A DNA stretch of 64,000 nt from the NCBI RefSeq assembly GCF_011290685.1, contig NZ_JAANYN010000004.1:372001-436000 (forward strand), given 5' to 3'. Within the stretch, counting starts at the first letter, position 1; each line of letters opens with the position of its first letter. Source of the DNA: Cyclobacterium plantarum (GTDB taxonomy: Bacteria > Bacteroidota > Bacteroidia > Cytophagales > Cyclobacteriaceae). This document shows positions 1 through 64,000 of the stretch, piece after piece. The notes below the pieces were generated by a model that did no database searches, was not told where the DNA came from, and worked only from the letters and a program-made list of their open reading frames with translations. The translations under genes and the position numbers were made by a program.

Positions 1-266
1 TTCCGGCTATCCCATCCTGCTTCTTGCATTACGGTCAGCAGGTAATCTCCCACTGCATTATTTTCCGGGCTGCCTGCAATGTGTGGATGTTTGGTGATGG
101 TTTGCAAGTGTTTTTTAAAGCTTGAAAAATCTACTGTTTCCAAAAAGAGCTCTTCTAATGCCTCTTGTTTTTCGGATTCTTCCCTGGAAAACCCGTCTAA
201 TTTGTTTTGACAAAAACCAAAGCCAGCCAGGAGCAAAAAGGTACAAGCCAGGAAATACTTTTTCAT
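1..266 (-). CDS. M28-family peptidase, N-terminal part (cut by window edge)
   Basis: The reading frame starts with ATG at 266 and runs off the left edge, so only about 88 residues are visible. It opens with a signal peptide (MKKYFLACTFLLLAGFGF, then C-Q-N), so export is expected. Residues around 60-70 read ITKHPHIAGSPENN, the typical N-terminal signature of M28 zinc peptidases of the glutamate carboxypeptidase II type. The metal-binding part lies outside the window. It is the last visible gene of a minus-strand run and starts 12 bases after the NlpC/P60 stop codon, so co-transcription is likely. The substrate cannot be told. Confidence 0.75.
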   Translation of the reverse strand, partial: MKKYFLACTFLLLAGFGFCQNKLDGFSREESEKQEALEELFLETVDFSSFKKHLQTITKHPHIAGSPENNAVGDYLLTVMQEAGWDSR

Positions 267-278
267 TATTGTTTGATT

Positions 279-1439
279 TTATTGTAGGACTTGATCGACG
301 GAAAGGATGTGTTCGCTGGGTTTATTGCGAATCCTCTTGGTTCGAAGGTAGCGGTTTAATTCATAGGCATCATAATTTTCATCATCGGGATCAAAACTGC
401 TGATCCTCACCCGCCCTCTGGAATGAATAAATTGATTGTCTCCAATCCACATGCCCACATGTACCACTCTTTCTTTACTTTCTGCTGTGGCCGGGACACC
501 AAAAAACAGCAAGTCACCCACCTCCAGGTTTTCCCAGTTTTTGTCCGAATCCACCAACTCCCCTTCATTTATTTGTTGGGATGCGTCTCTGGGTATCACC
601 ATGCCATTCAGGAAATAGATGGTTTTGGTAAAGCCGCTACAATCCATGCCCTTGGGGGATGTTCCTCCCCAGAGATAGGGTGACCCCATCATTAACCGGG
701 CTGTCTGGATCAGGGATTGATCATCTGTACTGCGGCTGTTTTTCCACCTTTCATAGGGGACCGCCTTTTCCAGGGAAATGAATCCTCTACGGTTGTCTGG
801 CAAGGCTACACTATAGCCAGTCTGAGAAATTTCGATCAACTCCAGCACATTACCTGCAGTAATATCGCTGACGATGTCCGAAGTGCTTTCGTCTGCATAG
901 ATATTCGCAATCATTTCGGTAACGACTACTTTATCTTTTTCCATCCATAGGTTCAGCGATTCCTGATTTAGCCTGACAATGGCAGCAGCATCTACCCAGG
1001 AAAGGTAACCGTCTGGCGTTTGTACAAGGTACCAACTCCCGGAGGCTTTTAATACATTCAATGGAGTGCCCATAAGAGCCTGCGTGGCCAATTCTGCTGA
1101 ATGCCTGGGCTCGCTCCGAATATTGGCTACCGAATTGGTTACCAATGCCATGTTTAAATCTCCCAGCGCAGGATCCGGTAAAAGCTTTACACTATCTGTA
1201 TAAGAAATACCCTCTGTGTTCAATTTCTCCAATAATTCCTGATGGGCTTCTTTAACGTTGGTTTCTCCGATCAAAACGCCATCTTTCCAGCTAACGTCGA
1301 AAAGAGCAACTCTTTTATCCGGAGCGTAGTTGCTTTGTATGTCCTCCAGCATCTCCCTGGCAAGGGTTTCTTCCCCGTTATTTTTACAAGCTGTAATCCA
1401 AAATAAAAGTAGTATGCAGAAATAGAATGTTTGTTTCAT
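279..1439 (-). CDS. SH3-domain NlpC/P60 lipoprotein (cell-wall peptidase)
   Basis: 386 residues from ATG at 1439; an upstream TTG at 1448 would add only three residues. The N-terminus is a lipoprotein signal (FWITAC, lipidated Cys about residue 18). Two SH3-like segments follow (about 100-160 and 180-230; for example NSVANIRSEP and WYLVQTPDGYLSWVD). The C-terminal NlpC/P60 domain starts near 245 with GSPYLWGGTSPKGMDCSGF, placing the nucleophile at Cys267, and the catalytic His lies in VVHVGMWIG. The family cleaves gamma-D-Glu-diaminopimelate bonds in peptidoglycan peptides, so a periplasmic cell-wall or muropeptide role is likely. It sits in a minus-strand operon with amidohydrolases and a peptidase, compatible with peptide scavenging. 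Confidence 0.88.
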   Translation of the reverse strand: MKQTFYFCILLLFWITACKNNGEETLAREMLEDIQSNYAPDKRVALFDVSWKDGVLIGETNVKEAHQELLEKLNTEGISYTDSVKLLPDPALGDLNMALVTNSVANIRSEPRHSAELATQALMGTPLNVLKASGSWYLVQTPDGYLSWVDAAAIVRLNQESLNLWMEKDKVVVTEMIANIYADESTSDIVSDITAGNVLELIEISQTGYSVALPDNRRGFISLEKAVPYERWKNSRSTDDQSLIQTARLMMGSPYLWGGTSPKGMDCSGFTKTIYFLNGMVIPRDASQQINEGELVDSDKNWENLEVGDLLFFGVPATAESKERVVHVGMWIGDNQFIHSRGRVRISSFDPDDENYDAYELNRYLRTKRIRNKPSEHILSVDQVLQ

Positions 1440-1501
1440 GAATAACAATTAAATTTTCACCCTAATGTATGAAGAAAGTACTAATTCAGGAAAATTAGGC
1501 T

Positions 1502-2800
1502 TTATTCTGCAGGTTTCATTTCTCTATCCAGAAATTCCTGATATAACCGGATATGTCGGTTGGTCATTGGTATGCGGTATCCATTGATAAAAACCTGTTC
1601 CACCTGGGTTTTAGGCTCGAAGGGATCTCCATCAGCTATGAACAAGGTGGCATTTTTACCTACTTCAAGGGATCCCAGCCTATCGTCTACTTTGAATATT
1701 TCAGCAGCATTTATGGTAATGGACTTGAGCGCGGCTTCCACTCCCAGTCCATATGCTGCCGCAAAGCCGGCATGGAAAGGAAGGTTCCGGACATTTTCCG
1801 TATCCTGTGTTCTTAAAGCCAGCTTGACGCCTGCTTTGTGCAGTGCGGCTGCATTGGTGTAGGCCACATCATACTTGTCAGAAGCCCTGGTGGGTAGGGT
1901 AAGTACCGGACCTGTAATCACCGGAATTTTAGACGCTGCCAGTTTTTCTGCCACTTTCCAACCTTCTGCTACCCCTGTCAAAACCACCTCCAGGTTCTTC
2001 TCTTTCACCCATTCGAGTGCAGCAATGATGTCTTTAGCGGCATTGACCTCAATGAACAGCGGTAATTCCTTTTTCAGTACCCTGGAAAGTTGTTCCATTT
2101 CGGGATAGTAATTCAGTTGCCCGCCTTTTTCCTTGATGGAAAGGTAGTTGGCTGCTTTTTTCCAAATCTCATCAATTTCATCACGTTTTTTTTGAGCTTC
2201 TTTTTGAATGGTCTCTTCCGATCTGCTATCATAATCCCCGGATTTGGCGGCAGAAGGAAAATTCATGATCACGGCCCTAAAACCGGCATCCATTTGATCC
2301 GGGGTATAGCCATTAAGCTGAATCAGGGCAGCCGTTCCGGGAAAGTACCCGCCTCTCGGCTGGGTCAATACCGTAGTAACGCCACTGACCCGGGTAACGG
2401 GTATGGCTACTGCATTGGGATTGACTGCCGTGAGGGCCTGCATTTGAGGCGTCAGTTTGCCCAATTCCATAAAATCCTGTGTTTCCGGAAGGGAGTTGAC
2501 CTCTACCAGTCCCAGGCTGGTACCGCTATCAATAAAACCGGGATAGACAGATTTACCACTACAGTCAACAAGGGTATAATTTTGAGGAGCTAAGTTTTGA
2601 CCGATGGCAGCTATCTTTCCATCTTTAATCAACAAGTCTGTATCCTCCAAAATGCCTTGTGTAACGGTAACTACCCTGGCATTTTGCAATAGAAAGTCTG
2701 CTTTATACGGTTTGACCACTTCCCCATCAATCTGGGCAAAAAGATCAGCTTTGAAAAGGCAGATAATAAATAATAAAGAAAATATGATTTTTTTCATCAT
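1502..2800 (-). CDS. Amidohydrolase-like secreted protein without metal ligands
   Basis: 432 residues with a clear signal peptide ending at LFAQ. The fold signature is that of the imidazolonepropionase-like amidohydrolases: an N-terminal beta-sandwich segment, KSVYPGFIDSGTSLG where the metal-binding HxH should be, and a C-terminal GSLEVGKNATLFIADGDP that closes the sandwich. The HxH is replaced by SGT, and the later His positions are also gone (VNAAKD, LTGVAEG), so it is probably not a metal hydrolase. It lies 19 bases downstream of the canonical paralogue, suggesting a partner or scaffold role. That role is inference; the family assignment is solid. Confidence 0.8.
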   Translation of the reverse strand: MMKKIIFSLLFIICLFKADLFAQIDGEVVKPYKADFLLQNARVVTVTQGILEDTDLLIKDGKIAAIGQNLAPQNYTLVDCSGKSVYPGFIDSGTSLGLVEVNSLPETQDFMELGKLTPQMQALTAVNPNAVAIPVTRVSGVTTVLTQPRGGYFPGTAALIQLNGYTPDQMDAGFRAVIMNFPSAAKSGDYDSRSEETIQKEAQKKRDEIDEIWKKAANYLSIKEKGGQLNYYPEMEQLSRVLKKELPLFIEVNAAKDIIAALEWVKEKNLEVVLTGVAEGWKVAEKLAASKIPVITGPVLTLPTRASDKYDVAYTNAAALHKAGVKLALRTQDTENVRNLPFHAGFAAAYGLGVEAALKSITINAAEIFKVDDRLGSLEVGKNATLFIADGDPFEPKTQVEQVFINGYRIPMTNRHIRLYQEFLDREMKPAE

Positions 2801-2819
2801 CGGTCAATAGAATGATTGC

Positions 2820-4208
2820 TTAGTGACTGTGGCCGAAAAGATTTCTGCCAAATCCTGTAAAATAGAAATCCACATCCCGCATACAGTTGTGGTGTTCTGT
2901 ATGGAGAAAAATGGGTTCCAGAGTTTCTTCCGGGTTTACCTTTATTCGCTGGTCTGAGGCATCTTTTTCCCTGTCGAAGTATTTGACACCATCTACCCAG
3001 GTCATTTGCGGTATGGCATATATGGACAAGGGATGCATGTCAAACAGGACCAGATCTGCTTGCTTGCCCTCTTCTATGGAACCTACCAGCTTGTCGATAC
3101 CCAGTTGTTTGGCCGGGTTGATGGTAATCAAAGCCAGGGCTTCATCATCTGTGAGTCCTCCATACCTTTGGGTTTTCGCTGCCTCATGATAGAGATGGCG
3201 GATCAGTTCATCAGAATCGGAATTGATGGAAGTGACCACTCCGTTTTTGGTAAGAATGGCTGCATTGTAAGCGGTAGAATAATAAACTTCGAATTTATAA
3301 GCCCACCAATCTGCAAAAACGGACGCACCCATGGTATATTTGGCCAACTCAGGAGCCACTTTGAATCCTTCATTCACATGAGAAAATACAATCTTGTCAA
3401 TTCCATATTCCTGACAAACCTTGATCAGCATGTAAATTTCGTCGGCCCGGTAGGAATGGCAATGGATGATGATTTCACCTTCCAGAATATCCACCAGGGT
3501 TTCTAATCTTGAATTGTAAACAGGAGGAATTTGTTGTTTTTCTTTCCCCTTATCAGAAGCGTTCCAGTCTTCCCAGTCGGCTTTATACTGTAAAGCTTCT
3601 TCAAACCCATTTCTAATCACAGCCTCCACGCCCATTCTGGACCGGGGTTGCAGATTTTTACCTCTCCCATGTACCCGGATAGGATTTTCCCCAAGGGCAA
3701 ACTTGATGGTTCTGGGGGCCTCTTTCATGATCAATTGGTCAGGATCCCTCGTACCATAGCGGTGCTTCAGGGTGATGTTTTGCCCCCCAATGGCATTGGC
3801 AGATCCATGCATGGCATGGGAAACGGTGGTGCCTCCTGCAAGTGCCCTGTAAATTCCCACATCAAAAGGATCGATCACATCTTCCATTTTAACTTCGGCT
3901 GTAATTGGGCTGCTGGCTTCATTGATGACCTCCAATGCAAGATGGGAATGGGCATCAATAATCCCCGGCATCAGGAATTGGCCGCTGGCATCTATTACAG
4001 GCACACCTTTGGGTTCTTTAAGGCCCGAGCCGATTTTGCTGATGATACCATTTTCCACAAGTACATCGGTATGCTCCAAAAGACCATTGGTGATTGTGAT
4101 AACATGTGCGTTTTTAATAAACACATTTCCTTTGCTGATCTCCTGAGCCTGGCTAACCACAATAAACCAGAAGGTACTGATAACGGATAGTATTAGCTTT
4201 GTTTGCAT
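2820..4208 (-). CDS. Secreted amidohydrolase (metal-dependent, imidazolonepropionase-like)
   Basis: 462 residues with a signal peptide ending near VSQAQ. This is the only member of the three-gene set with intact metal sites: PGIIDAHSHL (His87, His89), IIHCHSYRADE, IVFSHVNEG and the late Asp in SINSDSDEL. The C-terminal GSIEEGKQADLVLFDMHPL is the usual amidohydrolase end. The likely reaction is hydrolysis of an amide or cyclic amide (dipeptide, hydantoin or lactam) in the periplasm; the substrate is unknown. Its ATG overlaps the stop of the upstream paralogue by one base, indicating translational coupling. Confidence 0.85.
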   Translation of the reverse strand: MQTKLILSVISTFWFIVVSQAQEISKGNVFIKNAHVITITNGLLEHTDVLVENGIISKIGSGLKEPKGVPVIDASGQFLMPGIIDAHSHLALEVINEASSPITAEVKMEDVIDPFDVGIYRALAGGTTVSHAMHGSANAIGGQNITLKHRYGTRDPDQLIMKEAPRTIKFALGENPIRVHGRGKNLQPRSRMGVEAVIRNGFEEALQYKADWEDWNASDKGKEKQQIPPVYNSRLETLVDILEGEIIIHCHSYRADEIYMLIKVCQEYGIDKIVFSHVNEGFKVAPELAKYTMGASVFADWWAYKFEVYYSTAYNAAILTKNGVVTSINSDSDELIRHLYHEAAKTQRYGGLTDDEALALITINPAKQLGIDKLVGSIEEGKQADLVLFDMHPLSIYAIPQMTWVDGVKYFDREKDASDQRIKVNPEETLEPIFLHTEHHNCMRDVDFYFTGFGRNLFGHSH

Positions 4209-5872
4209 TATTTTATTTCCGGTTTTTCCAGTTTTTTAGCCTTTACTTGATAATTTCCATATCCTTTAATTTCCATGTTTCCTGAAAATTTCTCTCCAGT
4301 CACTTCTCCCGAAACCTTTACCTCCAATGCGTTTTCTCCTACTTCGACGGAAAAGGTAAATGCAAGGGATTTCTCAGTAATTACTGCATTTTTAATGGGG
4401 GAGGTTTTGACACCCTCAGTCTGGGGATCATCATAGGAAACGGTCCCAGACCAGTTATTGTCTTCCTTAGTAAATTTCCATTTTCCTTTGGATTTCCTAC
4501 CCTCCGTTTCCGCTTCATATTCCCATACACTAGCTCCATCCTTTATTTTTTGTGCTTTCTCTGAATAATCAAAGAGATAGCCATCACTGATCACCATGAC
4601 AACCTTGGCTTCCTCAGAGAAAAGGGTATCCGACATCAGTACCATATTGGCCATTTTTCCTTCCGAAAGGGTCCCTGCGATAGCTGAAATTTGTAAAATT
4701 TCTGCGGGATTCACGGTCAAAGCCGCCAGTGCGCCTTCTTCGGATAAGCCGTTTGCTATCATGAGCCTGATATTTTTTATGAAGTCTGTCCTGGAAAGGT
4801 GCTTGGTGGTAAAGCCAAAAGGAATTCCTGCTTTTTCATATTCCCCTGCCAGCGATAGCGATTTAAGATAAGCATTTTTTGTGCGCTCCATCCTTTTTTC
4901 AAAATCGGGACCTTTTTCTCCTTCTGTCGGATCAGAGAATTTATCATCTGGCAAATCCAGGGTGAGCACGGCACTTGTCTTTTTTTCTTTGAGGATGGGA
5001 AGCAGGGCATCACCTTCATTGATGCCTGTGATTATCAAGTCGAAATTGTTTTCTTCCTGCATTTTTAATGCCCTTCTGATATCCAATTCGCTTGAGCTTT
5101 CAATAAGTACCGGGATTTCTCTATTGATGACAGGGATCAGGGCATCCAGTACCGGGTTACTTTCCCTGCGTCTGAGGGATGATTGCTCGCTGTACATCTC
5201 GCCATGTGTTTCATAAAGCCTGGCATTTTGCAATAAATCTCTCCATTTTGCCATTACCCCTAAATCTGTATTGGGATAAACACCGCCCACCGTACTGAAT
5301 TTAAAATAAAGGGATTGGTTATCGGAAAGGATATTGTTTCGGCTTTCATGGCCATAAATAACCAATGCAGAATTGCCCGGAAGCATTCCTTTTCCTTTGG
5401 GTAGTTTTTGGGCGATGGTAAAGCCCAGTTTTCGCCACTCCTGATCGTGAGGGTTTTTTTCCTGGTAATGGTCAACAGCTGAAAAATGAGGGTGGATGCC
5501 AGCAATTTCGGGCAATGGCTCGGAGGGATCAAAATCATCCGGTTTTTCCGGGATCGTGGGTTCCACCATACCGGTTTTGTTGGCCACATCGATAAATCCC
5601 GGGTACACCAACAATGAATCTCCTTTGATTTCCTGTGCTTCTGCGGGAATATCGATATTTTTTCCCAGTGCTTTGATTATTCCATTTTCAAATAATAGCT
5701 GTTGCCCGGTCAATATTTTTCCGGGAGAAGGGATTAAAGTGGTGTTTGAAATATAGTACGTTCCTGTAATCCTTCTATCGCCATTTCGGTCACTTTGCCC
5801 AAACAACAAAGCCGGGAACAAAAAACACAAATAAATAAAAGAAATTGAACTTAATAGGTTGTTGGCTCTCAT
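4208..5872 (-). CDS. Amidohydrolase-like secreted protein with C-terminal beta domain
   Basis: 554 residues if ATG at 5872 is used; a TTG at 5893 is the longer alternative, but the ATG places the signal peptide (ending ALLFGQ) right at the start. The amidohydrolase frame is recognisable (YPGFIDVANKTGM, GTLSEGKMANMVLMSD), yet HxH is replaced by VANK and the other ligand positions (ESSSELD, ITGINEG) lack His, so catalysis is doubtful. About 110 extra C-terminal residues (from GKWKFTKEDN) look like a small beta-sandwich domain absent from the two neighbours. It is the first gene of the minus-strand operon. Confidence 0.78.
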   Translation of the reverse strand: MRANNLLSSISFIYLCFLFPALLFGQSDRNGDRRITGTYYISNTTLIPSPGKILTGQQLLFENGIIKALGKNIDIPAEAQEIKGDSLLVYPGFIDVANKTGMVEPTIPEKPDDFDPSEPLPEIAGIHPHFSAVDHYQEKNPHDQEWRKLGFTIAQKLPKGKGMLPGNSALVIYGHESRNNILSDNQSLYFKFSTVGGVYPNTDLGVMAKWRDLLQNARLYETHGEMYSEQSSLRRRESNPVLDALIPVINREIPVLIESSSELDIRRALKMQEENNFDLIITGINEGDALLPILKEKKTSAVLTLDLPDDKFSDPTEGEKGPDFEKRMERTKNAYLKSLSLAGEYEKAGIPFGFTTKHLSRTDFIKNIRLMIANGLSEEGALAALTVNPAEILQISAIAGTLSEGKMANMVLMSDTLFSEEAKVVMVISDGYLFDYSEKAQKIKDGASVWEYEAETEGRKSKGKWKFTKEDNNWSGTVSYDDPQTEGVKTSPIKNAVITEKSLAFTFSVEVGENALEVKVSGEVTGEKFSGNMEIKGYGNYQVKAKKLEKPEIK

Positions 5873-6050
5873 TTCTGGAATTTTTCTATCCAATCAAAAA
5901 TCAAAATAAAGGATAAAGAATGGAAAAAATAAATTTATTTTTTAAATGTCTGGAATCAATACAGGAATGGTTAACGTTTCTCCGTCCATTTTTTTGAGTA
6001 TGATTTTTTCCTTTTTTGAAATAAAAATGATTTTATGACTTTGATTTTAG

Positions 6051-6058
6051 TAACTTTG
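6051..6058 (+). promoter_or_regulatory. Candidate Bacteroidota -7 promoter element
   Basis: TAACTTTG matches the Bacteroidota -7 consensus TAnnTTTG and lies about 75 bases before the methyltransferase ATG in the divergent spacer 5873-6131. No good TTTG -33 element is present at the usual distance, so this is only a candidate. Confidence 0.35.
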
Positions 6059-6131
6059 AAATTTATAATCTATGCGGATTTACAGAAAATTCCGCTTTGA
6101 GTATCAAAAGATAGTTTAATCCAGTTAACCA

Positions 6132-6677
6132 ATGAATAAAAGTTCGCTTTTTAAAGAGTTGTTTGTAAATATAAAAACTACCGGTGCAGTAACCTTTAGT
6201 TCCAGGTCTTTGGTAAATAAAATGTTGTCTTTTGCAGACTTTAAAGGAGCAAAAGTAATTGTAGAACTCGGAGGCGGAGATGGCAGTATTACCAAGGGAA
6301 TCATTGACCGCATGGATAAGGATGCCATATTGTATGTATTTGAAATCAGTGAACATTTTTGTCGCAACCTGGACAGAAGATATGGCTCTAAAAATGTTAA
6401 AATCATCTGTGATTCGGCAGAAAATATGGACAAGCATTTGAATGGGGATCTTGTTGACCTGTTTTTGTCCTCATTGCCTTTTAGTCTTATCCCAAAGGAA
6501 TCCAGGACCGCCATTTACGAAAAAAGCAGTGTGATGCTGAAGCCCAGTGGTTTTTTTATTCAAATCTGCTATTCCTATTTGCTAAGGTTTCAATTTGCTT
6601 CCTATTTTAGCAATATAAAAACAGCCTTTACACTAAAAAACTTTCCCCCGGCCTTTATCATAATTTGTAATTCCTGA
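6132..6677 (+). CDS. SAM-dependent methyltransferase (phospholipid N-methyltransferase / RsmA-KsgA-like fold)
   Basis: 181 residues. SAM-binding motif I is VIVELGGGDGSITKGI near residue 45, followed by an acidic motif II (YVFEISEHFCRNL) and VKIICDSAENM. The opening (FVNIKTTGAVTFSSRSLVNKM) matches the short PmtA/COG3963-type methyltransferases that act on phospholipid or similar small substrates. It resembles KsgA but lacks the C-terminal rRNA-binding domain. There is no signal peptide, so it is cytosolic or membrane-peripheral. It stands upstream of the radical SAM gene with a 37-base gap; the substrate is undetermined. Confidence 0.75.
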   Translation: MNKSSLFKELFVNIKTTGAVTFSSRSLVNKMLSFADFKGAKVIVELGGGDGSITKGIIDRMDKDAILYVFEISEHFCRNLDRRYGSKNVKIICDSAENMDKHLNGDLVDLFLSSLPFSLIPKESRTAIYEKSSVMLKPSGFFIQICYSYLLRFQFASYFSNIKTAFTLKNFPPAFIIICNS

Positions 6678-6714
6678 GGCCTAAAATTCGTTCATTTTTT
6701 CTAAATTGCTCTCA

Positions 6715-7773
6715 ATGAAAGGAGCAGATTTTAAGGGTAGGGGAACCGGCAGACAACCGGCCAATATTTATCAAAAGTCCAAACTGGTGTTGGATCATGT
6801 GGAAGGAATAGATATTCCCGAATATGAAGAAAACCCTTCAACCCAATTTTTTCCCGTTAGCAGCAAAACGGCACTGAGTTTCAATGACAGCCCTGACCTG
6901 CCTTTGAATTATAGTGTAAATCCCTATCAGGGCTGTGAGCATGGCTGTATCTACTGCTATGCCCGAAACAGTCACCAGTACTGGGGTTTTGATGCCGGTT
7001 TGGGTTTTGAAAGCAACATATTGGTGAAAAAAGACATTGTCAGTCAATTGAAGCGGGAATTCGAGCAAAAGGGCTATGAACCACATCCCATTATGCTTTC
7101 AGGTAATACGGATTGCTATCAGCCTGCTGAAAGAAAATTTAAATTGACAAGACAAATACTGGAATTGTGCCTGGCCTTTCGGCACCCGGTTAGTGTCATC
7201 ACAAAGAATAGCCTGATTGATAGGGATATTGACATCCTTAAGGAGCTTGCTTCGCACAAGCTTGTACATGTTTATTTTTCCATAAACCATTTGGACCCGG
7301 GCCTGAAGCTATTATTGGAGCCACGTACGGCTACAGCCAGGCTCAAATTAAAACTGATCCAAAAATTTTCAGCTGAAAACATACCCTGTGGCATCATGGT
7401 TGCACCGATCATTCCGGGTATCAACAGTGAAGATGTGACTAAAATCATCGAAGCTGCTGGCAAAGCCGGAGCAAAAAAGGCTGGATATACTGTTGTCCGG
7501 CTTAATGGACAGATCAAGGATTTATTTGAGGGTTGGTTGGAAACGCATTTTCCGGATAGAAAAGACAAAGTGATGCACCAAATTGAACAGCTACATGGGG
7601 GAAAGGCAAATGATTCCGCTTGGGGAAGAAGGATAAAGGGCGAAGGGCCATTGTCCCAAACCATTGCTGGTCTTTTCAAGCTTGCAGTGCACAAATATAT
7701 TGATCCAAATGGTCGGATGCCGGAATATGACATGAGTCATTTTAAAGGCAATGGCCAAATGAAACTCTTTTGA
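6715..7773 (+). CDS. PA0069-family radical SAM protein
   Basis: 352 residues from ATG at 6715 (a TTG at 6706 would add three). The 4Fe-4S cluster motif CEHGCIYCYAR (CxxxCxxC) follows NYSVNPYQG, the signature of the SplB-related PA0069/COG1533 family. Downstream motifs ISGNTD-like MLSGNTDCYQP and ITKNSLIDRDIDIL are also typical. The protein generates a 5'-deoxyadenosyl radical; the family's substrate is not established. The next gene starts one base after its stop, so the two are probably co-transcribed. Confidence 0.9.
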   Translation: MKGADFKGRGTGRQPANIYQKSKLVLDHVEGIDIPEYEENPSTQFFPVSSKTALSFNDSPDLPLNYSVNPYQGCEHGCIYCYARNSHQYWGFDAGLGFESNILVKKDIVSQLKREFEQKGYEPHPIMLSGNTDCYQPAERKFKLTRQILELCLAFRHPVSVITKNSLIDRDIDILKELASHKLVHVYFSINHLDPGLKLLLEPRTATARLKLKLIQKFSAENIPCGIMVAPIIPGINSEDVTKIIEAAGKAGAKKAGYTVVRLNGQIKDLFEGWLETHFPDRKDKVMHQIEQLHGGKANDSAWGRRIKGEGPLSQTIAGLFKLAVHKYIDPNGRMPEYDMSHFKGNGQMKLF

Positions 7774-7774
7774 T

Positions 7775-8026
7775 ATGGATTATTTAAAACAGGGTATACT
7801 GGTTTTGGCAACGATGGAAATGGCCAAAAGGAGAAGGGGCAGTTCCTTCTGCCCCTCAGATGTGGTCCGCTGGCTTTATCCCAATGATTGGCGACATTTT
7901 ATGGAGGAAGAGATGGAAGCGGCCATTTGGCTTTTTAATCAGAATTTACTTGAAATTCGTCAGGATGGTAATTTGATCGATCAAAACTATTTGCCTGAAG
8001 CGCCTGTTAGGCTAAACATAAAATAA
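7775..8026 (+). CDS. DUF3253 domain protein
   Basis: 83 residues, basic, with a winged-helix-like pattern. SSFCPSDVVRWLYPNDWRHFMEEEMEAA corresponds to the DUF3253 core (here residues about 23-50), and the end APVRLNI is also characteristic. The biochemical role of the family is unknown. It starts one base after the radical SAM stop and is followed 10 bases later by msrA, so it belongs to the same short operon. Confidence 0.72.
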   Translation: MDYLKQGILVLATMEMAKRRRGSSFCPSDVVRWLYPNDWRHFMEEEMEAAIWLFNQNLLEIRQDGNLIDQNYLPEAPVRLNIK

Positions 8027-8036
8027 TATATAATTT

Positions 8037-8606
8037 ATGCAGGAATTACCTAAAACCACTATTAAAATACCAGAAAAGAAAGCTGTGGCCACTTTTGGAA
8101 CAGGCTGTTTCTGGTGCACAGAGGCTGTATTTCAAAAATTGAAAGGTGTTGATGTAGTTCAGTCCGGATTTTCGGGAGGGCACATTGAAAACCCTTCTTA
8201 TAAGGATGTTGTAACGGGTACCACCGGTCATGCCGAAGTGGTGCATTTGATTTTTGATCCGGGGCAGATTGGTTTTTCTGATTTACTGGAAGTTTTTTGG
8301 TCAAGCCATGATCCCACAACGCTGAACAGGCAGGGTGCTGATGTGGGGCCTCAATACAGGTCAGCCATATTCTACCACTCCCCTGAGCAAGAGCAGGAGG
8401 CCACCCAAATGAAAGCTGCCATGGAGAAAGAAAAAGTTTTTGACGGTCGTATCGTGACCGAAATTACTCCATTTTCCAACTTTTATCCGGCAGAAGATTA
8501 CCATACCAATTATTTTGAATTGAACGGAAGCCAGCCCTATTGTCAGTTTGTGATCCGACCTAAGGTGGAAAAGTTTAAGAAGAAATTCAGCGAAAAATTG
8601 AAGTAA
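8037..8606 (+). CDS. msrA: Peptide methionine sulfoxide reductase MsrA
   Basis: 189 residues. The catalytic motif GTGCFWCTEAVF (nucleophile Cys in GCFWC) sits near residue 24, followed by GFSGG, GTTGHAEVV, DPTTLNRQGADVGPQYRS and FYPAEDYHTNYF, all hallmarks of MsrA. It reduces methionine-S-sulfoxide in proteins using thioredoxin. There is no signal peptide, so it is cytosolic, and no fused MsrB. A terminator hairpin overlaps its stop codon. Confidence 0.97.
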   Translation: MQELPKTTIKIPEKKAVATFGTGCFWCTEAVFQKLKGVDVVQSGFSGGHIENPSYKDVVTGTTGHAEVVHLIFDPGQIGFSDLLEVFWSSHDPTTLNRQGADVGPQYRSAIFYHSPEQEQEATQMKAAMEKEKVFDGRIVTEITPFSNFYPAEDYHTNYFELNGSQPYCQFVIRPKVEKFKKKFSEKLK

Positions 8607-8627
8607 AAAACCTGCTTCAATTTTTTT
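8593..8627 (+). terminator. Rho-independent-type terminator after msrA
   Basis: An 11-bp perfect stem (AAAAATTGAAG at 8593-8603, CTTCAATTTTT at 8615-8625) with an 11-base loop is followed by more T. The left arm lies inside the last codons of msrA and the stop codon is in the loop. The stem is AT-rich, so strength is uncertain. Confidence 0.7.
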
Positions 8628-8663
8628 AATTTAAATTTTTCTACTCAACAGAATTATATTTTG

Positions 8664-8671
8664 TAATTTTG
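8664..8671 (+). promoter_or_regulatory. Candidate -7 promoter element
   Basis: TAATTTTG matches TAnnTTTG and lies 24 bases before the ATG of the 557-residue protein, just after the msrA terminator. No clear -33 TTTG is seen at the expected distance. Confidence 0.35.
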
Positions 8672-8695
8672 TCAAATTTTTAATAACGCAAAAAC

Positions 8696-10369
8696 ATGAA
8701 ACGAACCAAAGCACAGGAATCCAGGTCTGCCATAGAACGTTTGTATATCACCATGAGGCATTTATTCATGCGTGGCAACTACAAACCAACGGGAGTTTCA
8801 GGGGAGTCTCTGGTTCAGGCCCTGCTCACCCTTAGCCCGGAAATTTATGGGCTGGTAAATGATCCTGAAAAGCTGGAGCTTGAGGGTTTGCTTTACGTCA
8901 TGGAAAGATTGCCACAGGGTATCGAGGAGTGTCGTTACATCCGGTTGATCAGCAAAGAGGGCTATGAAGATTCCGGTTTCCAGGTATTGGTTCCTTCAAA
9001 AAGAAAAAGAAATTGTTACCGGGTGGACGATGAACAGATGTATGTGGAGATGACCCGGGGCAAAAGCGATATTTATGATATACTGACCCATCTTACCTTT
9101 CTCTATATCGAATCTGAAAAGATCCGTACCAACAGTACCGACCCAAAAGGCCGTATCAACCTCAACTGGAAAAAATTGAAGGAGATTGTGGATAAAGAAA
9201 ATAGGGGGGAAGAGTTCAACAGGGAGGCCGCTTGTTCCTACCTGACTCACCTTACCGGAAGGACTTTTGAGGAATGTATTGCCGCCGTACAAAAGTTTGA
9301 AAGTTCACATAACAGCAACAGCCTTTTTTCCATTATTTATCATATGGGCAGGCTCTCCATGGAAGAGTCTCTGGAAGGAAATGACCGGGAAATTTCCTTT
9401 TCTGCCACCCTGAGGGAAAGGGTAGGGCACCATGTGTATGGAGAAGCCTGGGCAAATGCCATCAAGACTGTTTTGGATGAACAAAACCTCCTGGAGCGAC
9501 CCATCCATGTGATCAGTGCAAACCTGCACAGTGTGGTGAATACCATTTACGGCCACCAGGCATTGGGATTGAAAGATTACGAAGCCATCGAAGACATGGC
9601 TATGAAAATCAGTGTCAATAGCAAAGGCAATAAAGGAAAGGAAATCCTGGATTATGCCCGGAAAAACGGCTTGATACAGGTGGTAGATACTTCGGGTACC
9701 AATATTGGGGTGCAGGTAATCGATACTGGAAAAATGAGTTCATCTAACCTATTGCCCGGTGTCAAACTGGAGGAGTCTGATAAGAAAAGACCTGTTTTGG
9801 TGGTGATGGATTATGCTTTTGGCGAACAAGCCTATGAATGCTTTGATGAACTTTTGAAGCCCTATGAGGTAGGCCAGCAAAAAGTACCCTTAAACATCAT
9901 TTCTACTGCTATAATGGGAAAAGCAGGTATTTTGGAAGGCAAAAAAGGAGATATCATGATACCCAACGCCCATGTATTTGAGGGGACTGCGGACAATTAT
10001 CCATTTAAAAATGAGTTAGATGCAGCAGACTTCGAGGGCTTTGGATTGAATGTTTACCAGGGCCCCATGATTACAGTTTTAGGTACTTCCCTGCAGAACA
10101 AAGAGGTTCTGGGCTATTTTATGGAGTCTTCCTGGAAAGCCATCGGACTGGAAATGGAGGGGGCTCATTACCAGAAGGCCATTCAATCTGCCAGCAAAAT
10201 CAGGAACAGTATTCGCAAAAGTGTGAAGGTCATGTATGCTTATTATGCTTCGGATAATCCGCTTGAAACGGGCAGTACACTGGCCTCTGGTGCCCTGGGT
10301 ATGGAAGGTGTAAGGCCTACCTACCTGATTACCTATAAAATTTTGGAACAAATAGGGAAAGCCTGGTAG
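8696..10369 (+). CDS. Conserved Bacteroidota protein, unknown function (DUF6909-like)
   Basis: 557 residues, no signal peptide or membrane segment. It resembles large single-copy Bacteroidota proteins annotated as DUF6909; this is from memory and not verified. The N-terminal half is helical (AIERLYITMRHLFMRG). The C-terminal third contains GDIMIPNAHVFEGTADNYPF and GLEMEGAHYQKAI, which recall purine or uridine phosphorylases, where a Met-Glu pair binds the ribose. That suggests a nucleoside-phosphorylase-like domain, but phosphate-site residues were not identified. It has its own promoter region and converges with the Kef gene. Confidence 0.6.
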   Translation: MKRTKAQESRSAIERLYITMRHLFMRGNYKPTGVSGESLVQALLTLSPEIYGLVNDPEKLELEGLLYVMERLPQGIEECRYIRLISKEGYEDSGFQVLVPSKRKRNCYRVDDEQMYVEMTRGKSDIYDILTHLTFLYIESEKIRTNSTDPKGRINLNWKKLKEIVDKENRGEEFNREAACSYLTHLTGRTFEECIAAVQKFESSHNSNSLFSIIYHMGRLSMEESLEGNDREISFSATLRERVGHHVYGEAWANAIKTVLDEQNLLERPIHVISANLHSVVNTIYGHQALGLKDYEAIEDMAMKISVNSKGNKGKEILDYARKNGLIQVVDTSGTNIGVQVIDTGKMSSSNLLPGVKLEESDKKRPVLVVMDYAFGEQAYECFDELLKPYEVGQQKVPLNIISTAIMGKAGILEGKKGDIMIPNAHVFEGTADNYPFKNELDAADFEGFGLNVYQGPMITVLGTSLQNKEVLGYFMESSWKAIGLEMEGAHYQKAIQSASKIRNSIRKSVKVMYAYYASDNPLETGSTLASGALGMEGVRPTYLITYKILEQIGKAW

Positions 10370-10388
10370 CCATCCATTAGGATTTACC

Positions 10389-12266
10389 TTATTCTTTGTT
10401 TTCTTTTAGTCCTTCTTTGATCGAAGAAGCGTCCCAGGCATGGTCATTCAAACTGAAGCGACGGTGCAATTCAGACTTCAAAAGGTCCTCCTGCATAGAA
10501 ATGGTTCGCCGAATGGTTGAAATGTATGCATTTTTATCATCCTTAACTTTAACCAATTCTTTGAGCGAATCTTCGTCGTAATTAATGAAATTTTGTGCCA
10601 GGCGGTGAACGGTGAACGCCCGAAATCCAAGTTTGATCAAAACATCCCTACCCATTCGTACGGCACTTTCCAAATGTTGCCTGTAAATATGCGCTACGTC
10701 CAGTTCAATCATTTCGTAAGCATCGGCCCTGTTTTGAGCCCTCATCATAAGCTCAAGATGCGGAAAGTGTTTCTTGAGTAGCCGTACCAGCCTCAGATTG
10801 GTTTCCGGATCTTCAATTGCAGAAATAAAAATGCTGGCATCCTTTGCTCCGGCCATTTCAAGTAAGTCTAGTCTGGTGACATCGCCATAGTACACTTCAA
10901 ATCCCATTTTTCTCAACAAATCAACCCGGTCCGAATCAAAGTCCAGAATGGTTGCCTGGATTCCATTGGCTCTTAGAAAGCGACCTACAGTACTTCCGTA
11001 ATGCGAAAACCCGGCTAAAATAACTTTATTTTTTTCATGCATGTAATCTTGTTCCCTGGACGCCTTTTCCCGGGTGCCAATCCGCGGAAGAATCCATTTT
11101 TCACGAATCAGTAAAAGTATAGGTGTGCATGCCATGCTAAGGGCCGTTATGGCCATCAGAAACTCGGTGGTAGAAGGAGGGATGATGGATAGTTGGGTAG
11201 CAAATGAAAAGGTTACGAAGGCAAATTCCCCAACCTGGCTCAAACCCAGGGAAAAGGTTAAGTTTTGATCTGTGCCCATTTTATTGTACTTGCCGATACC
11301 AAATAGTAGTATGCTTTTCAATAGCAAGACAGACAACGTGGCGGCAACTAAAAGCAAGAAATTTTCGCGAATCAACCCAAAGTTTATAGAGGCCCCGACG
11401 GCAATAAAAAATAATCCCAGCAACAATCCTTTGAAAGGTTCCAGGTCACTCTCCAATTCATGTTTAAATTCCGAATTTGCCAGAACCACCCCTCCGAGAA
11501 AAGCCCCTAAGGCCGGACTGAGGCCGACAAATTCCATTAAAAAGGCGATTCCAACAATTATCAATAATGCAGAGCCAACAAATAATTCCCGCAGCCTGGT
11601 CTTTGCAATGAGTCTCAGCAAAGGTACAAGCAAGTATTTGCCAGCGATTATGATAAAGATTACAGCTCCAAACACGAATAACGTTTGGACCAACGCAGAA
11701 AATTGAGAAATGGGGCTATGAAGCGCCTCCTCTGAAACCATTGCTCCACTTGCTGCCAGCAGAGGAAGGAGTGCAAGAATCGGGATGACGACAATATCCT
11801 GCATCAACAATACGGCAAATGAGTTCTGCCCGGCGGTACTATTCAATTGGTTTTTTTCTCCCAGAGATTGTAAAACAATGGCTGTGGACGAAAGTGCCAG
11901 CGAGCAACTGATTGCAAGCGCCTGCCTCCAATCTTGCCCCAGTGCGAGTAAAACTACGAAAAAAAGGAATGTAGTCAGCAATACCTGAGAAAGTCCCACC
12001 CTGCTGATCATTTTTCGCATGCTCCAAAGTTTTGCTGGTTCAAGTTCCAGTCCAATCAGAAAAAGCATCATTACCACACCAAACTCCGCAAAGTGAAGGA
12101 TATCTTCACCTTCTTCTCCTATGAAGCCGAGTACAAAGGGGCCTATGAGCATACCCGCTAGTAAATAGCCCAATACCGAGCCCATTCCCAATTTTTTTGC
12201 AATTGGAACACAAACGATGGCTGCAGACAGGTAAATCATAGCCTGAAATAGAAATCCGTTTTCCAT
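10389..12266 (-). CDS. KefB/KefC-type cation:proton antiporter (CPA2) with RCK_N domain
   Basis: 625 residues from ATG at 12266; the longer upstream frame overlaps the preceding gene and lacks similarity. The N-terminal 380 residues hold about 12 membrane segments with the CPA2 signatures GYLLAGMLIGP, LEPAKLWSMRK and LALSSTAIVLQSLGEK. After a linker comes a Rossmann RCK_N (TrkA-N) domain: KVILAGFSHYGSTVGRFL, then ILDFDSDRVDLLRKMG and VYYGDVTR. The family exports potassium in exchange for protons under electrophile or pH stress. The flavoprotein immediately upstream (13-base gap) is the expected ancillary subunit. Confidence 0.93.
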   Translation of the reverse strand: MENGFLFQAMIYLSAAIVCVPIAKKLGMGSVLGYLLAGMLIGPFVLGFIGEEGEDILHFAEFGVVMMLFLIGLELEPAKLWSMRKMISRVGLSQVLLTTFLFFVVLLALGQDWRQALAISCSLALSSTAIVLQSLGEKNQLNSTAGQNSFAVLLMQDIVVIPILALLPLLAASGAMVSEEALHSPISQFSALVQTLFVFGAVIFIIIAGKYLLVPLLRLIAKTRLRELFVGSALLIIVGIAFLMEFVGLSPALGAFLGGVVLANSEFKHELESDLEPFKGLLLGLFFIAVGASINFGLIRENFLLLVAATLSVLLLKSILLFGIGKYNKMGTDQNLTFSLGLSQVGEFAFVTFSFATQLSIIPPSTTEFLMAITALSMACTPILLLIREKWILPRIGTREKASREQDYMHEKNKVILAGFSHYGSTVGRFLRANGIQATILDFDSDRVDLLRKMGFEVYYGDVTRLDLLEMAGAKDASIFISAIEDPETNLRLVRLLKKHFPHLELMMRAQNRADAYEMIELDVAHIYRQHLESAVRMGRDVLIKLGFRAFTVHRLAQNFINYDEDSLKELVKVKDDKNAYISTIRRTISMQEDLLKSELHRRFSLNDHAWDASSIKEGLKENKE

Positions 12267-12279
12267 ATGATTAAGGATT

Positions 12280-12855
12280 TTACTGGTTGAGTTTTGGAAA
12301 TTGGTGCAAACCGGAAAAATCGCGGTTTTGAGTAAGAAATTCAAGAAGGGATTTAAACAAACCTGTTTCCTGCTTTAGTTTTTGTGCAGCCAGCTCATGT
12401 GATCCGCCGATATGAAAAGGCGGTAAATAGTTCATTCCACACAAGGTAGCGGTCTGTTTGAAGGGCAGCAAAAATTGGGTTAGGCCATGACCGCGCTTTC
12501 CATTAGCAGAATAGGCGGCATCATTTCCTCCTGTACTAATTGCGCTAAAAGCAGTTTTCCCCTTTAGATAGGTCCCGCGAGGACCATAAGCCCAATTGAA
12601 TTCCAAAACCAGGTCGATCCATTGTTTCAGGAGTGGGGGGGAAGAATACCAGTAAACAGGGTGCAACCACACAAGGACATCCGCCAAAAGAAGTAATTCC
12701 TGTTCTTCCTGCACCTGTACATTAAAATCGGGATACAGCTCATACAAATCACGTATGGTTACGTTAGGCATGTCCTGAATTTCGTCTACCATTCCTTTCA
12801 TTATCCTGGAATGCTCAAATTTGGGATGGGCCATTATGACCAGAATATTTTTCAT
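12280..12855 (-). CDS. KefF/KefG-type NAD(P)H oxidoreductase (flavodoxin-like fold)
   Basis: 191 residues. MKNILVIMAHPKFEHSRI and VWLHPVYWYSSPPLLKQWID are the FMN/NAD(P)H quinone-reductase motifs, and the STGGNDAAYS and MNYLPPFHIGG blocks are specific to the KefF/KefG group. It is probably a soluble flavoprotein that binds the cytosolic face of the adjacent Kef antiporter and activates it, while reducing quinones. Placement directly before the antiporter on the same strand supports this pairing. Confidence 0.88.
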   Translation of the reverse strand: MKNILVIMAHPKFEHSRIMKGMVDEIQDMPNVTIRDLYELYPDFNVQVQEEQELLLLADVLVWLHPVYWYSSPPLLKQWIDLVLEFNWAYGPRGTYLKGKTAFSAISTGGNDAAYSANGKRGHGLTQFLLPFKQTATLCGMNYLPPFHIGGSHELAAQKLKQETGLFKSLLEFLTQNRDFSGLHQFPKLNQ

Positions 12856-13676
12856 ACCAAGGGGTAATTTTGCTAGTGGGGAAAAGTTTAGTACGCTACA
12901 TTGTTAAGCCAATAATTCTTCAAAATTAAATAAATTAATCTATTATTATTTCCTCCTTTTTTTCTTTCTTGATGCTGCCAGTTGTGTATAACGCTCCTCG
13001 GCAGGCCGCAGATCCAGTGACTGTTACCTACTCTCTATGCTATAGAACACGATGTGCTTCTTTACCCTTCTAACAGATTCAGGCCATCTACTGCAGGACC
13101 AATTCCTGGAATGCCAGAAAATTGCAGTCAATAAGAATTCAAAATTTGATCAATTTGATTATTTAAGGTAGAATGATAGACCTTCACCAAATAAAAGCCA
13201 TATTATCAGTAAGTCTATCAATAAATCCTCGATTAGAAATGACTTTAACCTGTATTTTACGACCCAAACGACTCATTTATACAAAAAAATATCTCAGCAT
13301 AAACTTATTAACACCCACCAAATCTTCACGCTTCTCCCATAAATTGCATGATCCAAATATAATTTTTCATCTAACTAATTTAATGGGTTTAGGAGAGCCT
13401 TATTAAAAGTAAATACTGTTTTTTCCACTTAATAAATTTAAATTCCTGTTAGGATTTTCGATTTATTTATTTGAAATTTGGGAGTGACAGTATATTTATT
13501 TTGACCTGTCTATAATGACAGGTATTTGGATTTGGTTTAAGGTGATTTTCTTTGTGCATGTCTGCAAATTGCTTTTAAATACAATCTTTTCTTCTGTAAC
13601 CTTTTGTTATTTCTGAAACAGGACCAACTTTAAAACAAAAGGAAGCTTCGTTAAATTCTTTTAGTTGGAGTGAATA
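12856..13676. other. Gene-free stretch before the eCIS cluster
   Basis: About 820 bases with no convincing coding region on either strand. It lies between the start of the minus-strand KefF-like gene and the first eCIS gene, so it must carry promoters in both directions. It is AT-rich from about 13130 onward and contains the perfect inverted repeat at 13504-13523. No gene remnant was recognised. Confidence 0.7.
13504..13523. promoter_or_regulatory. Inverted repeat upstream of eCIS (candidate operator)
   Basis: ACCTGTC and GACAGGT form a perfect 7-bp inverted repeat around TATAAT. It lies 153 bases before the first eCIS ATG. The T tract of a terminator is missing and no terminating gene precedes it, so an operator or leader hairpin is more plausible. 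Confidence 0.4.
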
Positions 13677-14273
13677 ATGGTTTTTGAGGTTTTTCAAATT
13701 TTAAGCGAGCAGGTAAATGCCTATTTTCAGGAAATAGGCCTGGAGGATTCTCAATTGGTCATTGACAACATCGCACTGGCAGAGGGTTCTTCAGATGCAG
13801 CTGATGCCATGCGGGACAAGGTGGTGCTCAGCCTGGTAAATCTGCATGAAGAGGGGACCATGAAAAACCAACCCAACCACCATGTTAGAAACGATCAGAT
13901 ACAATACCGCAACAGGGTCATTCACCTGCACTTGTTTCTCTTGTTTTCTGCCAACAGAAATGCCTATGGCAAATCCCTGAAGGATTTATCGGCCATCATT
14001 TCATTTTTCCAGGGAAAGAAATTGTTTACTCAGGGGAACACGGTTTTTGACCGGGACCTTGATACCATGCAACAAGTGGGGAATTTTCGCTTTACCATGG
14101 AGCTGTATACGCCTACTTTCGAAGAGCTTAATTTTATCTGGGGCACCCTGGGAGGAAAACAGCTTCCCTCGGTCTTGTACCAGCTGAACCTCCTTCCTTT
14201 GGAAAGAGAGTTGGATCAGGCAGCAGGTCCTTTGATACAAAGTGTACATTCAGATGTTAAAAACAAACCCTGA
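13677..14273 (+). CDS. eCIS cap/terminator protein, DUF4255 (Afp16/Pvc16-like)
   Basis: 198 residues. The N-terminus (MVFEVFQILSEQVNAYF, then LVIDNIALAEGS) and the block RNRVIHLHLFLLFSANRNAY match DUF4255, the Pvc16/Afp16 N-terminal domain. In characterised eCIS particles this protein caps the distal end of tube and sheath and ends polymerisation. Here it is the first gene, whereas it is last in the PVC and Afp loci. The next gene follows after two bases. Confidence 0.88.
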   Translation: MVFEVFQILSEQVNAYFQEIGLEDSQLVIDNIALAEGSSDAADAMRDKVVLSLVNLHEEGTMKNQPNHHVRNDQIQYRNRVIHLHLFLLFSANRNAYGKSLKDLSAIISFFQGKKLFTQGNTVFDRDLDTMQQVGNFRFTMELYTPTFEELNFIWGTLGGKQLPSVLYQLNLLPLERELDQAAGPLIQSVHSDVKNKP

Positions 14274-14275
14274 TC

Positions 14276-15133
14276 ATGTTCACTACTCACTATACCACCC
14301 TTTTTTCCATAAATATCCTGCACGGGTATCACCTCAATAACGGGGAAGAAAACTACCTGGATCTGAATGTGGCAAATCAGGAAAAAATGATGGCCGGATA
14401 CGATTGGAACCAATTTCTCAAATTAAGTCCAACGAGGGAAACCCAAAGGCAGTTCCGGCGATTTCAACTCCTAAGTAAAAATACCAACAAAAGCCTGCGG
14501 GTAATGGTGCGCACACTGGAGGTCGATTCACAGGATAGTTTTATTCCATTGGATCAGGAACTTACCCTGGCTTTCCTGATTAGCTACAGGGATCCTTATT
14601 TCGAGAATTATACCGATATGAATTTTCTATCGGGTGAAAAAATGTTTTTCAGCAATTTTCATCCTGCCCCCTTGGAAGGCTTGGACTTTCAGCCCATATC
14701 TATGGAAGCTACCGAAGAATATTTTTCCGACAGCTTTCTCCTTTCAGCAGTAAACTTTGAACTGTTACTGGATGCTTACCGCATAAAAGAAGCAGGTAAG
14801 GATACCGCAGGTCTTATTCTCATCCGGATGCAGGGGGAAACTGGTAATCTCAATGTGATCAATGTAAACAATACCCTTAAAATAAATCCCACGGTCTTTA
14901 AAATGCATTTTGCCAATCGAAGCACGTATTGGCGATATTATCAGGCATCCAGTGATACCGGTGCCGAGACCAACCAGCCTAAGCCCTTAACCAAAAATGG
15001 ATTTGTGCAGCTGTCCACAGAGACGGATTTTGATACAGATCCGGCAGCAATCAGCCATTTGCGGTTCCCCAATCCCGGGGTAAAACACATTCAATCAGAT
15101 GGAATCAATTACTATTCAGAAATTAATATTTAA
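14276..15133 (+). CDS. Unknown eCIS-associated protein (285 residues)
   Basis: No domain recognised. There is no signal peptide or membrane segment. It is rich in Phe, Tyr and Asn, with a predicted mixed alpha/beta pattern (TTLFSINILHGYHLNN; LRVMVRTLEVDSQDSFIPLD). Its position, two bases after the cap gene and 11 bases before the sheath gene, makes a structural role at the cap end likely. Possibilities are a cap partner or adaptor, or a surface decoration. This is inferred only from gene order. Confidence 0.6.
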   Translation: MFTTHYTTLFSINILHGYHLNNGEENYLDLNVANQEKMMAGYDWNQFLKLSPTRETQRQFRRFQLLSKNTNKSLRVMVRTLEVDSQDSFIPLDQELTLAFLISYRDPYFENYTDMNFLSGEKMFFSNFHPAPLEGLDFQPISMEATEEYFSDSFLLSAVNFELLLDAYRIKEAGKDTAGLILIRMQGETGNLNVINVNNTLKINPTVFKMHFANRSTYWRYYQASSDTGAETNQPKPLTKNGFVQLSTETDFDTDPAAISHLRFPNPGVKHIQSDGINYYSEINI

Positions 15134-15144
15134 CAGGATGAATC

Positions 15145-17118
15145 ATGGCAGCAAATTACAGAACACCAGGTGTCTACATTGAGGAGATTTCAAAATTCCC
15201 CCCGTCCGTAGCACAGGTAGAAACCGCAATTCCGGCCTTTATTGGCTACACGGAAAAAGCAAGGGAGAAGGAGGCAGATACCACCGAAACCCTTTTGAAC
15301 CAGCCTAAACGTATCGTTTCCCTTTTGGAATATGAAACGTTCTTTGGAGGACCTGACCCTGAAATTGGAATAAAAGTGCAGATTTCAGAGACGGAAGGAG
15401 ATAAATCGGTATTGGTGGAAGGGCCGGACCCCGAGGACAAGTCGCCCTTTCTGATGTATTATTCCATGCAGGCCTATTTTGCCAATGGAGGCGGGCCCTG
15501 TTTTATCATTTCGGTCGGTATTTACGAAGAAGCGGATCCCGCTTCCCCGGTTACCATGGCGGCACTTAACCTGGGCTTGCAGGAATTGGAAAAAGAGGAT
15601 GAACCGACTTTGATCTTGTTTCCGGATGCCATATCCCTGCCGGAACCAAGTCAGTATTATTCTGTCTATAACAATGCCCTGGCACTCTGCCGGAAAATGA
15701 GGGACCGGTTTACCATCATCGACACCTATACCAATATCATGGAAACGGAGATTTCTTTGGATACAGGAGTTAGGGAATTGATTACCGGGGATCTGGAAGA
15801 GAAAAAATATGGGGCCGTTTATTACCCTTATGTGGAAACCATTCTCAATTACAGTTATGATCCGGAACAAACGGAGATTTCCCATATGATTACCGATGCT
15901 TCACCTGTTTCGGATATCATGGAGGAAATAGATGAAATTTTAGTGGAGGCCGAAGGTATCATGACCGATTTGCCGGGTGAAATTACTGCTTTTACCGATG
16001 CCAATACAGCCATTCAGGCCGGATCGGATGGAGATGCGGTTACCAATAAGGCCACCGTTGGTGATCCCCTTCAGGACATCATTGATGCCTTGAATGAATT
16101 TTCAAGTCTGATGGCCGAAGTAGTAGATGATACCAATAATGTGGCTGCACTGGCCCAGCCAACAGATGAAGCCCTGGCAACAGCAGCCACAGAGGCAGCC
16201 AATGCACTGAATGATGAATTGGAAGAGGGTGCTGACCTGCCTGCATTTATTGCAGGGCTTCAGGGCCATTTGGATATTCTAAACCAGGATGTGGATGGAA
16301 CGGCTGTAAAACAGGCCTCGGGTGATGCGAATACCAGCATTACTTCGACCGATGTAAATGCCCTGCTACAAGGGATCCTTGATTTGATCGATCCTCCTAT
16401 TTTGGATGCCCTGCTGGATATTGAAGAGCTGGATATGGAATCCGAAGGGGCTTTACATGACCTGGCCCTCAGTGAAGTGGAGGATATAGACAGCAGCACC
16501 TATAATAAAATAAAAAATGAAATCAATCGGCTCAGGGTAATATTGCCTCCTTCCCCGCTTATCGCCGGAGTTTATGCCCGGGTGGATGCCAACAATGGGG
16601 TTTGGAAAGCACCCGCCAATGTTTCATTGAAATATGTGGTCAAGCCAACGGTAAAAATCACCAACGAAATGCAGGACAGGTTGAATGTGGACACTACTGC
16701 CGGGAAGTCCATCAATGCCATCCGATCCTTTACGGGTAAAGGCACCTTGGTTTGGGGAGCGAGAACATTAGCCGGTAACGACAATGAATGGCGTTATGTG
16801 CCGGTCAGGAGATTTTTCAATATGGTGGAAGAATCCGTAAAAAAAGCTACGGAACAATTTGTATTTGAAGCCAATGATGCCAACACCTGGGTGAAGGTCA
16901 GGGCCATGATAGAGAATTTTCTGGTACAACAATGGAGGGCCGGAGCATTGCCCGGGGCCAAGCCGGAACATGCCTTTTACGTAAGAGTGGGCCTGGGGCA
17001 GACCATGACCGCCATGGATATTCTGGAAGGCCGGATGAATGTGGAGATTGGCATGGCCGTCGTGAGGCCGGCAGAATTTATCATTCTGAAGTTCTCTCAT
17101 AAAATGCAGGAATCCTGA
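15145..17118 (+). CDS. eCIS contractile sheath protein with acidic insertion
   Basis: 657 residues. The start (YRTPGVYIEEISKFPPSVAQVETAIPAFIGYT) is the conserved sheath N-terminus, here residues about 5-36. The C-terminal core has PLIAGVYARVDANNGVWKAPAN near 470-490 and the handshake domain ending in AEFIILKFSHKM. Between about residues 248 and 450 lies an Asp/Glu/Ala-rich, helical segment not seen in compact sheaths. Only one sheath gene is present, unlike the three in Afp and PVC, so one protein must form the whole sheath. It contracts to drive the inner tube outward. Confidence 0.93.
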   Translation: MAANYRTPGVYIEEISKFPPSVAQVETAIPAFIGYTEKAREKEADTTETLLNQPKRIVSLLEYETFFGGPDPEIGIKVQISETEGDKSVLVEGPDPEDKSPFLMYYSMQAYFANGGGPCFIISVGIYEEADPASPVTMAALNLGLQELEKEDEPTLILFPDAISLPEPSQYYSVYNNALALCRKMRDRFTIIDTYTNIMETEISLDTGVRELITGDLEEKKYGAVYYPYVETILNYSYDPEQTEISHMITDASPVSDIMEEIDEILVEAEGIMTDLPGEITAFTDANTAIQAGSDGDAVTNKATVGDPLQDIIDALNEFSSLMAEVVDDTNNVAALAQPTDEALATAATEAANALNDELEEGADLPAFIAGLQGHLDILNQDVDGTAVKQASGDANTSITSTDVNALLQGILDLIDPPILDALLDIEELDMESEGALHDLALSEVEDIDSSTYNKIKNEINRLRVILPPSPLIAGVYARVDANNGVWKAPANVSLKYVVKPTVKITNEMQDRLNVDTTAGKSINAIRSFTGKGTLVWGARTLAGNDNEWRYVPVRRFFNMVEESVKKATEQFVFEANDANTWVKVRAMIENFLVQQWRAGALPGAKPEHAFYVRVGLGQTMTAMDILEGRMNVEIGMAVVRPAEFIILKFSHKMQES

Positions 17119-17151
17119 TTTATACAATGAACCATTTAAATGTAACAAACC

Positions 17152-17580
17152 ATGAGTTACCCATTATCTAAGTTTCACTTTCAAGTAGAGTGGGCTGGAA
17201 CAAATATCGGTTTTACAGAAGTTTCCGGTCTGGATGTAGAGACCGAAGTCATTGAGTACAGACACGGGGCAAGTCCTGAATATAGCAAAACCAAAATGCC
17301 AGGCATGCAAAAATTCAGCAACATTACCCTGAAAAGAGGGACTTTCGCCAGCGACAATGAGTTTTATGCCTGGTGGAATTCGGTTCAGCTCAATCAAATC
17401 GAAAGGAGGGACATTACCATTTCCCTGCTGAATGAGGAACACGAGCCCGTGGTGGTCTGGAAGGTAAAAAATGCATGGCCCACAAAAGTACAGTCAACCG
17501 ACCTGAAAGCAGATGGCAATGAGGTGGCCATAGAAAGCATGGAATTGGTTCATGAAGGACTCAGCATCCAAAACGACTAA
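17152..17580 (+). CDS. eCIS inner tube protein (T4 gp19-like; Pvc1-like)
   Basis: 142 residues. KFHFQVEWAGTNIGFTEVSGL, ITLKRGTFASDNEFYAWW and LLNEEHEPVVVWKVKNAWPTK are the standard motifs of the phage-tail-tube family (listed from residues about 6, 53 and 90). Subunits stack as hexamers to form the tube inside the sheath, and cargo sits in its lumen. It is probably the major tube subunit because it directly follows the sheath gene; the second tube gene begins three bases after its stop. Confidence 0.92.
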   Translation: MSYPLSKFHFQVEWAGTNIGFTEVSGLDVETEVIEYRHGASPEYSKTKMPGMQKFSNITLKRGTFASDNEFYAWWNSVQLNQIERRDITISLLNEEHEPVVVWKVKNAWPTKVQSTDLKADGNEVAIESMELVHEGLSIQND

Positions 17581-17583
17581 TTT

Positions 17584-18027
17584 ATGGCCTATGCATATCC
17601 TCCGGTTGGCTTTCATTTTTCTGTCAGCTTTTCGGGCTTAGACGGGGAGGAGAATGACACCCATTTTCAGTCTGTTTCCGGATTGACGGTGGACATGGAT
17701 ACAGAGGAGTTTGCCGAAGGTGGCGAAAACAGGTTCAAGCACAAGTTTCCGGTAAAAACCAAATATGCCAACCTGGTCCTGAAAAGAGGCTTGATGGTGG
17801 GGTCCGAATTGATCAGTTGGTGCAGAGATGCCCTTGAGAATTTTGAGTTTGCTCCCAAAGACCTTACCGTGCAACTGTTGAATGAGGAACATGAGCCTTT
17901 GATGACCTGGAATGTGGTGCATGCCTTTCCGGTGAAATGGGCTGTGGATGATTTTAATGCACAGGAGAGCAAGCTGGTGATCGAAACCCTTGAGTTTTCC
18001 TACCAGTATTTTAAAACCATTGAATGA
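17584..18027 (+). CDS. eCIS tube protein 2 (Pvc5-like tube initiator)
   Basis: 147 residues, same fold as the preceding gene (VGFHFSVSFSGLDGEEND, LVLKRGLMVGSELISWC, VQLLNEEHEPLMTWNVVHAFP) but clearly diverged. In PVC and Afp a separate tube paralogue forms the first ring on the baseplate, and its position just before the DUF5908 and LysM genes fits that role. Its stop overlaps the next start (ATGA at 18024-18027). Confidence 0.88.
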   Translation: MAYAYPPVGFHFSVSFSGLDGEENDTHFQSVSGLTVDMDTEEFAEGGENRFKHKFPVKTKYANLVLKRGLMVGSELISWCRDALENFEFAPKDLTVQLLNEEHEPLMTWNVVHAFPVKWAVDDFNAQESKLVIETLEFSYQYFKTIE

Positions 18028-18176
18028 TGCCTATAGAAATCAAAGAGTTGCACATTAAAATTCATGTGGACGATCCCGGAAAGAAAAAAAATGGGAATGT
18101 TACGGGAAAAGAGGAATTGGTAGCCCAGTGTGTGGAACAGGTCATGGAAATCCTGAGGCTTCAAAATGAAAGATAA
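18027..18176 (+). CDS. Small eCIS protein, DUF5908 (Afp6/Pvc6 position)
   Basis: 49 residues, too short for most gene callers. It starts MPIEIKELHIKIHV and ends with the helix LVAQCVEQVMEILRLQNER. The MPIEI(K/R)EL(H/V)I opening is typical of DUF5908 proteins found between tube and LysM genes in eCIS loci. ATG at 18024 is a one-codon longer alternative that overlaps the tube stop. The next gene starts directly after its TAA. The family's function is unknown; a small baseplate or assembly factor is plausible. Confidence 0.8.
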   Translation: MPIEIKELHIKIHVDDPGKKKNGNVTGKEELVAQCVEQVMEILRLQNER

Positions 18177-18872
18177 ATGAGCGAAGGTAAATTGGAGAAA
18201 TTGAAATTGGTGGCTTACAGTGACCCTGAGTTTAACGAAAAGGTGGCTGATGGAGAATTTACGACCCTGCTGAATCCTGAGAAATACATTTATCAATATA
18301 AAATAGATCAAAATGAGGACCAGGCTCCGGGTACCAGTGCCGCTCCAACCAGGTTCAACAAGAAGCTTCCCGAAGAACTGGATTTAGAATTCCTTTTCGA
18401 CCGCACTGGAGTGGTTCCGGGAAAGGAAGCTACCGAAGATGGCGTGATTGATGATATCGAACACTTCAAAAAAGTAATCCTGGATTACAATGGCGATCAG
18501 CACAAACCCAATTATGTGATGATTTCCTGGGGCAGCCTGCTTTTCAAGGGATGTCTGACCGAGATGACTTTGGAGTTCAAGCTATTTAGGGCAGATGGTA
18601 CACCCCTCAGGGCTTTGGCAAAAGCCAAATTCAAAGGTTTTGTTGAAGATAACCTGCGTGCCGCCAAAGAAAACAACAGTTCGCCGGACCTGACCCATTT
18701 CAGGGTCGTAAAGGCGGGTGAAAATCTTTCTTTGATGTCGCAAAGGATATACGGAGATCCAAAATATTACCTGGAAGTAGCCAGAGTTAATAAGCTGATC
18801 AATTTCAGAAGCCTCAAACCCGGGCAGGTACTCTATTTTCCACCTCTACAAAAACAAGCCAATGCCCAATAA
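18177..18872 (+). CDS. eCIS LysM tube-baseplate adaptor (Afp7/Pvc7-like)
   Basis: 231 residues. The N-terminal 170 residues form the tube-adaptor domain (LLNPEKYIYQYKI; LDLEFLFDRTG; VMISWGSLLFKGCLTEM). A LysM domain occupies about 178-225 (FRVVKAGENLSLMSQRIYGD ... LKPGQVLYFPP). In PVC-type particles this protein joins the first tube ring to the spike. The last 11 bases overlap the start of the spike gene, implying coupled translation. Confidence 0.92.
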   Translation: MSEGKLEKLKLVAYSDPEFNEKVADGEFTTLLNPEKYIYQYKIDQNEDQAPGTSAAPTRFNKKLPEELDLEFLFDRTGVVPGKEATEDGVIDDIEHFKKVILDYNGDQHKPNYVMISWGSLLFKGCLTEMTLEFKLFRADGTPLRALAKAKFKGFVEDNLRAAKENNSSPDLTHFRVVKAGENLSLMSQRIYGDPKYYLEVARVNKLINFRSLKPGQVLYFPPLQKQANAQ

Positions 18873-20607
18873 CAATGTGATACAAACCAGTAGAAGTTCA
18901 GATTTAGTCACTTTTGATTTGATTATTGAAGGAGACACCTTACCGGATACTGTCCATGTGCAAAGTATTGTTGTCCAAAAGGAAATCAATCGGATTCCCT
19001 ATGCAAAAATAAGTATTGTAGATGGAGATGTTTCACTTAGTGACTTTCCTTTAAGCAATGAGGATACCTTTATTCCCGGAAATGAAATAGAAGTTTTGGC
19101 AGGATACCATTCGGACAACGAATCCATCTTCAAAGGGATAATCGTCAACCATAAACTCAGGGTCAGGGATGGCAGGCAGGAATTGGTAATTGAGTGCAGG
19201 GACAAAGCCTATAAAATGCACGTTAACCGCAGTTCGGGATATTTCTATGATCAAAAGGACAGTGATCTGATGGAGCAATTGATTTCCCGAAATGGATTGG
19301 AGGCTGAAGTAGCCGCCACCAATTTTACCCATCCCGAATTGACCCAATACCAGTGTACAGATTGGGATTTTCTGGTAACAAGGGCTCAGGCCAATGGAAG
19401 GATTGTTTTGGTAGAAGGGGGAAAGGTACTGGTCACCGAGCCCGATTTAGCACAGGATAGCCTGGAGACGGTTACTTTTGGCGCCAATATACTGGAATTT
19501 GATGCAGAAATAGATGCCAGGAATCAGGTGGAAAGTGTGTCTACACAAGCCTGGAATTCGGCAGACCAGGTAATGGAAAAAATTGAAGCCAATGATCCAG
19601 GAATAAGTCTAAATGGCAACCTTTCTCCTTCAAACCTGGCAGATCGCATGGGTTTGGGTCCAATTGAACTCCGAAATGGAGGAAGAATTGCCGAAGTAAG
19701 TCTTCAGGACTGGGCGGATTCAAAGTGGCTAATACAGCAATTATCCAAAATCAGAGGCAGGGTCAAATTTCAGGGGATTCCGCAAGCAGCGCCAGGTAAA
19801 TTAATTGATCTCAGCGGGGTAGGTAATAGATTCTCTGGTAAGGCTTTTGTATCAGGTGTCATGCATCAGTTGGCGGCGGGAAATTGGCTGGTAGATGTGC
19901 AATTCGGAATGGATCCTGAATGGTTTTCGGAAAAATTCCCAATTCATGCCCAACCTGCCTCAGGTCTGTTTGGAGCAGTTAAAGGCCTGCAGATCGGAAA
20001 GGTGTCCCAACTACAGGACGACCCCGAGGGAGAGGACAGGATAATGGTGACCTTACCCGTTATTAATGGAGAAGAACAAGGGATTTGGTGTCGGTTGGCC
20101 TGTTTGGATGCCGGCAATGAAAGAGGCATAGTATTCCGTCCTGAAATTGAAGACGAGGTAATCGTTGGATTTATCAATGAAGACCCCAATCAGGCAGTTG
20201 TTTTGGGCTCCCTTCACAGCAGTAAAAATCCGGCTCCCATAGCCCTTGCAGATGATAACCATCAAAAGGGCTATGTGTCACGTGAAGGGATAAAGATTCT
20301 GTTTGATGATGAAAAGGCAGCGGTCACTATTGAAACGCCAAAGGGAAAAAAGTTTTCCCTGGATGATGATGCTGACCAGATGGAGATGAGCGATGACCAC
20401 GGTAATACAGTAATCCTCAATGCCGATGGCATTGAAGTGGAAAGTGCGGGTGACCTGATCCTGAAGTGCAGTGGTGACCTGAGTTTGGAGGGTACCAATG
20501 TTAAGGTCAGGGCCCAGGCAGAATTTACCGCTGAGGGATCGGCCGGGTCTACGGTTTCCAGTAGTGCGACTACTACCATTAAAGGATCTTTGATACAAAT
20601 AAATTAA
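18862..20607 (+). CDS. eCIS central spike, VgrG/gpV-like (Afp8/Pvc8)
   Basis: 581 residues. The first 350 residues are gp27/gpD-like hub modules (HVQSIVVQKEINRIPYAKIS; EVLAGYHSDNESIFKGIIVN). An OB-fold of the gpV/VgrG type starts near 377 (GKVSQLQDDPEGEDRIMVTL ... VLGSLHSSKNPAP). The C-terminus is a run of short beta repeats rich in Gly and Ser (GDLILKCSGDLSLEGTNVKV) that forms the spike needle. It acts as a trimer at the baseplate centre and carries the PAAR tip encoded next. Confidence 0.93.
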   Translation: MPNNNVIQTSRSSDLVTFDLIIEGDTLPDTVHVQSIVVQKEINRIPYAKISIVDGDVSLSDFPLSNEDTFIPGNEIEVLAGYHSDNESIFKGIIVNHKLRVRDGRQELVIECRDKAYKMHVNRSSGYFYDQKDSDLMEQLISRNGLEAEVAATNFTHPELTQYQCTDWDFLVTRAQANGRIVLVEGGKVLVTEPDLAQDSLETVTFGANILEFDAEIDARNQVESVSTQAWNSADQVMEKIEANDPGISLNGNLSPSNLADRMGLGPIELRNGGRIAEVSLQDWADSKWLIQQLSKIRGRVKFQGIPQAAPGKLIDLSGVGNRFSGKAFVSGVMHQLAAGNWLVDVQFGMDPEWFSEKFPIHAQPASGLFGAVKGLQIGKVSQLQDDPEGEDRIMVTLPVINGEEQGIWCRLACLDAGNERGIVFRPEIEDEVIVGFINEDPNQAVVLGSLHSSKNPAPIALADDNHQKGYVSREGIKILFDDEKAAVTIETPKGKKFSLDDDADQMEMSDDHGNTVILNADGIEVESAGDLILKCSGDLSLEGTNVKVRAQAEFTAEGSAGSTVSSSATTTIKGSLIQIN

Positions 20608-20613
20608 TATAAA

Positions 20614-20907
20614 ATGGGAATGCCAGCAGCAAGAATTACAGACATGCACATTTGCCCCATGGTCAATCCCGGAGGGGTTCCGCATGTAGGTGGGCCAGTA
20701 ATGCCCCCTGGTGAGCCAACGGTATTAATTGGAGGAATGCCTGCTGCGAGGGTAGGAGATATGGCCACCTGTTCCGGACCACCGGATAGCATTGTGGCCG
20801 GTTCTGCTACTGTAATGATTGGTGGCATGCCTGCAGCAAGAATGGGAGACAGCACCTCACATGGAGGGTCCATTGTGGCGGGTTTAGCAACTGTTCTGAT
20901 TGGATAA
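20614..20907 (+). CDS. PAAR-repeat spike tip protein (Afp10/Pvc10-like)
   Basis: 97 residues with repeated MPAARxxD units (MPAARITDMHICP, MPAARVGDMATC, MPAARMGDSTSHGG) and His/Cys residues suited to bind the structural metal ion. PAAR proteins sharpen the tip of VgrG spikes. There is no C-terminal toxin extension, so this copy is purely structural. It begins six bases after the spike gene. Confidence 0.95.
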   Translation: MGMPAARITDMHICPMVNPGGVPHVGGPVMPPGEPTVLIGGMPAARVGDMATCSGPPDSIVAGSATVMIGGMPAARMGDSTSHGGSIVAGLATVLIG

Positions 20908-20921
20908 AAAAACAGGTGAAC

Positions 20922-21332
20922 ATGGAAGATGAAATGGAATTTTTAGGTACGGGATGGAGCTTTCCTCCTGCCTTCAATGATAAGTCCGAATCGGTAGAAA
21001 TGAGTTTCGGGGTCACAGATATTCAGGAAAGCCTTTGGATTCTTTTGTCCACCCGGCTTGGGGAGCGGGTAATGCAACCCAAATATGGCTGCCAGTTGGA
21101 TGAATTGCAGTTCAGCCCCCTGAACCGGACCACTATTACTTATGTGTCTGAATTGATCCGTACTGCCATCTTGTACCATGAACCGCGTATTGAAGTGGAA
21201 AAAATTGACATCACAGAAGAAGAAATGGTCGAAGGTAAGGTATTGATCCATTTAACCTACATGGTACGAGGTACCAATTCCAGGTTCAACCTGGTCTATC
21301 CCTATTACCTCAATGAAGGAAATGCCAACTAA
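20922..21332 (+). CDS. Baseplate wedge protein, GPW/gp25-like (Afp9/Pvc9)
   Basis: 136 residues from ATG at 20922; GTG at 20916 would add two. ESLWILLSTRLGERVMQPKYG is the conserved gp25/GPW core (about residues 37-57), followed by a C-terminal beta part (VHIL-like VLIHLTYMVRGTNSRFNLVYP). gp25 nucleates sheath polymerisation at the baseplate. The order PAAR then gp25 is swapped compared with PVC. Confidence 0.92.
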   Translation: MEDEMEFLGTGWSFPPAFNDKSESVEMSFGVTDIQESLWILLSTRLGERVMQPKYGCQLDELQFSPLNRTTITYVSELIRTAILYHEPRIEVEKIDITEEEMVEGKVLIHLTYMVRGTNSRFNLVYPYYLNEGNAN

Positions 21333-21337
21333 AACAC

Positions 21338-24300
21338 ATGCAACCGGAAAACCTGCACATATTGAAATTATTATGGAGGAAGGGCAGCTCACAAGCTGAT
21401 AGAAATCTTTCAGCACTTGATCCTGACAATATAGAGTTGATGGGTCTGGAAGTGGAAGATTGGTTGCTTTTTGCCCATAATTTTGCCCGGTTTTTGCCTT
21501 ATTTTCCTAAAATCAGTTCCCCTGTAATCCACAAAGACTGGCAACTATTTTTCAAGGAGTTAATCGATATACAGGAGCTGCCAGAAAAGGGTTCCACCGC
21601 TTACCGGGATTTACAAAAGTCCATAGCATCCAAATTAGAGGCTTTCTCCGCCTCTGCTGATTTGGCCCCCCATATGACCCTACTAGTTGCTTTTCTTGAA
21701 CTTTTGGGCTATTCAAAGGACCACATAAATGGAATTACCAAAAGGCACCTTGATTTTTATTATTCCACTGTTTTGAATATCCCCAGAAAAGCACCCCAGG
21801 CTGATGAAACCTTCCTGCTGATTGAAGCATCCAAAAGCCCTGCGGTTTTCCTTCCTGAAGGGGAGCTTTTCGATGCAGGGAAGGACGAAAAAGGAATTGC
21901 CAGGTATTATAGCAGTACCCGGGGATTTTCTCCCAATCTGGCCCAGGTGGCCCACTTGAAAAACAGATGGGTAGACGAGGCTGGCAAGAAAATAAGGATC
22001 AGTCAGGTGGCGAATTCTCTTGATGGCAGAGGCGAACCTTTCAAATCGGAAACTTCGGGATGGTGGCCATTTGGACATCAGCTGGGTACAGCGGATTTTC
22101 CGGAATTGGCCCCGGCCACCTTCGGTTTTGGTCTTGCTTTTCCTTCCCTGCGAGCCGCTGCCACAGCGGACAGATATTTTAAATTTGAGTTTGAATTCAC
22201 AAAAAAATTGGCTTTTTCCGGTGAAGCCAGTGATATCCCTGAAATTTTAACCGCTCATCTGAGTGGGGAAAAAGGGTGGATCACTTTGACCCCATCCAAT
22301 CATCCTGAAGTCGGGCTCAGCTGTTCGGTTACCGAAAACCAATTGGGTATCGTTATTCATCTGGGGAAAGAACAGCCCTCTCTGGTCTCGCAGGATGAAA
22401 AAATTCATGGCCAAATCGTAGGGGAGGGCTCCCCCATCATTTGGTTTGATTTGACTGTCGGAATCCCAAAAACCTTTAAATGGATCAAAGCACTGGGAGA
22501 ATCACCGGTCAAAAAGGTCAAGGTCAAATCTAAATACAAAGGTATTCAGCAACCTGTTTTGGAGTCCGATCTGGGTATACTCAATCCATCCAAACCCTTT
22601 CAGCCTTTTGGCAGTGTTCCCAAAAAAGGCAGCAGCTTTTATATTAAATATCCGGAATGGGATTACAAGCAACCAAAAAGCATTTCTATAAAAGGAAAAT
22701 GGTCCAACACGCCGGATAAATCCACAGAAAAACCTCCCCAACATTTTAAGCATTGGTATTTTGGATACCGTGATTTAGGGGAGAACTATTTAAGCAAAGA
22801 CAATTATTTTTCCCAACATTTCAAACCGGTAACAACCTTGGCCGAACCCATTAAAATGTTTTTGTTGCAGCCCACTGGGTTAAAAGCTCCCTTGTTGGAC
22901 AAAAAGATCAAGGTAAATGACGATCCGGAAAATTTAATTGTCGATGGGGATGATTATTTTAAAGCCAGTATTTCTTTAGGTGATGGAAACAACTGGACCA
23001 ATTACACCGGCTCCAAAGCACTTTTCGAGGAGAATTCGGGCAATTACAGTACTTCAATAGCCATCTCCCCAAAACCTGGTAAAACAGAGATCGATGCCAG
23101 GGGAGGGGTTAAAATTTCCCTCTTACAGTCTTTTCTGCATGAACTTTACCCAAGGTTGTATGCTTTGGCCATGGCCAGTGACCAGCCTGAAACGCCCATC
23201 CCCAACGAACCCTATACCCCACTTATGGAAAGTCTGGAAGTGGATTTTGATTGTGAAGTAACTTATGATTTAACTACTAATTCAGCACAAGATTTACAAT
23301 TGTTTCTTAGGGATGATTTTGGCTACCTGGAGGAGCAAAAAACGAAAAAAGAGGGCATTGCTCATGTAAAGGAAAAGCAACCTTATCTACTGTCTTTCCC
23401 AGGCTCGGGAGGAGAACTTTTTGTGGGGATTGAAAATCTGGAAAAGAACCAGCAACTGTCCCTATTATTTCAGGTGCTGGAAGGAAGTGAAAACCCCCAG
23501 CATGCGGATTTTTCCGAAGAAAATACCCTTTCCTGGGCAGTCCTGGTGGATAATTACTGGAAACCTCTGAGCAAGGATCAGATCGTTTCCAATCAAACGG
23601 AAAACCTGCTTCAATCCGGAATTATCGTTTTGAATTTACCTCAGGAAGCACTTGAAAGTCAAACCAGAATGCCCGGCGAATTTACCTGGATCAGGCTTAA
23701 ATCAATGGCTCCCTATGATGCGACCAGCCGGGTATTGGGCGTTTTTGCGCAGGCGGTAAAAGTGAAATTTCAGGACCGGGGAAATGAACTCAAACATCTT
23801 CAGGATGGCTTGCCTGCCGGTACTATCGGTAAAATGGCAGAACGAAAAGCGGGAGTCAAGGCCGTAAGTCAACCCTATAATACATTTGGGGGGAAAGCCC
23901 CGGAGACTGATAAAAAATTCTATACCAGGGTCAGCGAACGCCTGAGACATAAAAACCGGGCTGTTTCCCTATGGGATTATGAACACCTGGTGCTCCAGGA
24001 ATTCCCGGAAGTTTACAAGGTGAAATGTTTGAACCATACCTGTGAAAAATCTCACCTTTCGCCAGGGCAGGTAACGCTGATCACCGTGCCCGACACGGTG
24101 AATAAAAACGTATACGATTTGTTTCAACCAACGCTTAGCGCGTCCAAATTAAATCAGATCAAAGTTTTCCTGGAAGCAAAAATATCCCCTCAGGTGAAAC
24201 TCACTGTAATGAATCCTCTGTATGAGGAAATTAGCATCAAGGTGGTGGTGAGTTTTAAGTCAGGACTGGACAAAGCCTATTATTCCAACTTTATGGAAGA

Positions 24301-24544
24301 AGACATTATTCATCATTTGGCACCCTGGACTGCTGAAAACAGGCAGGCCATTGATTTCAGCAATCATTTCAACTTTAGCGGTTTGATTTACTTTATTGAG
24401 AAGTTGGATTATGTGGACTTTATACAGCAACTCAGGGTATTTAAAGATGGAATAGAAACTTCAAAAGAAATATTACCCAAAAGCCCCAGGCATATTTTGG
24501 TATCTGCCAAATCACACGATATCATTTTGTACGGATCCAATTGA
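21338..24544 (+). CDS. Baseplate J-like protein (Afp11/Pvc11-like)
   Basis: 1068 residues, starting five bases after the gp25 stop. The region about 850-900 (YTRVSERLRHKNRAVSLWDYEHLVLQEFPEVYKVK, split here for description) and the C-terminal VKLTVMNPLYEEISIKVVV are typical of gpJ/gp47-type wedge proteins. The central 600 residues are beta-rich and poorly conserved. It should form the baseplate wedge together with the next gene product. Family assignment rests on the C-terminal third plus gene order. Confidence 0.82.
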   Translation: MQPENLHILKLLWRKGSSQADRNLSALDPDNIELMGLEVEDWLLFAHNFARFLPYFPKISSPVIHKDWQLFFKELIDIQELPEKGSTAYRDLQKSIASKLEAFSASADLAPHMTLLVAFLELLGYSKDHINGITKRHLDFYYSTVLNIPRKAPQADETFLLIEASKSPAVFLPEGELFDAGKDEKGIARYYSSTRGFSPNLAQVAHLKNRWVDEAGKKIRISQVANSLDGRGEPFKSETSGWWPFGHQLGTADFPELAPATFGFGLAFPSLRAAATADRYFKFEFEFTKKLAFSGEASDIPEILTAHLSGEKGWITLTPSNHPEVGLSCSVTENQLGIVIHLGKEQPSLVSQDEKIHGQIVGEGSPIIWFDLTVGIPKTFKWIKALGESPVKKVKVKSKYKGIQQPVLESDLGILNPSKPFQPFGSVPKKGSSFYIKYPEWDYKQPKSISIKGKWSNTPDKSTEKPPQHFKHWYFGYRDLGENYLSKDNYFSQHFKPVTTLAEPIKMFLLQPTGLKAPLLDKKIKVNDDPENLIVDGDDYFKASISLGDGNNWTNYTGSKALFEENSGNYSTSIAISPKPGKTEIDARGGVKISLLQSFLHELYPRLYALAMASDQPETPIPNEPYTPLMESLEVDFDCEVTYDLTTNSAQDLQLFLRDDFGYLEEQKTKKEGIAHVKEKQPYLLSFPGSGGELFVGIENLEKNQQLSLLFQVLEGSENPQHADFSEENTLSWAVLVDNYWKPLSKDQIVSNQTENLLQSGIIVLNLPQEALESQTRMPGEFTWIRLKSMAPYDATSRVLGVFAQAVKVKFQDRGNELKHLQDGLPAGTIGKMAERKAGVKAVSQPYNTFGGKAPETDKKFYTRVSERLRHKNRAVSLWDYEHLVLQEFPEVYKVKCLNHTCEKSHLSPGQVTLITVPDTVNKNVYDLFQPTLSASKLNQIKVFLEAKISPQVKLTVMNPLYEEISIKVVVSFKSGLDKAYYSNFMEEDIIHHLAPWTAENRQAIDFSNHFNFSGLIYFIEKLDYVDFIQQLRVFKDGIETSKEILPKSPRHILVSAKSHDIILYGSN

Positions 24545-24552
24545 TTTGACCA

Positions 24553-27234
24553 ATGATGAATTCCAAAACATATGGCCCTATTTCTAAAGATGTCCACAGC
24601 AAGGATGATCTGGATTTTCAATTTCTAAGGAAGGAGGGAATTTCGAGGATTCAAAAGCTGGGTTCCGGCCTATGGACTGACTATAATGCCCATGATCCGG
24701 GGGTTACCATTTTGGAGGTTTTGTGTTATGCCATCACAGATTTGGGATACCGGCTTTCTTTACCTGTGCAGGATTTACTTTTTGAGGGGGATAAGAAGAG
24801 TTTTCTGAAGGATCATTTTCACCTGGGTCCGGATGTTCTGCCTTGTAAAGCCTTAACCGAACTGGATTACAGAATGCTTTTCATCGATTTGAAGGGAGTT
24901 CGCAATTGTTGGCTTGAACCTTATCAGCAGACCCTTTATGCAGATTGCAAAAACCTTAAAATGTCCTACCATCCGGAGGTTTTGGAGGGGATAGCGTCCA
25001 AAGACAGTCGTTCTTTTGACCTTAAGGGGCTGCACCGCATCCTGGTAGATGTAGAGGAGGAAGTGTCGGTGGAATCGGTTAAGAATAGAATCAGGAAAAG
25101 CTATCATGAAAACAGGAATTTATGTGAGGATCTGGTAGAAGTTGTGGCTGTAGATGAGCATCCGATTCAGGTTTGTGCCATAATTGAGCTGGAATCGGAG
25201 GCAGATGAGGAGTGGATTGCAGCCTCCATTGACCAGGGCATCAGGCAATATTTTTCTCCGGATATCCGGTTTTATTCCTTTAGTGAAATGCTTGAAAAGG
25301 GATATACTACAGATCAGATATTTGAAGGACCTGCCTTGAAACATGGGTTTTTGGATCCCAAGGAGGTAAAGCAAGCTTCCCTTAGAAAAGAAATCCGGCA
25401 ATCTGATATTATTCAATTGATCATGGACCTGGAGGGGGTTACGGCCATCAAGGAGATCAGGATCAACCACTGTGAGCAAGAAAATGAAGATGGAGGATGG
25501 GTCATCCCAGTGGATCCCGGAAAAAAACCTGTGCTTTGCGACAAAAGTAAATTCAACTTTTTTAAAGGTTTATTGCCGGTAAATGTGAATCAAGAACGGG
25601 TGGCCAATTACAAGGAGGTATTGAGAAAGGAACAATACGATTTGCAATATGGGGTGAAGGAAAAGGGTTATTCTTTACCAGAACCCTACAGTTATCCATT
25701 GGGAGAATATGCAAGTATCCGCAATGACTTTCCGGAAGTATATGGGGTGGGTCCCATTGGATTGCCCGAAACGGTTGACCCGGCGCGGAAAAGAAAGGCC
25801 AATCAACTGAAGGCTTATTTGTCCTTCTTTGACCAGGTATTGGTCAGTTATTTCCAACACCTGTCTCAGGTAAAATCCTTATTATCAGTTTTTACAACCT
25901 CTGAAAAAACTTATTTCACCAGAGCGGTGACAGATATTGGAGACCATAATGAATTTTTGGTAGAGGGGTATACAACCGGGGACCTGAATGAGGAATTATT
26001 TGCTGCCTTCGATGAAGCCAATGCAAGGAACCAGAAAATCAAGGATCATCTTCTGGCCAGGTTTGCAGAGAAATTCAGTGACTATGCTTTTTTAATGAAA
26101 AAGATCTATGGAACGGGTATTGACCAGCAAGTGCTGGATACCAAGTCCTTTTTTTTAAAAGAGTATGGAAAAATAAGTGTAGAAAGGTCCACGGCCATGA
26201 ATTATTACCAGCAACCTTTAAACCGTATCTGGGACAGCGACAATACTTCTGGATTCGAAAAAAGAGTGGCCTTATTGGCTGGGATAAGAAATTTTATGCG
26301 GAAAAACCTGGCCAGATCCTTCGTCGAGATTTATCCACTTACTAATGCTCAGGGCGACAAGGTGTACCGCTGGAGGATCTATGACCATAACAGAAGCATT
26401 TTATTGACGGCAACTGAAGAATACCCTAGCCGAACTGCTGCCCATAAAGAAATTTACCTGGTAATTCAATTGGTGAAAGGTTTTTCCAGGGAAGAAATCA
26501 GTGCTTTTTTTGATGGGTTAGAAGAAATTCCGGAGACTCCGTTTTCTCTGGGCTGTTTTCGCATCACACAGTCTCCATCGGGAAGGTTTTCTTTCAGCAT
26601 CATTGATCCGTCCATTACTGACACTGATGACCCGGACTATATTATCGCCAGCCAATACAGGTATTATGCCTTTCAGAACTTTCCACAGGCAATCCTTTCA
26701 TTTAAAGATTTTATGGATCGTGAATTTGATGATGAAGGCTTATTTTTGGTAGAAAACATCTTGTTGAGGCCCAATATCGATGAGGAAGATGACACAAATA
26801 ACACCTTTTTACCCTTTTGTAAAGAAGATTGTCAGGTAGGAAATTGCCTGGATCCCTATTCTTTCAGGGTAACGATGGTTTTACCTGGAAATACCTTTCG
26901 TTTTGCGGATAGGGATTTCAGGGATTTTTTGGAAAACCTGATCAGGGAGGAGTTACCGGCCCACATCCTGGCAAAAATATGTTGGATTGGAAGAGCCAAT
27001 ACCGGAGATCTAGACCAGGAAGACCAGCTGTCACTCTTTGAAGAGGCCTACCTGGAATTTTTAAAGGGTTTAAGCCAGGGAACATATGAAAATCACGGAC
27101 AATTTATAAAAATACTTTCCGAATTGCGCTCCATTTATCCCACAGGCACATTGTATAATTGTGAAGAAGAGAATGAAAGCAATGCATTGCGGGATAGCAT
27201 CATATTAGGAAGAACAAATTTAGGTACCATTTAA
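24553..27234 (+). CDS. Large baseplate protein (Afp12/Pvc12-like)
   Basis: 893 residues. The N-terminal motif LWTDYNAHDPGVTILEVLCY (from about residue 43) is the variant of the baseplate-wedge signature (W-T-D-x-N-x-H-D-P-G-I-T) seen in eCIS and related tail proteins. The rest has no recognised domain, apart from a Cys-rich stretch near 760 (FCKEDCQVGNCLD) that might bind a metal. It lies eight bases after the gpJ gene, in the place of Afp12. A baseplate periphery role is likely. Confidence 0.78.
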   Translation: MMNSKTYGPISKDVHSKDDLDFQFLRKEGISRIQKLGSGLWTDYNAHDPGVTILEVLCYAITDLGYRLSLPVQDLLFEGDKKSFLKDHFHLGPDVLPCKALTELDYRMLFIDLKGVRNCWLEPYQQTLYADCKNLKMSYHPEVLEGIASKDSRSFDLKGLHRILVDVEEEVSVESVKNRIRKSYHENRNLCEDLVEVVAVDEHPIQVCAIIELESEADEEWIAASIDQGIRQYFSPDIRFYSFSEMLEKGYTTDQIFEGPALKHGFLDPKEVKQASLRKEIRQSDIIQLIMDLEGVTAIKEIRINHCEQENEDGGWVIPVDPGKKPVLCDKSKFNFFKGLLPVNVNQERVANYKEVLRKEQYDLQYGVKEKGYSLPEPYSYPLGEYASIRNDFPEVYGVGPIGLPETVDPARKRKANQLKAYLSFFDQVLVSYFQHLSQVKSLLSVFTTSEKTYFTRAVTDIGDHNEFLVEGYTTGDLNEELFAAFDEANARNQKIKDHLLARFAEKFSDYAFLMKKIYGTGIDQQVLDTKSFFLKEYGKISVERSTAMNYYQQPLNRIWDSDNTSGFEKRVALLAGIRNFMRKNLARSFVEIYPLTNAQGDKVYRWRIYDHNRSILLTATEEYPSRTAAHKEIYLVIQLVKGFSREEISAFFDGLEEIPETPFSLGCFRITQSPSGRFSFSIIDPSITDTDDPDYIIASQYRYYAFQNFPQAILSFKDFMDREFDDEGLFLVENILLRPNIDEEDDTNNTFLPFCKEDCQVGNCLDPYSFRVTMVLPGNTFRFADRDFRDFLENLIREELPAHILAKICWIGRANTGDLDQEDQLSLFEEAYLEFLKGLSQGTYENHGQFIKILSELRSIYPTGTLYNCEEENESNALRDSIILGRTNLGTI

Positions 27235-27245
27235 TCCCAACGGCC

Positions 27246-29891
27246 ATGTCAAACAAACTTAGTTCCGTCATCTACCAATACAGACACTATAAGGCTGATC
27301 AGGTGCTTACCCATACCCAGCTAAACGAGACCATAGCCTATTTTGAAGATCAGGACCGGCTCACACGTATGGCCCTGTTCGGTGTAGGCATCCTCCATGG
27401 CCTGCAAATCGAGTTGGACGAGTCTTCCGAAACGACCCAGCTTATCATTCGTCAGGGGGTGGGAATTACAACCGATGGTGATTTAATTTTGCTGCATCAG
27501 GCCCTAACCGAAACCCAACCCAAAGAGAAAAATATTGGCATAGATCAGCTCATATTTACCCATTTCAGGGAATATGAAGATGCGAATGCCAGGTATAGCC
27601 CATATTTTTTTCCTGAAGAAGGACAGGTACCTCTGTGGGAAATGTGTCAGGAAAACGATGAAAATGCCCAGTCATTGGATAGTCTTCCTGACTGGCAGGA
27701 CAAAATCCTGCTGGCCTACCTGGAGTGCTACCCCAAACCCCAGGATATATGTGGGGATATAAATTGTGACAATCAGGGAGAAGAACAGGTTACCCGGTTG
27801 AGAATTTTGATGATGAACGAAGGTGATGTGGAACAGCTTGTCAGTCATGATCCTCTTTTCCTAAGAAAAAGACAAATCGACAATGCCGTTTCTGCCCTTT
27901 CTCCGCTTCAATTGCTGAAAGTAGTGCATCAGGAAAGTAATACGTCTTCCCAATTGCAGATAGATCGCCTTTACAGAGATGCTATACTGGATGGAAACAC
28001 CATTGCAGACCTTAAATCAGGAATCCAGACTATTCTAAACGAATTTGAATTTCTTTTTGAGGATAGTGTTTTAATAACTGCCTTAAGGGAGGATCTGGAT
28101 ACTTTATTGGATGCGGTATTCAATTTTGAACAGGACGCTGCTTATCAATACAATCAGTATCGCTATCTTTTGGCTAAAGATTTGGTAGGAACTTACAATG
28201 AATTATTGGCTGAATTGAAAATCTTTAACTCCTGGCCAAATCCTGATATAGCTGCATTTCCCAAGCACCTGCTTTTTGGAAAAATTAGCGATGCGTCCTT
28301 CCGGCATGCTTTTTTTCCTTCCCCATCCCTGGGCTCAGGAACCGAACAGCTGGAATTGATCAATTCTCTTTTGAAAAAAACCTATTACCTTCTCGTTTCC
28401 TTTGGAATCAGCGGAGGGGAAGGGCTGAGAATCATTCCCAATGGGAACTCATCTTCCAATAGCCGTTTTCCTTCCATTCCATTTTTCTATCAAAACAACC
28501 AGGGCCTCACTGCCCATTGGCGATTTAAGGGTAATCCATTGATTTTCAGATATGATATTGGAAGTAACCCTTTATTGATGGAATACAGCGGACTGGATTC
28601 GTATTGGATAGGAGGGCATTTAGGAGCAGATGGAGAACAAACCTATCAGTCGCTGCTGTCGATGGTGAAGCAGTTTGGATTGGAGTTTAAAGTATATCAT
28701 TTTGATTTGTCGGCTACAGATGGGAAGTTAAAGAAGTTTTTGCAATCCCATCCTTCTAGTATAAGTATGGGAGGAGTGGCCAAATCGGGAACCTATATCC
28801 TGTTGAGTTATCAAAACCAGGTATTTGGGGACTTGTCTCTTTCCTACCGGGTGGTGGATGAGATCAGGCAGTCGGACCATTCGCACGTCAGGGTAGCTGC
28901 TTGTTCCTATCCCTGGATCAGTACCCTCAAATACCTGAATAATTTGTCCAGGAGTCTGAAGGGAAGTCGCAGAAATTCCGGAGTACAACCCGAATCTTAC
29001 CTTTTGGTGATCAGGGATTACGAGATCAACGGGCAGCCGATGATCAGTGGACCTGTAACTTTGGCCATTCCTTTGGAGAATATATTTAATCGGAGGATGC
29101 ATGCCATTACTGAAAGCCTTAATGAGCGTTTTCCAAAGGGATTGGTGTTTGATTATGATGAATCTTTAAAGAGGTTTCTAATCACGAGACCATATGATGA
29201 TGAATTTACAGTAAGTTTTGCAGATACCACCCTGAATATCAACAGCCCTGTCTATACCTATACCCAGGACGGAATGGAGAAAACCGATCAGACCTTCAGG
29301 CTGGATGCCATTCGTTGTGAGGAGAAAAGATTGTACAGAGAATCTACCTATATGCAGTTGCAGAATGAATTTGCCCCTACCAATAAAGATGACGATTATG
29401 GGGCATACAAGGGAAAGTGGCAGGAATGGTATTCGCTTATTGAACGACTCAAAACAGACGCAAGATTTACCGGAACCAATAACCCTCCCCGAATCCCCCA
29501 AAGTTATGAAGACCTGCCCGCCTCCCTGAGAAGGATCATCGGGCCGATTAGAAATGAATTGACAGGGTCAGGAGTTTCTCATCAACTTTACCTGACCGGT
29601 GATTGGATGAATGGAAGCTGGGCCAGTATAGAAATGATTGATGACTACAAAAACACAACCAATACAAATGACTTGATTTTCCGGTTTTTGAATCTAAGGT
29701 CTAAATTACACGAGAAAGAACAAGCCACAAAGGCCTCCCTTTTTGTAGTATTGACCAATGAATCCAATAGAGCCGAAATAGAAAACCTTATGGAACCCTG
29801 GACTGATAAGGCAGATATATATATCGAAGGGCCTCAGGTAAGAGGGAGAAGAAGAATTATTGATGGTATTACTGAAAAATTAAGGTTATGA
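27246..29891 (+). CDS. Unknown 881-residue eCIS protein (fibre/Afp13 position)
   Basis: No catalytic domain recognised. The opening (YRHYKADQVLTHTQLNETIAYFEDQDRLTR) followed by VGILHGLQIELD and GVGITTDGDLI looks like a structural beta-helix or baseplate-attachment module. A helical middle part (about 220-330) and a mixed C-terminal half follow. In PVC/Afp loci the tail fibre gene lies between Afp12 and the tape measure, exactly this slot, so a fibre or baseplate-ornament role is possible. No adenovirus-fibre-like repeats are visible, which weakens that. It is followed by a strong hairpin. Confidence 0.6.
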   Translation: MSNKLSSVIYQYRHYKADQVLTHTQLNETIAYFEDQDRLTRMALFGVGILHGLQIELDESSETTQLIIRQGVGITTDGDLILLHQALTETQPKEKNIGIDQLIFTHFREYEDANARYSPYFFPEEGQVPLWEMCQENDENAQSLDSLPDWQDKILLAYLECYPKPQDICGDINCDNQGEEQVTRLRILMMNEGDVEQLVSHDPLFLRKRQIDNAVSALSPLQLLKVVHQESNTSSQLQIDRLYRDAILDGNTIADLKSGIQTILNEFEFLFEDSVLITALREDLDTLLDAVFNFEQDAAYQYNQYRYLLAKDLVGTYNELLAELKIFNSWPNPDIAAFPKHLLFGKISDASFRHAFFPSPSLGSGTEQLELINSLLKKTYYLLVSFGISGGEGLRIIPNGNSSSNSRFPSIPFFYQNNQGLTAHWRFKGNPLIFRYDIGSNPLLMEYSGLDSYWIGGHLGADGEQTYQSLLSMVKQFGLEFKVYHFDLSATDGKLKKFLQSHPSSISMGGVAKSGTYILLSYQNQVFGDLSLSYRVVDEIRQSDHSHVRVAACSYPWISTLKYLNNLSRSLKGSRRNSGVQPESYLLVIRDYEINGQPMISGPVTLAIPLENIFNRRMHAITESLNERFPKGLVFDYDESLKRFLITRPYDDEFTVSFADTTLNINSPVYTYTQDGMEKTDQTFRLDAIRCEEKRLYRESTYMQLQNEFAPTNKDDDYGAYKGKWQEWYSLIERLKTDARFTGTNNPPRIPQSYEDLPASLRRIIGPIRNELTGSGVSHQLYLTGDWMNGSWASIEMIDDYKNTTNTNDLIFRFLNLRSKLHEKEQATKASLFVVLTNESNRAEIENLMEPWTDKADIYIEGPQVRGRRRIIDGITEKLRL

Positions 29892-29893
29892 AA

Positions 29894-29933
29894 AGGGACC
29901 AATCATACAAATTCCGGATGATGATTGGTCCCT
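29894..29933 (+). other. Strong intercistronic hairpin inside the eCIS cluster
   Basis: A 13-bp perfect stem: AGGGACCAATCAT (29894-29906) pairs with ATGATTGGTCCCT (29921-29933) across a 14-base loop, beginning two bases after the stop of the 881-residue protein. No T tract follows, so it is not a canonical terminator. An mRNA-stabilising or attenuating element is more likely. The following sequence up to 30149 holds no convincing gene. Confidence 0.75.
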
Positions 29934-30149
29934 CATGGGCTTCTTTCCTAGTTCCACAGACTTTAATCTCTAATCCAGTAACTCAACGACTCAACAGTGA
30001 TGTAAACAACACAGAAAGTGCGCGATTTCCAGACATTTTGACTTCCAGACTGATTCCTATTCCATACTTATTGCCAGTAAAATAACGCTTAGTCTTACCG
30101 ACTTTGCTGAAATAAAGATAAAGAATAATTGGCTACGAATCAAAATATT

Positions 30150-31658
30150 ATGAGTAAAAATAAAACTCATAGCATACAAAAAGTTCAGGTGGATATTTTC
30201 ACTTCTTCCATGGATACAGGTAAGTTGATGGAAAGGGACATGAGGTCATTTATCCGGGAGAGGATCTTCCCCTTGATCGAGCAATATCTGGATGAACTGG
30301 AAAGTAAACTGGATAATCGTTCTCTTCAAATACCGCTTTTGTCTCTGGAAATTGGTTTTGCCAAAAATGATTTCCCGACCATAGCCGACCTGGAAGTTCA
30401 AATTAATGCTCAAATGTATGAAGTAATGGAAAAAGCACCGGCTATTTCTTACCAAAAGGATTCTTTTCGGCTGTCCAAAAAAGCAAACGGGCAATTGAGG
30501 AATAATTTACCAGTAGAAAATTTCTCAGGGGAAAATGAAACAGAAAAGGTCCTGCTTTTGGAAAATGAAAACAAGGATTTTCAGGCTTGGATATATTTTT
30601 TGGAAAAAGGTGAGCTGCCCTGGTGGTATCCTGAAGTTCAGGCAAGAATCAATTTTCAGTTCAAAACTTTGAAGCCCTTTTTGGAAAATGACTTAAATAG
30701 AAATGCTTTATGGCAAAAAATAGCTTCTAATCGGGTGTTTTTTGATCGGCTGCTGTCACAATATTCGGGTGAAGAGATAAAGCAGTTGTTATGGTTTATT
30801 TTAAACGATAAAATTCCAATGAGTCGGTTAGATTTTGAGCGTATCAACAAGAAAATATCCAGCAATGAGCAGGAAGTTTTTTTTCAAATCCTTATCGGGA
30901 TAAGCCATTACCAGGAAGGTAAAGCTTCTTATGAAGTACCCTTCAGTAAGGCACTGACAGCAAATGGTATCCCTATAAAGTTTTTTGCTTCAATTAACGC
31001 AGTGGTTCAAGATACCCTAAGAAAATCTGAATTACCCATTTGGGAAAGTTTTTTTGATGAATTTAAAAATATTATCGAAAGCCAAAAGGGTCATCAAGGC
31101 GGTGATGGTTCAGAAGCACAGCATGTAATGATTGAATCTTCGGACAGGAGTCAAAAGAATGATGGAGAAAGCCATTACCTTGAACATGCGGGGTTGGTCT
31201 TAATACATCCATTTCTGAAGGCATTTTTTAGTGATTGTGGGTTTTTGGATCAGGGTGGTAAACTTATTGAACCTGAGCTTGCCGTCCATAGCCTTTATTA
31301 CCTGGCCAGCAGACAGGTTGCTCCATTTGATTTTGAATTGGTTTTTGAAAAATACCTCTGTGGATTGGACATTCATCAACCCATACCCAGGGATATAAAA
31401 TTAAGTAGGGGCATCCGGGAAAAAGCGGCTATGTTATTGGAATCTTTGTTGGAAAATTGGAGTAAACTGAAAAATACAGGTGCAGAGACAGTTCGCAATG
31501 AATTTTTGACCCGCAGTGGGAAGCTGGTTTTAGAAGACCATCAGGACCGTTTATTTATTGAGCGGAAAGCCCAGGATGTTTTGTTGGATGGATTACCCTG
31601 GAACCTGTCCATTATTAAATTACCCTGGAGGAAAAAATTGTTATTGGTGGAATGGTAA
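30150..31658 (+). CDS. eCIS tape measure protein (CIS_TMP family)
   Basis: 502 residues from ATG at 30150; a TTG at 30129 is less likely. The N-terminus (HSIQKVQVDIFTSSMDTGKL ... IRERIFPLIEQYLDELESKL) and the late block LEHAGLVLIHPFLKAFFSDCG match Bacteroidota proteins named contractile injection system tape measure proteins. The protein is helical and should set the tube length. Position after the baseplate genes and before the cargo matches Afp14. It is preceded by a 258-base gap with a hairpin, and the cargo gene follows after 12 bases. Confidence 0.82.
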   Translation: MSKNKTHSIQKVQVDIFTSSMDTGKLMERDMRSFIRERIFPLIEQYLDELESKLDNRSLQIPLLSLEIGFAKNDFPTIADLEVQINAQMYEVMEKAPAISYQKDSFRLSKKANGQLRNNLPVENFSGENETEKVLLLENENKDFQAWIYFLEKGELPWWYPEVQARINFQFKTLKPFLENDLNRNALWQKIASNRVFFDRLLSQYSGEEIKQLLWFILNDKIPMSRLDFERINKKISSNEQEVFFQILIGISHYQEGKASYEVPFSKALTANGIPIKFFASINAVVQDTLRKSELPIWESFFDEFKNIIESQKGHQGGDGSEAQHVMIESSDRSQKNDGESHYLEHAGLVLIHPFLKAFFSDCGFLDQGGKLIEPELAVHSLYYLASRQVAPFDFELVFEKYLCGLDIHQPIPRDIKLSRGIREKAAMLLESLLENWSKLKNTGAETVRNEFLTRSGKLVLEDHQDRLFIERKAQDVLLDGLPWNLSIIKLPWRKKLLLVEW

Positions 31659-31670
31659 ACAAAACAAGAA

Positions 31671-33110
31671 ATGAAAAGGCAGTCAGTCAGAAGGTCTACG
31701 GTAGGTATAATTAATCCTGTTTTCCAAAATAAAAAAGGAAACAGTTTCTTTAGGGCTAATGCAGAGCGCACAATGCCTGCTACTGATAAGGAGGGAATGT
31801 TTATTCAGAAGCAGTCTGCTGATAATGAAATGGAGGACTCCATGCAAATGGCTCCTGAGGATGAAAATGAAGTGCAATTGATGTCAGAGTCCGGGGAAGA
31901 AGAGCAGGTTCAAACAAAAGGGGAAGAAGAAGAGGTCCAAGCCAAAGAGCAAAAGGAACAGGCAATGGCCAAAGGAGAGGAGGATGAAGTTCAGACGAAA
32001 GGGGAAGAGGAAGAGGTCCTGGCCAAAGAGGAGGAGGAACAGATTCAGATGAAGGAAGAAGAGGAGCAGATTCAAACCAAAACTGCAGGGGCAGGAGGCA
32101 GGCAGGAACAAGCGGAATTGATGGAGCCGCTTTTACACCGAAGAAAAGGTGCCGGCAACCCTTTGGAGGGTAAGAGCAGAAAGCTGATGGAACAGGGTTT
32201 TGGAGCGGATTTTAGCCAGATTAGGATTCATACAGACGCTGAGTCTCACCGTATGAATCAATCCATCCACGCTCAGGCCTTTACCTATGGCAACGATATA
32301 TTTTTCAAAAAAGACAAATACAGGCCGGAGAGTCGGGAAGGGAGACATTTGCTTGCCCACGAGCTCACCCATACCATTCAGCAAAAGGGCAAAAAGCCAA
32401 AAACCATTCAGGGACATTGGAGCAAAAATGAAACCTACCATCCTTTGGATAAAAAAGGTATACGGGTTGCGGTAAAATTAGAATTTGCAGGAGCTGTTTG
32501 GAACAAAAGCAGCAACACTGCCCTCGACACTACAGGTCTTGCCGCTGCCGCGGAAAAACAGGTTTCCAATAGTTTCCGGGGAAAAATCAAAAAGCGTGTA
32601 TTGGGTATTGATATCCTTTATGACGTAACCACAACAGCTTCCATAAGGGTGATTTCCAAGTTGACTGATTTGAATTTTGGGTCCGAACACCTGCTGGTAG
32701 TATTGGACGATTCCCATCCCAAAGTTAAAGGCACATATGGTCGGGGACCCTTTTACGGCACCATTGTATACCTGAATGAAAAACACATTGGTCCGATGAT
32801 TTCCGGGGCTGACGAAAACACCATCCCTCATGAAGTAGGCCACACTGCCGGATTGAAACACCTGATGGAAAAAGGGGAAGAATCAGGTGTGTTGGGGAAA
32901 ATGATAAAGGACTTGCATCACCAGGCCAACAAAGACAATATCATGTGGAGAGGGGGCGGTCACCCCAGTTATTCCGGGGCTGATGCAGACGCCAACCTCA
33001 CCCAAACCAATACGCAACAATTGGAAGAGGTACATCAAAACATTCAAAATAAAAAGATCAATCAACTGGATCTGTTTAGTTTGGTGGATTTATATGCCTT
33101 AGAAAAGTAG
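31671..33110 (+). CDS. eCIS-core (DUF4157) putative cargo with metzincin-type protease domain
   Basis: 479 residues. About 1-150 is a low-complexity acidic segment with VQTKGEEEE-like repeats. The eCIS-core/DUF4157 domain (about 175-240) contains FGADFSQIRIHTD, AQAFTYGNDIFF and HLLAHELTHTIQQ, with zinc motif His230-Glu231-His234. The C-terminal domain holds a second, metzincin consensus HEVGHTAGLKH (His387, Glu388, His391, Gly394, His397) and a possible Met-turn in DNIMWRGG (Met425). DUF4157 proteins are typical eCIS-associated cargo. A zinc protease toxin delivered by the particle is the best reading; the target is unknown. There is no signal peptide. Confidence 0.82.
   Translation: MKRQSVRRSTVGIINPVFQNKKGNSFFRANAERTMPATDKEGMFIQKQSADNEMEDSMQMAPEDENEVQLMSESGEEEQVQTKGEEEEVQAKEQKEQAMAKGEEDEVQTKGEEEEVLAKEEEEQIQMKEEEEQIQTKTAGAGGRQEQAELMEPLLHRRKGAGNPLEGKSRKLMEQGFGADFSQIRIHTDAESHRMNQSIHAQAFTYGNDIFFKKDKYRPESREGRHLLAHELTHTIQQKGKKPKTIQGHWSKNETYHPLDKKGIRVAVKLEFAGAVWNKSSNTALDTTGLAAAAEKQVSNSFRGKIKKRVLGIDILYDVTTTASIRVISKLTDLNFGSEHLLVVLDDSHPKVKGTYGRGPFYGTIVYLNEKHIGPMISGADENTIPHEVGHTAGLKHLMEKGEESGVLGKMIKDLHHQANKDNIMWRGGGHPSYSGADADANLTQTNTQQLEEVHQNIQNKKINQLDLFSLVDLYALEK
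31908..32081 (+). repeat. Degenerate tandem repeat coding VQTK-GEEEE units
   Basis: About 58 codons with five to six imperfect units of 8-12 codons, each carrying (V/I)Q(T/A/M)K followed by a Glu run. The units lie in frame inside the N-terminal segment of the metzincin cargo. Such repeats can change length by slippage. Confidence 0.7.
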
Positions 33111-33127
33111 ATATCCATAGTCGACTC

Positions 33128-36100
33128 ATGAAAGCTTTTACAAGAAAATCCGGCAATAAAAATAAGAGCACCCCGGGAAATACCGGAACTGATTTTTTTC
33201 AGGCCAAACTTCAGGTGGGTCAGCCGGGTGATCAGTATGAGCAGGAAGCTGATGCCATGGCCGATCAGGTGATACAGATGAATGCGGCCGATCAAGGTGC
33301 ATGGGCCATAAAACAGGATGAAACAGAAGATAATGTTCAAAAATCTCCCATTCCTGAAAAAGAAATTCAGGCTCAACCACTGGCACAGTCGGTGACTCCG
33401 GTATTCCTTTCTGAGTCAGAGGATAAACCGCTCCAGGAAAAGGAAGAAGAGGAGGAAATGCTTCAAAAACAGGAGGGGGAAGAAGAGATTCAGGCAGCGC
33501 TCGAACCAAATGAAAGCAAGGAGGCAGAAGATGGAGGAGAAGGGTCTATTCAGATGAAGTCGGAGCAGGCTCCCGAAGTTTCTTCTGTTTTGGAAAGTCA
33601 ATTGAAACAACCATCAGGGGGATCAGGAATGGACGGTGCCACCAGGTCAGACATGGAAGGTAGTTTCGGGGCGGATTTCAGTCAGGTCAAAATACATACC
33701 GGTCCCCAGGCCGTGCAAATGAGCCGGGATCTGGGAGCACAGGCCTTTACCCATGGCAGTGATATTTACTTCAATGAAGGAAAATACAATCCATCTGCTG
33801 TGTCGGGTAAACATTTACTGGCCCATGAGCTGACCCATACACTGCAACAGGGAAGTAGTACTGCCATACAGGGAAGAATGGTGCAAAAAGAGGGAGATGA
33901 GGAAGAAGGGATTTCACCTCCAGAGGGAATAACTCCGATTGAGGATGCTCAAAATTACTTTAGTTTTCAAGATAGAGAAGGAGTTGTTTCTACCTTTCAA
34001 GATGGAACTACAAAAAATTTTAAAGTTGGCAAAATAAAATTGAGTGAATTTAAAGGTAGAAATGAGAGTTTATTCAATCCTCCATTTGAGGTTCCAAGGG
34101 GTAGGAGTACTAATCAGGTTGAAAATTGGAAGAATGAACTCAGGACAGGAATTTCCCAGGAAATCAATAATAAGATTGCTTCAGCCACGAATATTGGTGG
34201 TTTTAATCAAGCGTCATCTGAAGAAAGCAGACATTATTTTTTTAAAGGAAAAACCAATCCTGAATACATTGTTTTTGGTACCCAGGAACAGCTTTTGGAG
34301 CTTGGTTTAGTTCCTACCTGGGACAGAGATTTAGCTCCTGCAACCTTTCAGGTGGATCATATTGTAGAACATCAATTGGGAGGAGAGGACAATAAGACAA
34401 ATTATGAGCTTTTGGAAGCATCGGCAAATGGTAGTTCAGGATCCAGCATTGCCTGGGAAATGAACAAAAAAATGTTGGCCGTTTATAATGTTTTGGATTC
34501 AGCGTTTTATCAGGATTCAAATAGGAGTTTTACGCCAAATCTACCTTCCAGACCACCAAGACAAAATCAATACGTAAACTTGTTCCTTGACCAAGGTTAT
34601 ACTATTTCCTTTGAAAGCAGAGATTTTACACTTCCTAATAATTCAGGCAACCCAAACCAATATTGGGAGTTTTCTGAAGTTCAAAGTAAAGATCATTTAA
34701 ATAAGCTTGAGCCAATGTCTGCAGAAGAAATTGAGGCTTTGGGAAATGAATCTGATCCATCGTTATTTATGGCTCCAACCGGAGGTAGCAGACTTGACAT
34801 TCCTCCAGAAGGCCAATATCCAAAGATCAATTGGCTGAACAGGTTAGATTTGAAAAGTCCACCTGACTTTGTAAACAAAACTTTGCAAGTTGATGCATAT
34901 AAATCTTCCGATATCGGCAAAAAGGAGGTTACTGCATCCTATAATGACATGACTTGGTTCCTGGACAAAGTTGAGGGAACATATATATTCTATGTCAATA
35001 AGGATAGAACCCTTCAAAATGCAGTATCAGGCACAGGTGGTGTGTTTCAAAGCTTGCGACTTCCGGGATTGAGTCCAATCCAAATAGACCAGCTGGAACT
35101 TACTGAGAATGGGTTTTATGGTATAGGGAAGGTTCTTCCGACCGTGCCTTTGATTGCTGATGCAGATATTGATATAGTAATTGATGGTGACGGGGTTAGG
35201 CTAAGAAAATTGTTTTCTGCTGAAGAGTTTTCAATGCCAGCACCTTTCCGAATATCAGAGACTACATTAGAGATTTTTTTTGGAACCCAAGGCTTGGGCA
35301 TTACAGGTCAAACTAACTTTGGAATCGATCAGGTTGGTGAAGGCCATATCAGTGCTACAGCCTCTACCTCCGGTGGCTTTGAATTGGAAGGCGCTTTTAA
35401 TTTTGACTCGGAGCTTTTCGATCCGGCAGAAATCAATGTGGAATACAAGGAAAATACCTGGACCATCGGTGGGGAAATAGGTATACCGGAGGGCAAAGTC
35501 AGGGGGGTGAAAAGTGCTACCATTACTGCTACCTACAGTGAAAATAATTTTGCGGCCACCGGCGAGGCCGAATTGGATATACCCGGCATAGAGCGGGGAA
35601 ACATGGAGATTCAATACGGGGAAGCAGGTTTTTCCATCGGTGGAAATTTTGATCTCAGCAGTGATATTCCCGGAATTACCGGTGGTAATGTAGAAGCCCG
35701 GGTCTCCAAAGCGGAAGGCGCAGAAAATTACGATGTATTCGTTTCGGGAACCGCACAGCCCGATATTCCAGGCATAAGCACTTCCTTGTCGGTTACCTAC
35801 GAAAACGGAGCCCTGACCATTGAAGGGTCTGCTGCTTACAGCCGGGGCATGCTCAGCGGGCGAATAGAAGTAGGTGCCACCAACCGGGCTATAGGGGAGG
35901 ATGGTCAACCTATGGGTGAGCCTGACGAAAACATGCGGGTCTATGGGGGAGGAGAGTTAACCCTTCAGCTCACCCCCTGGCTGGCAGCCACTGCCGGTGT
36001 CCGGCTGTTGCCCAATGGAGAAATTGAAGTAAATGCCAGGTTGGCGGCTGACAGTTATGAAGTCTTCCGAAGAAGGGAAATGAACAGAAACCTGTTTAGG

Positions 36101-36757
36101 GTACCTACCATTGAAATCCCCTTATTTGCCATTCCGTTAGGCCCAAGAAGCATTGGCCTGGTAGCTCAAATCGGGGGAGGGCTAGACTTTACTGCTGGAT
36201 TTGGTCCCGGGGAACTGCGCAACCTTTCCGCAGAAATCACCTATAATCCGGAAAGAGAAGAAGAAACCACGGTCGCCGGTCATGGGGAATTTGCCATTCC
36301 TGCAGATGCGGGGCTTACTTTGCGGGGAGATCTGGGTCTGGGGGTCAGTGTGGCCATTGCCAGTCTTTCCGGAGGAATCGAACTTACGGGCACCCTGGGA
36401 CTGGAAGGAGAGGCACTGGCAGAAGTAGATGTCAACTGGAGTCCTCAAACCGGTTTGGCCCTGGATGCGAGCGGAAGGATTACCGTAAACCCAAAATTCA
36501 TATTTGAAATCAACGCATTTGCCAGAGCCAGTTTGGGAGTTGGCTTTCTTTCCATATCAGAAACCTGGCGGCACAACCTGGCTGCCTACGAGTGGGGGCC
36601 GGGGATACAATTTGGGATTGTATTTCCTGTGCACTACAGGGAAGGTGAACCATTTGACATGTCATTTGATGATATTGAAGTGATTTATCCGGACCTGGAC
36701 GTAATCGATATGGCAAAAGGCCTGGCATCCGACATAAAAAATGATTTATTTGCTTAA
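33128..36757 (+). CDS. eCIS-core (DUF4157) putative cargo with HNH-like motif and long beta-repeat tail
   Basis: 1209 residues. An acidic N-terminus (EKEEEEEMLQKQEGEEE) leads into DUF4157 (about 177-240; FGADFSQVKIHTG, HLLAHELTHTLQQ with His233-Glu-x-x-His237). At 409-438 comes VDHIVEHQLGG ... TNYELL ... SANGSSG. This HNH/His-Me-type pattern (Asp410-His411, Asn425, Asn434) suggests a nuclease. From about 670 to 1170 there are repeated beta strands with (D/G)IPGI-xxGN units, like a translocation or barrel-like tail. Delivery as a toxin is inferred from DUF4157 and gene order. The HNH call is by motif only. Confidence 0.72.
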   Translation: MKAFTRKSGNKNKSTPGNTGTDFFQAKLQVGQPGDQYEQEADAMADQVIQMNAADQGAWAIKQDETEDNVQKSPIPEKEIQAQPLAQSVTPVFLSESEDKPLQEKEEEEEMLQKQEGEEEIQAALEPNESKEAEDGGEGSIQMKSEQAPEVSSVLESQLKQPSGGSGMDGATRSDMEGSFGADFSQVKIHTGPQAVQMSRDLGAQAFTHGSDIYFNEGKYNPSAVSGKHLLAHELTHTLQQGSSTAIQGRMVQKEGDEEEGISPPEGITPIEDAQNYFSFQDREGVVSTFQDGTTKNFKVGKIKLSEFKGRNESLFNPPFEVPRGRSTNQVENWKNELRTGISQEINNKIASATNIGGFNQASSEESRHYFFKGKTNPEYIVFGTQEQLLELGLVPTWDRDLAPATFQVDHIVEHQLGGEDNKTNYELLEASANGSSGSSIAWEMNKKMLAVYNVLDSAFYQDSNRSFTPNLPSRPPRQNQYVNLFLDQGYTISFESRDFTLPNNSGNPNQYWEFSEVQSKDHLNKLEPMSAEEIEALGNESDPSLFMAPTGGSRLDIPPEGQYPKINWLNRLDLKSPPDFVNKTLQVDAYKSSDIGKKEVTASYNDMTWFLDKVEGTYIFYVNKDRTLQNAVSGTGGVFQSLRLPGLSPIQIDQLELTENGFYGIGKVLPTVPLIADADIDIVIDGDGVRLRKLFSAEEFSMPAPFRISETTLEIFFGTQGLGITGQTNFGIDQVGEGHISATASTSGGFELEGAFNFDSELFDPAEINVEYKENTWTIGGEIGIPEGKVRGVKSATITATYSENNFAATGEAELDIPGIERGNMEIQYGEAGFSIGGNFDLSSDIPGITGGNVEARVSKAEGAENYDVFVSGTAQPDIPGISTSLSVTYENGALTIEGSAAYSRGMLSGRIEVGATNRAIGEDGQPMGEPDENMRVYGGGELTLQLTPWLAATAGVRLLPNGEIEVNARLAADSYEVFRRREMNRNLFRVPTIEIPLFAIPLGPRSIGLVAQIGGGLDFTAGFGPGELRNLSAEITYNPEREEETTVAGHGEFAIPADAGLTLRGDLGLGVSVAIASLSGGIELTGTLGLEGEALAEVDVNWSPQTGLALDASGRITVNPKFIFEINAFARASLGVGFLSISETWRHNLAAYEWGPGIQFGIVFPVHYREGEPFDMSFDDIEVIYPDLDVIDMAKGLASDIKNDLFA

Positions 36758-36766
36758 ATTGGGGAT

Positions 36767-37642
36767 ATGGAAAAAGAAAAAGCCATAGCACTCAACAACG
36801 AGGGAGCCAAACACTTTTTAAACCGGGCATTCGACAGTGCCATATCTTGTTATACAAAAGCCCTGGAACTTGATCCCACCAATAGCTCTATTTTAAATAA
36901 CCTGGGACTTTACCATCACCAACAGAAAGCGTACAAAAAGGCCTTGGAATTTTTCGAAAAAGCCATTGAGATTGATTCAAAGCCGACTTACCTGGTCAAT
37001 AGTGGAAACGCCCTGGCCATGATGGGAGTATATCCTCAGGCCCGTGAAAAGTATCTTGAGGCACTGAAGCAAGACCCCGATCACCATAGTGCCAGGGTTA
37101 GTTTGGCACAACTTGCGGCGCATACCGGGGACCATGAGTCAGCCATAGAAACCTGGGAAAAAATATTGGCCAGCAATCATGATACGGCTTATGTAATCCA
37201 ATTGGCCAAAGCCTACATCAACGTCAAAAAGTGGGAAAAAGCATTGCAGCGGCTGCATAGTATTCCGGCCAAAGAGGGAAATGCACTGGCCTGGTTTATG
37301 ATCGGTCAGTGTGAATTTCAGCTAAAAAACCATGGCTTGGCAGAAAAAGCTTTTAAAATGGCTTTGGCTGATGATCCGGACCATTCAGAAATCAGGCAGC
37401 ACCTGGCGGTCAATTACCTGGCTATGGGAGAATGGGAAAAAGGCATTAAGCACCTATCGACGATACTTCGTCTTGAGCCCCAAAATTATCAGGTAATGAC
37501 AGAGTTGGCGGTGGTCTATTTGGGTAGGGGCGATCAAAAAATGGCCTGGGATTGGCTGGATAGGGCCTTGCAGCTGAAACCTGATTTTAGCAAAGCCCTT
37601 CACTATAAAAAAATATTGGACCAATCTCAGTCGCAACAATGA
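36767..37642 (+). CDS. TPR-repeat protein in the eCIS cluster
   Basis: 291 residues made almost entirely of about eight tetratricopeptide repeats (AFDSAISCYTKALELDPTN; AYKKALEFFEKAIEID; MGEWEKGIKHLSTILRLEPQ; MAWDWLDRALQLKPDF). No signal peptide. TPR proteins bind peptides or partner proteins. Lying nine bases after a DUF4157 gene and just before the AAA+ ATPase, it could be a cargo-loading or assembly chaperone; this is inference. TPR proteins are not part of the canonical Afp/PVC set. Confidence 0.8.
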   Translation: MEKEKAIALNNEGAKHFLNRAFDSAISCYTKALELDPTNSSILNNLGLYHHQQKAYKKALEFFEKAIEIDSKPTYLVNSGNALAMMGVYPQAREKYLEALKQDPDHHSARVSLAQLAAHTGDHESAIETWEKILASNHDTAYVIQLAKAYINVKKWEKALQRLHSIPAKEGNALAWFMIGQCEFQLKNHGLAEKAFKMALADDPDHSEIRQHLAVNYLAMGEWEKGIKHLSTILRLEPQNYQVMTELAVVYLGRGDQKMAWDWLDRALQLKPDFSKALHYKKILDQSQSQQ

Positions 37643-37686
37643 TTGTTTTTTTCTTTCCTTGTTTATCTGGTAAATACTTACAGATT

Positions 37687-38991
37687 ATGAAACAATTGAT
37701 GGATTTTTTACGCCTGGTGATCAGGAGCCGGCTCGACCATGAATTGGGAAAAACGGAAACCCTTGAAAAACCCCAAATGGAGCTTCATTTTGATCCGGAG
37801 GAGTTTTTGGGCAAGACGATCAAAGATCTGGACATCAAAAACCGGGACCTTTTGTTGTTGGCACTGGCCATTGCACCTCATATGGATCCGGGATTATTGG
37901 GAAAAACTATCCAATCCTATTATCCGGAAGGAGCTGATTTTCCGGAATTTGGAGGTTGTAAAAGCAAGCATCACAGAGGCATCATCCCTACCGGAGAAAC
38001 CTTGCTGTACCTACTGGCAGGAACAGATCCGGTCACCAGGAAAAAACACCTGCCAGTTTTTCAGGAATCCATCCTGTTCAGGAAAAACCACCTTTATTTG
38101 GGAGAAACCTTACCAGAAGAACCCTTTTATGCCGGAACGATCTGTCTGGAGCAGGAGTTTGCCGATAAGCTCCTTTTGGAAGTTGTCCGTCCGCCAAAAC
38201 CCAGTACGGGTTTCCCTGCTGAATTAATCGAAACAGCACTGGAATGGGAAGACCTGGTTTTGTCAGACAAGACTTTATCCCAAATCAAGGCGCTGGAAAA
38301 CTGGTTGACTTACAATGAGGAATTGATGGAAAGCTGGAGGTTGAGGAAAAAGGTCAAACCAGGTTACAGGGTGATGTTTTTTGGTCCCCCTGGCACAGGC
38401 AAGACGCTGACAGCCGGCTTACTGGGAAAATATACGGGAAAGGAAGTATATCGCATAGATCTTTCCCTTATGGTTTCCAAATACATTGGGGAAACAGAAA
38501 AAAACCTTTCCCGCTTGTTTGAGAAAGCTTCGGGCAAAAATTGGATCCTGTTTTTTGATGAAGCGGATGCACTTTTTGGAAAGCGCACCAATGTGCGGGA
38601 TGCCCATGATAAATATGCCAATCAGGAGGTTGCCTACCTGCTGCAACGCATAGAGTCTCATCCTGGGTTGGTGATTTTGGCATCAAACTTTAAAAGCAAT
38701 CTGGATACGGCATTTACCAGAAGGTTTCAGTCTATCATTGATTTTGAAGCACCGGGAAGTAGAGAAAGGTTATTGTTATGGGAGAAAAACCTGCCCGAAA
38801 GCATGGCTTTGAAAAATACCCTCGATATAAAAGATCTGGCCAAAAAGTATCCTTTAACGGGAGCCAATATCGTCAATATTGTACAGCAGGTGGGGTTGAG
38901 AACACTGGCCGCCGGAGATGACTCCATCAGAGAGGATGTTTTATTGCAATGCATCCGAAATGAAATACAGAAAGAAGGTAAAATTCATTAA
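37687..38991 (+). CDS. AAA+ ATPase of eCIS (Afp15/Pvc15-like)
   Basis: 434 residues from ATG at 37687; a longer frame from ATG at 37639 starts inside the TPR gene's last codons and adds a hydrophobic stretch untypical of the family. The N-terminal 200 residues are the Pvc15-specific domain. The AAA module has Walker A FFGPPGTGKT (Lys239), Walker B ILFFDEADALFG (Asp291-Glu292) and TRRFQSIIDF with an arginine finger. It is required for particle assembly in characterised eCIS, perhaps for cargo loading. It is the last core gene. Confidence 0.93.
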   Translation: MKQLMDFLRLVIRSRLDHELGKTETLEKPQMELHFDPEEFLGKTIKDLDIKNRDLLLLALAIAPHMDPGLLGKTIQSYYPEGADFPEFGGCKSKHHRGIIPTGETLLYLLAGTDPVTRKKHLPVFQESILFRKNHLYLGETLPEEPFYAGTICLEQEFADKLLLEVVRPPKPSTGFPAELIETALEWEDLVLSDKTLSQIKALENWLTYNEELMESWRLRKKVKPGYRVMFFGPPGTGKTLTAGLLGKYTGKEVYRIDLSLMVSKYIGETEKNLSRLFEKASGKNWILFFDEADALFGKRTNVRDAHDKYANQEVAYLLQRIESHPGLVILASNFKSNLDTAFTRRFQSIIDFEAPGSRERLLLWEKNLPESMALKNTLDIKDLAKKYPLTGANIVNIVQQVGLRTLAAGDDSIREDVLLQCIRNEIQKEGKIH

Positions 38992-38994
38992 AAT

Positions 38995-39009
38995 AACCAA
39001 TAATTGGTT
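38995..39009. promoter_or_regulatory. 15-base palindrome before the lysin gene
   Basis: AACCAAT-A-ATTGGTT is a perfect 7-bp inverted repeat with a single central base, 4 bases after the ATPase stop and 32 bases before the lysin ATG. It could be an operator or a short hairpin. No T tract follows, so a terminator is unlikely. Confidence 0.4.
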
Positions 39010-39040
39010 TATATTTAATGGTTTAAAATAAAAATTTTGT

Positions 39041-39823
39041 ATGAAAGAGAAAATCAAGCTTGCCCAGCAACTCCTGGCCGAAAAAGGCCACTATCAGGGA
39101 GGTATTGATGGAATTTTTGGTCCCAATACCCTTGGTGCCATTCATAAGGTTCCGGGAATTGATCACGGACTTCCCAATTCCCGTAAAATTACCATGCTGA
39201 TCCAAATGGGAGCCAAAGAAAAAGGGTTTGATGCAGGTGCCATTGACGGGATGTGGGGGCCTCAGACCCAATTTGGCTTTGAAGAATTGGCTTTTCTGAT
39301 GGAGCATGGGCGGAAAAGAGGTTCCTGGAGACCTGAGGAAATGCCTGCTGCCAATCGATGGCCCAGACAAAACTCCCCTGAATTCCATGAATTTTATGGG
39401 CAGCGGGGGCAAAATCTGGTAAGCATTGATGTTCCCTACGAACTCAAAATTGCCTGGGATCTGCGGTATAGGGCCAGAAAAATCACCTGCCACAGAAAAG
39501 TTGCTGAAAGTTTATTGACCGTTCTGGAAAATGTGCTTCAGGTTTATGGAGAAAACGACATACAGGCCCTACACTTAAATCATTTTGGCGGCTGCTATAA
39601 CAACAGGCTTATGCGGGGAGGGACCCAATGGTCAACCCATTCCTGGGGAATGGCAGTGGACTTTGATCCGGATAGAAACCGCTTGACATGGGGAAGGGAC
39701 AAGGCAGCATTTGCGCATCCCAGATATGATGAATGGTGGCGTTGCTGGGAGGAAGAAGGTTGGGTCAGCCTGGGCCGAAGAAGAAACTTCGACTGGATGC
39801 ACATTCAGGCGGCCGAGGTATAG
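39041..39823 (+). CDS. Peptidoglycan-binding M15-type peptidase (putative eCIS release lysin)
   Basis: 260 residues. Two PG_binding_1-like modules come first (KGHYQGGIDGIFGPNTLGAI, about 15-34; KGFDAGAIDGMWGPQTQFGF, about 64-83). The C-terminal M15/VanY-type zinc peptidase site is STHSWGMAVDFD (His200, Asp207) and FDWMHIQ (His254). The expected activity is cleavage of cell-wall peptide cross-links. There is no signal peptide, as in phage endolysins and lysins encoded next to eCIS genes. Its place at the 3' end of the cluster suggests a role in cell lysis and particle release. Confidence 0.85.
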   Translation: MKEKIKLAQQLLAEKGHYQGGIDGIFGPNTLGAIHKVPGIDHGLPNSRKITMLIQMGAKEKGFDAGAIDGMWGPQTQFGFEELAFLMEHGRKRGSWRPEEMPAANRWPRQNSPEFHEFYGQRGQNLVSIDVPYELKIAWDLRYRARKITCHRKVAESLLTVLENVLQVYGENDIQALHLNHFGGCYNNRLMRGGTQWSTHSWGMAVDFDPDRNRLTWGRDKAAFAHPRYDEWWRCWEEEGWVSLGRRRNFDWMHIQAAEV

Positions 39824-39863
39824 GTTTTGACCAAATAGATATTTCACGGTTAAAGTCTAATCG

Positions 39864-39882
39864 TGGGTTTTGATGAAACCCA
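39864..39882. terminator. Hairpin between convergent lysin and gamma-glutamyltransferase genes
   Basis: TGGGTTT (39864-39870), loop TGATG, AAACCCA (39876-39882) is a 7-bp perfect stem, one base before the stop codon (39883-39885) of the minus-strand gene. It could serve both convergent transcripts, but no strong T tract flanks it. Confidence 0.35.
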
Positions 39883-41763
39883 TTACCAACCAATCCCATA
39901 ATCCTCTCCATGGTTGCTGGCTCCGCCCCACAGGGTACCATGCTTCCAGTCAAACCAAATTGCAGTTATGGGGCCGGAGGTGCGCTCCCGAAAATCCATT
40001 TTATAGCCCCTGTTTTGCAGGTCTCTTCTGACCCAGGATGGTGTTTCCGATTGTAAAGTCAATGCTCCCGGTTTAATTTCATGGTTACCAAATGCCGCCT
40101 GCATTTGGTAGCTGTTGATATTTGGAGCTTCCACCGCCTGCTGTACGTTCATGTCAAACTCTACCATATTGAGGAAAAACTGTAAGAGGTTTTGGTCCTG
40201 GGTATCTCCTCCTTGTACAGCAAAAGCCATTAAGGGCTTGCCATCCTTCAAGGCGAGCGAAGGTGTAAGCGTTACCCTTGGCCTTTTGCCAGGAGCCACT
40301 ACATTGAATGGATTGACCTCCTCATCCAGCACGAAACTCTGCATGCGCTGACTTAAGCCAATTCCGGTATTGCCTGCAATTACCGCCGGAATCCAACCTC
40401 CACTTGGGGTAATGGAAACCACCCAACCTTCTTTATCAGCTGCAACAATAGAAGTAGTACCTGCGGTAAAGTCTTGCAGGAAACTGTCACTAACCTTCGC
40501 ATCGGCATTTTCACTGTACTCAAAATAATTCTTACTGTAATGTTCCAATTGGCTTTTAAAGGGATTTTCTTCACCCTGGAAGGGGTAGGGGTCCCCGGGA
40601 TTTGCCCATGGGTCATTGTTGTTTTTGTCGATCAATTTTGCCCTTTCAGAAGCGTACTCTTTAGATAGCAATCCCTTCATTGGACTCTTTGGGGAAAAAT
40701 CCGGGTCGCCATAGTAGAAGTCACGATCTGCAAAAGCCAGGTTCATGGCCTGGTACAGGGTATGGATATAATTGGCAGAGTTAAATCCCATACCTTTCAG
40801 ATCAAAGTTCTCCAAAATATTTAAGGATTGCAGCAAAGCCGGACCCTGGGTCCACTCCTGAAGCTTGTAAACATCTATCCCTTTGTAATTGGTATGAAGG
40901 GGGCTTTCAATTTTAACCTTCCAGCTGGCAAGGTCCTCCATTTGGATCAGGCCTCCCTGTTCCTGTATACTCCTGGTCAATTCCTCCGCAATGTCACCCT
41001 TGTAAAACCGGTCATAGGCTTCCTGCATGGCTTCTTCCCTGGATTTTCCTGAAGACAGGGCCTCAGTTTCCGTATCTACCAGCTTTTGCAGGGTAGCCAG
41101 TAAATCGTGTTGCTCGAAAATCTCCCCGGCATAGGGTGCTTCCCGCTCTTTTCCCAAATGAGGTAAGAAAACCTTTTTGGCATAGGGCCATTCCTTGATC
41201 ATTTCCTTATCTCTCTCAATGGCATTGGCGGTTTGGGCTTCTATGGGATAACCATTTGCCATCTCCATAGCTGGAGCCAGCACTTCCTTCAGGCTTAATT
41301 TACCGTATTTGGAAAGCATGGTGATCAAACCACCGGGAGTTCCGGGAGTGACTGCAGCCAGGGGGCCGTAACTAGGCGGAAATTTCAAACCTTGTTTTTT
41401 GTAAAATTCAGCCGTGGCACCAGTAGGTGCTACACCCAAAGCATTGATGGCTATGACTTCCCCGGTATGGGGATTGTAAATCAGCGCCTGGGTTTCTCCT
41501 CCCCAGCTCAATACATCCCACATGGTGCAGGTTGCAGCCAACATGGCACAGGCCGCATCAACGGCATTGCCCCCTTGCTGAAAAATCATAGCCCCTGCGG
41601 TTGCACCCAGGGGTTTACCCGTAATGGCCATCCAATGCTTCCCGTGCAGTACGGGTTTTTGTGTCTGTTGACCCAGAATTTCCTGCGAAATGACAGCTGT
41701 CAGCACCAAAGTGGAAAAAAAATACAGTATTAGCCCACTAAATTTTTGTATTACCATTTTCAT
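39883..41763 (-). CDS. Gamma-glutamyltransferase-family Ntn hydrolase, divergent
   Basis: 626 residues with a signal peptide ending near EILGQ. The large-subunit motifs QQGGNAVDAACAML and AAVTPGTPGGLITML are present, and the small subunit would begin at Thr436 in DFTAGTTSIVAAD. In true GGTs this site reads TTHxS; here Ser replaces His, and the substrate-binding loop is SGGWIPAVIAGNTGIGL. It probably self-cleaves and acts in the periplasm on an acyl or peptide substrate other than glutathione, such as a cephalosporin-acylase-like amide. It shares only a 28-base spacer with the divergent DoxX gene. Confidence 0.82.
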   Translation of the reverse strand: MKMVIQKFSGLILYFFSTLVLTAVISQEILGQQTQKPVLHGKHWMAITGKPLGATAGAMIFQQGGNAVDAACAMLAATCTMWDVLSWGGETQALIYNPHTGEVIAINALGVAPTGATAEFYKKQGLKFPPSYGPLAAVTPGTPGGLITMLSKYGKLSLKEVLAPAMEMANGYPIEAQTANAIERDKEMIKEWPYAKKVFLPHLGKEREAPYAGEIFEQHDLLATLQKLVDTETEALSSGKSREEAMQEAYDRFYKGDIAEELTRSIQEQGGLIQMEDLASWKVKIESPLHTNYKGIDVYKLQEWTQGPALLQSLNILENFDLKGMGFNSANYIHTLYQAMNLAFADRDFYYGDPDFSPKSPMKGLLSKEYASERAKLIDKNNNDPWANPGDPYPFQGEENPFKSQLEHYSKNYFEYSENADAKVSDSFLQDFTAGTTSIVAADKEGWVVSITPSGGWIPAVIAGNTGIGLSQRMQSFVLDEEVNPFNVVAPGKRPRVTLTPSLALKDGKPLMAFAVQGGDTQDQNLLQFFLNMVEFDMNVQQAVEAPNINSYQMQAAFGNHEIKPGALTLQSETPSWVRRDLQNRGYKMDFRERTSGPITAIWFDWKHGTLWGGASNHGEDYGIGW

Positions 41764-41791
41764 GTTCTAATTTTAAAGGATAAAGAAATTT

Positions 41792-42151
41792 ATGCAATTA
41801 ATTTTTATGGATGAAATATTTCTTTATGCAATGGCAATTTTTTATGTAACGGCTGGTCTCATGCATTTTGTGAAGCCGAAGTTATATATCAGTATCATTC
41901 CTCCTTACATCCCGCAACCCAAATTGGTTAACAGGTTGGTGGGATTTATTGAAGTGGTATTGGGATTGGGCCTGGTTTATGAACCCACCCGAGCTTTAGC
42001 TGCCTACGGCATCATCCTATTGTTGATTGCAGTATTTCCGGCCAACCTGTACATGTACCAACGAAAGAACAAAGGGCTTCCAAGATGGTTGTTGTTTTTA
42101 AGACTTCCCTTGCAGTTATTACTGATTGGCTGGGCATATATTTACACTTAA
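41792..42151 (+). CDS. DoxX-like membrane protein
   Basis: 119 residues with four hydrophobic segments (LYAMAIFYVTAGLMHFV; LVGFIEVVLGLGLVY; ALAAYGIILLLIAVF; LPLQLLLIGWAYIYT). The FYVTAGLMHFVKPKLY opening matches the small DoxX/DUF-type integral membrane proteins. Function is not defined; some relatives affect redox homeostasis. A second ATG at 41807 is possible. Confidence 0.75.
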   Translation: MQLIFMDEIFLYAMAIFYVTAGLMHFVKPKLYISIIPPYIPQPKLVNRLVGFIEVVLGLGLVYEPTRALAAYGIILLLIAVFPANLYMYQRKNKGLPRWLLFLRLPLQLLLIGWAYIYT

Positions 42152-42163
42152 ACTGAAAAAAAA

Positions 42164-43504
42164 TTGACCTTTAGTGAATTTAATTTTGTTGCCGAACTCC
42201 AGGAGGGCTTAGATGCCATGGGTTTTGAAAAACCCACACCCATTCAGGAACAAGCCATCCCTTTGATTTTAGCAGGCAAAGACCTGATTGCAACTGCACA
42301 GACTGGTACCGGTAAGACCGCTGCTTTTATTCTGCCTGTTCTAAACCAGATCAGTCAAAGCCAGAAAAAAGGGGTAAAGGTATTGATCATAGCCCCCACC
42401 AGAGAGTTGGCCATACAGATTGATCAACAAATACAGGGCCTGGCCTATTTCTTGGGAATCAGTTCTATTCCTATTTATGGGGGTGGGGATGGTAATACCT
42501 GGGAGCAACAGCGGAAAGCCCTTGAAATGGGGGCCGAGATCGTGGTGGCAACACCAGGAAGATTGATCGCTTTGCTTGCCGGTGGAAAGGTGAAATTTGA
42601 CGCTTTGGAAAACCTGATCCTGGATGAGGCAGACAGGATGTTGGACATGGGTTTTTCGGATGACATCCTGACCATTATTCAGCACCTCCCCAAAAAGAGG
42701 CAGACATTATTGTTTTCTGCAACCATGCCTCCCAAGATCAGGAAGTTTTCCCAGCAAATCCTCCACGAACCCGAGCAGATATCCATAGCTTTAGGCAAAA
42801 CAGCCAAAGGTGTAAGCCAATATGTTTACCATGTTTATGATGGACAGAAAGAAGCCCTGGTCAACCATATACTCAAATCTCAGGATTTCCAGGCAGTTAT
42901 TATATTCTGCTCCACCAAGGACAAGGTGAAATCCCTGTTTAAGACCTTAAAAAAACAGTTTCAGGTTGAAGCTTTTCATGCTGATCTGGATCAATCCGAA
43001 AGGGAAAAAATCATGTCCGCCTTCAAAAACAAATCTTTGAAGATTTTGGTGGCTACCGATATTTTATCCAGGGGGATAGATGTGGAGGACATTGAAATGG
43101 TTGTGAATTTTGATACCCCTAATGATCCGGAAGATTATGTGCACCGGGTAGGAAGAACGGCGCGCGCGGAGAAGAAGGGGAAGGCCGTTACCTTTGTCAA
43201 TGAAAAGGACAGGTACAAATACCGAAATATTGAGAATCTTATTGGCCTGGAAATTGAGGTAGTTTCCAATCCGGATGAAATCGGTCCTGGACCAGATTTA
43301 AAAGCCGCCCATTCAGGGAAGTCCCATAGTAAAAGTGCTGGCGGGGGAAACCCAAAAGGCAAAAAAAATAAGATTAAAGGCAAACCCCGTGGCAATCACA
43401 ATGCCAAGCCCAGACAACATGCTGGAAAGGGAGAAAAGCAAGCTTCTTCGGAAAACGCTCAGGATAACAAATTCAGGAAACGAAGAAACATAAAGGATGA
43501 TTGA
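42164..43504 (+). CDS. DEAD-box RNA helicase (RhlE-like)
   Basis: 446 residues. All helicase motifs are present: Q motif FEKPTPIQEQAIP, I AQTGTGKT, Ia PTRELAIQ, II LDEADRML, III SAT, IV IIFCST, V ATDILSRGIDVEDI and VI HRVGRTARA. The last 80 residues are a basic Gly/Lys/Asn-rich tail (KGKKNKIKGKPRGNHN) for RNA binding. The start appears to be TTG at 42164: the conserved opening TFSEFNF lies right there and the next Met is inside the Q-motif region. A role in ribosome assembly or RNA decay at low temperature is likely. Confidence 0.93.
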   Translation: MTFSEFNFVAELQEGLDAMGFEKPTPIQEQAIPLILAGKDLIATAQTGTGKTAAFILPVLNQISQSQKKGVKVLIIAPTRELAIQIDQQIQGLAYFLGISSIPIYGGGDGNTWEQQRKALEMGAEIVVATPGRLIALLAGGKVKFDALENLILDEADRMLDMGFSDDILTIIQHLPKKRQTLLFSATMPPKIRKFSQQILHEPEQISIALGKTAKGVSQYVYHVYDGQKEALVNHILKSQDFQAVIIFCSTKDKVKSLFKTLKKQFQVEAFHADLDQSEREKIMSAFKNKSLKILVATDILSRGIDVEDIEMVVNFDTPNDPEDYVHRVGRTARAEKKGKAVTFVNEKDRYKYRNIENLIGLEIEVVSNPDEIGPGPDLKAAHSGKSHSKSAGGGNPKGKKNKIKGKPRGNHNAKPRQHAGKGEKQASSENAQDNKFRKRRNIKDD

Positions 43505-43519
43505 GGTTTTAAACCTTAA

Positions 43520-44761
43520 ATGAAATTTGAAATGAATGACAAAAGCATATATATCATCGGAGCGGGAATTTCCGGGCTGGTAGCAGCCATTGAGCTGGAA
43601 AAGGCAGGATATTATCCGGTTATCCTGGAAGCAAGTGACAGGATAGGTGGCAGGATTAAAACCGAAGAGGTTGATGGCTATTTGCTGGATCAGGGTTTTC
43701 AGGTCATGCTTACTGCTTATCCGGAATTGAGCCGGTACCTTGACCTGGAAAAGTTGAATCTGAAAAAATTCAAGCCTGGTGCAGTTATTTTTAAACCAGG
43801 AGCTACTTATGCGGTGCATGACCCTTTGAGGAATCCACTTAAGCTTTTTGCTATGGCTTTTTCAAAGGTGGGTACCATTTGGGATAAGTACAAAATGTAT
43901 GCCCTGACCCAGGACCTGAAAGAAAAACCCCTGGATGCCATATTTTCGGAACCGCAGACAAGCACACAGGAATACCTGAAAAATTTCGGTTTTTCGGATA
44001 AAATCATTCAAAATTTCTTTGCCCCTTTCTTCAGGGGAATTTTCCTGGAAACATCCCTTTCCACTTCTTCCCGAATGTTTGAATTTGTTTTTAAGATGTT
44101 TGCTGAAGGGCAGGCTGCCATTCCTGAAAAGGGGATGGGTCAATTGAGCCAGCAACTCTTTGAAAAATTGGAGCATACGCAAATTCGATACAATACGGGG
44201 GTTGTACGTGTGGAAAAGAATAAAATCATTCTGGAAGATGAAAATACCATTACAGCTGATGATATCATCATTGCAATCCCTCCCGGAAAATTAATAGGTC
44301 ATGAAGAAACTGCCTTTCATGAAGTTACCAATATTTATTACACCTTACAGCAATCCTTTATAGGAAAAGCGATGATAGGCCTTGTACCGGATGATAAATT
44401 TCTGGTCAATAACCTGGTGTTTTTGACAGATGTGAGTCCCGGATATGCCAGTGATGGCAGGGCACTCTTGTCGGTATCCGTCATAAAGGATATCAAGGGA
44501 ATCGAAAACCCGGAGCAATTGATTGCATTGGAATTGGAAGCTCTTACAGGGATCAATGCTACCTATTTCCAGCACGTGAAAACCTATACCATTTCCAATG
44601 CATTACCAGTAATCAAAGATGCCAAACACTGGATTCCCAGGCAACATACCAAACTGTATGACCATGTTTACCTTGCCGGAGACCATTTGTTAAACGGGTC
44701 AATCAATGCTGCCATGACTTCAGGCAGACTGGCGGCAGAAGCAGTAATTACTGGAGAGTAG
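43520..44761 (+). CDS. FAD-dependent oxidoreductase (amine oxidase/protoporphyrinogen-oxidase-like)
   Basis: 413 residues. The dinucleotide-binding motif IYIIGAGISGLVAAIELEKAG (about 10-30) is followed by LEASDRIGGRIKTE, the GG-motif of the amine oxidase superfamily, and the C-terminus ends with VYLAGDHLLNGSINAAMTSG, the FAD-closing motif. No substrate-specific residues were recognised. It follows the helicase by 15 bases but is probably functionally unrelated. Confidence 0.85.
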   Translation: MKFEMNDKSIYIIGAGISGLVAAIELEKAGYYPVILEASDRIGGRIKTEEVDGYLLDQGFQVMLTAYPELSRYLDLEKLNLKKFKPGAVIFKPGATYAVHDPLRNPLKLFAMAFSKVGTIWDKYKMYALTQDLKEKPLDAIFSEPQTSTQEYLKNFGFSDKIIQNFFAPFFRGIFLETSLSTSSRMFEFVFKMFAEGQAAIPEKGMGQLSQQLFEKLEHTQIRYNTGVVRVEKNKIILEDENTITADDIIIAIPPGKLIGHEETAFHEVTNIYYTLQQSFIGKAMIGLVPDDKFLVNNLVFLTDVSPGYASDGRALLSVSVIKDIKGIENPEQLIALELEALTGINATYFQHVKTYTISNALPVIKDAKHWIPRQHTKLYDHVYLAGDHLLNGSINAAMTSGRLAAEAVITGE

Positions 44762-44842
44762 TGACTCCTTCTTTTTTTGCCGGGTACAGCGTAGAGGTAA
44801 TTTTTTAAAATCATTAACCTTTGTTTCTGGCTTTACTGGACG

Positions 44843-46585
44843 CTAAATCCTTGCCTGGAAGGTATACAAGTCATAGTATCTTCCTTCAGAAGCGATGAGT
44901 TCTTCGTGCCTTCCTCTCTCCACTATTTTACCCTTTTCAATTACCAAAATCTGGTCGGCCTGGCGTATGGTGCTCAACCTGTGGGCTATAACGAAGGTAG
45001 TTCTCCCTCTCATCAAACGTTTAAGACTGGTTTGTATGTAGTTTTCGCTTTCAGCATCCAAATTACTCGTCGCCTCATCCAATATTAAAATCCGGGGATC
45101 TGCCAATATGGCACGGGCTATGGCCAGACGCTGTCGTTGTCCTCCGGAAAGTTTGATGCCTCTTTCACCGATGACGGTTTCCAGCCCCTTTTCAAACTGA
45201 TCTGTAAATTGATTCACATAGGCAGATTCCACGGCTTCCTGCAATGCCGCCTCACTGGCATCGGGTCGGGGAAAAAGGATGTTTTCCCGGATGGTTCCTT
45301 CAAAAAGAAAATCATCCTGCAGTACTACACCCAACTGGCTCCTGTAAGAATTCAGATCAACCTGGCTGAGATCTTGCCCATCGATGGTAACCAGTCCGGC
45401 CGTTGGATTCAAAAAGGAGGCGACCATACCGGAAATGGTGGTTTTTCCTGAACCGGAACTCCCTACCAATGCGGTAACGGATCCCGGCCTGGCTTCAAAG
45501 TCAATGCCCTTGATGACTTCATTGCCGGCTTCGTATCCAAAATGAACGTTCTGGAAAACCACCGATCCTTCAATTTCCGGCAATCGGATATTTCTTTTTG
45601 CAGGATCGGCTTCAACTGGTAAGTTCATGAGTTCCTCTGTGCGATCCAATCCTGCAAAAGCCTCTGTTAACTGGCTGCCTATATTACTCATTTGAAGGAT
45701 AGGAGCGATCATAAAACCCAATAGCAGCGTGAAGGCCAGAAAATCTCCAAAGGTCAATTGTTCTTCCATGATCATGTAGCCGCCAATACCCATGATGCCG
45801 GCAGATGCCAGTCCCAGTAAAAAGGTAGCTGCGCTGGTAACAAAACTTGTTGCGGTGAGGCTGCTTTTTACATTCAGAAAAAGCCGGTGAACTCCCGCCT
45901 CGAAAATCCTGGTTTCCTGTTTTTCTGCATTAAAGCCCTTGATAACGCGAATACCACCCAGGGTTTCGGTAAGCCTTCCGGTAACTTCTGCATTGATTTT
46001 ACCCCTTTCGCGAAAAATAGGCCTGATTCTACTAAAAGCTTTCAAAGATATAAAACCGAATATAGCCACTGGTACCAAAACGTATAGCGTCATGGTGGGG
46101 CTGATATAAATCAAAAGTACCAGGCTTATGATCGAGGTCAAAACACCACCTACCATTTGTGCCAGGCCTGTTCCCACCAGGTTTCTAACCCCTTCCACAT
46201 CCGTCATTACCCTGGAAACCAGTTCACCTGTTTTTGCATTGTCAAAAAAACGGATAGGCAAACGAATAATATGGGCCTGTACCTGTGACCTGAGTTTGGC
46301 AATGAGGTTCTGTGCCTCCACACTTAATATCTGGGTAAGGGCATAGGACGTAACTGCCTGTAGTGTTACGGCTACGCCGACTGCCAGAAGCAACCATTTC
46401 AGTAAATCAAAATCATTGGAAGGAATGACTTCATCCACCAGGTATTTGCTTGCATAAGGAAGGACCAGGCCAGAAAGTCTGCTGATAATGATCAAAACAA
46501 GACCAATAAATACATACTTTCTTCTGGGCCAGATAATGGTTTTGAATACGTTCTTTAAACTGACGTTACCGGTTGTTTTTTTCAT
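44843..46585 (-). CDS. ABC exporter, fused permease and ATPase (MsbA/LmrA-like)
   Basis: 580 residues: a six-helix transmembrane domain (about 20-310) followed by an ATPase domain with Walker A ALVGSSGSGKTT, Q-loop LGVVLQDDFLFEG, signature KLSGGQRQRLAIARA, Walker B ILILDEATSNLD and H-loop VIAHRLST. Such half-transporters act as homodimers, exporting lipids or drugs across the inner membrane. The gene is alone, so the substrate is open. Confidence 0.93.
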   Translation of the reverse strand: MKKTTGNVSLKNVFKTIIWPRRKYVFIGLVLIIISRLSGLVLPYASKYLVDEVIPSNDFDLLKWLLLAVGVAVTLQAVTSYALTQILSVEAQNLIAKLRSQVQAHIIRLPIRFFDNAKTGELVSRVMTDVEGVRNLVGTGLAQMVGGVLTSIISLVLLIYISPTMTLYVLVPVAIFGFISLKAFSRIRPIFRERGKINAEVTGRLTETLGGIRVIKGFNAEKQETRIFEAGVHRLFLNVKSSLTATSFVTSAATFLLGLASAGIMGIGGYMIMEEQLTFGDFLAFTLLLGFMIAPILQMSNIGSQLTEAFAGLDRTEELMNLPVEADPAKRNIRLPEIEGSVVFQNVHFGYEAGNEVIKGIDFEARPGSVTALVGSSGSGKTTISGMVASFLNPTAGLVTIDGQDLSQVDLNSYRSQLGVVLQDDFLFEGTIRENILFPRPDASEAALQEAVESAYVNQFTDQFEKGLETVIGERGIKLSGGQRQRLAIARAILADPRILILDEATSNLDAESENYIQTSLKRLMRGRTTFVIAHRLSTIRQADQILVIEKGKIVERGRHEELIASEGRYYDLYTFQARI

Positions 46586-46755
46586 TAATAGGGAGTTTAA
46601 CAGGGATCGAATTTAACAATATATTGGTTACAGTCAGCACTTATGTTCATTTTGCTGGCGCCCATTTTGTATAAATCCATTTTAAAATCTTTAAGAGGCC
46701 GCCATTGACAACAATTGCGAGAATATAGGTAAGGGAATTGGGTTTAGAAATGTCT

Positions 46756-46767
46756 AGGTAATTACCT
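46756..46767. promoter_or_regulatory. 12-base perfect palindrome
   Basis: AGGTAATTACCT is self-complementary. It lies about 170 bases upstream of the ABC exporter start and 42 bases before the topoisomerase remnant. It may be an operator half-site pair or chance; no regulator gene is nearby. Confidence 0.25.
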
Positions 46768-46808
46768 GAAAAAAGCAGCGCACTTTATTGGGTATGGAAT
46801 TAGTTAAA

Positions 46809-47248
46809 ATGGATTATAAAGTTGAGCATATCGACGAAGATTCCCATTGTCTACAGCGAAAGAAAAAGGGCAAGGGATATAGTTATTAGACGGTAATGAT
46901 GAAAAAATTACCAACACAAAGCAAATCAGGCGGATCAAAAGCCGTGTCATTCCCCCCCATGTGGACAGAGTTATGCATATGTAAATATCAGGACGGGCAT
47001 ATCCAGGCCACCGGGAGGGATCTTAAGGGGAGAAATCAATACATTTACCATTCAGAATGGGAACGGCAAAGGCAGGAAGAAAAATTTGCACGTATGCAGG
47101 AATTTGCAGGGGCTATTAAGTGCATCCTATACTTTTGCAAAAAATTGAAGCAAAAGAAATTCCACTAAAAAATCCTATCAAAAAGAGTAAATCTCCTTTT
47201 GTGCTGACAGCCGGCGAAAAGTTGCTAATGAAATTATTGGAAAACTAA
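46809..47248 (+). pseudogene. Decayed DNA topoisomerase IB fragment
   Basis: Three pieces align in order with bacterial type IB topoisomerases. First, from ATG 46809, a piece ending RKKKGKGYSY then an in-frame TAG at 46887. Then in the same frame SFPPMWTELCICKYQDGHIQ, ATGRDLKGRNQYIYH and EKFARMQEFAGAI, equivalent to the PPAWTDVWIC and GHIQATGRDARGRKQY blocks. After a frameshift near 47130 the frame continues LQKIEAKEIP ... GEKLLMKLLEN to TAA at 47248. The catalytic Tyr half is absent. The gene is thus broken by a stop, a frameshift and a 3' deletion. Confidence 0.82.
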
Positions 47249-47519
47249 TTCAGTAATTGGATCAAATAGGGGATAAGAAACGCATGTTTGCTGGTATAAA
47301 AAGTTATTTTTTAAATATAAAATTAAAATTTGGCAGGGTGTTTGTCAATTTTTTATGACATTCCAATTTCATTTTCCTGCCATTCCAATGGACTAGGGAA
47401 AATGGTTTCAGTATGTTTGTTTTACCTGCCGAAAAAAGCGTCTGGATTTCCATAACAGTGTTTAAAAGGCATTTTTTTTTAACTCCACCATGTTTTAATA
47501 AACTTAAACCAAAGTTCTG

Positions 47520-49649
47520 ATGAAAAACCCTAAAAACCAGCACAATCCAAAACTTAAAGATTTGGAGAAAAATACGTTAAAAAATGATAAGGAGGCCATG
47601 ACCACTGATCAGGGTCTTAAAATCAATGATGATCAAAATAGCCTTAAGGCTGGAGATAGAGGATCTTCTCTTCTTGAAGATTTTATTTTAAGAGAAAAAA
47701 TCACCCATTTTGATCATGAACGAATTCCTGAACGAATTGTACATGCCAGAGGGTCCGGTGCCCACGGAGTATTTAAACTGCATACTTCACTGGATAAATA
47801 TACGAAGGCAAAGATATTTACCGAGGTGGGTAAGGAGACGCCGGTCTTCACCCGATTTTCCACGGTAGCAGGATCGAAAGGCAGTACTGATCTGGCCAGA
47901 GATGTACGGGGATTTGCTGTGAAATTTTACACCGAAGAGGGAACCTATGATCTGGTGGGGAATAATATGCCCGTTTTTTTTATACAGGATGCCATGAAAT
48001 TCCCCGATCTGGTGCATGCCGTCAAGCCGGAACCTCATAACGAAGTGCCGCAAGCTGCCTCAGCACACGATACTTTTTGGGATTTTATTTCATTGATGCC
48101 AGAGTCCCTTCATATGATCATGTGGGCCATGAGTGACCGTGCCATTCCGCGAAGTTTGCGGATGATGGAGGGCTTTGGAGTCCATACCTTCAGGTTTATC
48201 AACGATAATAATGAGTCTACTTTCGTCAAGTTTCACTGGAAACCAAAGTTAGGGATGCACTCGGTGGTATGGGATGAAGCCCAAAAAATATCAGGAAAGG
48301 ATAGTGATTTTCACAAAAAAGACCTTTGGAATGCCATCGAGGAAGGTGATTTTCCGGAGTGGGACCTTGGAGTACAGCTGATACCTGAGGAGGATGAACA
48401 TAAATTTGACTTTGACCTGCTGGATGCGACAAAATTGGTTCCTGAGTCTGAGGTGCCAGTACAGCTAGTGGGCACCATGACCCTGAACCGTAACCCGTCA
48501 AACTTTTTTGCCGAAACCGAGCAGGTTGCATTTCATCCGGGACACCTTGTTCCGGGAATTGATTTCACCAATGACCCTTTATTACAGGGCAGGTTGTTCA
48601 GTTATACCGATACCCAACTCAGCCGACTTGGAAGCCCAAATTTCCACGAGATTCCGATCAACAGATCCATCAATCCTGTCAGAAATAACCAAAGGGATGG
48701 CCACATGCGGCAGCAAATCAACGAAGGAGCGTCCAGTTATCATCCGAATTCCATTGCAGATGGATGTCCATTCCAGGCGATGATGAAGGATGGTGGATTT
48801 CACAGTCATGAGGAGCGCATAGACGGACACAAGGTACGTACCCGAAGCAGGTCATTTATGGACCACTTTAGTCAGGCAAAACTTTTCTTTAACAGCCAGA
48901 CCAAAACCGAGCAGCAGCACATTATCAATGCACTGCAATTTGAGCTATCGAAAGTTTCCAGGCCTCATATCAGAGAAAATATGGTGAATCAATTGACCAA
49001 TATAAACATGGATATGGCCAAATCGGTAGCCCAGGCTCTTGGCGTACCTGTCCCAAAGAAACCTGCTGAGCCCCTTAATGAAGGAAAACCGGCTGATGCT
49101 GACAAAGGCCATTATACTCCTATTGTGAAGGAGCCACAAACACAATCGGATGATGCGCTAAGCATTATTAAAAACCTTAAGAATGCGACAAAAACAAGGA
49201 AGATAGCGTTTTTGACACTGGGAAAACACGACGGCAAGCAATTGGGTGACTTGAACCAAAAACTGAAAAAAGCCGGAGCAAAGTTACAGGTTGTTTCTAC
49301 CGGGCTCGGAACGCTCAAGTCCGATTCGGGAGAAGAGGTTGAAATTGCAGCCACCTTGTTTAACTCGGATGCGGTACTTTTTGATGCGCTGGTAATAGCC
49401 GGAGGAGATAAAAATGGAACTGCATTGTTGTCTAAAGGAAAAGCGAAGGAATTTGTCACGGACACCTTTAATCATTGCAAACCAATACTGATCCTCTCGG
49501 ATGCATCGGCATTCATAGATGAACTTGGATTGCCCTGCTGCAAAGGTGCAGCGAAAAGTGCTTCAGAATTATTTATCGATACATCGATTGATGGTTTCCT
49601 GAAGTCGCTTTCCAAACACCGGCATTGGGAAAGAGAAGAGCTGATCTAG
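47520..49649 (+). CDS. katE: Large-subunit catalase HPII (KatE)
   Basis: 709 residues, the length of the large-subunit class. The distal heme His75 lies in ERIVHARGSGAHG; NNMPVFFIQDAMKFPDLVHA and the proximal Tyr motif RLFSYTDTQLSRLG are present. From about 555 a flavodoxin/DJ-1-like C-terminal domain follows (KIAFLTLGKHDGKQLGDL ... DALVIAGGDKNGTALLS). It breaks down hydrogen peroxide in the cytosol. The gene is monocistronic, ending in a clear terminator. The 271 bases upstream hold no other gene. Confidence 0.96.
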   Translation: MKNPKNQHNPKLKDLEKNTLKNDKEAMTTDQGLKINDDQNSLKAGDRGSSLLEDFILREKITHFDHERIPERIVHARGSGAHGVFKLHTSLDKYTKAKIFTEVGKETPVFTRFSTVAGSKGSTDLARDVRGFAVKFYTEEGTYDLVGNNMPVFFIQDAMKFPDLVHAVKPEPHNEVPQAASAHDTFWDFISLMPESLHMIMWAMSDRAIPRSLRMMEGFGVHTFRFINDNNESTFVKFHWKPKLGMHSVVWDEAQKISGKDSDFHKKDLWNAIEEGDFPEWDLGVQLIPEEDEHKFDFDLLDATKLVPESEVPVQLVGTMTLNRNPSNFFAETEQVAFHPGHLVPGIDFTNDPLLQGRLFSYTDTQLSRLGSPNFHEIPINRSINPVRNNQRDGHMRQQINEGASSYHPNSIADGCPFQAMMKDGGFHSHEERIDGHKVRTRSRSFMDHFSQAKLFFNSQTKTEQQHIINALQFELSKVSRPHIRENMVNQLTNINMDMAKSVAQALGVPVPKKPAEPLNEGKPADADKGHYTPIVKEPQTQSDDALSIIKNLKNATKTRKIAFLTLGKHDGKQLGDLNQKLKKAGAKLQVVSTGLGTLKSDSGEEVEIAATLFNSDAVLFDALVIAGGDKNGTALLSKGKAKEFVTDTFNHCKPILILSDASAFIDELGLPCCKGAAKSASELFIDTSIDGFLKSLSKHRHWEREELI

Positions 49650-49658
49650 GATAAATTG

Positions 49659-49688
49659 AACCGTGGTTTTATTCACGGTTTTTTTTAT
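49659..49688 (+). terminator. Rho-independent terminator after katE
   Basis: AACCGTG (49659-49665), 8-base loop, CACGGTT (49674-49680) then a run of T. The stem is a perfect 7 bp and starts 9 bases after the katE stop codon. Confidence 0.88.
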
Positions 49689-49723
49689 ATTCACTACCTA
49701 AAAAAATCTTAAAAAATCAAAAA

Positions 49724-51244
49724 ATGAACCATATTGCCATTATCGGAGGGGGGGCGTGCGGGGTAGCAGTATTTGTGGATCTTTTTCACCAAATAGGCCT
49801 ATCCGGCAAACCGCAAGCTTTTTCTATTCATTGGTATGAAGAAGATGAGCAATTTGGAAAAGGATTGGCATTCGGTACCGACCAGCCTGGGCATATATTG
49901 AATACACAGGCAGACCTAATGGGGATATTTCCTGAGGAGCCGGATCATTTTGCCAAATGGCTGGATGAAAATGGAGGAAAGTCAAACAAGGCTGTTAAAG
50001 GTGGAGGAAAACTGGAAGACAGCTATACCTCCCGAAATTTTTATGGGAATTACCTGCGTGAACAGATGCAAGTGTACCTTCGGCATGCCCAAAATTTAGG
50101 ATTGTCTGTAGTGCAGTATAAGCAGCGGGCAGAAAAAATTGACTTTGAAGCAGGTAAGTACAGGATTACAACCAATGAAGGAATAATGGCCCACTTGGCA
50201 GATAAGGTAATACTGGCAGTAGGCACGCCAAAACCGAATAAATTCAGTGAGCTTAGATCCAATAAGAATTATATAGATTTCCCCTGGCCATCTAATAGGA
50301 TTTTAAAAAAATACAGGGAGCACCGGAATATTGGGATCCTGGGTAGCAGTCTGAGTGCCATAGATACGGTGATTACGCTACTAGATAACGATTATGCCGG
50401 ACAGATTTACCTTTTTTCTCCGGATGGCCTGATGCCAAAAGTACAACCAGTAGAAAATAAAAATGTAGAAAGAAAATTCCTCACATTATCAAATCTCAAT
50501 CGCTGGAAAAGAGAAAGGATGCAGCCCATCCCCGTTAAGCTCCTGTTTCGTTGGTTTTTACAGGAATTGGAAGTAATAACCGGAAATCCTGTACGAGCAA
50601 AATCTCTAAACAGGGTAGGATTACCAGCAGATCAGTTATTGGACAAGGATATTGAATGGGCTGAGAAACGAGGGGATCCCGTGGTTAATTTGGCATATTC
50701 GCTCAGGCATGAAGCTTCTGCCCTTTGGGATGCTTTATCAGTGGAAGAAAAAATCAAATTTAAAAAGTGGCTGGGACCCCATTGGGCAATCAATCGACAC
50801 GGAATGCCACTTCATAATGCTTACAAATTAAAAAGAGCCTTTGATATGGGTAAGTTGAAGGTTATTCCTTTTTTTGAAAACCTGGAAGAGGATAGGGGAG
50901 AAGGGGCCAATTTTATAATGAAAACGGTCAGTGGAGCAAGTTATGAAGTAGGATTATTAATCAATGCCACTGGTAGTCCCGGGGCATTGGATCAAATGGG
51001 TAATGCCCTCATCACCTATTTATTGGAAAAAAAATTGATAAGAAGTCATCCGGTGGGGGGTGCTGTGGTCAATCCCAGGACCATGCAATTATTTTCTCCC
51101 GCCGGAGGCAATGGTATCTTTGCGGTTGGCCATTTGGTTAATGGGATGCTGATGGACGTTAATGCCGTTTGGTTTAATGTGAAAACCGTAAGAAACCTGA
51201 CTCAGGAAATATTATTTAGAATTTTGGATGGAAATAACGATTGA
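49724..51244 (+). CDS. FAD/NAD(P)-binding protein (NAD_binding_9 family)
   Basis: 506 residues. HIAIIGGGACGVAVFVDL is the N-terminal FAD motif, followed by FGKGLAFGTDQPGHILNTQ and the block DLMGIFPEEPDHFAKWL, characteristic of the FAD-NAD(P)-binding proteins of PF13454. A second Rossmann motif is NIGILGSSLSAIDTV (about 205). Biochemical role unknown; cytosolic. It overlaps the downstream transporter gene by 17 bases, suggesting coupled expression. Confidence 0.82.
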   Translation: MNHIAIIGGGACGVAVFVDLFHQIGLSGKPQAFSIHWYEEDEQFGKGLAFGTDQPGHILNTQADLMGIFPEEPDHFAKWLDENGGKSNKAVKGGGKLEDSYTSRNFYGNYLREQMQVYLRHAQNLGLSVVQYKQRAEKIDFEAGKYRITTNEGIMAHLADKVILAVGTPKPNKFSELRSNKNYIDFPWPSNRILKKYREHRNIGILGSSLSAIDTVITLLDNDYAGQIYLFSPDGLMPKVQPVENKNVERKFLTLSNLNRWKRERMQPIPVKLLFRWFLQELEVITGNPVRAKSLNRVGLPADQLLDKDIEWAEKRGDPVVNLAYSLRHEASALWDALSVEEKIKFKKWLGPHWAINRHGMPLHNAYKLKRAFDMGKLKVIPFFENLEEDRGEGANFIMKTVSGASYEVGLLINATGSPGALDQMGNALITYLLEKKLIRSHPVGGAVVNPRTMQLFSPAGGNGIFAVGHLVNGMLMDVNAVWFNVKTVRNLTQEILFRILDGNND

Positions 51245-52139
51245 GCTTTACAAATCCTTGTTTCCTTTCCTGCTATGCCTGCTGATCGGCTATTTGGGAA
51301 TAAAGAAATTGGACATCAATAAGAATTGGCTTACGTATCCACTGGTCTATTTTTTCATGCCCTTTCTGGTGATTTATCACATTTTGAGTGCAGATGCAGA
51401 AATATTGGTTTTTCTTTCTGTCATTTCCTTTACGATGGCCTCTCTGATGGTTATTCCTGCTATTCTTACCTACCGCAAACTTGGTAAAAATGAATACCTG
51501 ATCAAAAGTTCTTTCTCATTTTTTAATGTGGCCTTTTTCGGTATTCCTACCTTCGCCGCAATCTATGGTCCGGAAAGCATAAGCAGCCTGATCTGCATTT
51601 ACGTGGGCACGGCTTTATTTGGAGACCTGATTGGATTCTATCAGGTAGCCAGACCAAAATTTGGAAGGGCTGAAGCTTTTTTCAAAGTTTTAAAAACACC
51701 CTTTATCTATGCATTTGCTTTGGCCATTGGCTTAAAAGTGTTTGGTGCTTCAAATCCCGACTATTTGGATTTCCCGGCAGATGTGACTGGAAACCTGGTC
51801 TCAGCTGCCGGTATGCTGATCATAGGGTTTAATTTGAAAGAAGTATCCATAAAATCATTTCAATGGAAAACCATATCCTGGATCCTGGGAATCCGAATGA
51901 TCAGTGCAATAGTTATTATTGCGGTCCTGTTAGGGTTAGAATATTTTTGTTTTGATGTTCTGGAAAGCAAAGACCGTCAAATGCTGGGCATGGTATCATT
52001 ATTTCCGATTGCAGCCAATGTGACGGTCTTTGCAAGTTTATTTCAACACAATGAAAGAGCATCTGCTCTATTGATACTATTTTCCATGGTCCTTTCCCTC
52101 ATTGCCATCCCCATCTTCGCTGCTTTGTTAATAGCCTGA
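51228..52139 (+). CDS. AEC-family transporter (auxin efflux carrier-like)
   Basis: 303 residues with about ten membrane helices and the pattern of the AEC family: two five-helix halves, SFSFFNVAFFGIPTFAAIYG in the first and VSLFPIAANVTVFASLFQHN in the second. Bacterial members move malate, other organic acids or amino acids. It overlaps the flavoprotein gene upstream, so the two may handle the same metabolite. Its end overlaps the convergent gamma-glutamyltransferase gene by 12 bases. Confidence 0.83.
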   Translation: MEITIELYKSLFPFLLCLLIGYLGIKKLDINKNWLTYPLVYFFMPFLVIYHILSADAEILVFLSVISFTMASLMVIPAILTYRKLGKNEYLIKSSFSFFNVAFFGIPTFAAIYGPESISSLICIYVGTALFGDLIGFYQVARPKFGRAEAFFKVLKTPFIYAFALAIGLKVFGASNPDYLDFPADVTGNLVSAAGMLIIGFNLKEVSIKSFQWKTISWILGIRMISAIVIIAVLLGLEYFCFDVLESKDRQMLGMVSLFPIAANVTVFASLFQHNERASALLILFSMVLSLIAIPIFAALLIA

Positions 52140-53825
52140 AGCAGCATCCATGCCCCTGGGATCCGCGCCACCTTCCATAATTCCGTCCTCCAACACCAAT
52201 ATGGCATCTACCCTTCCAATGCCATTTCTTTCACTCAGTTCGTGTCCCTTATTGCGAAGGCTTTCCAGAATATTTTCCCTTTCAAAATCCTTTTCAAAAC
52301 TGATTTGATCAGGTTTCCACTGACTGTGAAACCGTTTTTCATTGATGGCTTCCTGCATACCCATCCCAAATTCAATAACATTCACAACCACCTGAAAGAC
52401 CGAAGTGGGAATGGTGGATCCTCCAGGAGTACCTACCACCATAAATAATTCATTGTTTTTTTCGATGATAGTGGGTGTCATGGAGCTTAACATTCTCTTT
52501 TCCGGTTCAATTTTATTGGCCTCACCACCCAAAACACCAAACATATTTGGGAATCCTGGTTTGATGGAAAAATCATCCATCTCATTGTTGAGTAGAAAAC
52601 CGGCGCCATCTACCATGACTTTGGATCCCATTCCACCATTGAGCGTTGTGGTGCAGGAAACCGCATTGCCTTCTTTGTCCACAATGGAAAAATGAGTGGT
52701 TTCCTCACTCATGGATAATATTTTGCCCTCCATGATCAGGTCCGAAGGCGTAGCTTTTTGAGGATCAAAATTACTAAACCTTTGCGAAAGGTAGCTGTCA
52801 TCCAAAAGTTCATCCACAGGTACGGGATAGAAATCCGAATCGGCCATAAAAGCCGCCCTATCCGCAAAAATTCTTCTTTCCATTTCAGTCTTCAAATGCA
52901 GGTATTCAGCATAGGATTCACCCTGATTGGAAACCTGATCGTTTTCCATGATTCCCAGCATTTGCAATATAATCAAACCGCCACTGCTGGGAGGTCCCAT
53001 GGTAATAATATTAAAATCTTTATAACTTCCCGTCAATGGCTCCCTCCAGGTACTTTCATATTTTTCCAGATCTTCCAGACTGATGATTCCACCGCCTCTT
53101 TCCATTTCAGCGATAATGTAATCTGCGACTTCTCCACTGTAAAACCCGGCTCTCCCTTTGTCTCTGATAAGTTTCAGGGTATTGGCCAATTGCACCTGTT
53201 TAAATACATCTCCTGCTTTCCAGGCTTTACCAGTAAATTGAATAGGATCCACGGAGGAATATTTTTTCAAATTTTCTGAAGCTCTTGTAAAATAGGCAGC
53301 TTCATTTTCACTGAGTGCAAACCCTTCTTCAGCCAGCCTGATGGCAGGGTTGATCAATTTAGCCCATTCCATTGAGCCCAATTTTTCATGTGCTTTCACC
53401 ATTCCATCTACAGAACCCGGAACACCTGAAGCCAAATGACCATTTTGGCTTTTTTCAGGCAAGGCATCACCATTTTCATCAATATACATGTCCCTGCTGG
53501 CGGCCAAAGGAGCTTTTTCCCTGTAATCCAGGGAATGGTATTGCCCCTCGGATTCGCGGATCACCATAAATCCTCCTCCGCCAATGTTTCCTGCCTGTGG
53601 ATAGACTACTGCCAATGCCATTTGAACCGCAATGGCCGCATCGACTGCATTTCCGCCTTCCTGTATGATATCCTTACCTACCTTGGAAGCCAGAGGGTGA
53701 GCAGATACTACAATGGCATTTTCTGCCAAAAGACCAATGGCTTTTTCTTTAGGTTGGCAGGAATATCCTAAGACCAATAGGAAAAGTACAACGCAGCGAT
53801 TTTCTTTACAGAAATAATTTTTCAT
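52128..53825 (-). CDS. ggt: Gamma-glutamyltransferase
   Basis: 565 residues. The N-terminus looks like a lipoprotein signal (LLVLGYSC). Large-subunit motifs EGGNAVDAAIAVQMAL and NIGGGGFMVI are followed by the autoprocessing site at Thr376 in EETTHFSIVD, with downstream NNEMDDFS and PGGSTIPTSVFQ for substrate binding. The enzyme cleaves gamma-glutamyl bonds of glutathione and related amides in the periplasm. Unlike the relative at 39883-41763, all catalytic residues are canonical. Confidence 0.93.
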   Translation of the reverse strand: MKNYFCKENRCVVLFLLVLGYSCQPKEKAIGLLAENAIVVSAHPLASKVGKDIIQEGGNAVDAAIAVQMALAVVYPQAGNIGGGGFMVIRESEGQYHSLDYREKAPLAASRDMYIDENGDALPEKSQNGHLASGVPGSVDGMVKAHEKLGSMEWAKLINPAIRLAEEGFALSENEAAYFTRASENLKKYSSVDPIQFTGKAWKAGDVFKQVQLANTLKLIRDKGRAGFYSGEVADYIIAEMERGGGIISLEDLEKYESTWREPLTGSYKDFNIITMGPPSSGGLIILQMLGIMENDQVSNQGESYAEYLHLKTEMERRIFADRAAFMADSDFYPVPVDELLDDSYLSQRFSNFDPQKATPSDLIMEGKILSMSEETTHFSIVDKEGNAVSCTTTLNGGMGSKVMVDGAGFLLNNEMDDFSIKPGFPNMFGVLGGEANKIEPEKRMLSSMTPTIIEKNNELFMVVGTPGGSTIPTSVFQVVVNVIEFGMGMQEAINEKRFHSQWKPDQISFEKDFERENILESLRNKGHELSERNGIGRVDAILVLEDGIMEGGADPRGMDAASGY

Positions 53826-53987
53826 TTTTATAAGTTAGTGGTTGTGGTTGAACCGCGGGAAAAAGCTTTATCCCACAATGATTTTTTTAAAAGGATATTT
53901 TGGGTGAAAATCAGGCCTAAATTATAAAAATCAAACTAAATATTTTCAAAATAACCTTATTTTCTCACTTAAAATTTGAAAAAGGAT

Positions 53988-54326
53988 TTACTGATTTATT
54001 TTTTTTAAAAAAGAATGGAGGTCTTCCTCCAACTCATGGAGAATTAGCAGCAGCTCATCATAATATATCGGAAATTGACCCCTGATGTCTAATTCGATGG
54101 TTTCTATTAATCCATTAATACCCGAAGCACCCAAAAAGCCAAAAACTGGCTTGGACTTATGAAATTTTTGTTTGATGGCTTCAATTTCACCCAGATCATA
54201 CAAAGGCATTAAATTCTTTAGATCCTGTATGTTTAAATCAATTACCAATTCAATTATTTCATAAATCAGTTCAATGTCCTGATCAAAATAATGATAGATC
54301 ATATCCGGTTTGATCTGTTTATACAT
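53988..54326 (-). CDS. Orphan Hpt-domain protein
   Basis: 112 residues, all-helical. KQKFHKSKPVFGFLGASG (about 53-70) resembles the Hpt phosphotransfer motif HxxKPxxxxLG, with His56 as the likely phospho-acceptor. No histidine kinase or response regulator is adjacent, so the partner must lie elsewhere. Flanked by AT-rich non-coding DNA on both sides (53826-53987 and 54327-54599). Confidence 0.65.
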   Translation of the reverse strand: MYKQIKPDMIYHYFDQDIELIYEIIELVIDLNIQDLKNLMPLYDLGEIEAIKQKFHKSKPVFGFLGASGINGLIETIELDIRGQFPIYYDELLLILHELEEDLHSFLKKINQ

Positions 54327-54599
54327 AAAAGGTGAAGTCTAAACTAACAGGTGATGTTTTGAGAAATTCATTGTTTGATTACTACTGCAATTTAACGCAA
54401 TAATAAGGCCCAAAGGATGTAAATTGAAAATAAATAAAGATTAAATTTACTCATATTTACTAAAAAATGAACAGCTATAGCATAGTAAATTGATAATAAA
54501 GGCGTTGTTAGCCTTTTGTTCGTTCAAAAATATGTTTACAAGAAGGAACTATTTAAAATGACAGTGGTTAATTTTGAGTAAATGTAAGCCGTTCTGAAA

Positions 54600-54746
54600 A
54601 TGAATAGAAATAAGTGGATATTCCTTATTTTTGGCATGCTGTTTTTACTGGCCATGCTTTTGATTGGATTAGATATGTCTTCCAAAACTACCTTTCCAGG
54701 ATCAAAACCTAATTTGAAGGAAAGAATTGAGCAAAACCAGCCTTAG
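54600..54746 (+). CDS. Small single-pass membrane protein (48 residues)
   Basis: ATG at 54600 opens a 48-residue frame: a short basic start (MNRNKW), one hydrophobic helix (IFLIFGMLFLLAMLLIGL), then a polar tail DMSSKTTFPGSKPNLKERIEQ. The charge distribution suggests the tail is outside the cytoplasm. It is too short for routine gene calling. A role as a small subunit or regulator in the membrane is possible, but none is known to me. Confidence 0.6.
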   Translation: MNRNKWIFLIFGMLFLLAMLLIGLDMSSKTTFPGSKPNLKERIEQNQP

Positions 54747-54784
54747 TCCTGCACAGTTTTTGTGTTTCAATGATCTAATTGTCT

Positions 54785-55429
54785 ATGTACCAACAAAAAG
54801 TTTCTCAAATCATTCAGTCACTTGATATGCTGGAAGTTTCCTGTGAACTTGATTTTAAATTGCCTGTTAATGAATCACTCTTAACCGGAAAAGGGGAAAA
54901 ATTACTTTTAGACGCTTATGGTGATCTCAATGGGAAGGGTGCCATGCCTACTTTAAAAAATTTAAAAATTCCAATAAAAGTAGGAAAAAATGTATTGCTT
55001 TATGACGATTCCAAACATTTTAACAGGTATAGGTTAGCCACTTTAAAGTCATCGCTTTACCAGGTCTTTAATTTCCCCTGGCACGCGGGGTATTTGAGAA
55101 TGTGTCGGGCTCATGAAAGGGAATGTCTGCTTTCCGGTTTACAAGATAGGGTGTGGAAAGGTCCTCCCTTAGCGTCAAGCTGCTTTGGGCCTGCTGAGGA
55201 AGCCGGTGATTTATCAGGAAACGGGGCATCAGGTTGGAAGTTAAATGCTTACAATGACTTGCAATATGACCTGATTTCACGCTTGCATGGCTACAGATTG
55301 ATGAGGATTCCCGCCTATGAAAACCTGATGATCGGAGGTCAGCTTCAAAGAGTGGATAAACTTTTGCTACATCCGGGTCCCGATTTGCTAAAAACCATCG
55401 GTACCTGGTTGCTTAGGAAAATGTCCTGA
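54785..55429 (+). CDS. Conserved hypothetical protein, unknown function
   Basis: 214 residues from ATG at 54785 (a TTG at 54779 would add two). No signal peptide or membrane helix. A central segment RMCRAHERECLLSG has clustered Cys and His and could bind a metal. The rest shows an alpha/beta pattern without a recognised motif. It begins 38 bases after the small membrane protein and ends directly against the stop of the convergent kinase gene. Confidence 0.6.
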   Translation: MYQQKVSQIIQSLDMLEVSCELDFKLPVNESLLTGKGEKLLLDAYGDLNGKGAMPTLKNLKIPIKVGKNVLLYDDSKHFNRYRLATLKSSLYQVFNFPWHAGYLRMCRAHERECLLSGLQDRVWKGPPLASSCFGPAEEAGDLSGNGASGWKLNAYNDLQYDLISRLHGYRLMRIPAYENLMIGGQLQRVDKLLLHPGPDLLKTIGTWLLRKMS

Positions 55430-56047
55430 TTATGTAAACAGCCCAAAAAGTTCACGGTCTATTTTGCCCACGATCTCAGAAAAATGCCCTCTATTATCCA
55501 CAAAATTCATTTCGTTTACATCGATCACCAATAGTTTTCCTTGCTTGTAGCCAGATATCCAGTTTTGATAATGGTCATTCAAACTTTTCAGATAGGAGAT
55601 TTGGATGGTTTTTTCATATTGCCTGCCCCTTTTCTCTATTTGATCTACCAACTTGGGAATATCTGCTTTCAGATAAATCAATAAGTCAGGGGGACTGACA
55701 AACATTTCCATAGAATGATACAATTCAAGATAGTTATTATAATCCCTGCTGGATATTAATTTGGTCTCATGGAGGTTTGCAGCAAATATATGGGCATCTT
55801 CGTAGATGGTTCTATCCTGAATGGTTGAATTTGGACTATTTTGAATTCTCCTTACCTGATTGAATCGGCTGTGGAGGAAATGTACCTGCAAATGAAACGA
55901 CCATTTGCGCATGTTGTCATAAAAATCAACCAGGTATGGATTTTCTTCCACGGATTCAAACTCAGCCTGCCAGCCATAATGTACTGCTAATTTTTTCACC
56001 AAGGTGGTTTTTCCACTACCAATGTTTCCTGATACGGCGATATGCAT
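55430..56047 (-). CDS. Deoxynucleoside kinase
   Basis: 205 residues. P-loop MHIAVSGNIGSGKTTLVKKL, then EFESVEENPYLVDFY, the DRTIYEDAHIFA block with the catalytic ERS/DRS-like motif, and a lid region QIEKRGRQYEKT. These match bacterial deoxyadenosine/deoxyguanosine kinases that phosphorylate salvaged nucleosides. It lies 12 bases after the 3-hydroxyacyl-CoA dehydrogenase gene on the same strand. Confidence 0.9.
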   Translation of the reverse strand: MHIAVSGNIGSGKTTLVKKLAVHYGWQAEFESVEENPYLVDFYDNMRKWSFHLQVHFLHSRFNQVRRIQNSPNSTIQDRTIYEDAHIFAANLHETKLISSRDYNNYLELYHSMEMFVSPPDLLIYLKADIPKLVDQIEKRGRQYEKTIQISYLKSLNDHYQNWISGYKQGKLLVIDVNEMNFVDNRGHFSEIVGKIDRELFGLFT

Positions 56048-56059
56048 AATTTGTAAAAC

Positions 56060-56953
56060 TTAATGGTTGTTGAAATAATATGCGACCTGCTTCTGTTTTG
56101 TTCCAGATTGATATTCGTAAAAACCTGCTCCGCTTTTCTTTCCACGGTATCCTGCGTTCACCAGGTTAACCAAAAGGGGACAAGGTGCATATTTGTTGGA
56201 TCCCATACCCTCCTGAAGAACTTTAAGGATGGCCAAACATACATCCAAACCTATTAAATCTGCAAGTTCTAATGGCCCCATGGGGTGGGCCATGCCCAAA
56301 TGCATGACCTGGTCTATTTCCTCCACTCCAGCCACTCCTTCATGCAGGCTGAAAATAGCCTCATTGATCATGGGCATCAAAATCCTGTTTGCGATAAAAC
56401 CCGGGTAATCCTTAACCATAACCGGGCTTTTTCCCAAAGATGCTGTCACTTTCAAAATGGCATTTACTGTCTCCCGGGAAGTATTGATTCCCGATATGAC
56501 TTCTACAAGTTTCATTACCGGTACGGGATTCATAAAATGCATTCCGATGACCTTATCCGGCCTTTTGGTAAAAGCAGCAAGTTTGCCTATAGAAATAGAC
56601 GAGGTATTGCTGGACAGGATGCATGTTTTGGGGCAAAATTTATCCAATTGCTGAAAGATCTTTGCCTTGGCATCAAACTCTTCAATTACGGCTTCTACTA
56701 CCAGGTCCGCCGACTCAACGCCTTTTTTTAAATCACCTTCCGGTTGAATGTTTCTAACTGTTTCTTTAACTTTCTGATAGTCAATAAGACCTTTTACCTG
56801 TTGCCTTTTCAGGTTCATTTCTATGGATTCCATGGCGTTTTTCAGTGGTTCTTTGTCCTTGTCAATCAGTTGAACCTCAAATCCTTGCTGAGCAAAAGTG
56901 TGGGCGATACCACTTCCCATGGTTCCTGCACCTATTACGGATACTTTTTTCAT
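56060..56953 (-). CDS. 3-hydroxybutyryl-CoA dehydrogenase
   Basis: 297 residues. NAD-binding motif SVIGAGTMGSGIAHTFAQQG at the start, SNTSSISIGKLA and the family signature GMHFMNPVPVMKLVEVI with the catalytic His, then PGFIANRILMPMINEA. It oxidises or reduces 3-hydroxyacyl-CoA in fatty-acid or butanoate metabolism. The single-domain size excludes a FadB-type multifunctional enzyme. First gene of a two-gene minus-strand unit. Confidence 0.93.
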   Translation of the reverse strand: MKKVSVIGAGTMGSGIAHTFAQQGFEVQLIDKDKEPLKNAMESIEMNLKRQQVKGLIDYQKVKETVRNIQPEGDLKKGVESADLVVEAVIEEFDAKAKIFQQLDKFCPKTCILSSNTSSISIGKLAAFTKRPDKVIGMHFMNPVPVMKLVEVISGINTSRETVNAILKVTASLGKSPVMVKDYPGFIANRILMPMINEAIFSLHEGVAGVEEIDQVMHLGMAHPMGPLELADLIGLDVCLAILKVLQEGMGSNKYAPCPLLVNLVNAGYRGKKSGAGFYEYQSGTKQKQVAYYFNNH

Positions 56954-57029
56954 TAAATTTAATTTTGCCGTTTTACAAATGGGTTATTTATTCAATTTCT
57001 TAGAAATTATGCGTCTTGGGGATTTTATT

Positions 57030-57047
57030 TTAAGCTTAATTGATCAA
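57030..57047. promoter_or_regulatory. Adjacent palindromes in the divergent promoter region
   Basis: TTAAGCTTAA (57030-57039) is directly followed by TTGATCAA (57040-57047), both self-complementary. A further GATCA/TGATC pair follows near 57087-57098. They lie between the divergent dehydrogenase and permease genes, a plausible operator area. No regulator gene is next to it. Confidence 0.3.
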
Positions 57048-57074
57048 GCGATAAATTTAAATCAAATAAATTTC

Positions 57075-57082
57075 TATTTTTG
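57075..57082 (+). promoter_or_regulatory. Candidate -7 element for the amine cassette
   Basis: TATTTTTG fits TAnnTTTG and lies 91 bases before the permease ATG. A TTG at 57040-57042 is too far upstream for the normal -33 spacing, so the promoter call is weak. Confidence 0.3.
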
Positions 57083-57172
57083 GTGAGATCAGTTGATCGC
57101 AATTATTTTCTTCTAATAGCACCTTCATTTCTTTTGGAATAGTCTCTTTTATCAATTAAAAGTAAAATTAGC

Positions 57173-58498
57173 ATGAATCATACCAGCCCCGTCCAGGACA
57201 GCCAATTAAAAAAGACTTTAGGACCATTTATGTTGTGGGGGTTGGGAGTGGGATATGTCATTTCAGGGAATTATTTTGGATGGAATCTGGGACTTGCTGA
57301 GGGAGGTACATGGGGAGCCGCAATTGCCATTTTTTTTATCATCATCATGTATATCACCTTTACCTTCAGCTATACGGAAATGGCCTGTGCCATTCCAAAA
57401 GCCGGTGGGGCGTTTTCTTATGCAGAGAGGGGTTTGGGAAAGCATTTGGGGTTTCTGGCCGGAATGTCCCAAAATATAGAATTCATTTTTGCTCCCCCGG
57501 CCATAGCTTCCGCCATCGGGGCATATTTCGGGATTTTTTTTCCGGAGTGGAATATTTTATACATAGGGATAGCGGCTTACCTGATTTTTACCGGTTTAAA
57601 TGTGGTTGGTTTAGAGGTAGCTGCGACATTTGAACTTTTTATTACCATTGTGGCTGTGTTGGGATTATTGTTTTTTGCCGGCGTTACGCTGCCTGAATTC
57701 AAGTTTGAAAACTTACAAATACAAGGCTTTCATCAGGGCTATGCCGGAATCGTTGCTGCGATTCCATTTGCCATCTGGTTTTTTCTGGCCATAGAAGGGG
57801 TAGCCAATGTGGCAGAAGAAACGATAAATCCACAGAAAAACATTTTAAAAGGCTTTGGTTTTGCTTTGCTTACCCTGGTAATTCTCTGCATTTTGACTTT
57901 TGCGTCTGCGGTTGGAGTTGGTGGATGGGAGGCCATTGTATACCCAGATGATTCAGGAATAGCCTCAGACTCTCCCTTGCCCCTGGCTATGAGCATGGTG
58001 GTAGGAGAAGGACATTGGAATTATCAAATCTTAACCTTCATTGCGCTATTCGGCCTGGTGGCCTCTTTTAATGGGATCATTTTGGCAGCTGGCCGAACCA
58101 CCTTTGAGTTTGGAAGAGTGGGGTATGCCCCCCCGGCTATTGGCAAGGTGAACAAACGATTTAAGACTCCGGGCAATGCCTTGCTGTTTAACATGCTCAT
58201 TGGGATCATTGCTTTGCTTACAGGCAAGACGGGTGAAATCATCACCATCGCTGTATTTGGTGCTTTGGGCCTTTACATCTTATCGATGATTGCCTGTTTA
58301 AAACTTAGAAAAAACGAACCTGATCTGTATAGGCCTTTTAAAGTTCCTTTTTACCCGCTTTTCCCTGTGGTAGCCCTGATTATTGCAAGTATTTCAATGA
58401 TTGCGATGGTAATTTACAATTTTAACCTGGCCTTGATATTTTTCGCCATGCTCCTGGGTTCCTACCTGTTTTTCAAATTATTTATTCACAAAGCCTGA
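57173..58498 (+). CDS. eat: Ethanolamine permease-like APC transporter
   Basis: 441 residues, about 12 membrane helices. The opening KKTLGPFMLWGLGVGYVISG and NYFGWNLGLAEGG, followed by YTEMACAIPKAGGAFSYAERG, closely resemble ethanolamine permeases of the APC superfamily. Uptake of ethanolamine or a similar small amine is expected. It leads the five-gene plus-strand cassette; the ligase gene follows after six bases. Confidence 0.86.
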   Translation: MNHTSPVQDSQLKKTLGPFMLWGLGVGYVISGNYFGWNLGLAEGGTWGAAIAIFFIIIMYITFTFSYTEMACAIPKAGGAFSYAERGLGKHLGFLAGMSQNIEFIFAPPAIASAIGAYFGIFFPEWNILYIGIAAYLIFTGLNVVGLEVAATFELFITIVAVLGLLFFAGVTLPEFKFENLQIQGFHQGYAGIVAAIPFAIWFFLAIEGVANVAEETINPQKNILKGFGFALLTLVILCILTFASAVGVGGWEAIVYPDDSGIASDSPLPLAMSMVVGEGHWNYQILTFIALFGLVASFNGIILAAGRTTFEFGRVGYAPPAIGKVNKRFKTPGNALLFNMLIGIIALLTGKTGEIITIAVFGALGLYILSMIACLKLRKNEPDLYRPFKVPFYPLFPVVALIIASISMIAMVIYNFNLALIFFAMLLGSYLFFKLFIHKA

Positions 58499-58504
58499 CA
58501 GCAC

Positions 58505-59869
58505 ATGAAAACTACAAAAGAAGGTCTTATTGAAGAATTGAAAGCCAAATCCTGTAACAAGATTAAATTGGCCATAGTGGATATTGATGGGGTTTTGAGG
58601 GGAAAGGTAGTATCCCTGGACAAATTTATTTCCATGCTGGATGGGGGCTTGGGCTTTTGTGCTGTGGTGTTTGGCTGGGATATGGAGGACAAATCTTATG
58701 ATAATGTTTCCGTCACAGGTTGGCATACCGGCTATCCGGATTTTCAGGCCCGGATAGATTTGTCTACCCAAAGACAAATCCCCTGGGATCAGGACATGCC
58801 ATTTTTTCTGGCTGATTTTGAAAAGGACAAGGATCAGGGAGCCTTGGTTTGCCCGAGGTCATTATTAAAACGGATCAAACAAAAAGCACTGGATGCCGGA
58901 TTTATGCCTCAATTCTCTCAGGAATTTGAATGGTTTAACTTTGAAGTTACCCCGGAAGCTTTTGGAAATGAGAAACCGGATCTGGCCAAACCCATGACAC
59001 CGGGAATGTTTGGTTATTCCATTCTAAGGGCCTCTCTGAAAAGCGAATATTTCAATGACTTGTTTGAACTCTGCCATAGGTTTGAAATTCCTTTGGAAGG
59101 TTTACATACCGAAACAGGCCCTGGCGTGTACGAAGCGGCGATTCAATACAGCGAAATTCTCCTGGCAGCAGACCGGGCAGTTTTGTTTAAAACCAGCGTA
59201 AAGGAAATTGCCTACAGGCATGGATTGATGGCTACCTTCATGGCCAAGTGGTCTGAGACACTTCCGGGAAACGGAGGGCATGTGCACCAAAGCCTTTGGG
59301 ACAAAAACCTTGAAAATAACCTTTTCTATGAGCCAGAGGGTAAATGGCAGATGAGCAAAGTGATGGAACAGTATATTGCTGGTCAACTGCACTGTCTGCC
59401 CTATATGCTTCCCATGTTTGCGCCCACCATAAATAGCTACAAAAGGCTGGTGGAAGGAGCCTGGGCACCAACAACCCTTACATGGGCGAGAGATAACAGG
59501 ACTACAGCCCTGAGGGTGCTGTCTGGTGGAAAAAAATCTACCCGGCTGGAAACCAGGGTAATTGGCTCGGATGTCAACCCTTATCTGGCCATGGCCGCCT
59601 GTCTGGCAGCCGGATTATATGGGATTGAGCAGCAGTTGGAATTGAATAAAACAGCGACTGTCGGTAATGGATACAAAGACTATTCCAATGGAACCATACC
59701 CACTTCCCTTAAAGAAGCCAGCAGCCTCATGAAAAATTCCGATTTGGCCAATGACCTTTTTGGAGAAGCTTTTGTCCAGCATTTCTGTAAAACCAGGGAA
59801 TGGGAGTGCAGGGAATTTGATGCTAAAGTTACCGATTGGGAAAGAAAAAGATATTTTGAAATCATCTGA
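58505..59869 (+). CDS. Glutamine-synthetase-family gamma-glutamylamide ligase
   Basis: 454 residues. GS-fold motifs: VDIDGVLRGKVV at the start, ETGPGVYEAAI for metal binding, GNGGHVHQSLW, PTINSYKRLVEGAWAP and RLETRVIGSDVNPYLAMAA. It lacks the adenylylation Tyr region of true GlnA and belongs to the group that couples glutamate to amines (PuuA, IpuC, GlnA3/GlnA4). Given the permease, ethanolamine is the probable amine, yielding gamma-glutamylethanolamide at the cost of ATP. Specificity is inference. Confidence 0.85.
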   Translation: MKTTKEGLIEELKAKSCNKIKLAIVDIDGVLRGKVVSLDKFISMLDGGLGFCAVVFGWDMEDKSYDNVSVTGWHTGYPDFQARIDLSTQRQIPWDQDMPFFLADFEKDKDQGALVCPRSLLKRIKQKALDAGFMPQFSQEFEWFNFEVTPEAFGNEKPDLAKPMTPGMFGYSILRASLKSEYFNDLFELCHRFEIPLEGLHTETGPGVYEAAIQYSEILLAADRAVLFKTSVKEIAYRHGLMATFMAKWSETLPGNGGHVHQSLWDKNLENNLFYEPEGKWQMSKVMEQYIAGQLHCLPYMLPMFAPTINSYKRLVEGAWAPTTLTWARDNRTTALRVLSGGKKSTRLETRVIGSDVNPYLAMAACLAAGLYGIEQQLELNKTATVGNGYKDYSNGTIPTSLKEASSLMKNSDLANDLFGEAFVQHFCKTREWECREFDAKVTDWERKRYFEII

Positions 59870-59908
59870 TTTTTACAAAAAACACCCCTATTTATTACCG
59901 TACAAAAA

Positions 59909-61057
59909 ATGAATATACAAGATAAATTCAACTTTAATTTCCCCACCCAGATCCGATTTGGAGTAGGGGTCATTTCGGAGCTTGCTGAATACCTGAAAGC
60001 CCATCATCTAAGCCGTCCTCTTTTGGTTACCGATCCTTTGGTAAAAGAACTGGATTTTTTTAAAAAAATAACCGCTGATCTCTCTCGCGTTGGTATTGCT
60101 GTAGAGGTATTTTCGGATGTACATAAAAATCCCGTAAAATCAGATGTACATAAGGGAAAAGAACAGTATCAATCTACACAGAGAGATGCTATTGTAGGGA
60201 TTGGGGGAGGAGTGGCACTGGATGTTTCCCGGGCCATTGCCTTAAGTATCAACCACCACAGGGATTTGTTTGATTATGATGATTTGATCGGAGGCGATCA
60301 ATACGTTACTGAGCCAATCCCCCATTTTATCACTGTTCCTACTACAGCCGGCACCGGAAGTGAGGTAGGCAGAAGTGCCATCATTTCTGAGGATGAAAGC
60401 AAGAAGAAAAGGATACTCTTCGCCCCTTCATTGATGGCAAAAATGGTTTTTGCCGATCCAAAGTTGACCTTGGATTTGCCTCCTTTTGTGACAGCGGCCA
60501 CAGGCATGGACGCGCTTACCCACAATATTGAAGCTTATTTGTCAAAAAATTGGCACCCGATGTGTAGTGGAATTGCCTTAGAGGGGATTCAATTGATTGG
60601 AGAATCTTTGGAAAAGGCTACTTTGCAACCTGATCTGCTTTCCAGAAGTAAAATGCTGATGGCTTCTATGATGGGGGCCATAGCCTTCCAGAAAGGTCTC
60701 GGAATTGTTCACAGCCTTGCCCATCCCTTGTCCAGTTTACTGGACACCCACCATGGTCTGGCAAATGCGGTAAATTTACCATATGGTCTTGATTTCAATT
60801 ATGAAGGCAGCGAAGAAAGGTTTGATCAAATGGCTCTTAAGTTAGGTTTTAACAAAGGAGAAGGGCATCAATTAAACGGTTTTATCAAAGAATTGAATGT
60901 GAAATTAGGCTTACCGACCCATCTTTCCGGGATAGGTGTTAATAAATCCCATATTCCCACCCTTTCTGCTTTGGCGATTGCTGACTTTTGTCACCCAAAT
61001 AATCCTAAGCCTGTTAGCCAAAAGGATTTTGAAACTATTTATCTTACAGCACTTTAA
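59909..61057 (+). CDS. Iron-containing alcohol dehydrogenase
   Basis: 382 residues. The NAD-binding loop IVGIGGGVALDVSRAIAL, PTTAGTGSEVGRSA and the metal-binding blocks GMDALTHNIEAY and GIVHSLAHPLSSLLDTHHGLANA mark the Fe-ADH family. In this cassette it could oxidise the alcohol group of gamma-glutamylethanolamide to the aldehyde. It follows the ligase with a 39-base gap and precedes the hydrolase by three bases. Confidence 0.9.
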   Translation: MNIQDKFNFNFPTQIRFGVGVISELAEYLKAHHLSRPLLVTDPLVKELDFFKKITADLSRVGIAVEVFSDVHKNPVKSDVHKGKEQYQSTQRDAIVGIGGGVALDVSRAIALSINHHRDLFDYDDLIGGDQYVTEPIPHFITVPTTAGTGSEVGRSAIISEDESKKKRILFAPSLMAKMVFADPKLTLDLPPFVTAATGMDALTHNIEAYLSKNWHPMCSGIALEGIQLIGESLEKATLQPDLLSRSKMLMASMMGAIAFQKGLGIVHSLAHPLSSLLDTHHGLANAVNLPYGLDFNYEGSEERFDQMALKLGFNKGEGHQLNGFIKELNVKLGLPTHLSGIGVNKSHIPTLSALAIADFCHPNNPKPVSQKDFETIYLTAL

Positions 61058-61060
61058 TTT

Positions 61061-61813
61061 ATGTTGAAAATAGGCATCAGTTCCTGCTTTATGTATCCGG
61101 ATCCATCCAGGCTTGTATTTGGACCAAAAAATCTTGCCTATGTGGAATCAGATATGTTCAGGTACGTAGCACAGGAGGGGGTTCTTCCGGTCTTGATTCC
61201 TGATCTTCCGTTTGATAAGTTGGTAGAAATACTTACGGAATTGGATGGATTTGTGTTTCAGGGTGGGACAGACCTTTCCCCTCAAACCTATGGAGAGGAA
61301 CCCATACAGGCAGGAAAATGGCTAGGTGACCCTTATCGGGACAAGTATGAAATGGCTATAATGGATTTTGCAGTCCGTCAAAAGAAACCTGTCCTTGCCA
61401 TTTGCCGGGGGATCCAATTATTGAATGTGTATTTTGGAGGGACCCTCTATCAGGATATTGCCACCCAGGTACCCCAGTCCATTATTCACAGGAATGCAGC
61501 AAAGTACGATAGCCTGACTCATCAGATCACCTTTGCAAAAAATGAAACCCTTGACATAATATATAAAGGCATCGAAAACCGAATGGTAAACTCAGTTCAC
61601 CATCAGGGAATCAAAACACTGGGAAAAGGTTTGAAAATTCTTGCAAGGTGTTCCGAGGATGGTATGATTGAAGCTGTAGAAGCCAATATGGCCCCGAATA
61701 GAAACATCATTGGGGTTCAATGGCATCCTGAGTTTTCAGTCGGAAAAGGAAAACCCTTGCTTGACCCTTTAAAATTATATGCTTACTTTATAGAAAAAGT
61801 AAAAAACCAATAA
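61061..61813 (+). CDS. PuuD-like gamma-glutamyl hydrolase (class I GATase fold)
   Basis: 250 residues. Nucleophile Cys115 in LAICRGIQLLNVYFGGTL and the His222-Glu224 pair in VQWHPEFS complete the catalytic triad; FVFQGGTDLSP supports the PuuD group. These enzymes release glutamate from gamma-glutamyl-amino acids. Here the expected step is cleavage of the oxidised intermediate (gamma-glutamylglycine) to glycine and glutamate. Tightly spaced (3 bases on each side) with its neighbours. Confidence 0.9.
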   Translation: MLKIGISSCFMYPDPSRLVFGPKNLAYVESDMFRYVAQEGVLPVLIPDLPFDKLVEILTELDGFVFQGGTDLSPQTYGEEPIQAGKWLGDPYRDKYEMAIMDFAVRQKKPVLAICRGIQLLNVYFGGTLYQDIATQVPQSIIHRNAAKYDSLTHQITFAKNETLDIIYKGIENRMVNSVHHQGIKTLGKGLKILARCSEDGMIEAVEANMAPNRNIIGVQWHPEFSVGKGKPLLDPLKLYAYFIEKVKNQ

Positions 61814-61816
61814 ATA

Positions 61817-63181
61817 ATGGACATCATTAACCCTGCCACAGGTCAGCTTGTAGAATCATTGCCCGTAGACAATGCGGAAAGTGTCAATGAAAAAATAAAA
61901 AGATTACAATCAGGTCAGTCTAAATGGGCCAAAGTTCCCCTGGAAGAAAGGATTTCCATAATTAGTCGTTTTGGTAATCTGGTCAGGGAAAACCTGGAAG
62001 AACTGTCCCTGCTGCTCAGCCGGGAAACCGGAAAACCCCTTCAGCAAGCGAAAAATGAAATTACAGGAGCACATAACCGAATAGTTCATATAGAGACGGC
62101 GGCTGCCAAATGGTTGTCTCAGGAAATGGTGACAGCAGATGGTCCGACCAGGGAGCTAATTGTCTATGAACCCCTGGGGGTTATAGCCAACATATCAGCT
62201 TGGAATTTTCCCTACAATGTGGGTTATAATGTTTTTTTATATGCCCTGGTAGCAGGAAATGCAGTAGCCTACAAGCCCTCTGAATATGCCAGCCTGACCG
62301 GTTTAAAGTTTAGAGAACTGCTTTGGAAAGCAGGCGTACCAGAAAATGCTTTTGAATGTTTTATTGGTGGGCCTGCTGTTGGAGAAATGCTTTTGGAAGC
62401 AGATTTGGATGGCTACTTTTTTACCGGATCTTACAGAACCGGAAAATATATTGCAAAGAAAGTGGCAGAAAAACTGGTACCTGTACAATTGGAGCTTGGA
62501 GGCAAAGATCCCTTATACGTAATGGATGATGTACTTGATGTCAAACAGGCTGCCCTCAATGCGGCTGAGGGAGCATTTTACAACAATGGACAAAGCTGTT
62601 GTGCGGTGGAGAGGATTTACGTGCATGAGCGCATTTTCGATGAATTTGTAGCTGCTTTTGTGACTGAAGTGGAGGCATATCCCATTGGTGACCCTTTAGA
62701 TCCAAAAACTTTTATAGGCCCCCTTACCAGAAAGGATCAATTGGATATCATTTTGGATCAAATTCAGGATGCAATCCGGCAGGGTGCCCGCTTAGAGACG
62801 GGGGGTAGGCGTTGGGGAGAAAAGGGGTTCTACCTGCGGCCAACAGTATTGACAGGGGTGAATCACAAAATGGCTGTCATGAAAGAAGAGTCTTTTGGTC
62901 CAGTTATTGGCATTCAATCCGTTGCAAACGATGAAGAAGCCCTCACCTTAATGAAAGATACCGATTACGGTTTGACAGCCGCGGTTTTTTCAGCAAATGA
63001 GAAAAGGGCAAAAAATATTTTGGAGCAGCTTCCCACAGGTACGGCCTATTGGAACTGCTGCGATAGGGTAAGTCCGAATTTGCCCTGGACAGGAAGAAAA
63101 AATTCTGGATTGGGGGTCACTTTGTCACATTTGGGAATAAGGGCCTTTACCCACCCCAAAGCCTATCATTTAAGAGATTGA
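61817..63181 (+). CDS. NAD(P)-dependent aldehyde dehydrogenase
   Basis: 454 residues. The catalytic pair is Glu226 in VQLELGGKDP and Cys261 in NNGQSCCAVERIYVH; ISAWNFPYNVGYNV and ESFGPVIGI are the other ALDH motifs. It resembles succinate-semialdehyde and other semialdehyde dehydrogenases. In this cassette it would oxidise the gamma-glutamyl aldehyde made by the Fe-ADH before the PuuD-like hydrolase acts. Last gene of the cassette; no terminator is visible after it. Confidence 0.92.
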   Translation: MDIINPATGQLVESLPVDNAESVNEKIKRLQSGQSKWAKVPLEERISIISRFGNLVRENLEELSLLLSRETGKPLQQAKNEITGAHNRIVHIETAAAKWLSQEMVTADGPTRELIVYEPLGVIANISAWNFPYNVGYNVFLYALVAGNAVAYKPSEYASLTGLKFRELLWKAGVPENAFECFIGGPAVGEMLLEADLDGYFFTGSYRTGKYIAKKVAEKLVPVQLELGGKDPLYVMDDVLDVKQAALNAAEGAFYNNGQSCCAVERIYVHERIFDEFVAAFVTEVEAYPIGDPLDPKTFIGPLTRKDQLDIILDQIQDAIRQGARLETGGRRWGEKGFYLRPTVLTGVNHKMAVMKEESFGPVIGIQSVANDEEALTLMKDTDYGLTAAVFSANEKRAKNILEQLPTGTAYWNCCDRVSPNLPWTGRKNSGLGVTLSHLGIRAFTHPKAYHLRD

Positions 63182-63533
63182 ATCCAAATGTCGCGTATGT
63201 GGTCTTTCCTTTAATTTTATATTAAATTTTTAACTTTTTATTTATAATTAAATAAAGACGGACAGATAGTTAGAAATTTTTTTATTTATCATTTTTGTAT
63301 AAATATTTATTTTAATTTTAAATATTAATTATATTTAGAATTAAAGATTTGTATTTCCTTTCTTAAGAGGTTTTTATAAAGAATTTACCTGCTTTATCAG
63401 AATTTCCTGATTGGTTATTAAATCTTTGCTGAAATCCTATTAACCTACCGCTTAGTGAAAGGAAGTATTGATTATTATATCTTTCTTTGATTATTTTTTC
63501 TTTTATAAACCAATATCTTAAACGTACATTACT
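63182..63533. other. AT-rich promoter region of the SusC-like gene
   Basis: 352 bases, strongly AT-rich, without a coding region on either strand. It must hold the end of the amine cassette transcript and the promoter and leader of the SusC-like gene. No TAnnTTTG/TTTG pair with correct spacing was found, and no hairpin stands out. Confidence 0.6.
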
Positions 63534-64000
63534 ATGATGAAATCAGTACCTTATGTTAGAGGGCAATTTTCCCGTGCATTAAAATGTATGGGAATACTGT
63601 CTTTGCTATTGCTTTTGGTCAATAGCCAAGCTTTATGGGCCCAATCCAGAACCGTGCAGGGCCTGGTTACGGAAAGCTCCAATGGGGAGCCGGTGTTAGG
63701 TGCCTCTGTGTTGATACAGGGTACCACCCGGGGCACCGTTACAGATCTGGATGGCAGGTATGAACTGGAAGTACCCTCGAATGAAGCCATACTCGTGTTC
63801 TCCTACATTGGTTTTCAATCTAAGGAGTTGGTCGTGGGAAACCGGTCTACCATTGATGTGGTATTGGAATACTCCTCCGAAGAATTGAGTGAGGTGGTCG
63901 TTACCGCATTGGGTGTGGAAAGAGAGACCAAAGCACTGGGTTATTCCGTACAGGCGGTGGACGGAGATCGTTTTACCGAGGCCAGGGAAACGAATGTGAT
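63534..64000 (+). CDS. SusC/RagA-family TonB-linked outer membrane protein, N-terminal part
   Basis: The frame opens at ATG 63534 (second ATG 63537) and runs off the right edge after about 155 residues. A long signal peptide (CMGILSLLLLLVNSQALWAQ) is followed by a carboxypeptidase-D-regulatory-like domain (VQGLVTESSNGEPVLGASVL ... GTVTDLDGRYEL ... FSYIGFQSKEL) and the SusC signature EELSEVVVTALGVERETKAL leading into the plug. SusC proteins import glycans or peptides with a SusD lipoprotein, which would be encoded beyond the window. No STN domain precedes it, so it is not an anti-sigma-coupled type. Confidence 0.94.
   Translation, partial: MMKSVPYVRGQFSRALKCMGILSLLLLLVNSQALWAQSRTVQGLVTESSNGEPVLGASVLIQGTTRGTVTDLDGRYELEVPSNEAILVFSYIGFQSKELVVGNRSTIDVVLEYSSEELSEVVVTALGVERETKALGYSVQAVDGDRFTEARETNV

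Follow-up and report, generated by a model that had tools for sequence, protein, structure and literature searches.

An eCIS locus with a two-motif cargo

The window, the whole stretch of 64,000 nucleotides from Cyclobacterium plantarum that was analysed, contains an eCIS locus whose terminator, sheath, tube and baseplate genes are recognised at 13677–24544. The cargo gene, encoding an eCIS_core domain, sits in this locus together with the tape measure, tube, sheath, baseplate and AAA ATPase genes, and is followed by genes for a second DUF4157 protein, a TPR protein and the AAA ATPase (Table 1). The initial annotation expected a HELTH motif in the DUF4157 domain, and the motif indeed lies inside the PF13699 match. 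The region that precedes this domain in the cargo is presumed to be a disordered loading region, with the loading role proposed by analogy to AlgoCIS (PMC8894135).

Table 1. Features of the cargo gene, its locus and the alternative cargo of congeners. Positions are those of the window, except in the last row, where they are those of the individual loci.
Feature	Position	Strand	Details
eCIS sheath	15145..17118	+	nearest solved structure is AlgoCIS 7adz
eCIS tape measure protein	30129..31658	+	directly upstream of the cargo; PF19268, E 1.3e-102
eCIS cargo gene, assigned orthologue of AlgoCIS Cgo1	31671..33110	+	479 residues, exact ORF bounds
N-terminal region, residues 1–163	31671..32159	+	acidic, Glu/Gln-rich, low-complexity, by composition and sequence
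DUF4157/eCIS_core domain, residues 164–241	32160..32393	+	PF13699, E 9.1e-34
HELTH motif within DUF4157, residues 230–234	32358..32372	+	sequence
C-terminal metzincin payload domain (predicted), residues 243–479	32397..33107	+	motif, Met-turn, predicted fold
HEVGHTAGLKH, zinc-binding consensus, residues 387–397	32829..32861	+	motif, alignment
DNIM, putative Met-turn, residues 422–425	32934..32945	+	N and M invariant in 19 sequences
Second DUF4157 cargo, counterpart of AlgoCIS Cgo2	33128..36757	+	1209 residues; PF13699, E 1.7e-30
AAA ATPase, 3′ end of the eCIS locus	37639..38991	+	PF00004, E 2.4e-25
Alternative payload in the Cgo1 slot	L061 10427–11689; L062 9962–11869; L063 10001–11848; L064 207–2048		four Cyclobacterium genomes

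Two neighbouring genes have features of their own. The second cargo contains a weak HNH-like stretch at residues 406–429 (PF01844, E 0.23), and a similar DHxxExQL stretch is visible in the second cargos of loci L018 and L019. Close to the 3′ end of the eCIS locus, at 39041–39823, lies a gene for a 260-residue protein with PG_binding_1 and Peptidase_M15_4 domains, possibly a lysis or release enzyme; a look-alike ORF of the same length is present in four other Cyclobacterium loci.

The closest comparison is with AlgoCIS. The sheath encoded by genome G350 is identical at 692/692 residues to the PDB sequence in entries 7adz, 7aeb, 7aef and 7aek, of which 7AEB, 7AEF and 7AEK are described as AlgoCIS of Algoriphagus machipongonensis (PMC8894135), and because of this identity we take G350 to be that species. 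Among its ORFs of at least 250 residues in 19 kb, two adjacent ones contain HELTH: one of 498 residues, which also has HEVGH, and one of 1228 residues with HELTH only, whose N-terminal 484 residues score as eCIS_core. They fit Cgo1, with its two HExxH motifs, and Cgo2 of the published particle (PMC8894135), and the 1228-residue ORF is the counterpart of the window's second cargo. Like Cgo1, the window cargo occupies the slot between the tape measure and the second DUF4157 cargo and has two HExxH motifs. Its C-terminal half is 65% identical to that of the Cgo1-type ORF over 234 residues, whereas the N-terminal region has diverged (33% over 123 aligned residues). On these sequence grounds we assign the window cargo as the orthologue of Cgo1 (ALPR1_12695). 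Both Cgo1 and Cgo2 are located in the tube lumen of AlgoCIS, and contracted particles are without Cgo1 (PMC8894135). Loading into the particle is thereby evidenced in print for Cgo1 and is expected by orthology for the window protein. A metalloprotease in the C-terminal domain (CTD) of Cgo1 has also been suggested as a possibility (PMC8894135), so the window cargo is not the first sighting of a putative protease cargo.

A predicted metzincin fold in the C-terminal half

The initial annotation read HEVGHTAGLKH as an exact HExxHxxGxxH pattern with a downstream Met in DNIM. Both positions are confirmed, with Met425 lying 28 residues beyond the third His (H397), and the residues are invariant in 19 homologues: the ten invariant columns of the alignment, which reaches down to 16% identity, include H, E, G, H, G and H of the zinc motif as well as the N and M of DNIM. 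Judged from sequence and alignment, N423-I-M425 appears to be the Met-turn. When the cargo protein was shuffled 200,000 times, HExxHxxGxxH arose 52 times, and the same pattern with N-x-M placed 15–60 residues downstream arose 3 times; in the window, HExxHxxGxxH is present in 1 of 311 stop-to-stop frames of at least 60 residues. A Met-turn by chance was dropped after the shuffle test. The conservation of the motif residues is stronger evidence than the shuffle statistics. The core is also under strong purifying selection, with dN/dS of 0.013 to 0.082 in the five comparisons, out of seven, for which it is computable, many distant pairs being saturated and giving no value.

The fold neighbours of a model of the C-terminal domain include ADAM and venom metalloproteinases; this AF2 model was built on 9 sequences and is moderate at residues 151–237 (block means 60–83). 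Predicted fold, motif and putative Met-turn all match the metzincins, consistent with the relation the annotation had raised, and together they support residues 243–479 as a predicted metzincin domain. Over these residues all Pfam and NCBIfam models stay below their cut-offs; Peptidase_M43 (PF05572) scores 12.4 bits, short of the 23 required. The Tox-MPTase1–5 models, which we take Pfam to hold, are unlisted for the domain in a Pfam scan with E up to 10, whose filters drop weak matches. A PDB sequence search with the single cargo protein gave 0 matches. The lack of a Pfam or NCBIfam match at cut-off is what one would expect if the motif had arisen by chance in a non-metzincin domain, an explanation contradicted by the fold match, the invariance and the shuffles and, in our view, extremely improbable.

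Different C-terminal halves on one carrier

The tape measure gene is present in 12/12 Cyclobacterium genomes, and the slot behind it is variable. Six of the 12 carry an intact metzincin cargo in this slot and four (G002, G007, G009 and G010) a different C-terminal half on the same carrier; in one (G011) the gene runs off the contig end. The cargo of the remaining genome, C. roseum (G003; L007 982–1878), has an in-frame deletion of the metzincin core: the domain is missing as far as the zinc motif, most of which is lost too, and the carrier or loading half, the Met-turn region and the C-terminal tail are kept. The deletion is seen in one assembly only and may be an assembly artefact.

The alternative cargo consists of DUF4157, PG_binding_1 (E 2e-14 in G010 and 6.3e-15 in G002, the two scanned) and a conserved domain with AHERxHASK, a HERxH motif. 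Over the length of the window's carrier half, those of G002, G009 and G010 can be aligned to it at 40–42% identity. The cargo of G007 has an apparent frameshift in its N-terminus, and its downstream carrier piece is 61% identical to the window's over 71 residues. The alternative C-terminal halves do not match that of the window (best E 0.44). We do not claim the alternative payload as a zincin, its AF2 model being poor (pLDDT 55.7, pTM 0.44). In a tree of 15 tape measures, a single branch with support of 97/99 sets the alternative type apart, and one change is enough to explain it; the direction of the swap is tentative, as the tree carries a warning that long branches meet the outgroup.

The earlier proposal that the C-terminal domain is the payload is supported by this comparison: the domain behaves as a module on a DUF4157 carrier and is replaced by an unrelated C-terminal half in four of the 12 genomes, the pattern of constant N-terminus and exchangeable C-terminal domain seen in polymorphic toxins. 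The same exchange bears on whether the metzincin is an effector at all. It could instead be a processing or release protease that acts on cargo or tube proteins within the producer, as the second cargo is adjacent in 10/10 intact eCIS copies examined, autoproteolytic release by the DUF4157 domain has been proposed (Zhang et al., 2012; PMC3482391), and Cgo1 inhibits E. coli without need of the motif (PMC8894135). A protease with such a role would hardly be expected to give way to another payload in four genomes and to lose its core in one, nor to tip Rhs-type proteins that have no eCIS gene in the short stretches around them, and we consider it very unlikely.

Relatives outside eCIS loci and the proposed function

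Outside the eCIS, the metzincin domain is found at the C-terminus of Rhs-like proteins in seven copies. Five are in frame (L023, L028, L029, L030 and L043); in L022 the domain is split from Rhs-core-like sequence, and in L041 it is spread over more than one frame, with sequence resembling the Rhs core on its downstream side. L023 is the one copy in which RHS_repeat exceeds the Pfam cut-off, and L028 has a match below that threshold; the remaining copies are presumably Rhs proteins, assigned by the Rhs core motif. Directly behind six of the seven copies (all except L023) is an ORF of 131–174 residues that starts −8 to +11 from the stop. All six ORFs have an N-terminal hydrophobic stretch, and five pass a strict lipobox rule, which L043 fails. 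Of 137 long frames taken from the window and from eCIS regions, 0 pass the same rule, a control that includes some frames that are not genes and differs from a set of other Rhs genes. In the relatives' own loci it is passed by 5 of 24 long frames, four of them behind metzincin copies (one repeating L028) while the fifth, in L040, follows a frame that lacks this motif. The ORFs downstream of L028 and L041 are related (E 4e-9); the other four are not detectably related. We regard these mostly lipoprotein-like ORFs, from their sequence features, as candidate immunity genes. No immunity-like ORF lies behind any of the 10 intact eCIS copies, where the next gene is the second cargo, or behind the five standalone copies described below.

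The standalone copies, all from genus g386, are single-domain frames of 209–226 residues (L037–L040 and L042). They adjoin conserved, housekeeping-looking chromosomal genes, and for this reason the metzincin domain is not always a toxin. By eye, we take the neighbours to include a nadD-like gene in three cases and a GldH-like lipoprotein gene in two.

Few genomes of the phylum have the domain, and its distribution there is patchy. The domain is matched in 7/59 relatives searched, 13/390 genomes of the family, 9/390 of the order (no fewer than two of these matches, and probably five, being other proteases), 8/395 of the class of G503 and 2/395 of the phylum, one being the window's own genome; these samples overlap and their E limits differ. 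Congeners with the domain include C. lianum (93% identity in the domain), C. salsum, C. jeungdonense and C. xiamenense, with the core-deleted C. roseum in the same genus. A contig scan with two narrow patterns recovered six Cyclobacterium copies, and the genome searches match genomes outside the genus too. No relatives were found in viral contigs with the single domain or alignment A3 as query, or in plasmids with one Rhs-linked copy as query. Five weak matches from the order search (L031–L035, E 3.7e-5 to 8.5e-5) were rejected as members: L031 and L035 score as Peptidase_M43, L033 and L034 resemble L031 by eye, and L032 is by eye another protease-like frame. Profile A4 aligned to L031 and L035 over only 29 columns, around the motif, with a probability of 94.6.

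The domain, with its predicted fold and its conservation, is documented in silico, as are the swap and the placement of the domain at the tip of Rhs-like proteins. Based on these observations, we think it probable that the window encodes an AlgoCIS-like cargo in which a constant loading half carries an exchangeable zinc endopeptidase that is fired into another cell and most likely cleaves envelope proteins of competitors. The acidic N-terminus and DUF4157 would form the loading half. Residues 243–479 would be the exchangeable payload, an endopeptidase of the metzincin clan with H387, H391 and H397 as zinc ligands, E388 as the general base and M425 in the Met-turn. Once ejected by the particle into a target cell, the metzincin would act on proteins there, with the envelope of rival bacteria as the likeliest site. 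We infer the binding of zinc, the proteolytic activity, the toxicity, the site of action in the envelope and the delivery of the cargo by the particle of this strain. Two features favour the envelope of other bacteria as the target: the lipoprotein-like neighbours of the Rhs-linked copies and the predicted peptidoglycan-binding domain of the alternative payload. An envelope-acting protease aimed at other bacteria is our best guess. If so, the eCIS copies without a neighbouring immunity gene would imply that close kin are not hit.

The absence of immunity genes beside the 10 eCIS copies counts against this proposal and is open to a different interpretation, the main rival to a bacterial envelope target: that the metzincin is delivered into eukaryotic cells (protists, algae or invertebrates), like other injected host-directed proteases. 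Many PVC toxins are without an adjacent immunity gene, and for this class as a whole the absence has been taken to mean that the targets may be distant organisms (Zhang et al., 2012; PMC3482391), and the ADAM and venom proteases among the fold neighbours are in keeping with a eukaryotic target. However, the Rhs-linked copies adjoin candidate lipoprotein immunity genes, the alternative payload of this slot contains a predicted peptidoglycan-binding domain, and AlgoCIS had no effect on the eukaryotes tested (PMC8894135), making a eukaryotic target unlikely.

The initial annotation went further in calling a delivered metalloprotease toxin likely. The part concerning delivery, a metzincin payload, is well supported through the predicted domain and the tube-lumen location of the orthologue Cgo1; that the payload is toxic by proteolysis is not well supported. 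One published result stands against it: Cgo1 inhibits the growth of E. coli independently of the HExxH motifs in both DUF4157 and the CTD (PMC8894135), so that the metzincin as the cause of this inhibition is contradicted in print. Moreover, AlgoCIS harmed none of the bacteria or eukaryotes tested, which, like the core loss in C. roseum, speaks against the proposal of an injected envelope protease. The standalone copies of g386, the one lipobox-positive ORF in L040 and the limited quality of the AF2 model also count against it. The metzincin may thus be real without being the toxic principle, with a different part of the cargo causing the inhibition and an auxiliary or vestigial role left to the protease; the C. 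roseum cargo, which lost the core in frame and kept the carrier, agrees with this. We find it quite unlikely, as the core is under strong purifying selection, the active site is invariant in the 19 homologues, and overexpression in E. coli may miss the natural target.

Returning to the injected envelope protease, a wider version would cover the family as a whole. We put it forward tentatively, as a possibility: an unnamed family of metzincins may serve as an exchangeable weapon against bacteria, passing within Bacteroidota between the cargos of contractile injection systems and toxins of the Rhs type. Its members would cut proteins in the envelope of competitors, and those on Rhs toxins would be counteracted by a lipoprotein immunity protein whose gene directly follows.

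A DUF4157 eCIS cargo with a suspected metallopeptidase C-terminus was already known from Cgo1; the AlgoCIS particle structures were solved, and its authors did not find the activity of its cargos (PMC8894135). The available part of that paper names the HExxH motifs and makes no mention of the metzincin class, Rhs relatives or a payload swap. In the open-licence PMC literature we found no paper linking a metzincin to a contractile injection system. As far as the literature was searched, the metzincin class, the Rhs link, the payload swap and the natural core deletion are new. Placing the Cgo1-type C-terminus among the metzincins yields a concrete hypothesis, a zinc endopeptidase; the Rhs relatives, with their adjacent candidate lipoprotein immunity genes, suggest the bacterial envelope as the target site; and the natural swap and core deletion make the claim of a constant carrier with a C-terminal payload testable within one genus.

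Among the closest known proteins, mirolysin of Tannerella forsythia (PDB 6r7w/7od0), which we take to be a metzincin of the pappalysin/M43 type, differs from the window domain in sequence, with 17% identity. Mirolysin is a secreted protease, whereas the domain studied here would be an injected payload. A parallel in architecture is offered by the PVC-metallopeptidase (DUF4157) polymorphic toxins, in which a constant DUF4157 half is joined to exchangeable C-terminal toxin domains that include metallopeptidases (Zhang et al., 2012; PMC3482391), as in the window cargo. The Tox-MPTases of the same study are linked to RHS. In the available part of their description, Tox-MPTase1–5 are described by HExxH alone and likened to Wss1, without mention of a third His or a Met-turn (PMC3482391); the window domain has the third His and a putative Met-turn.
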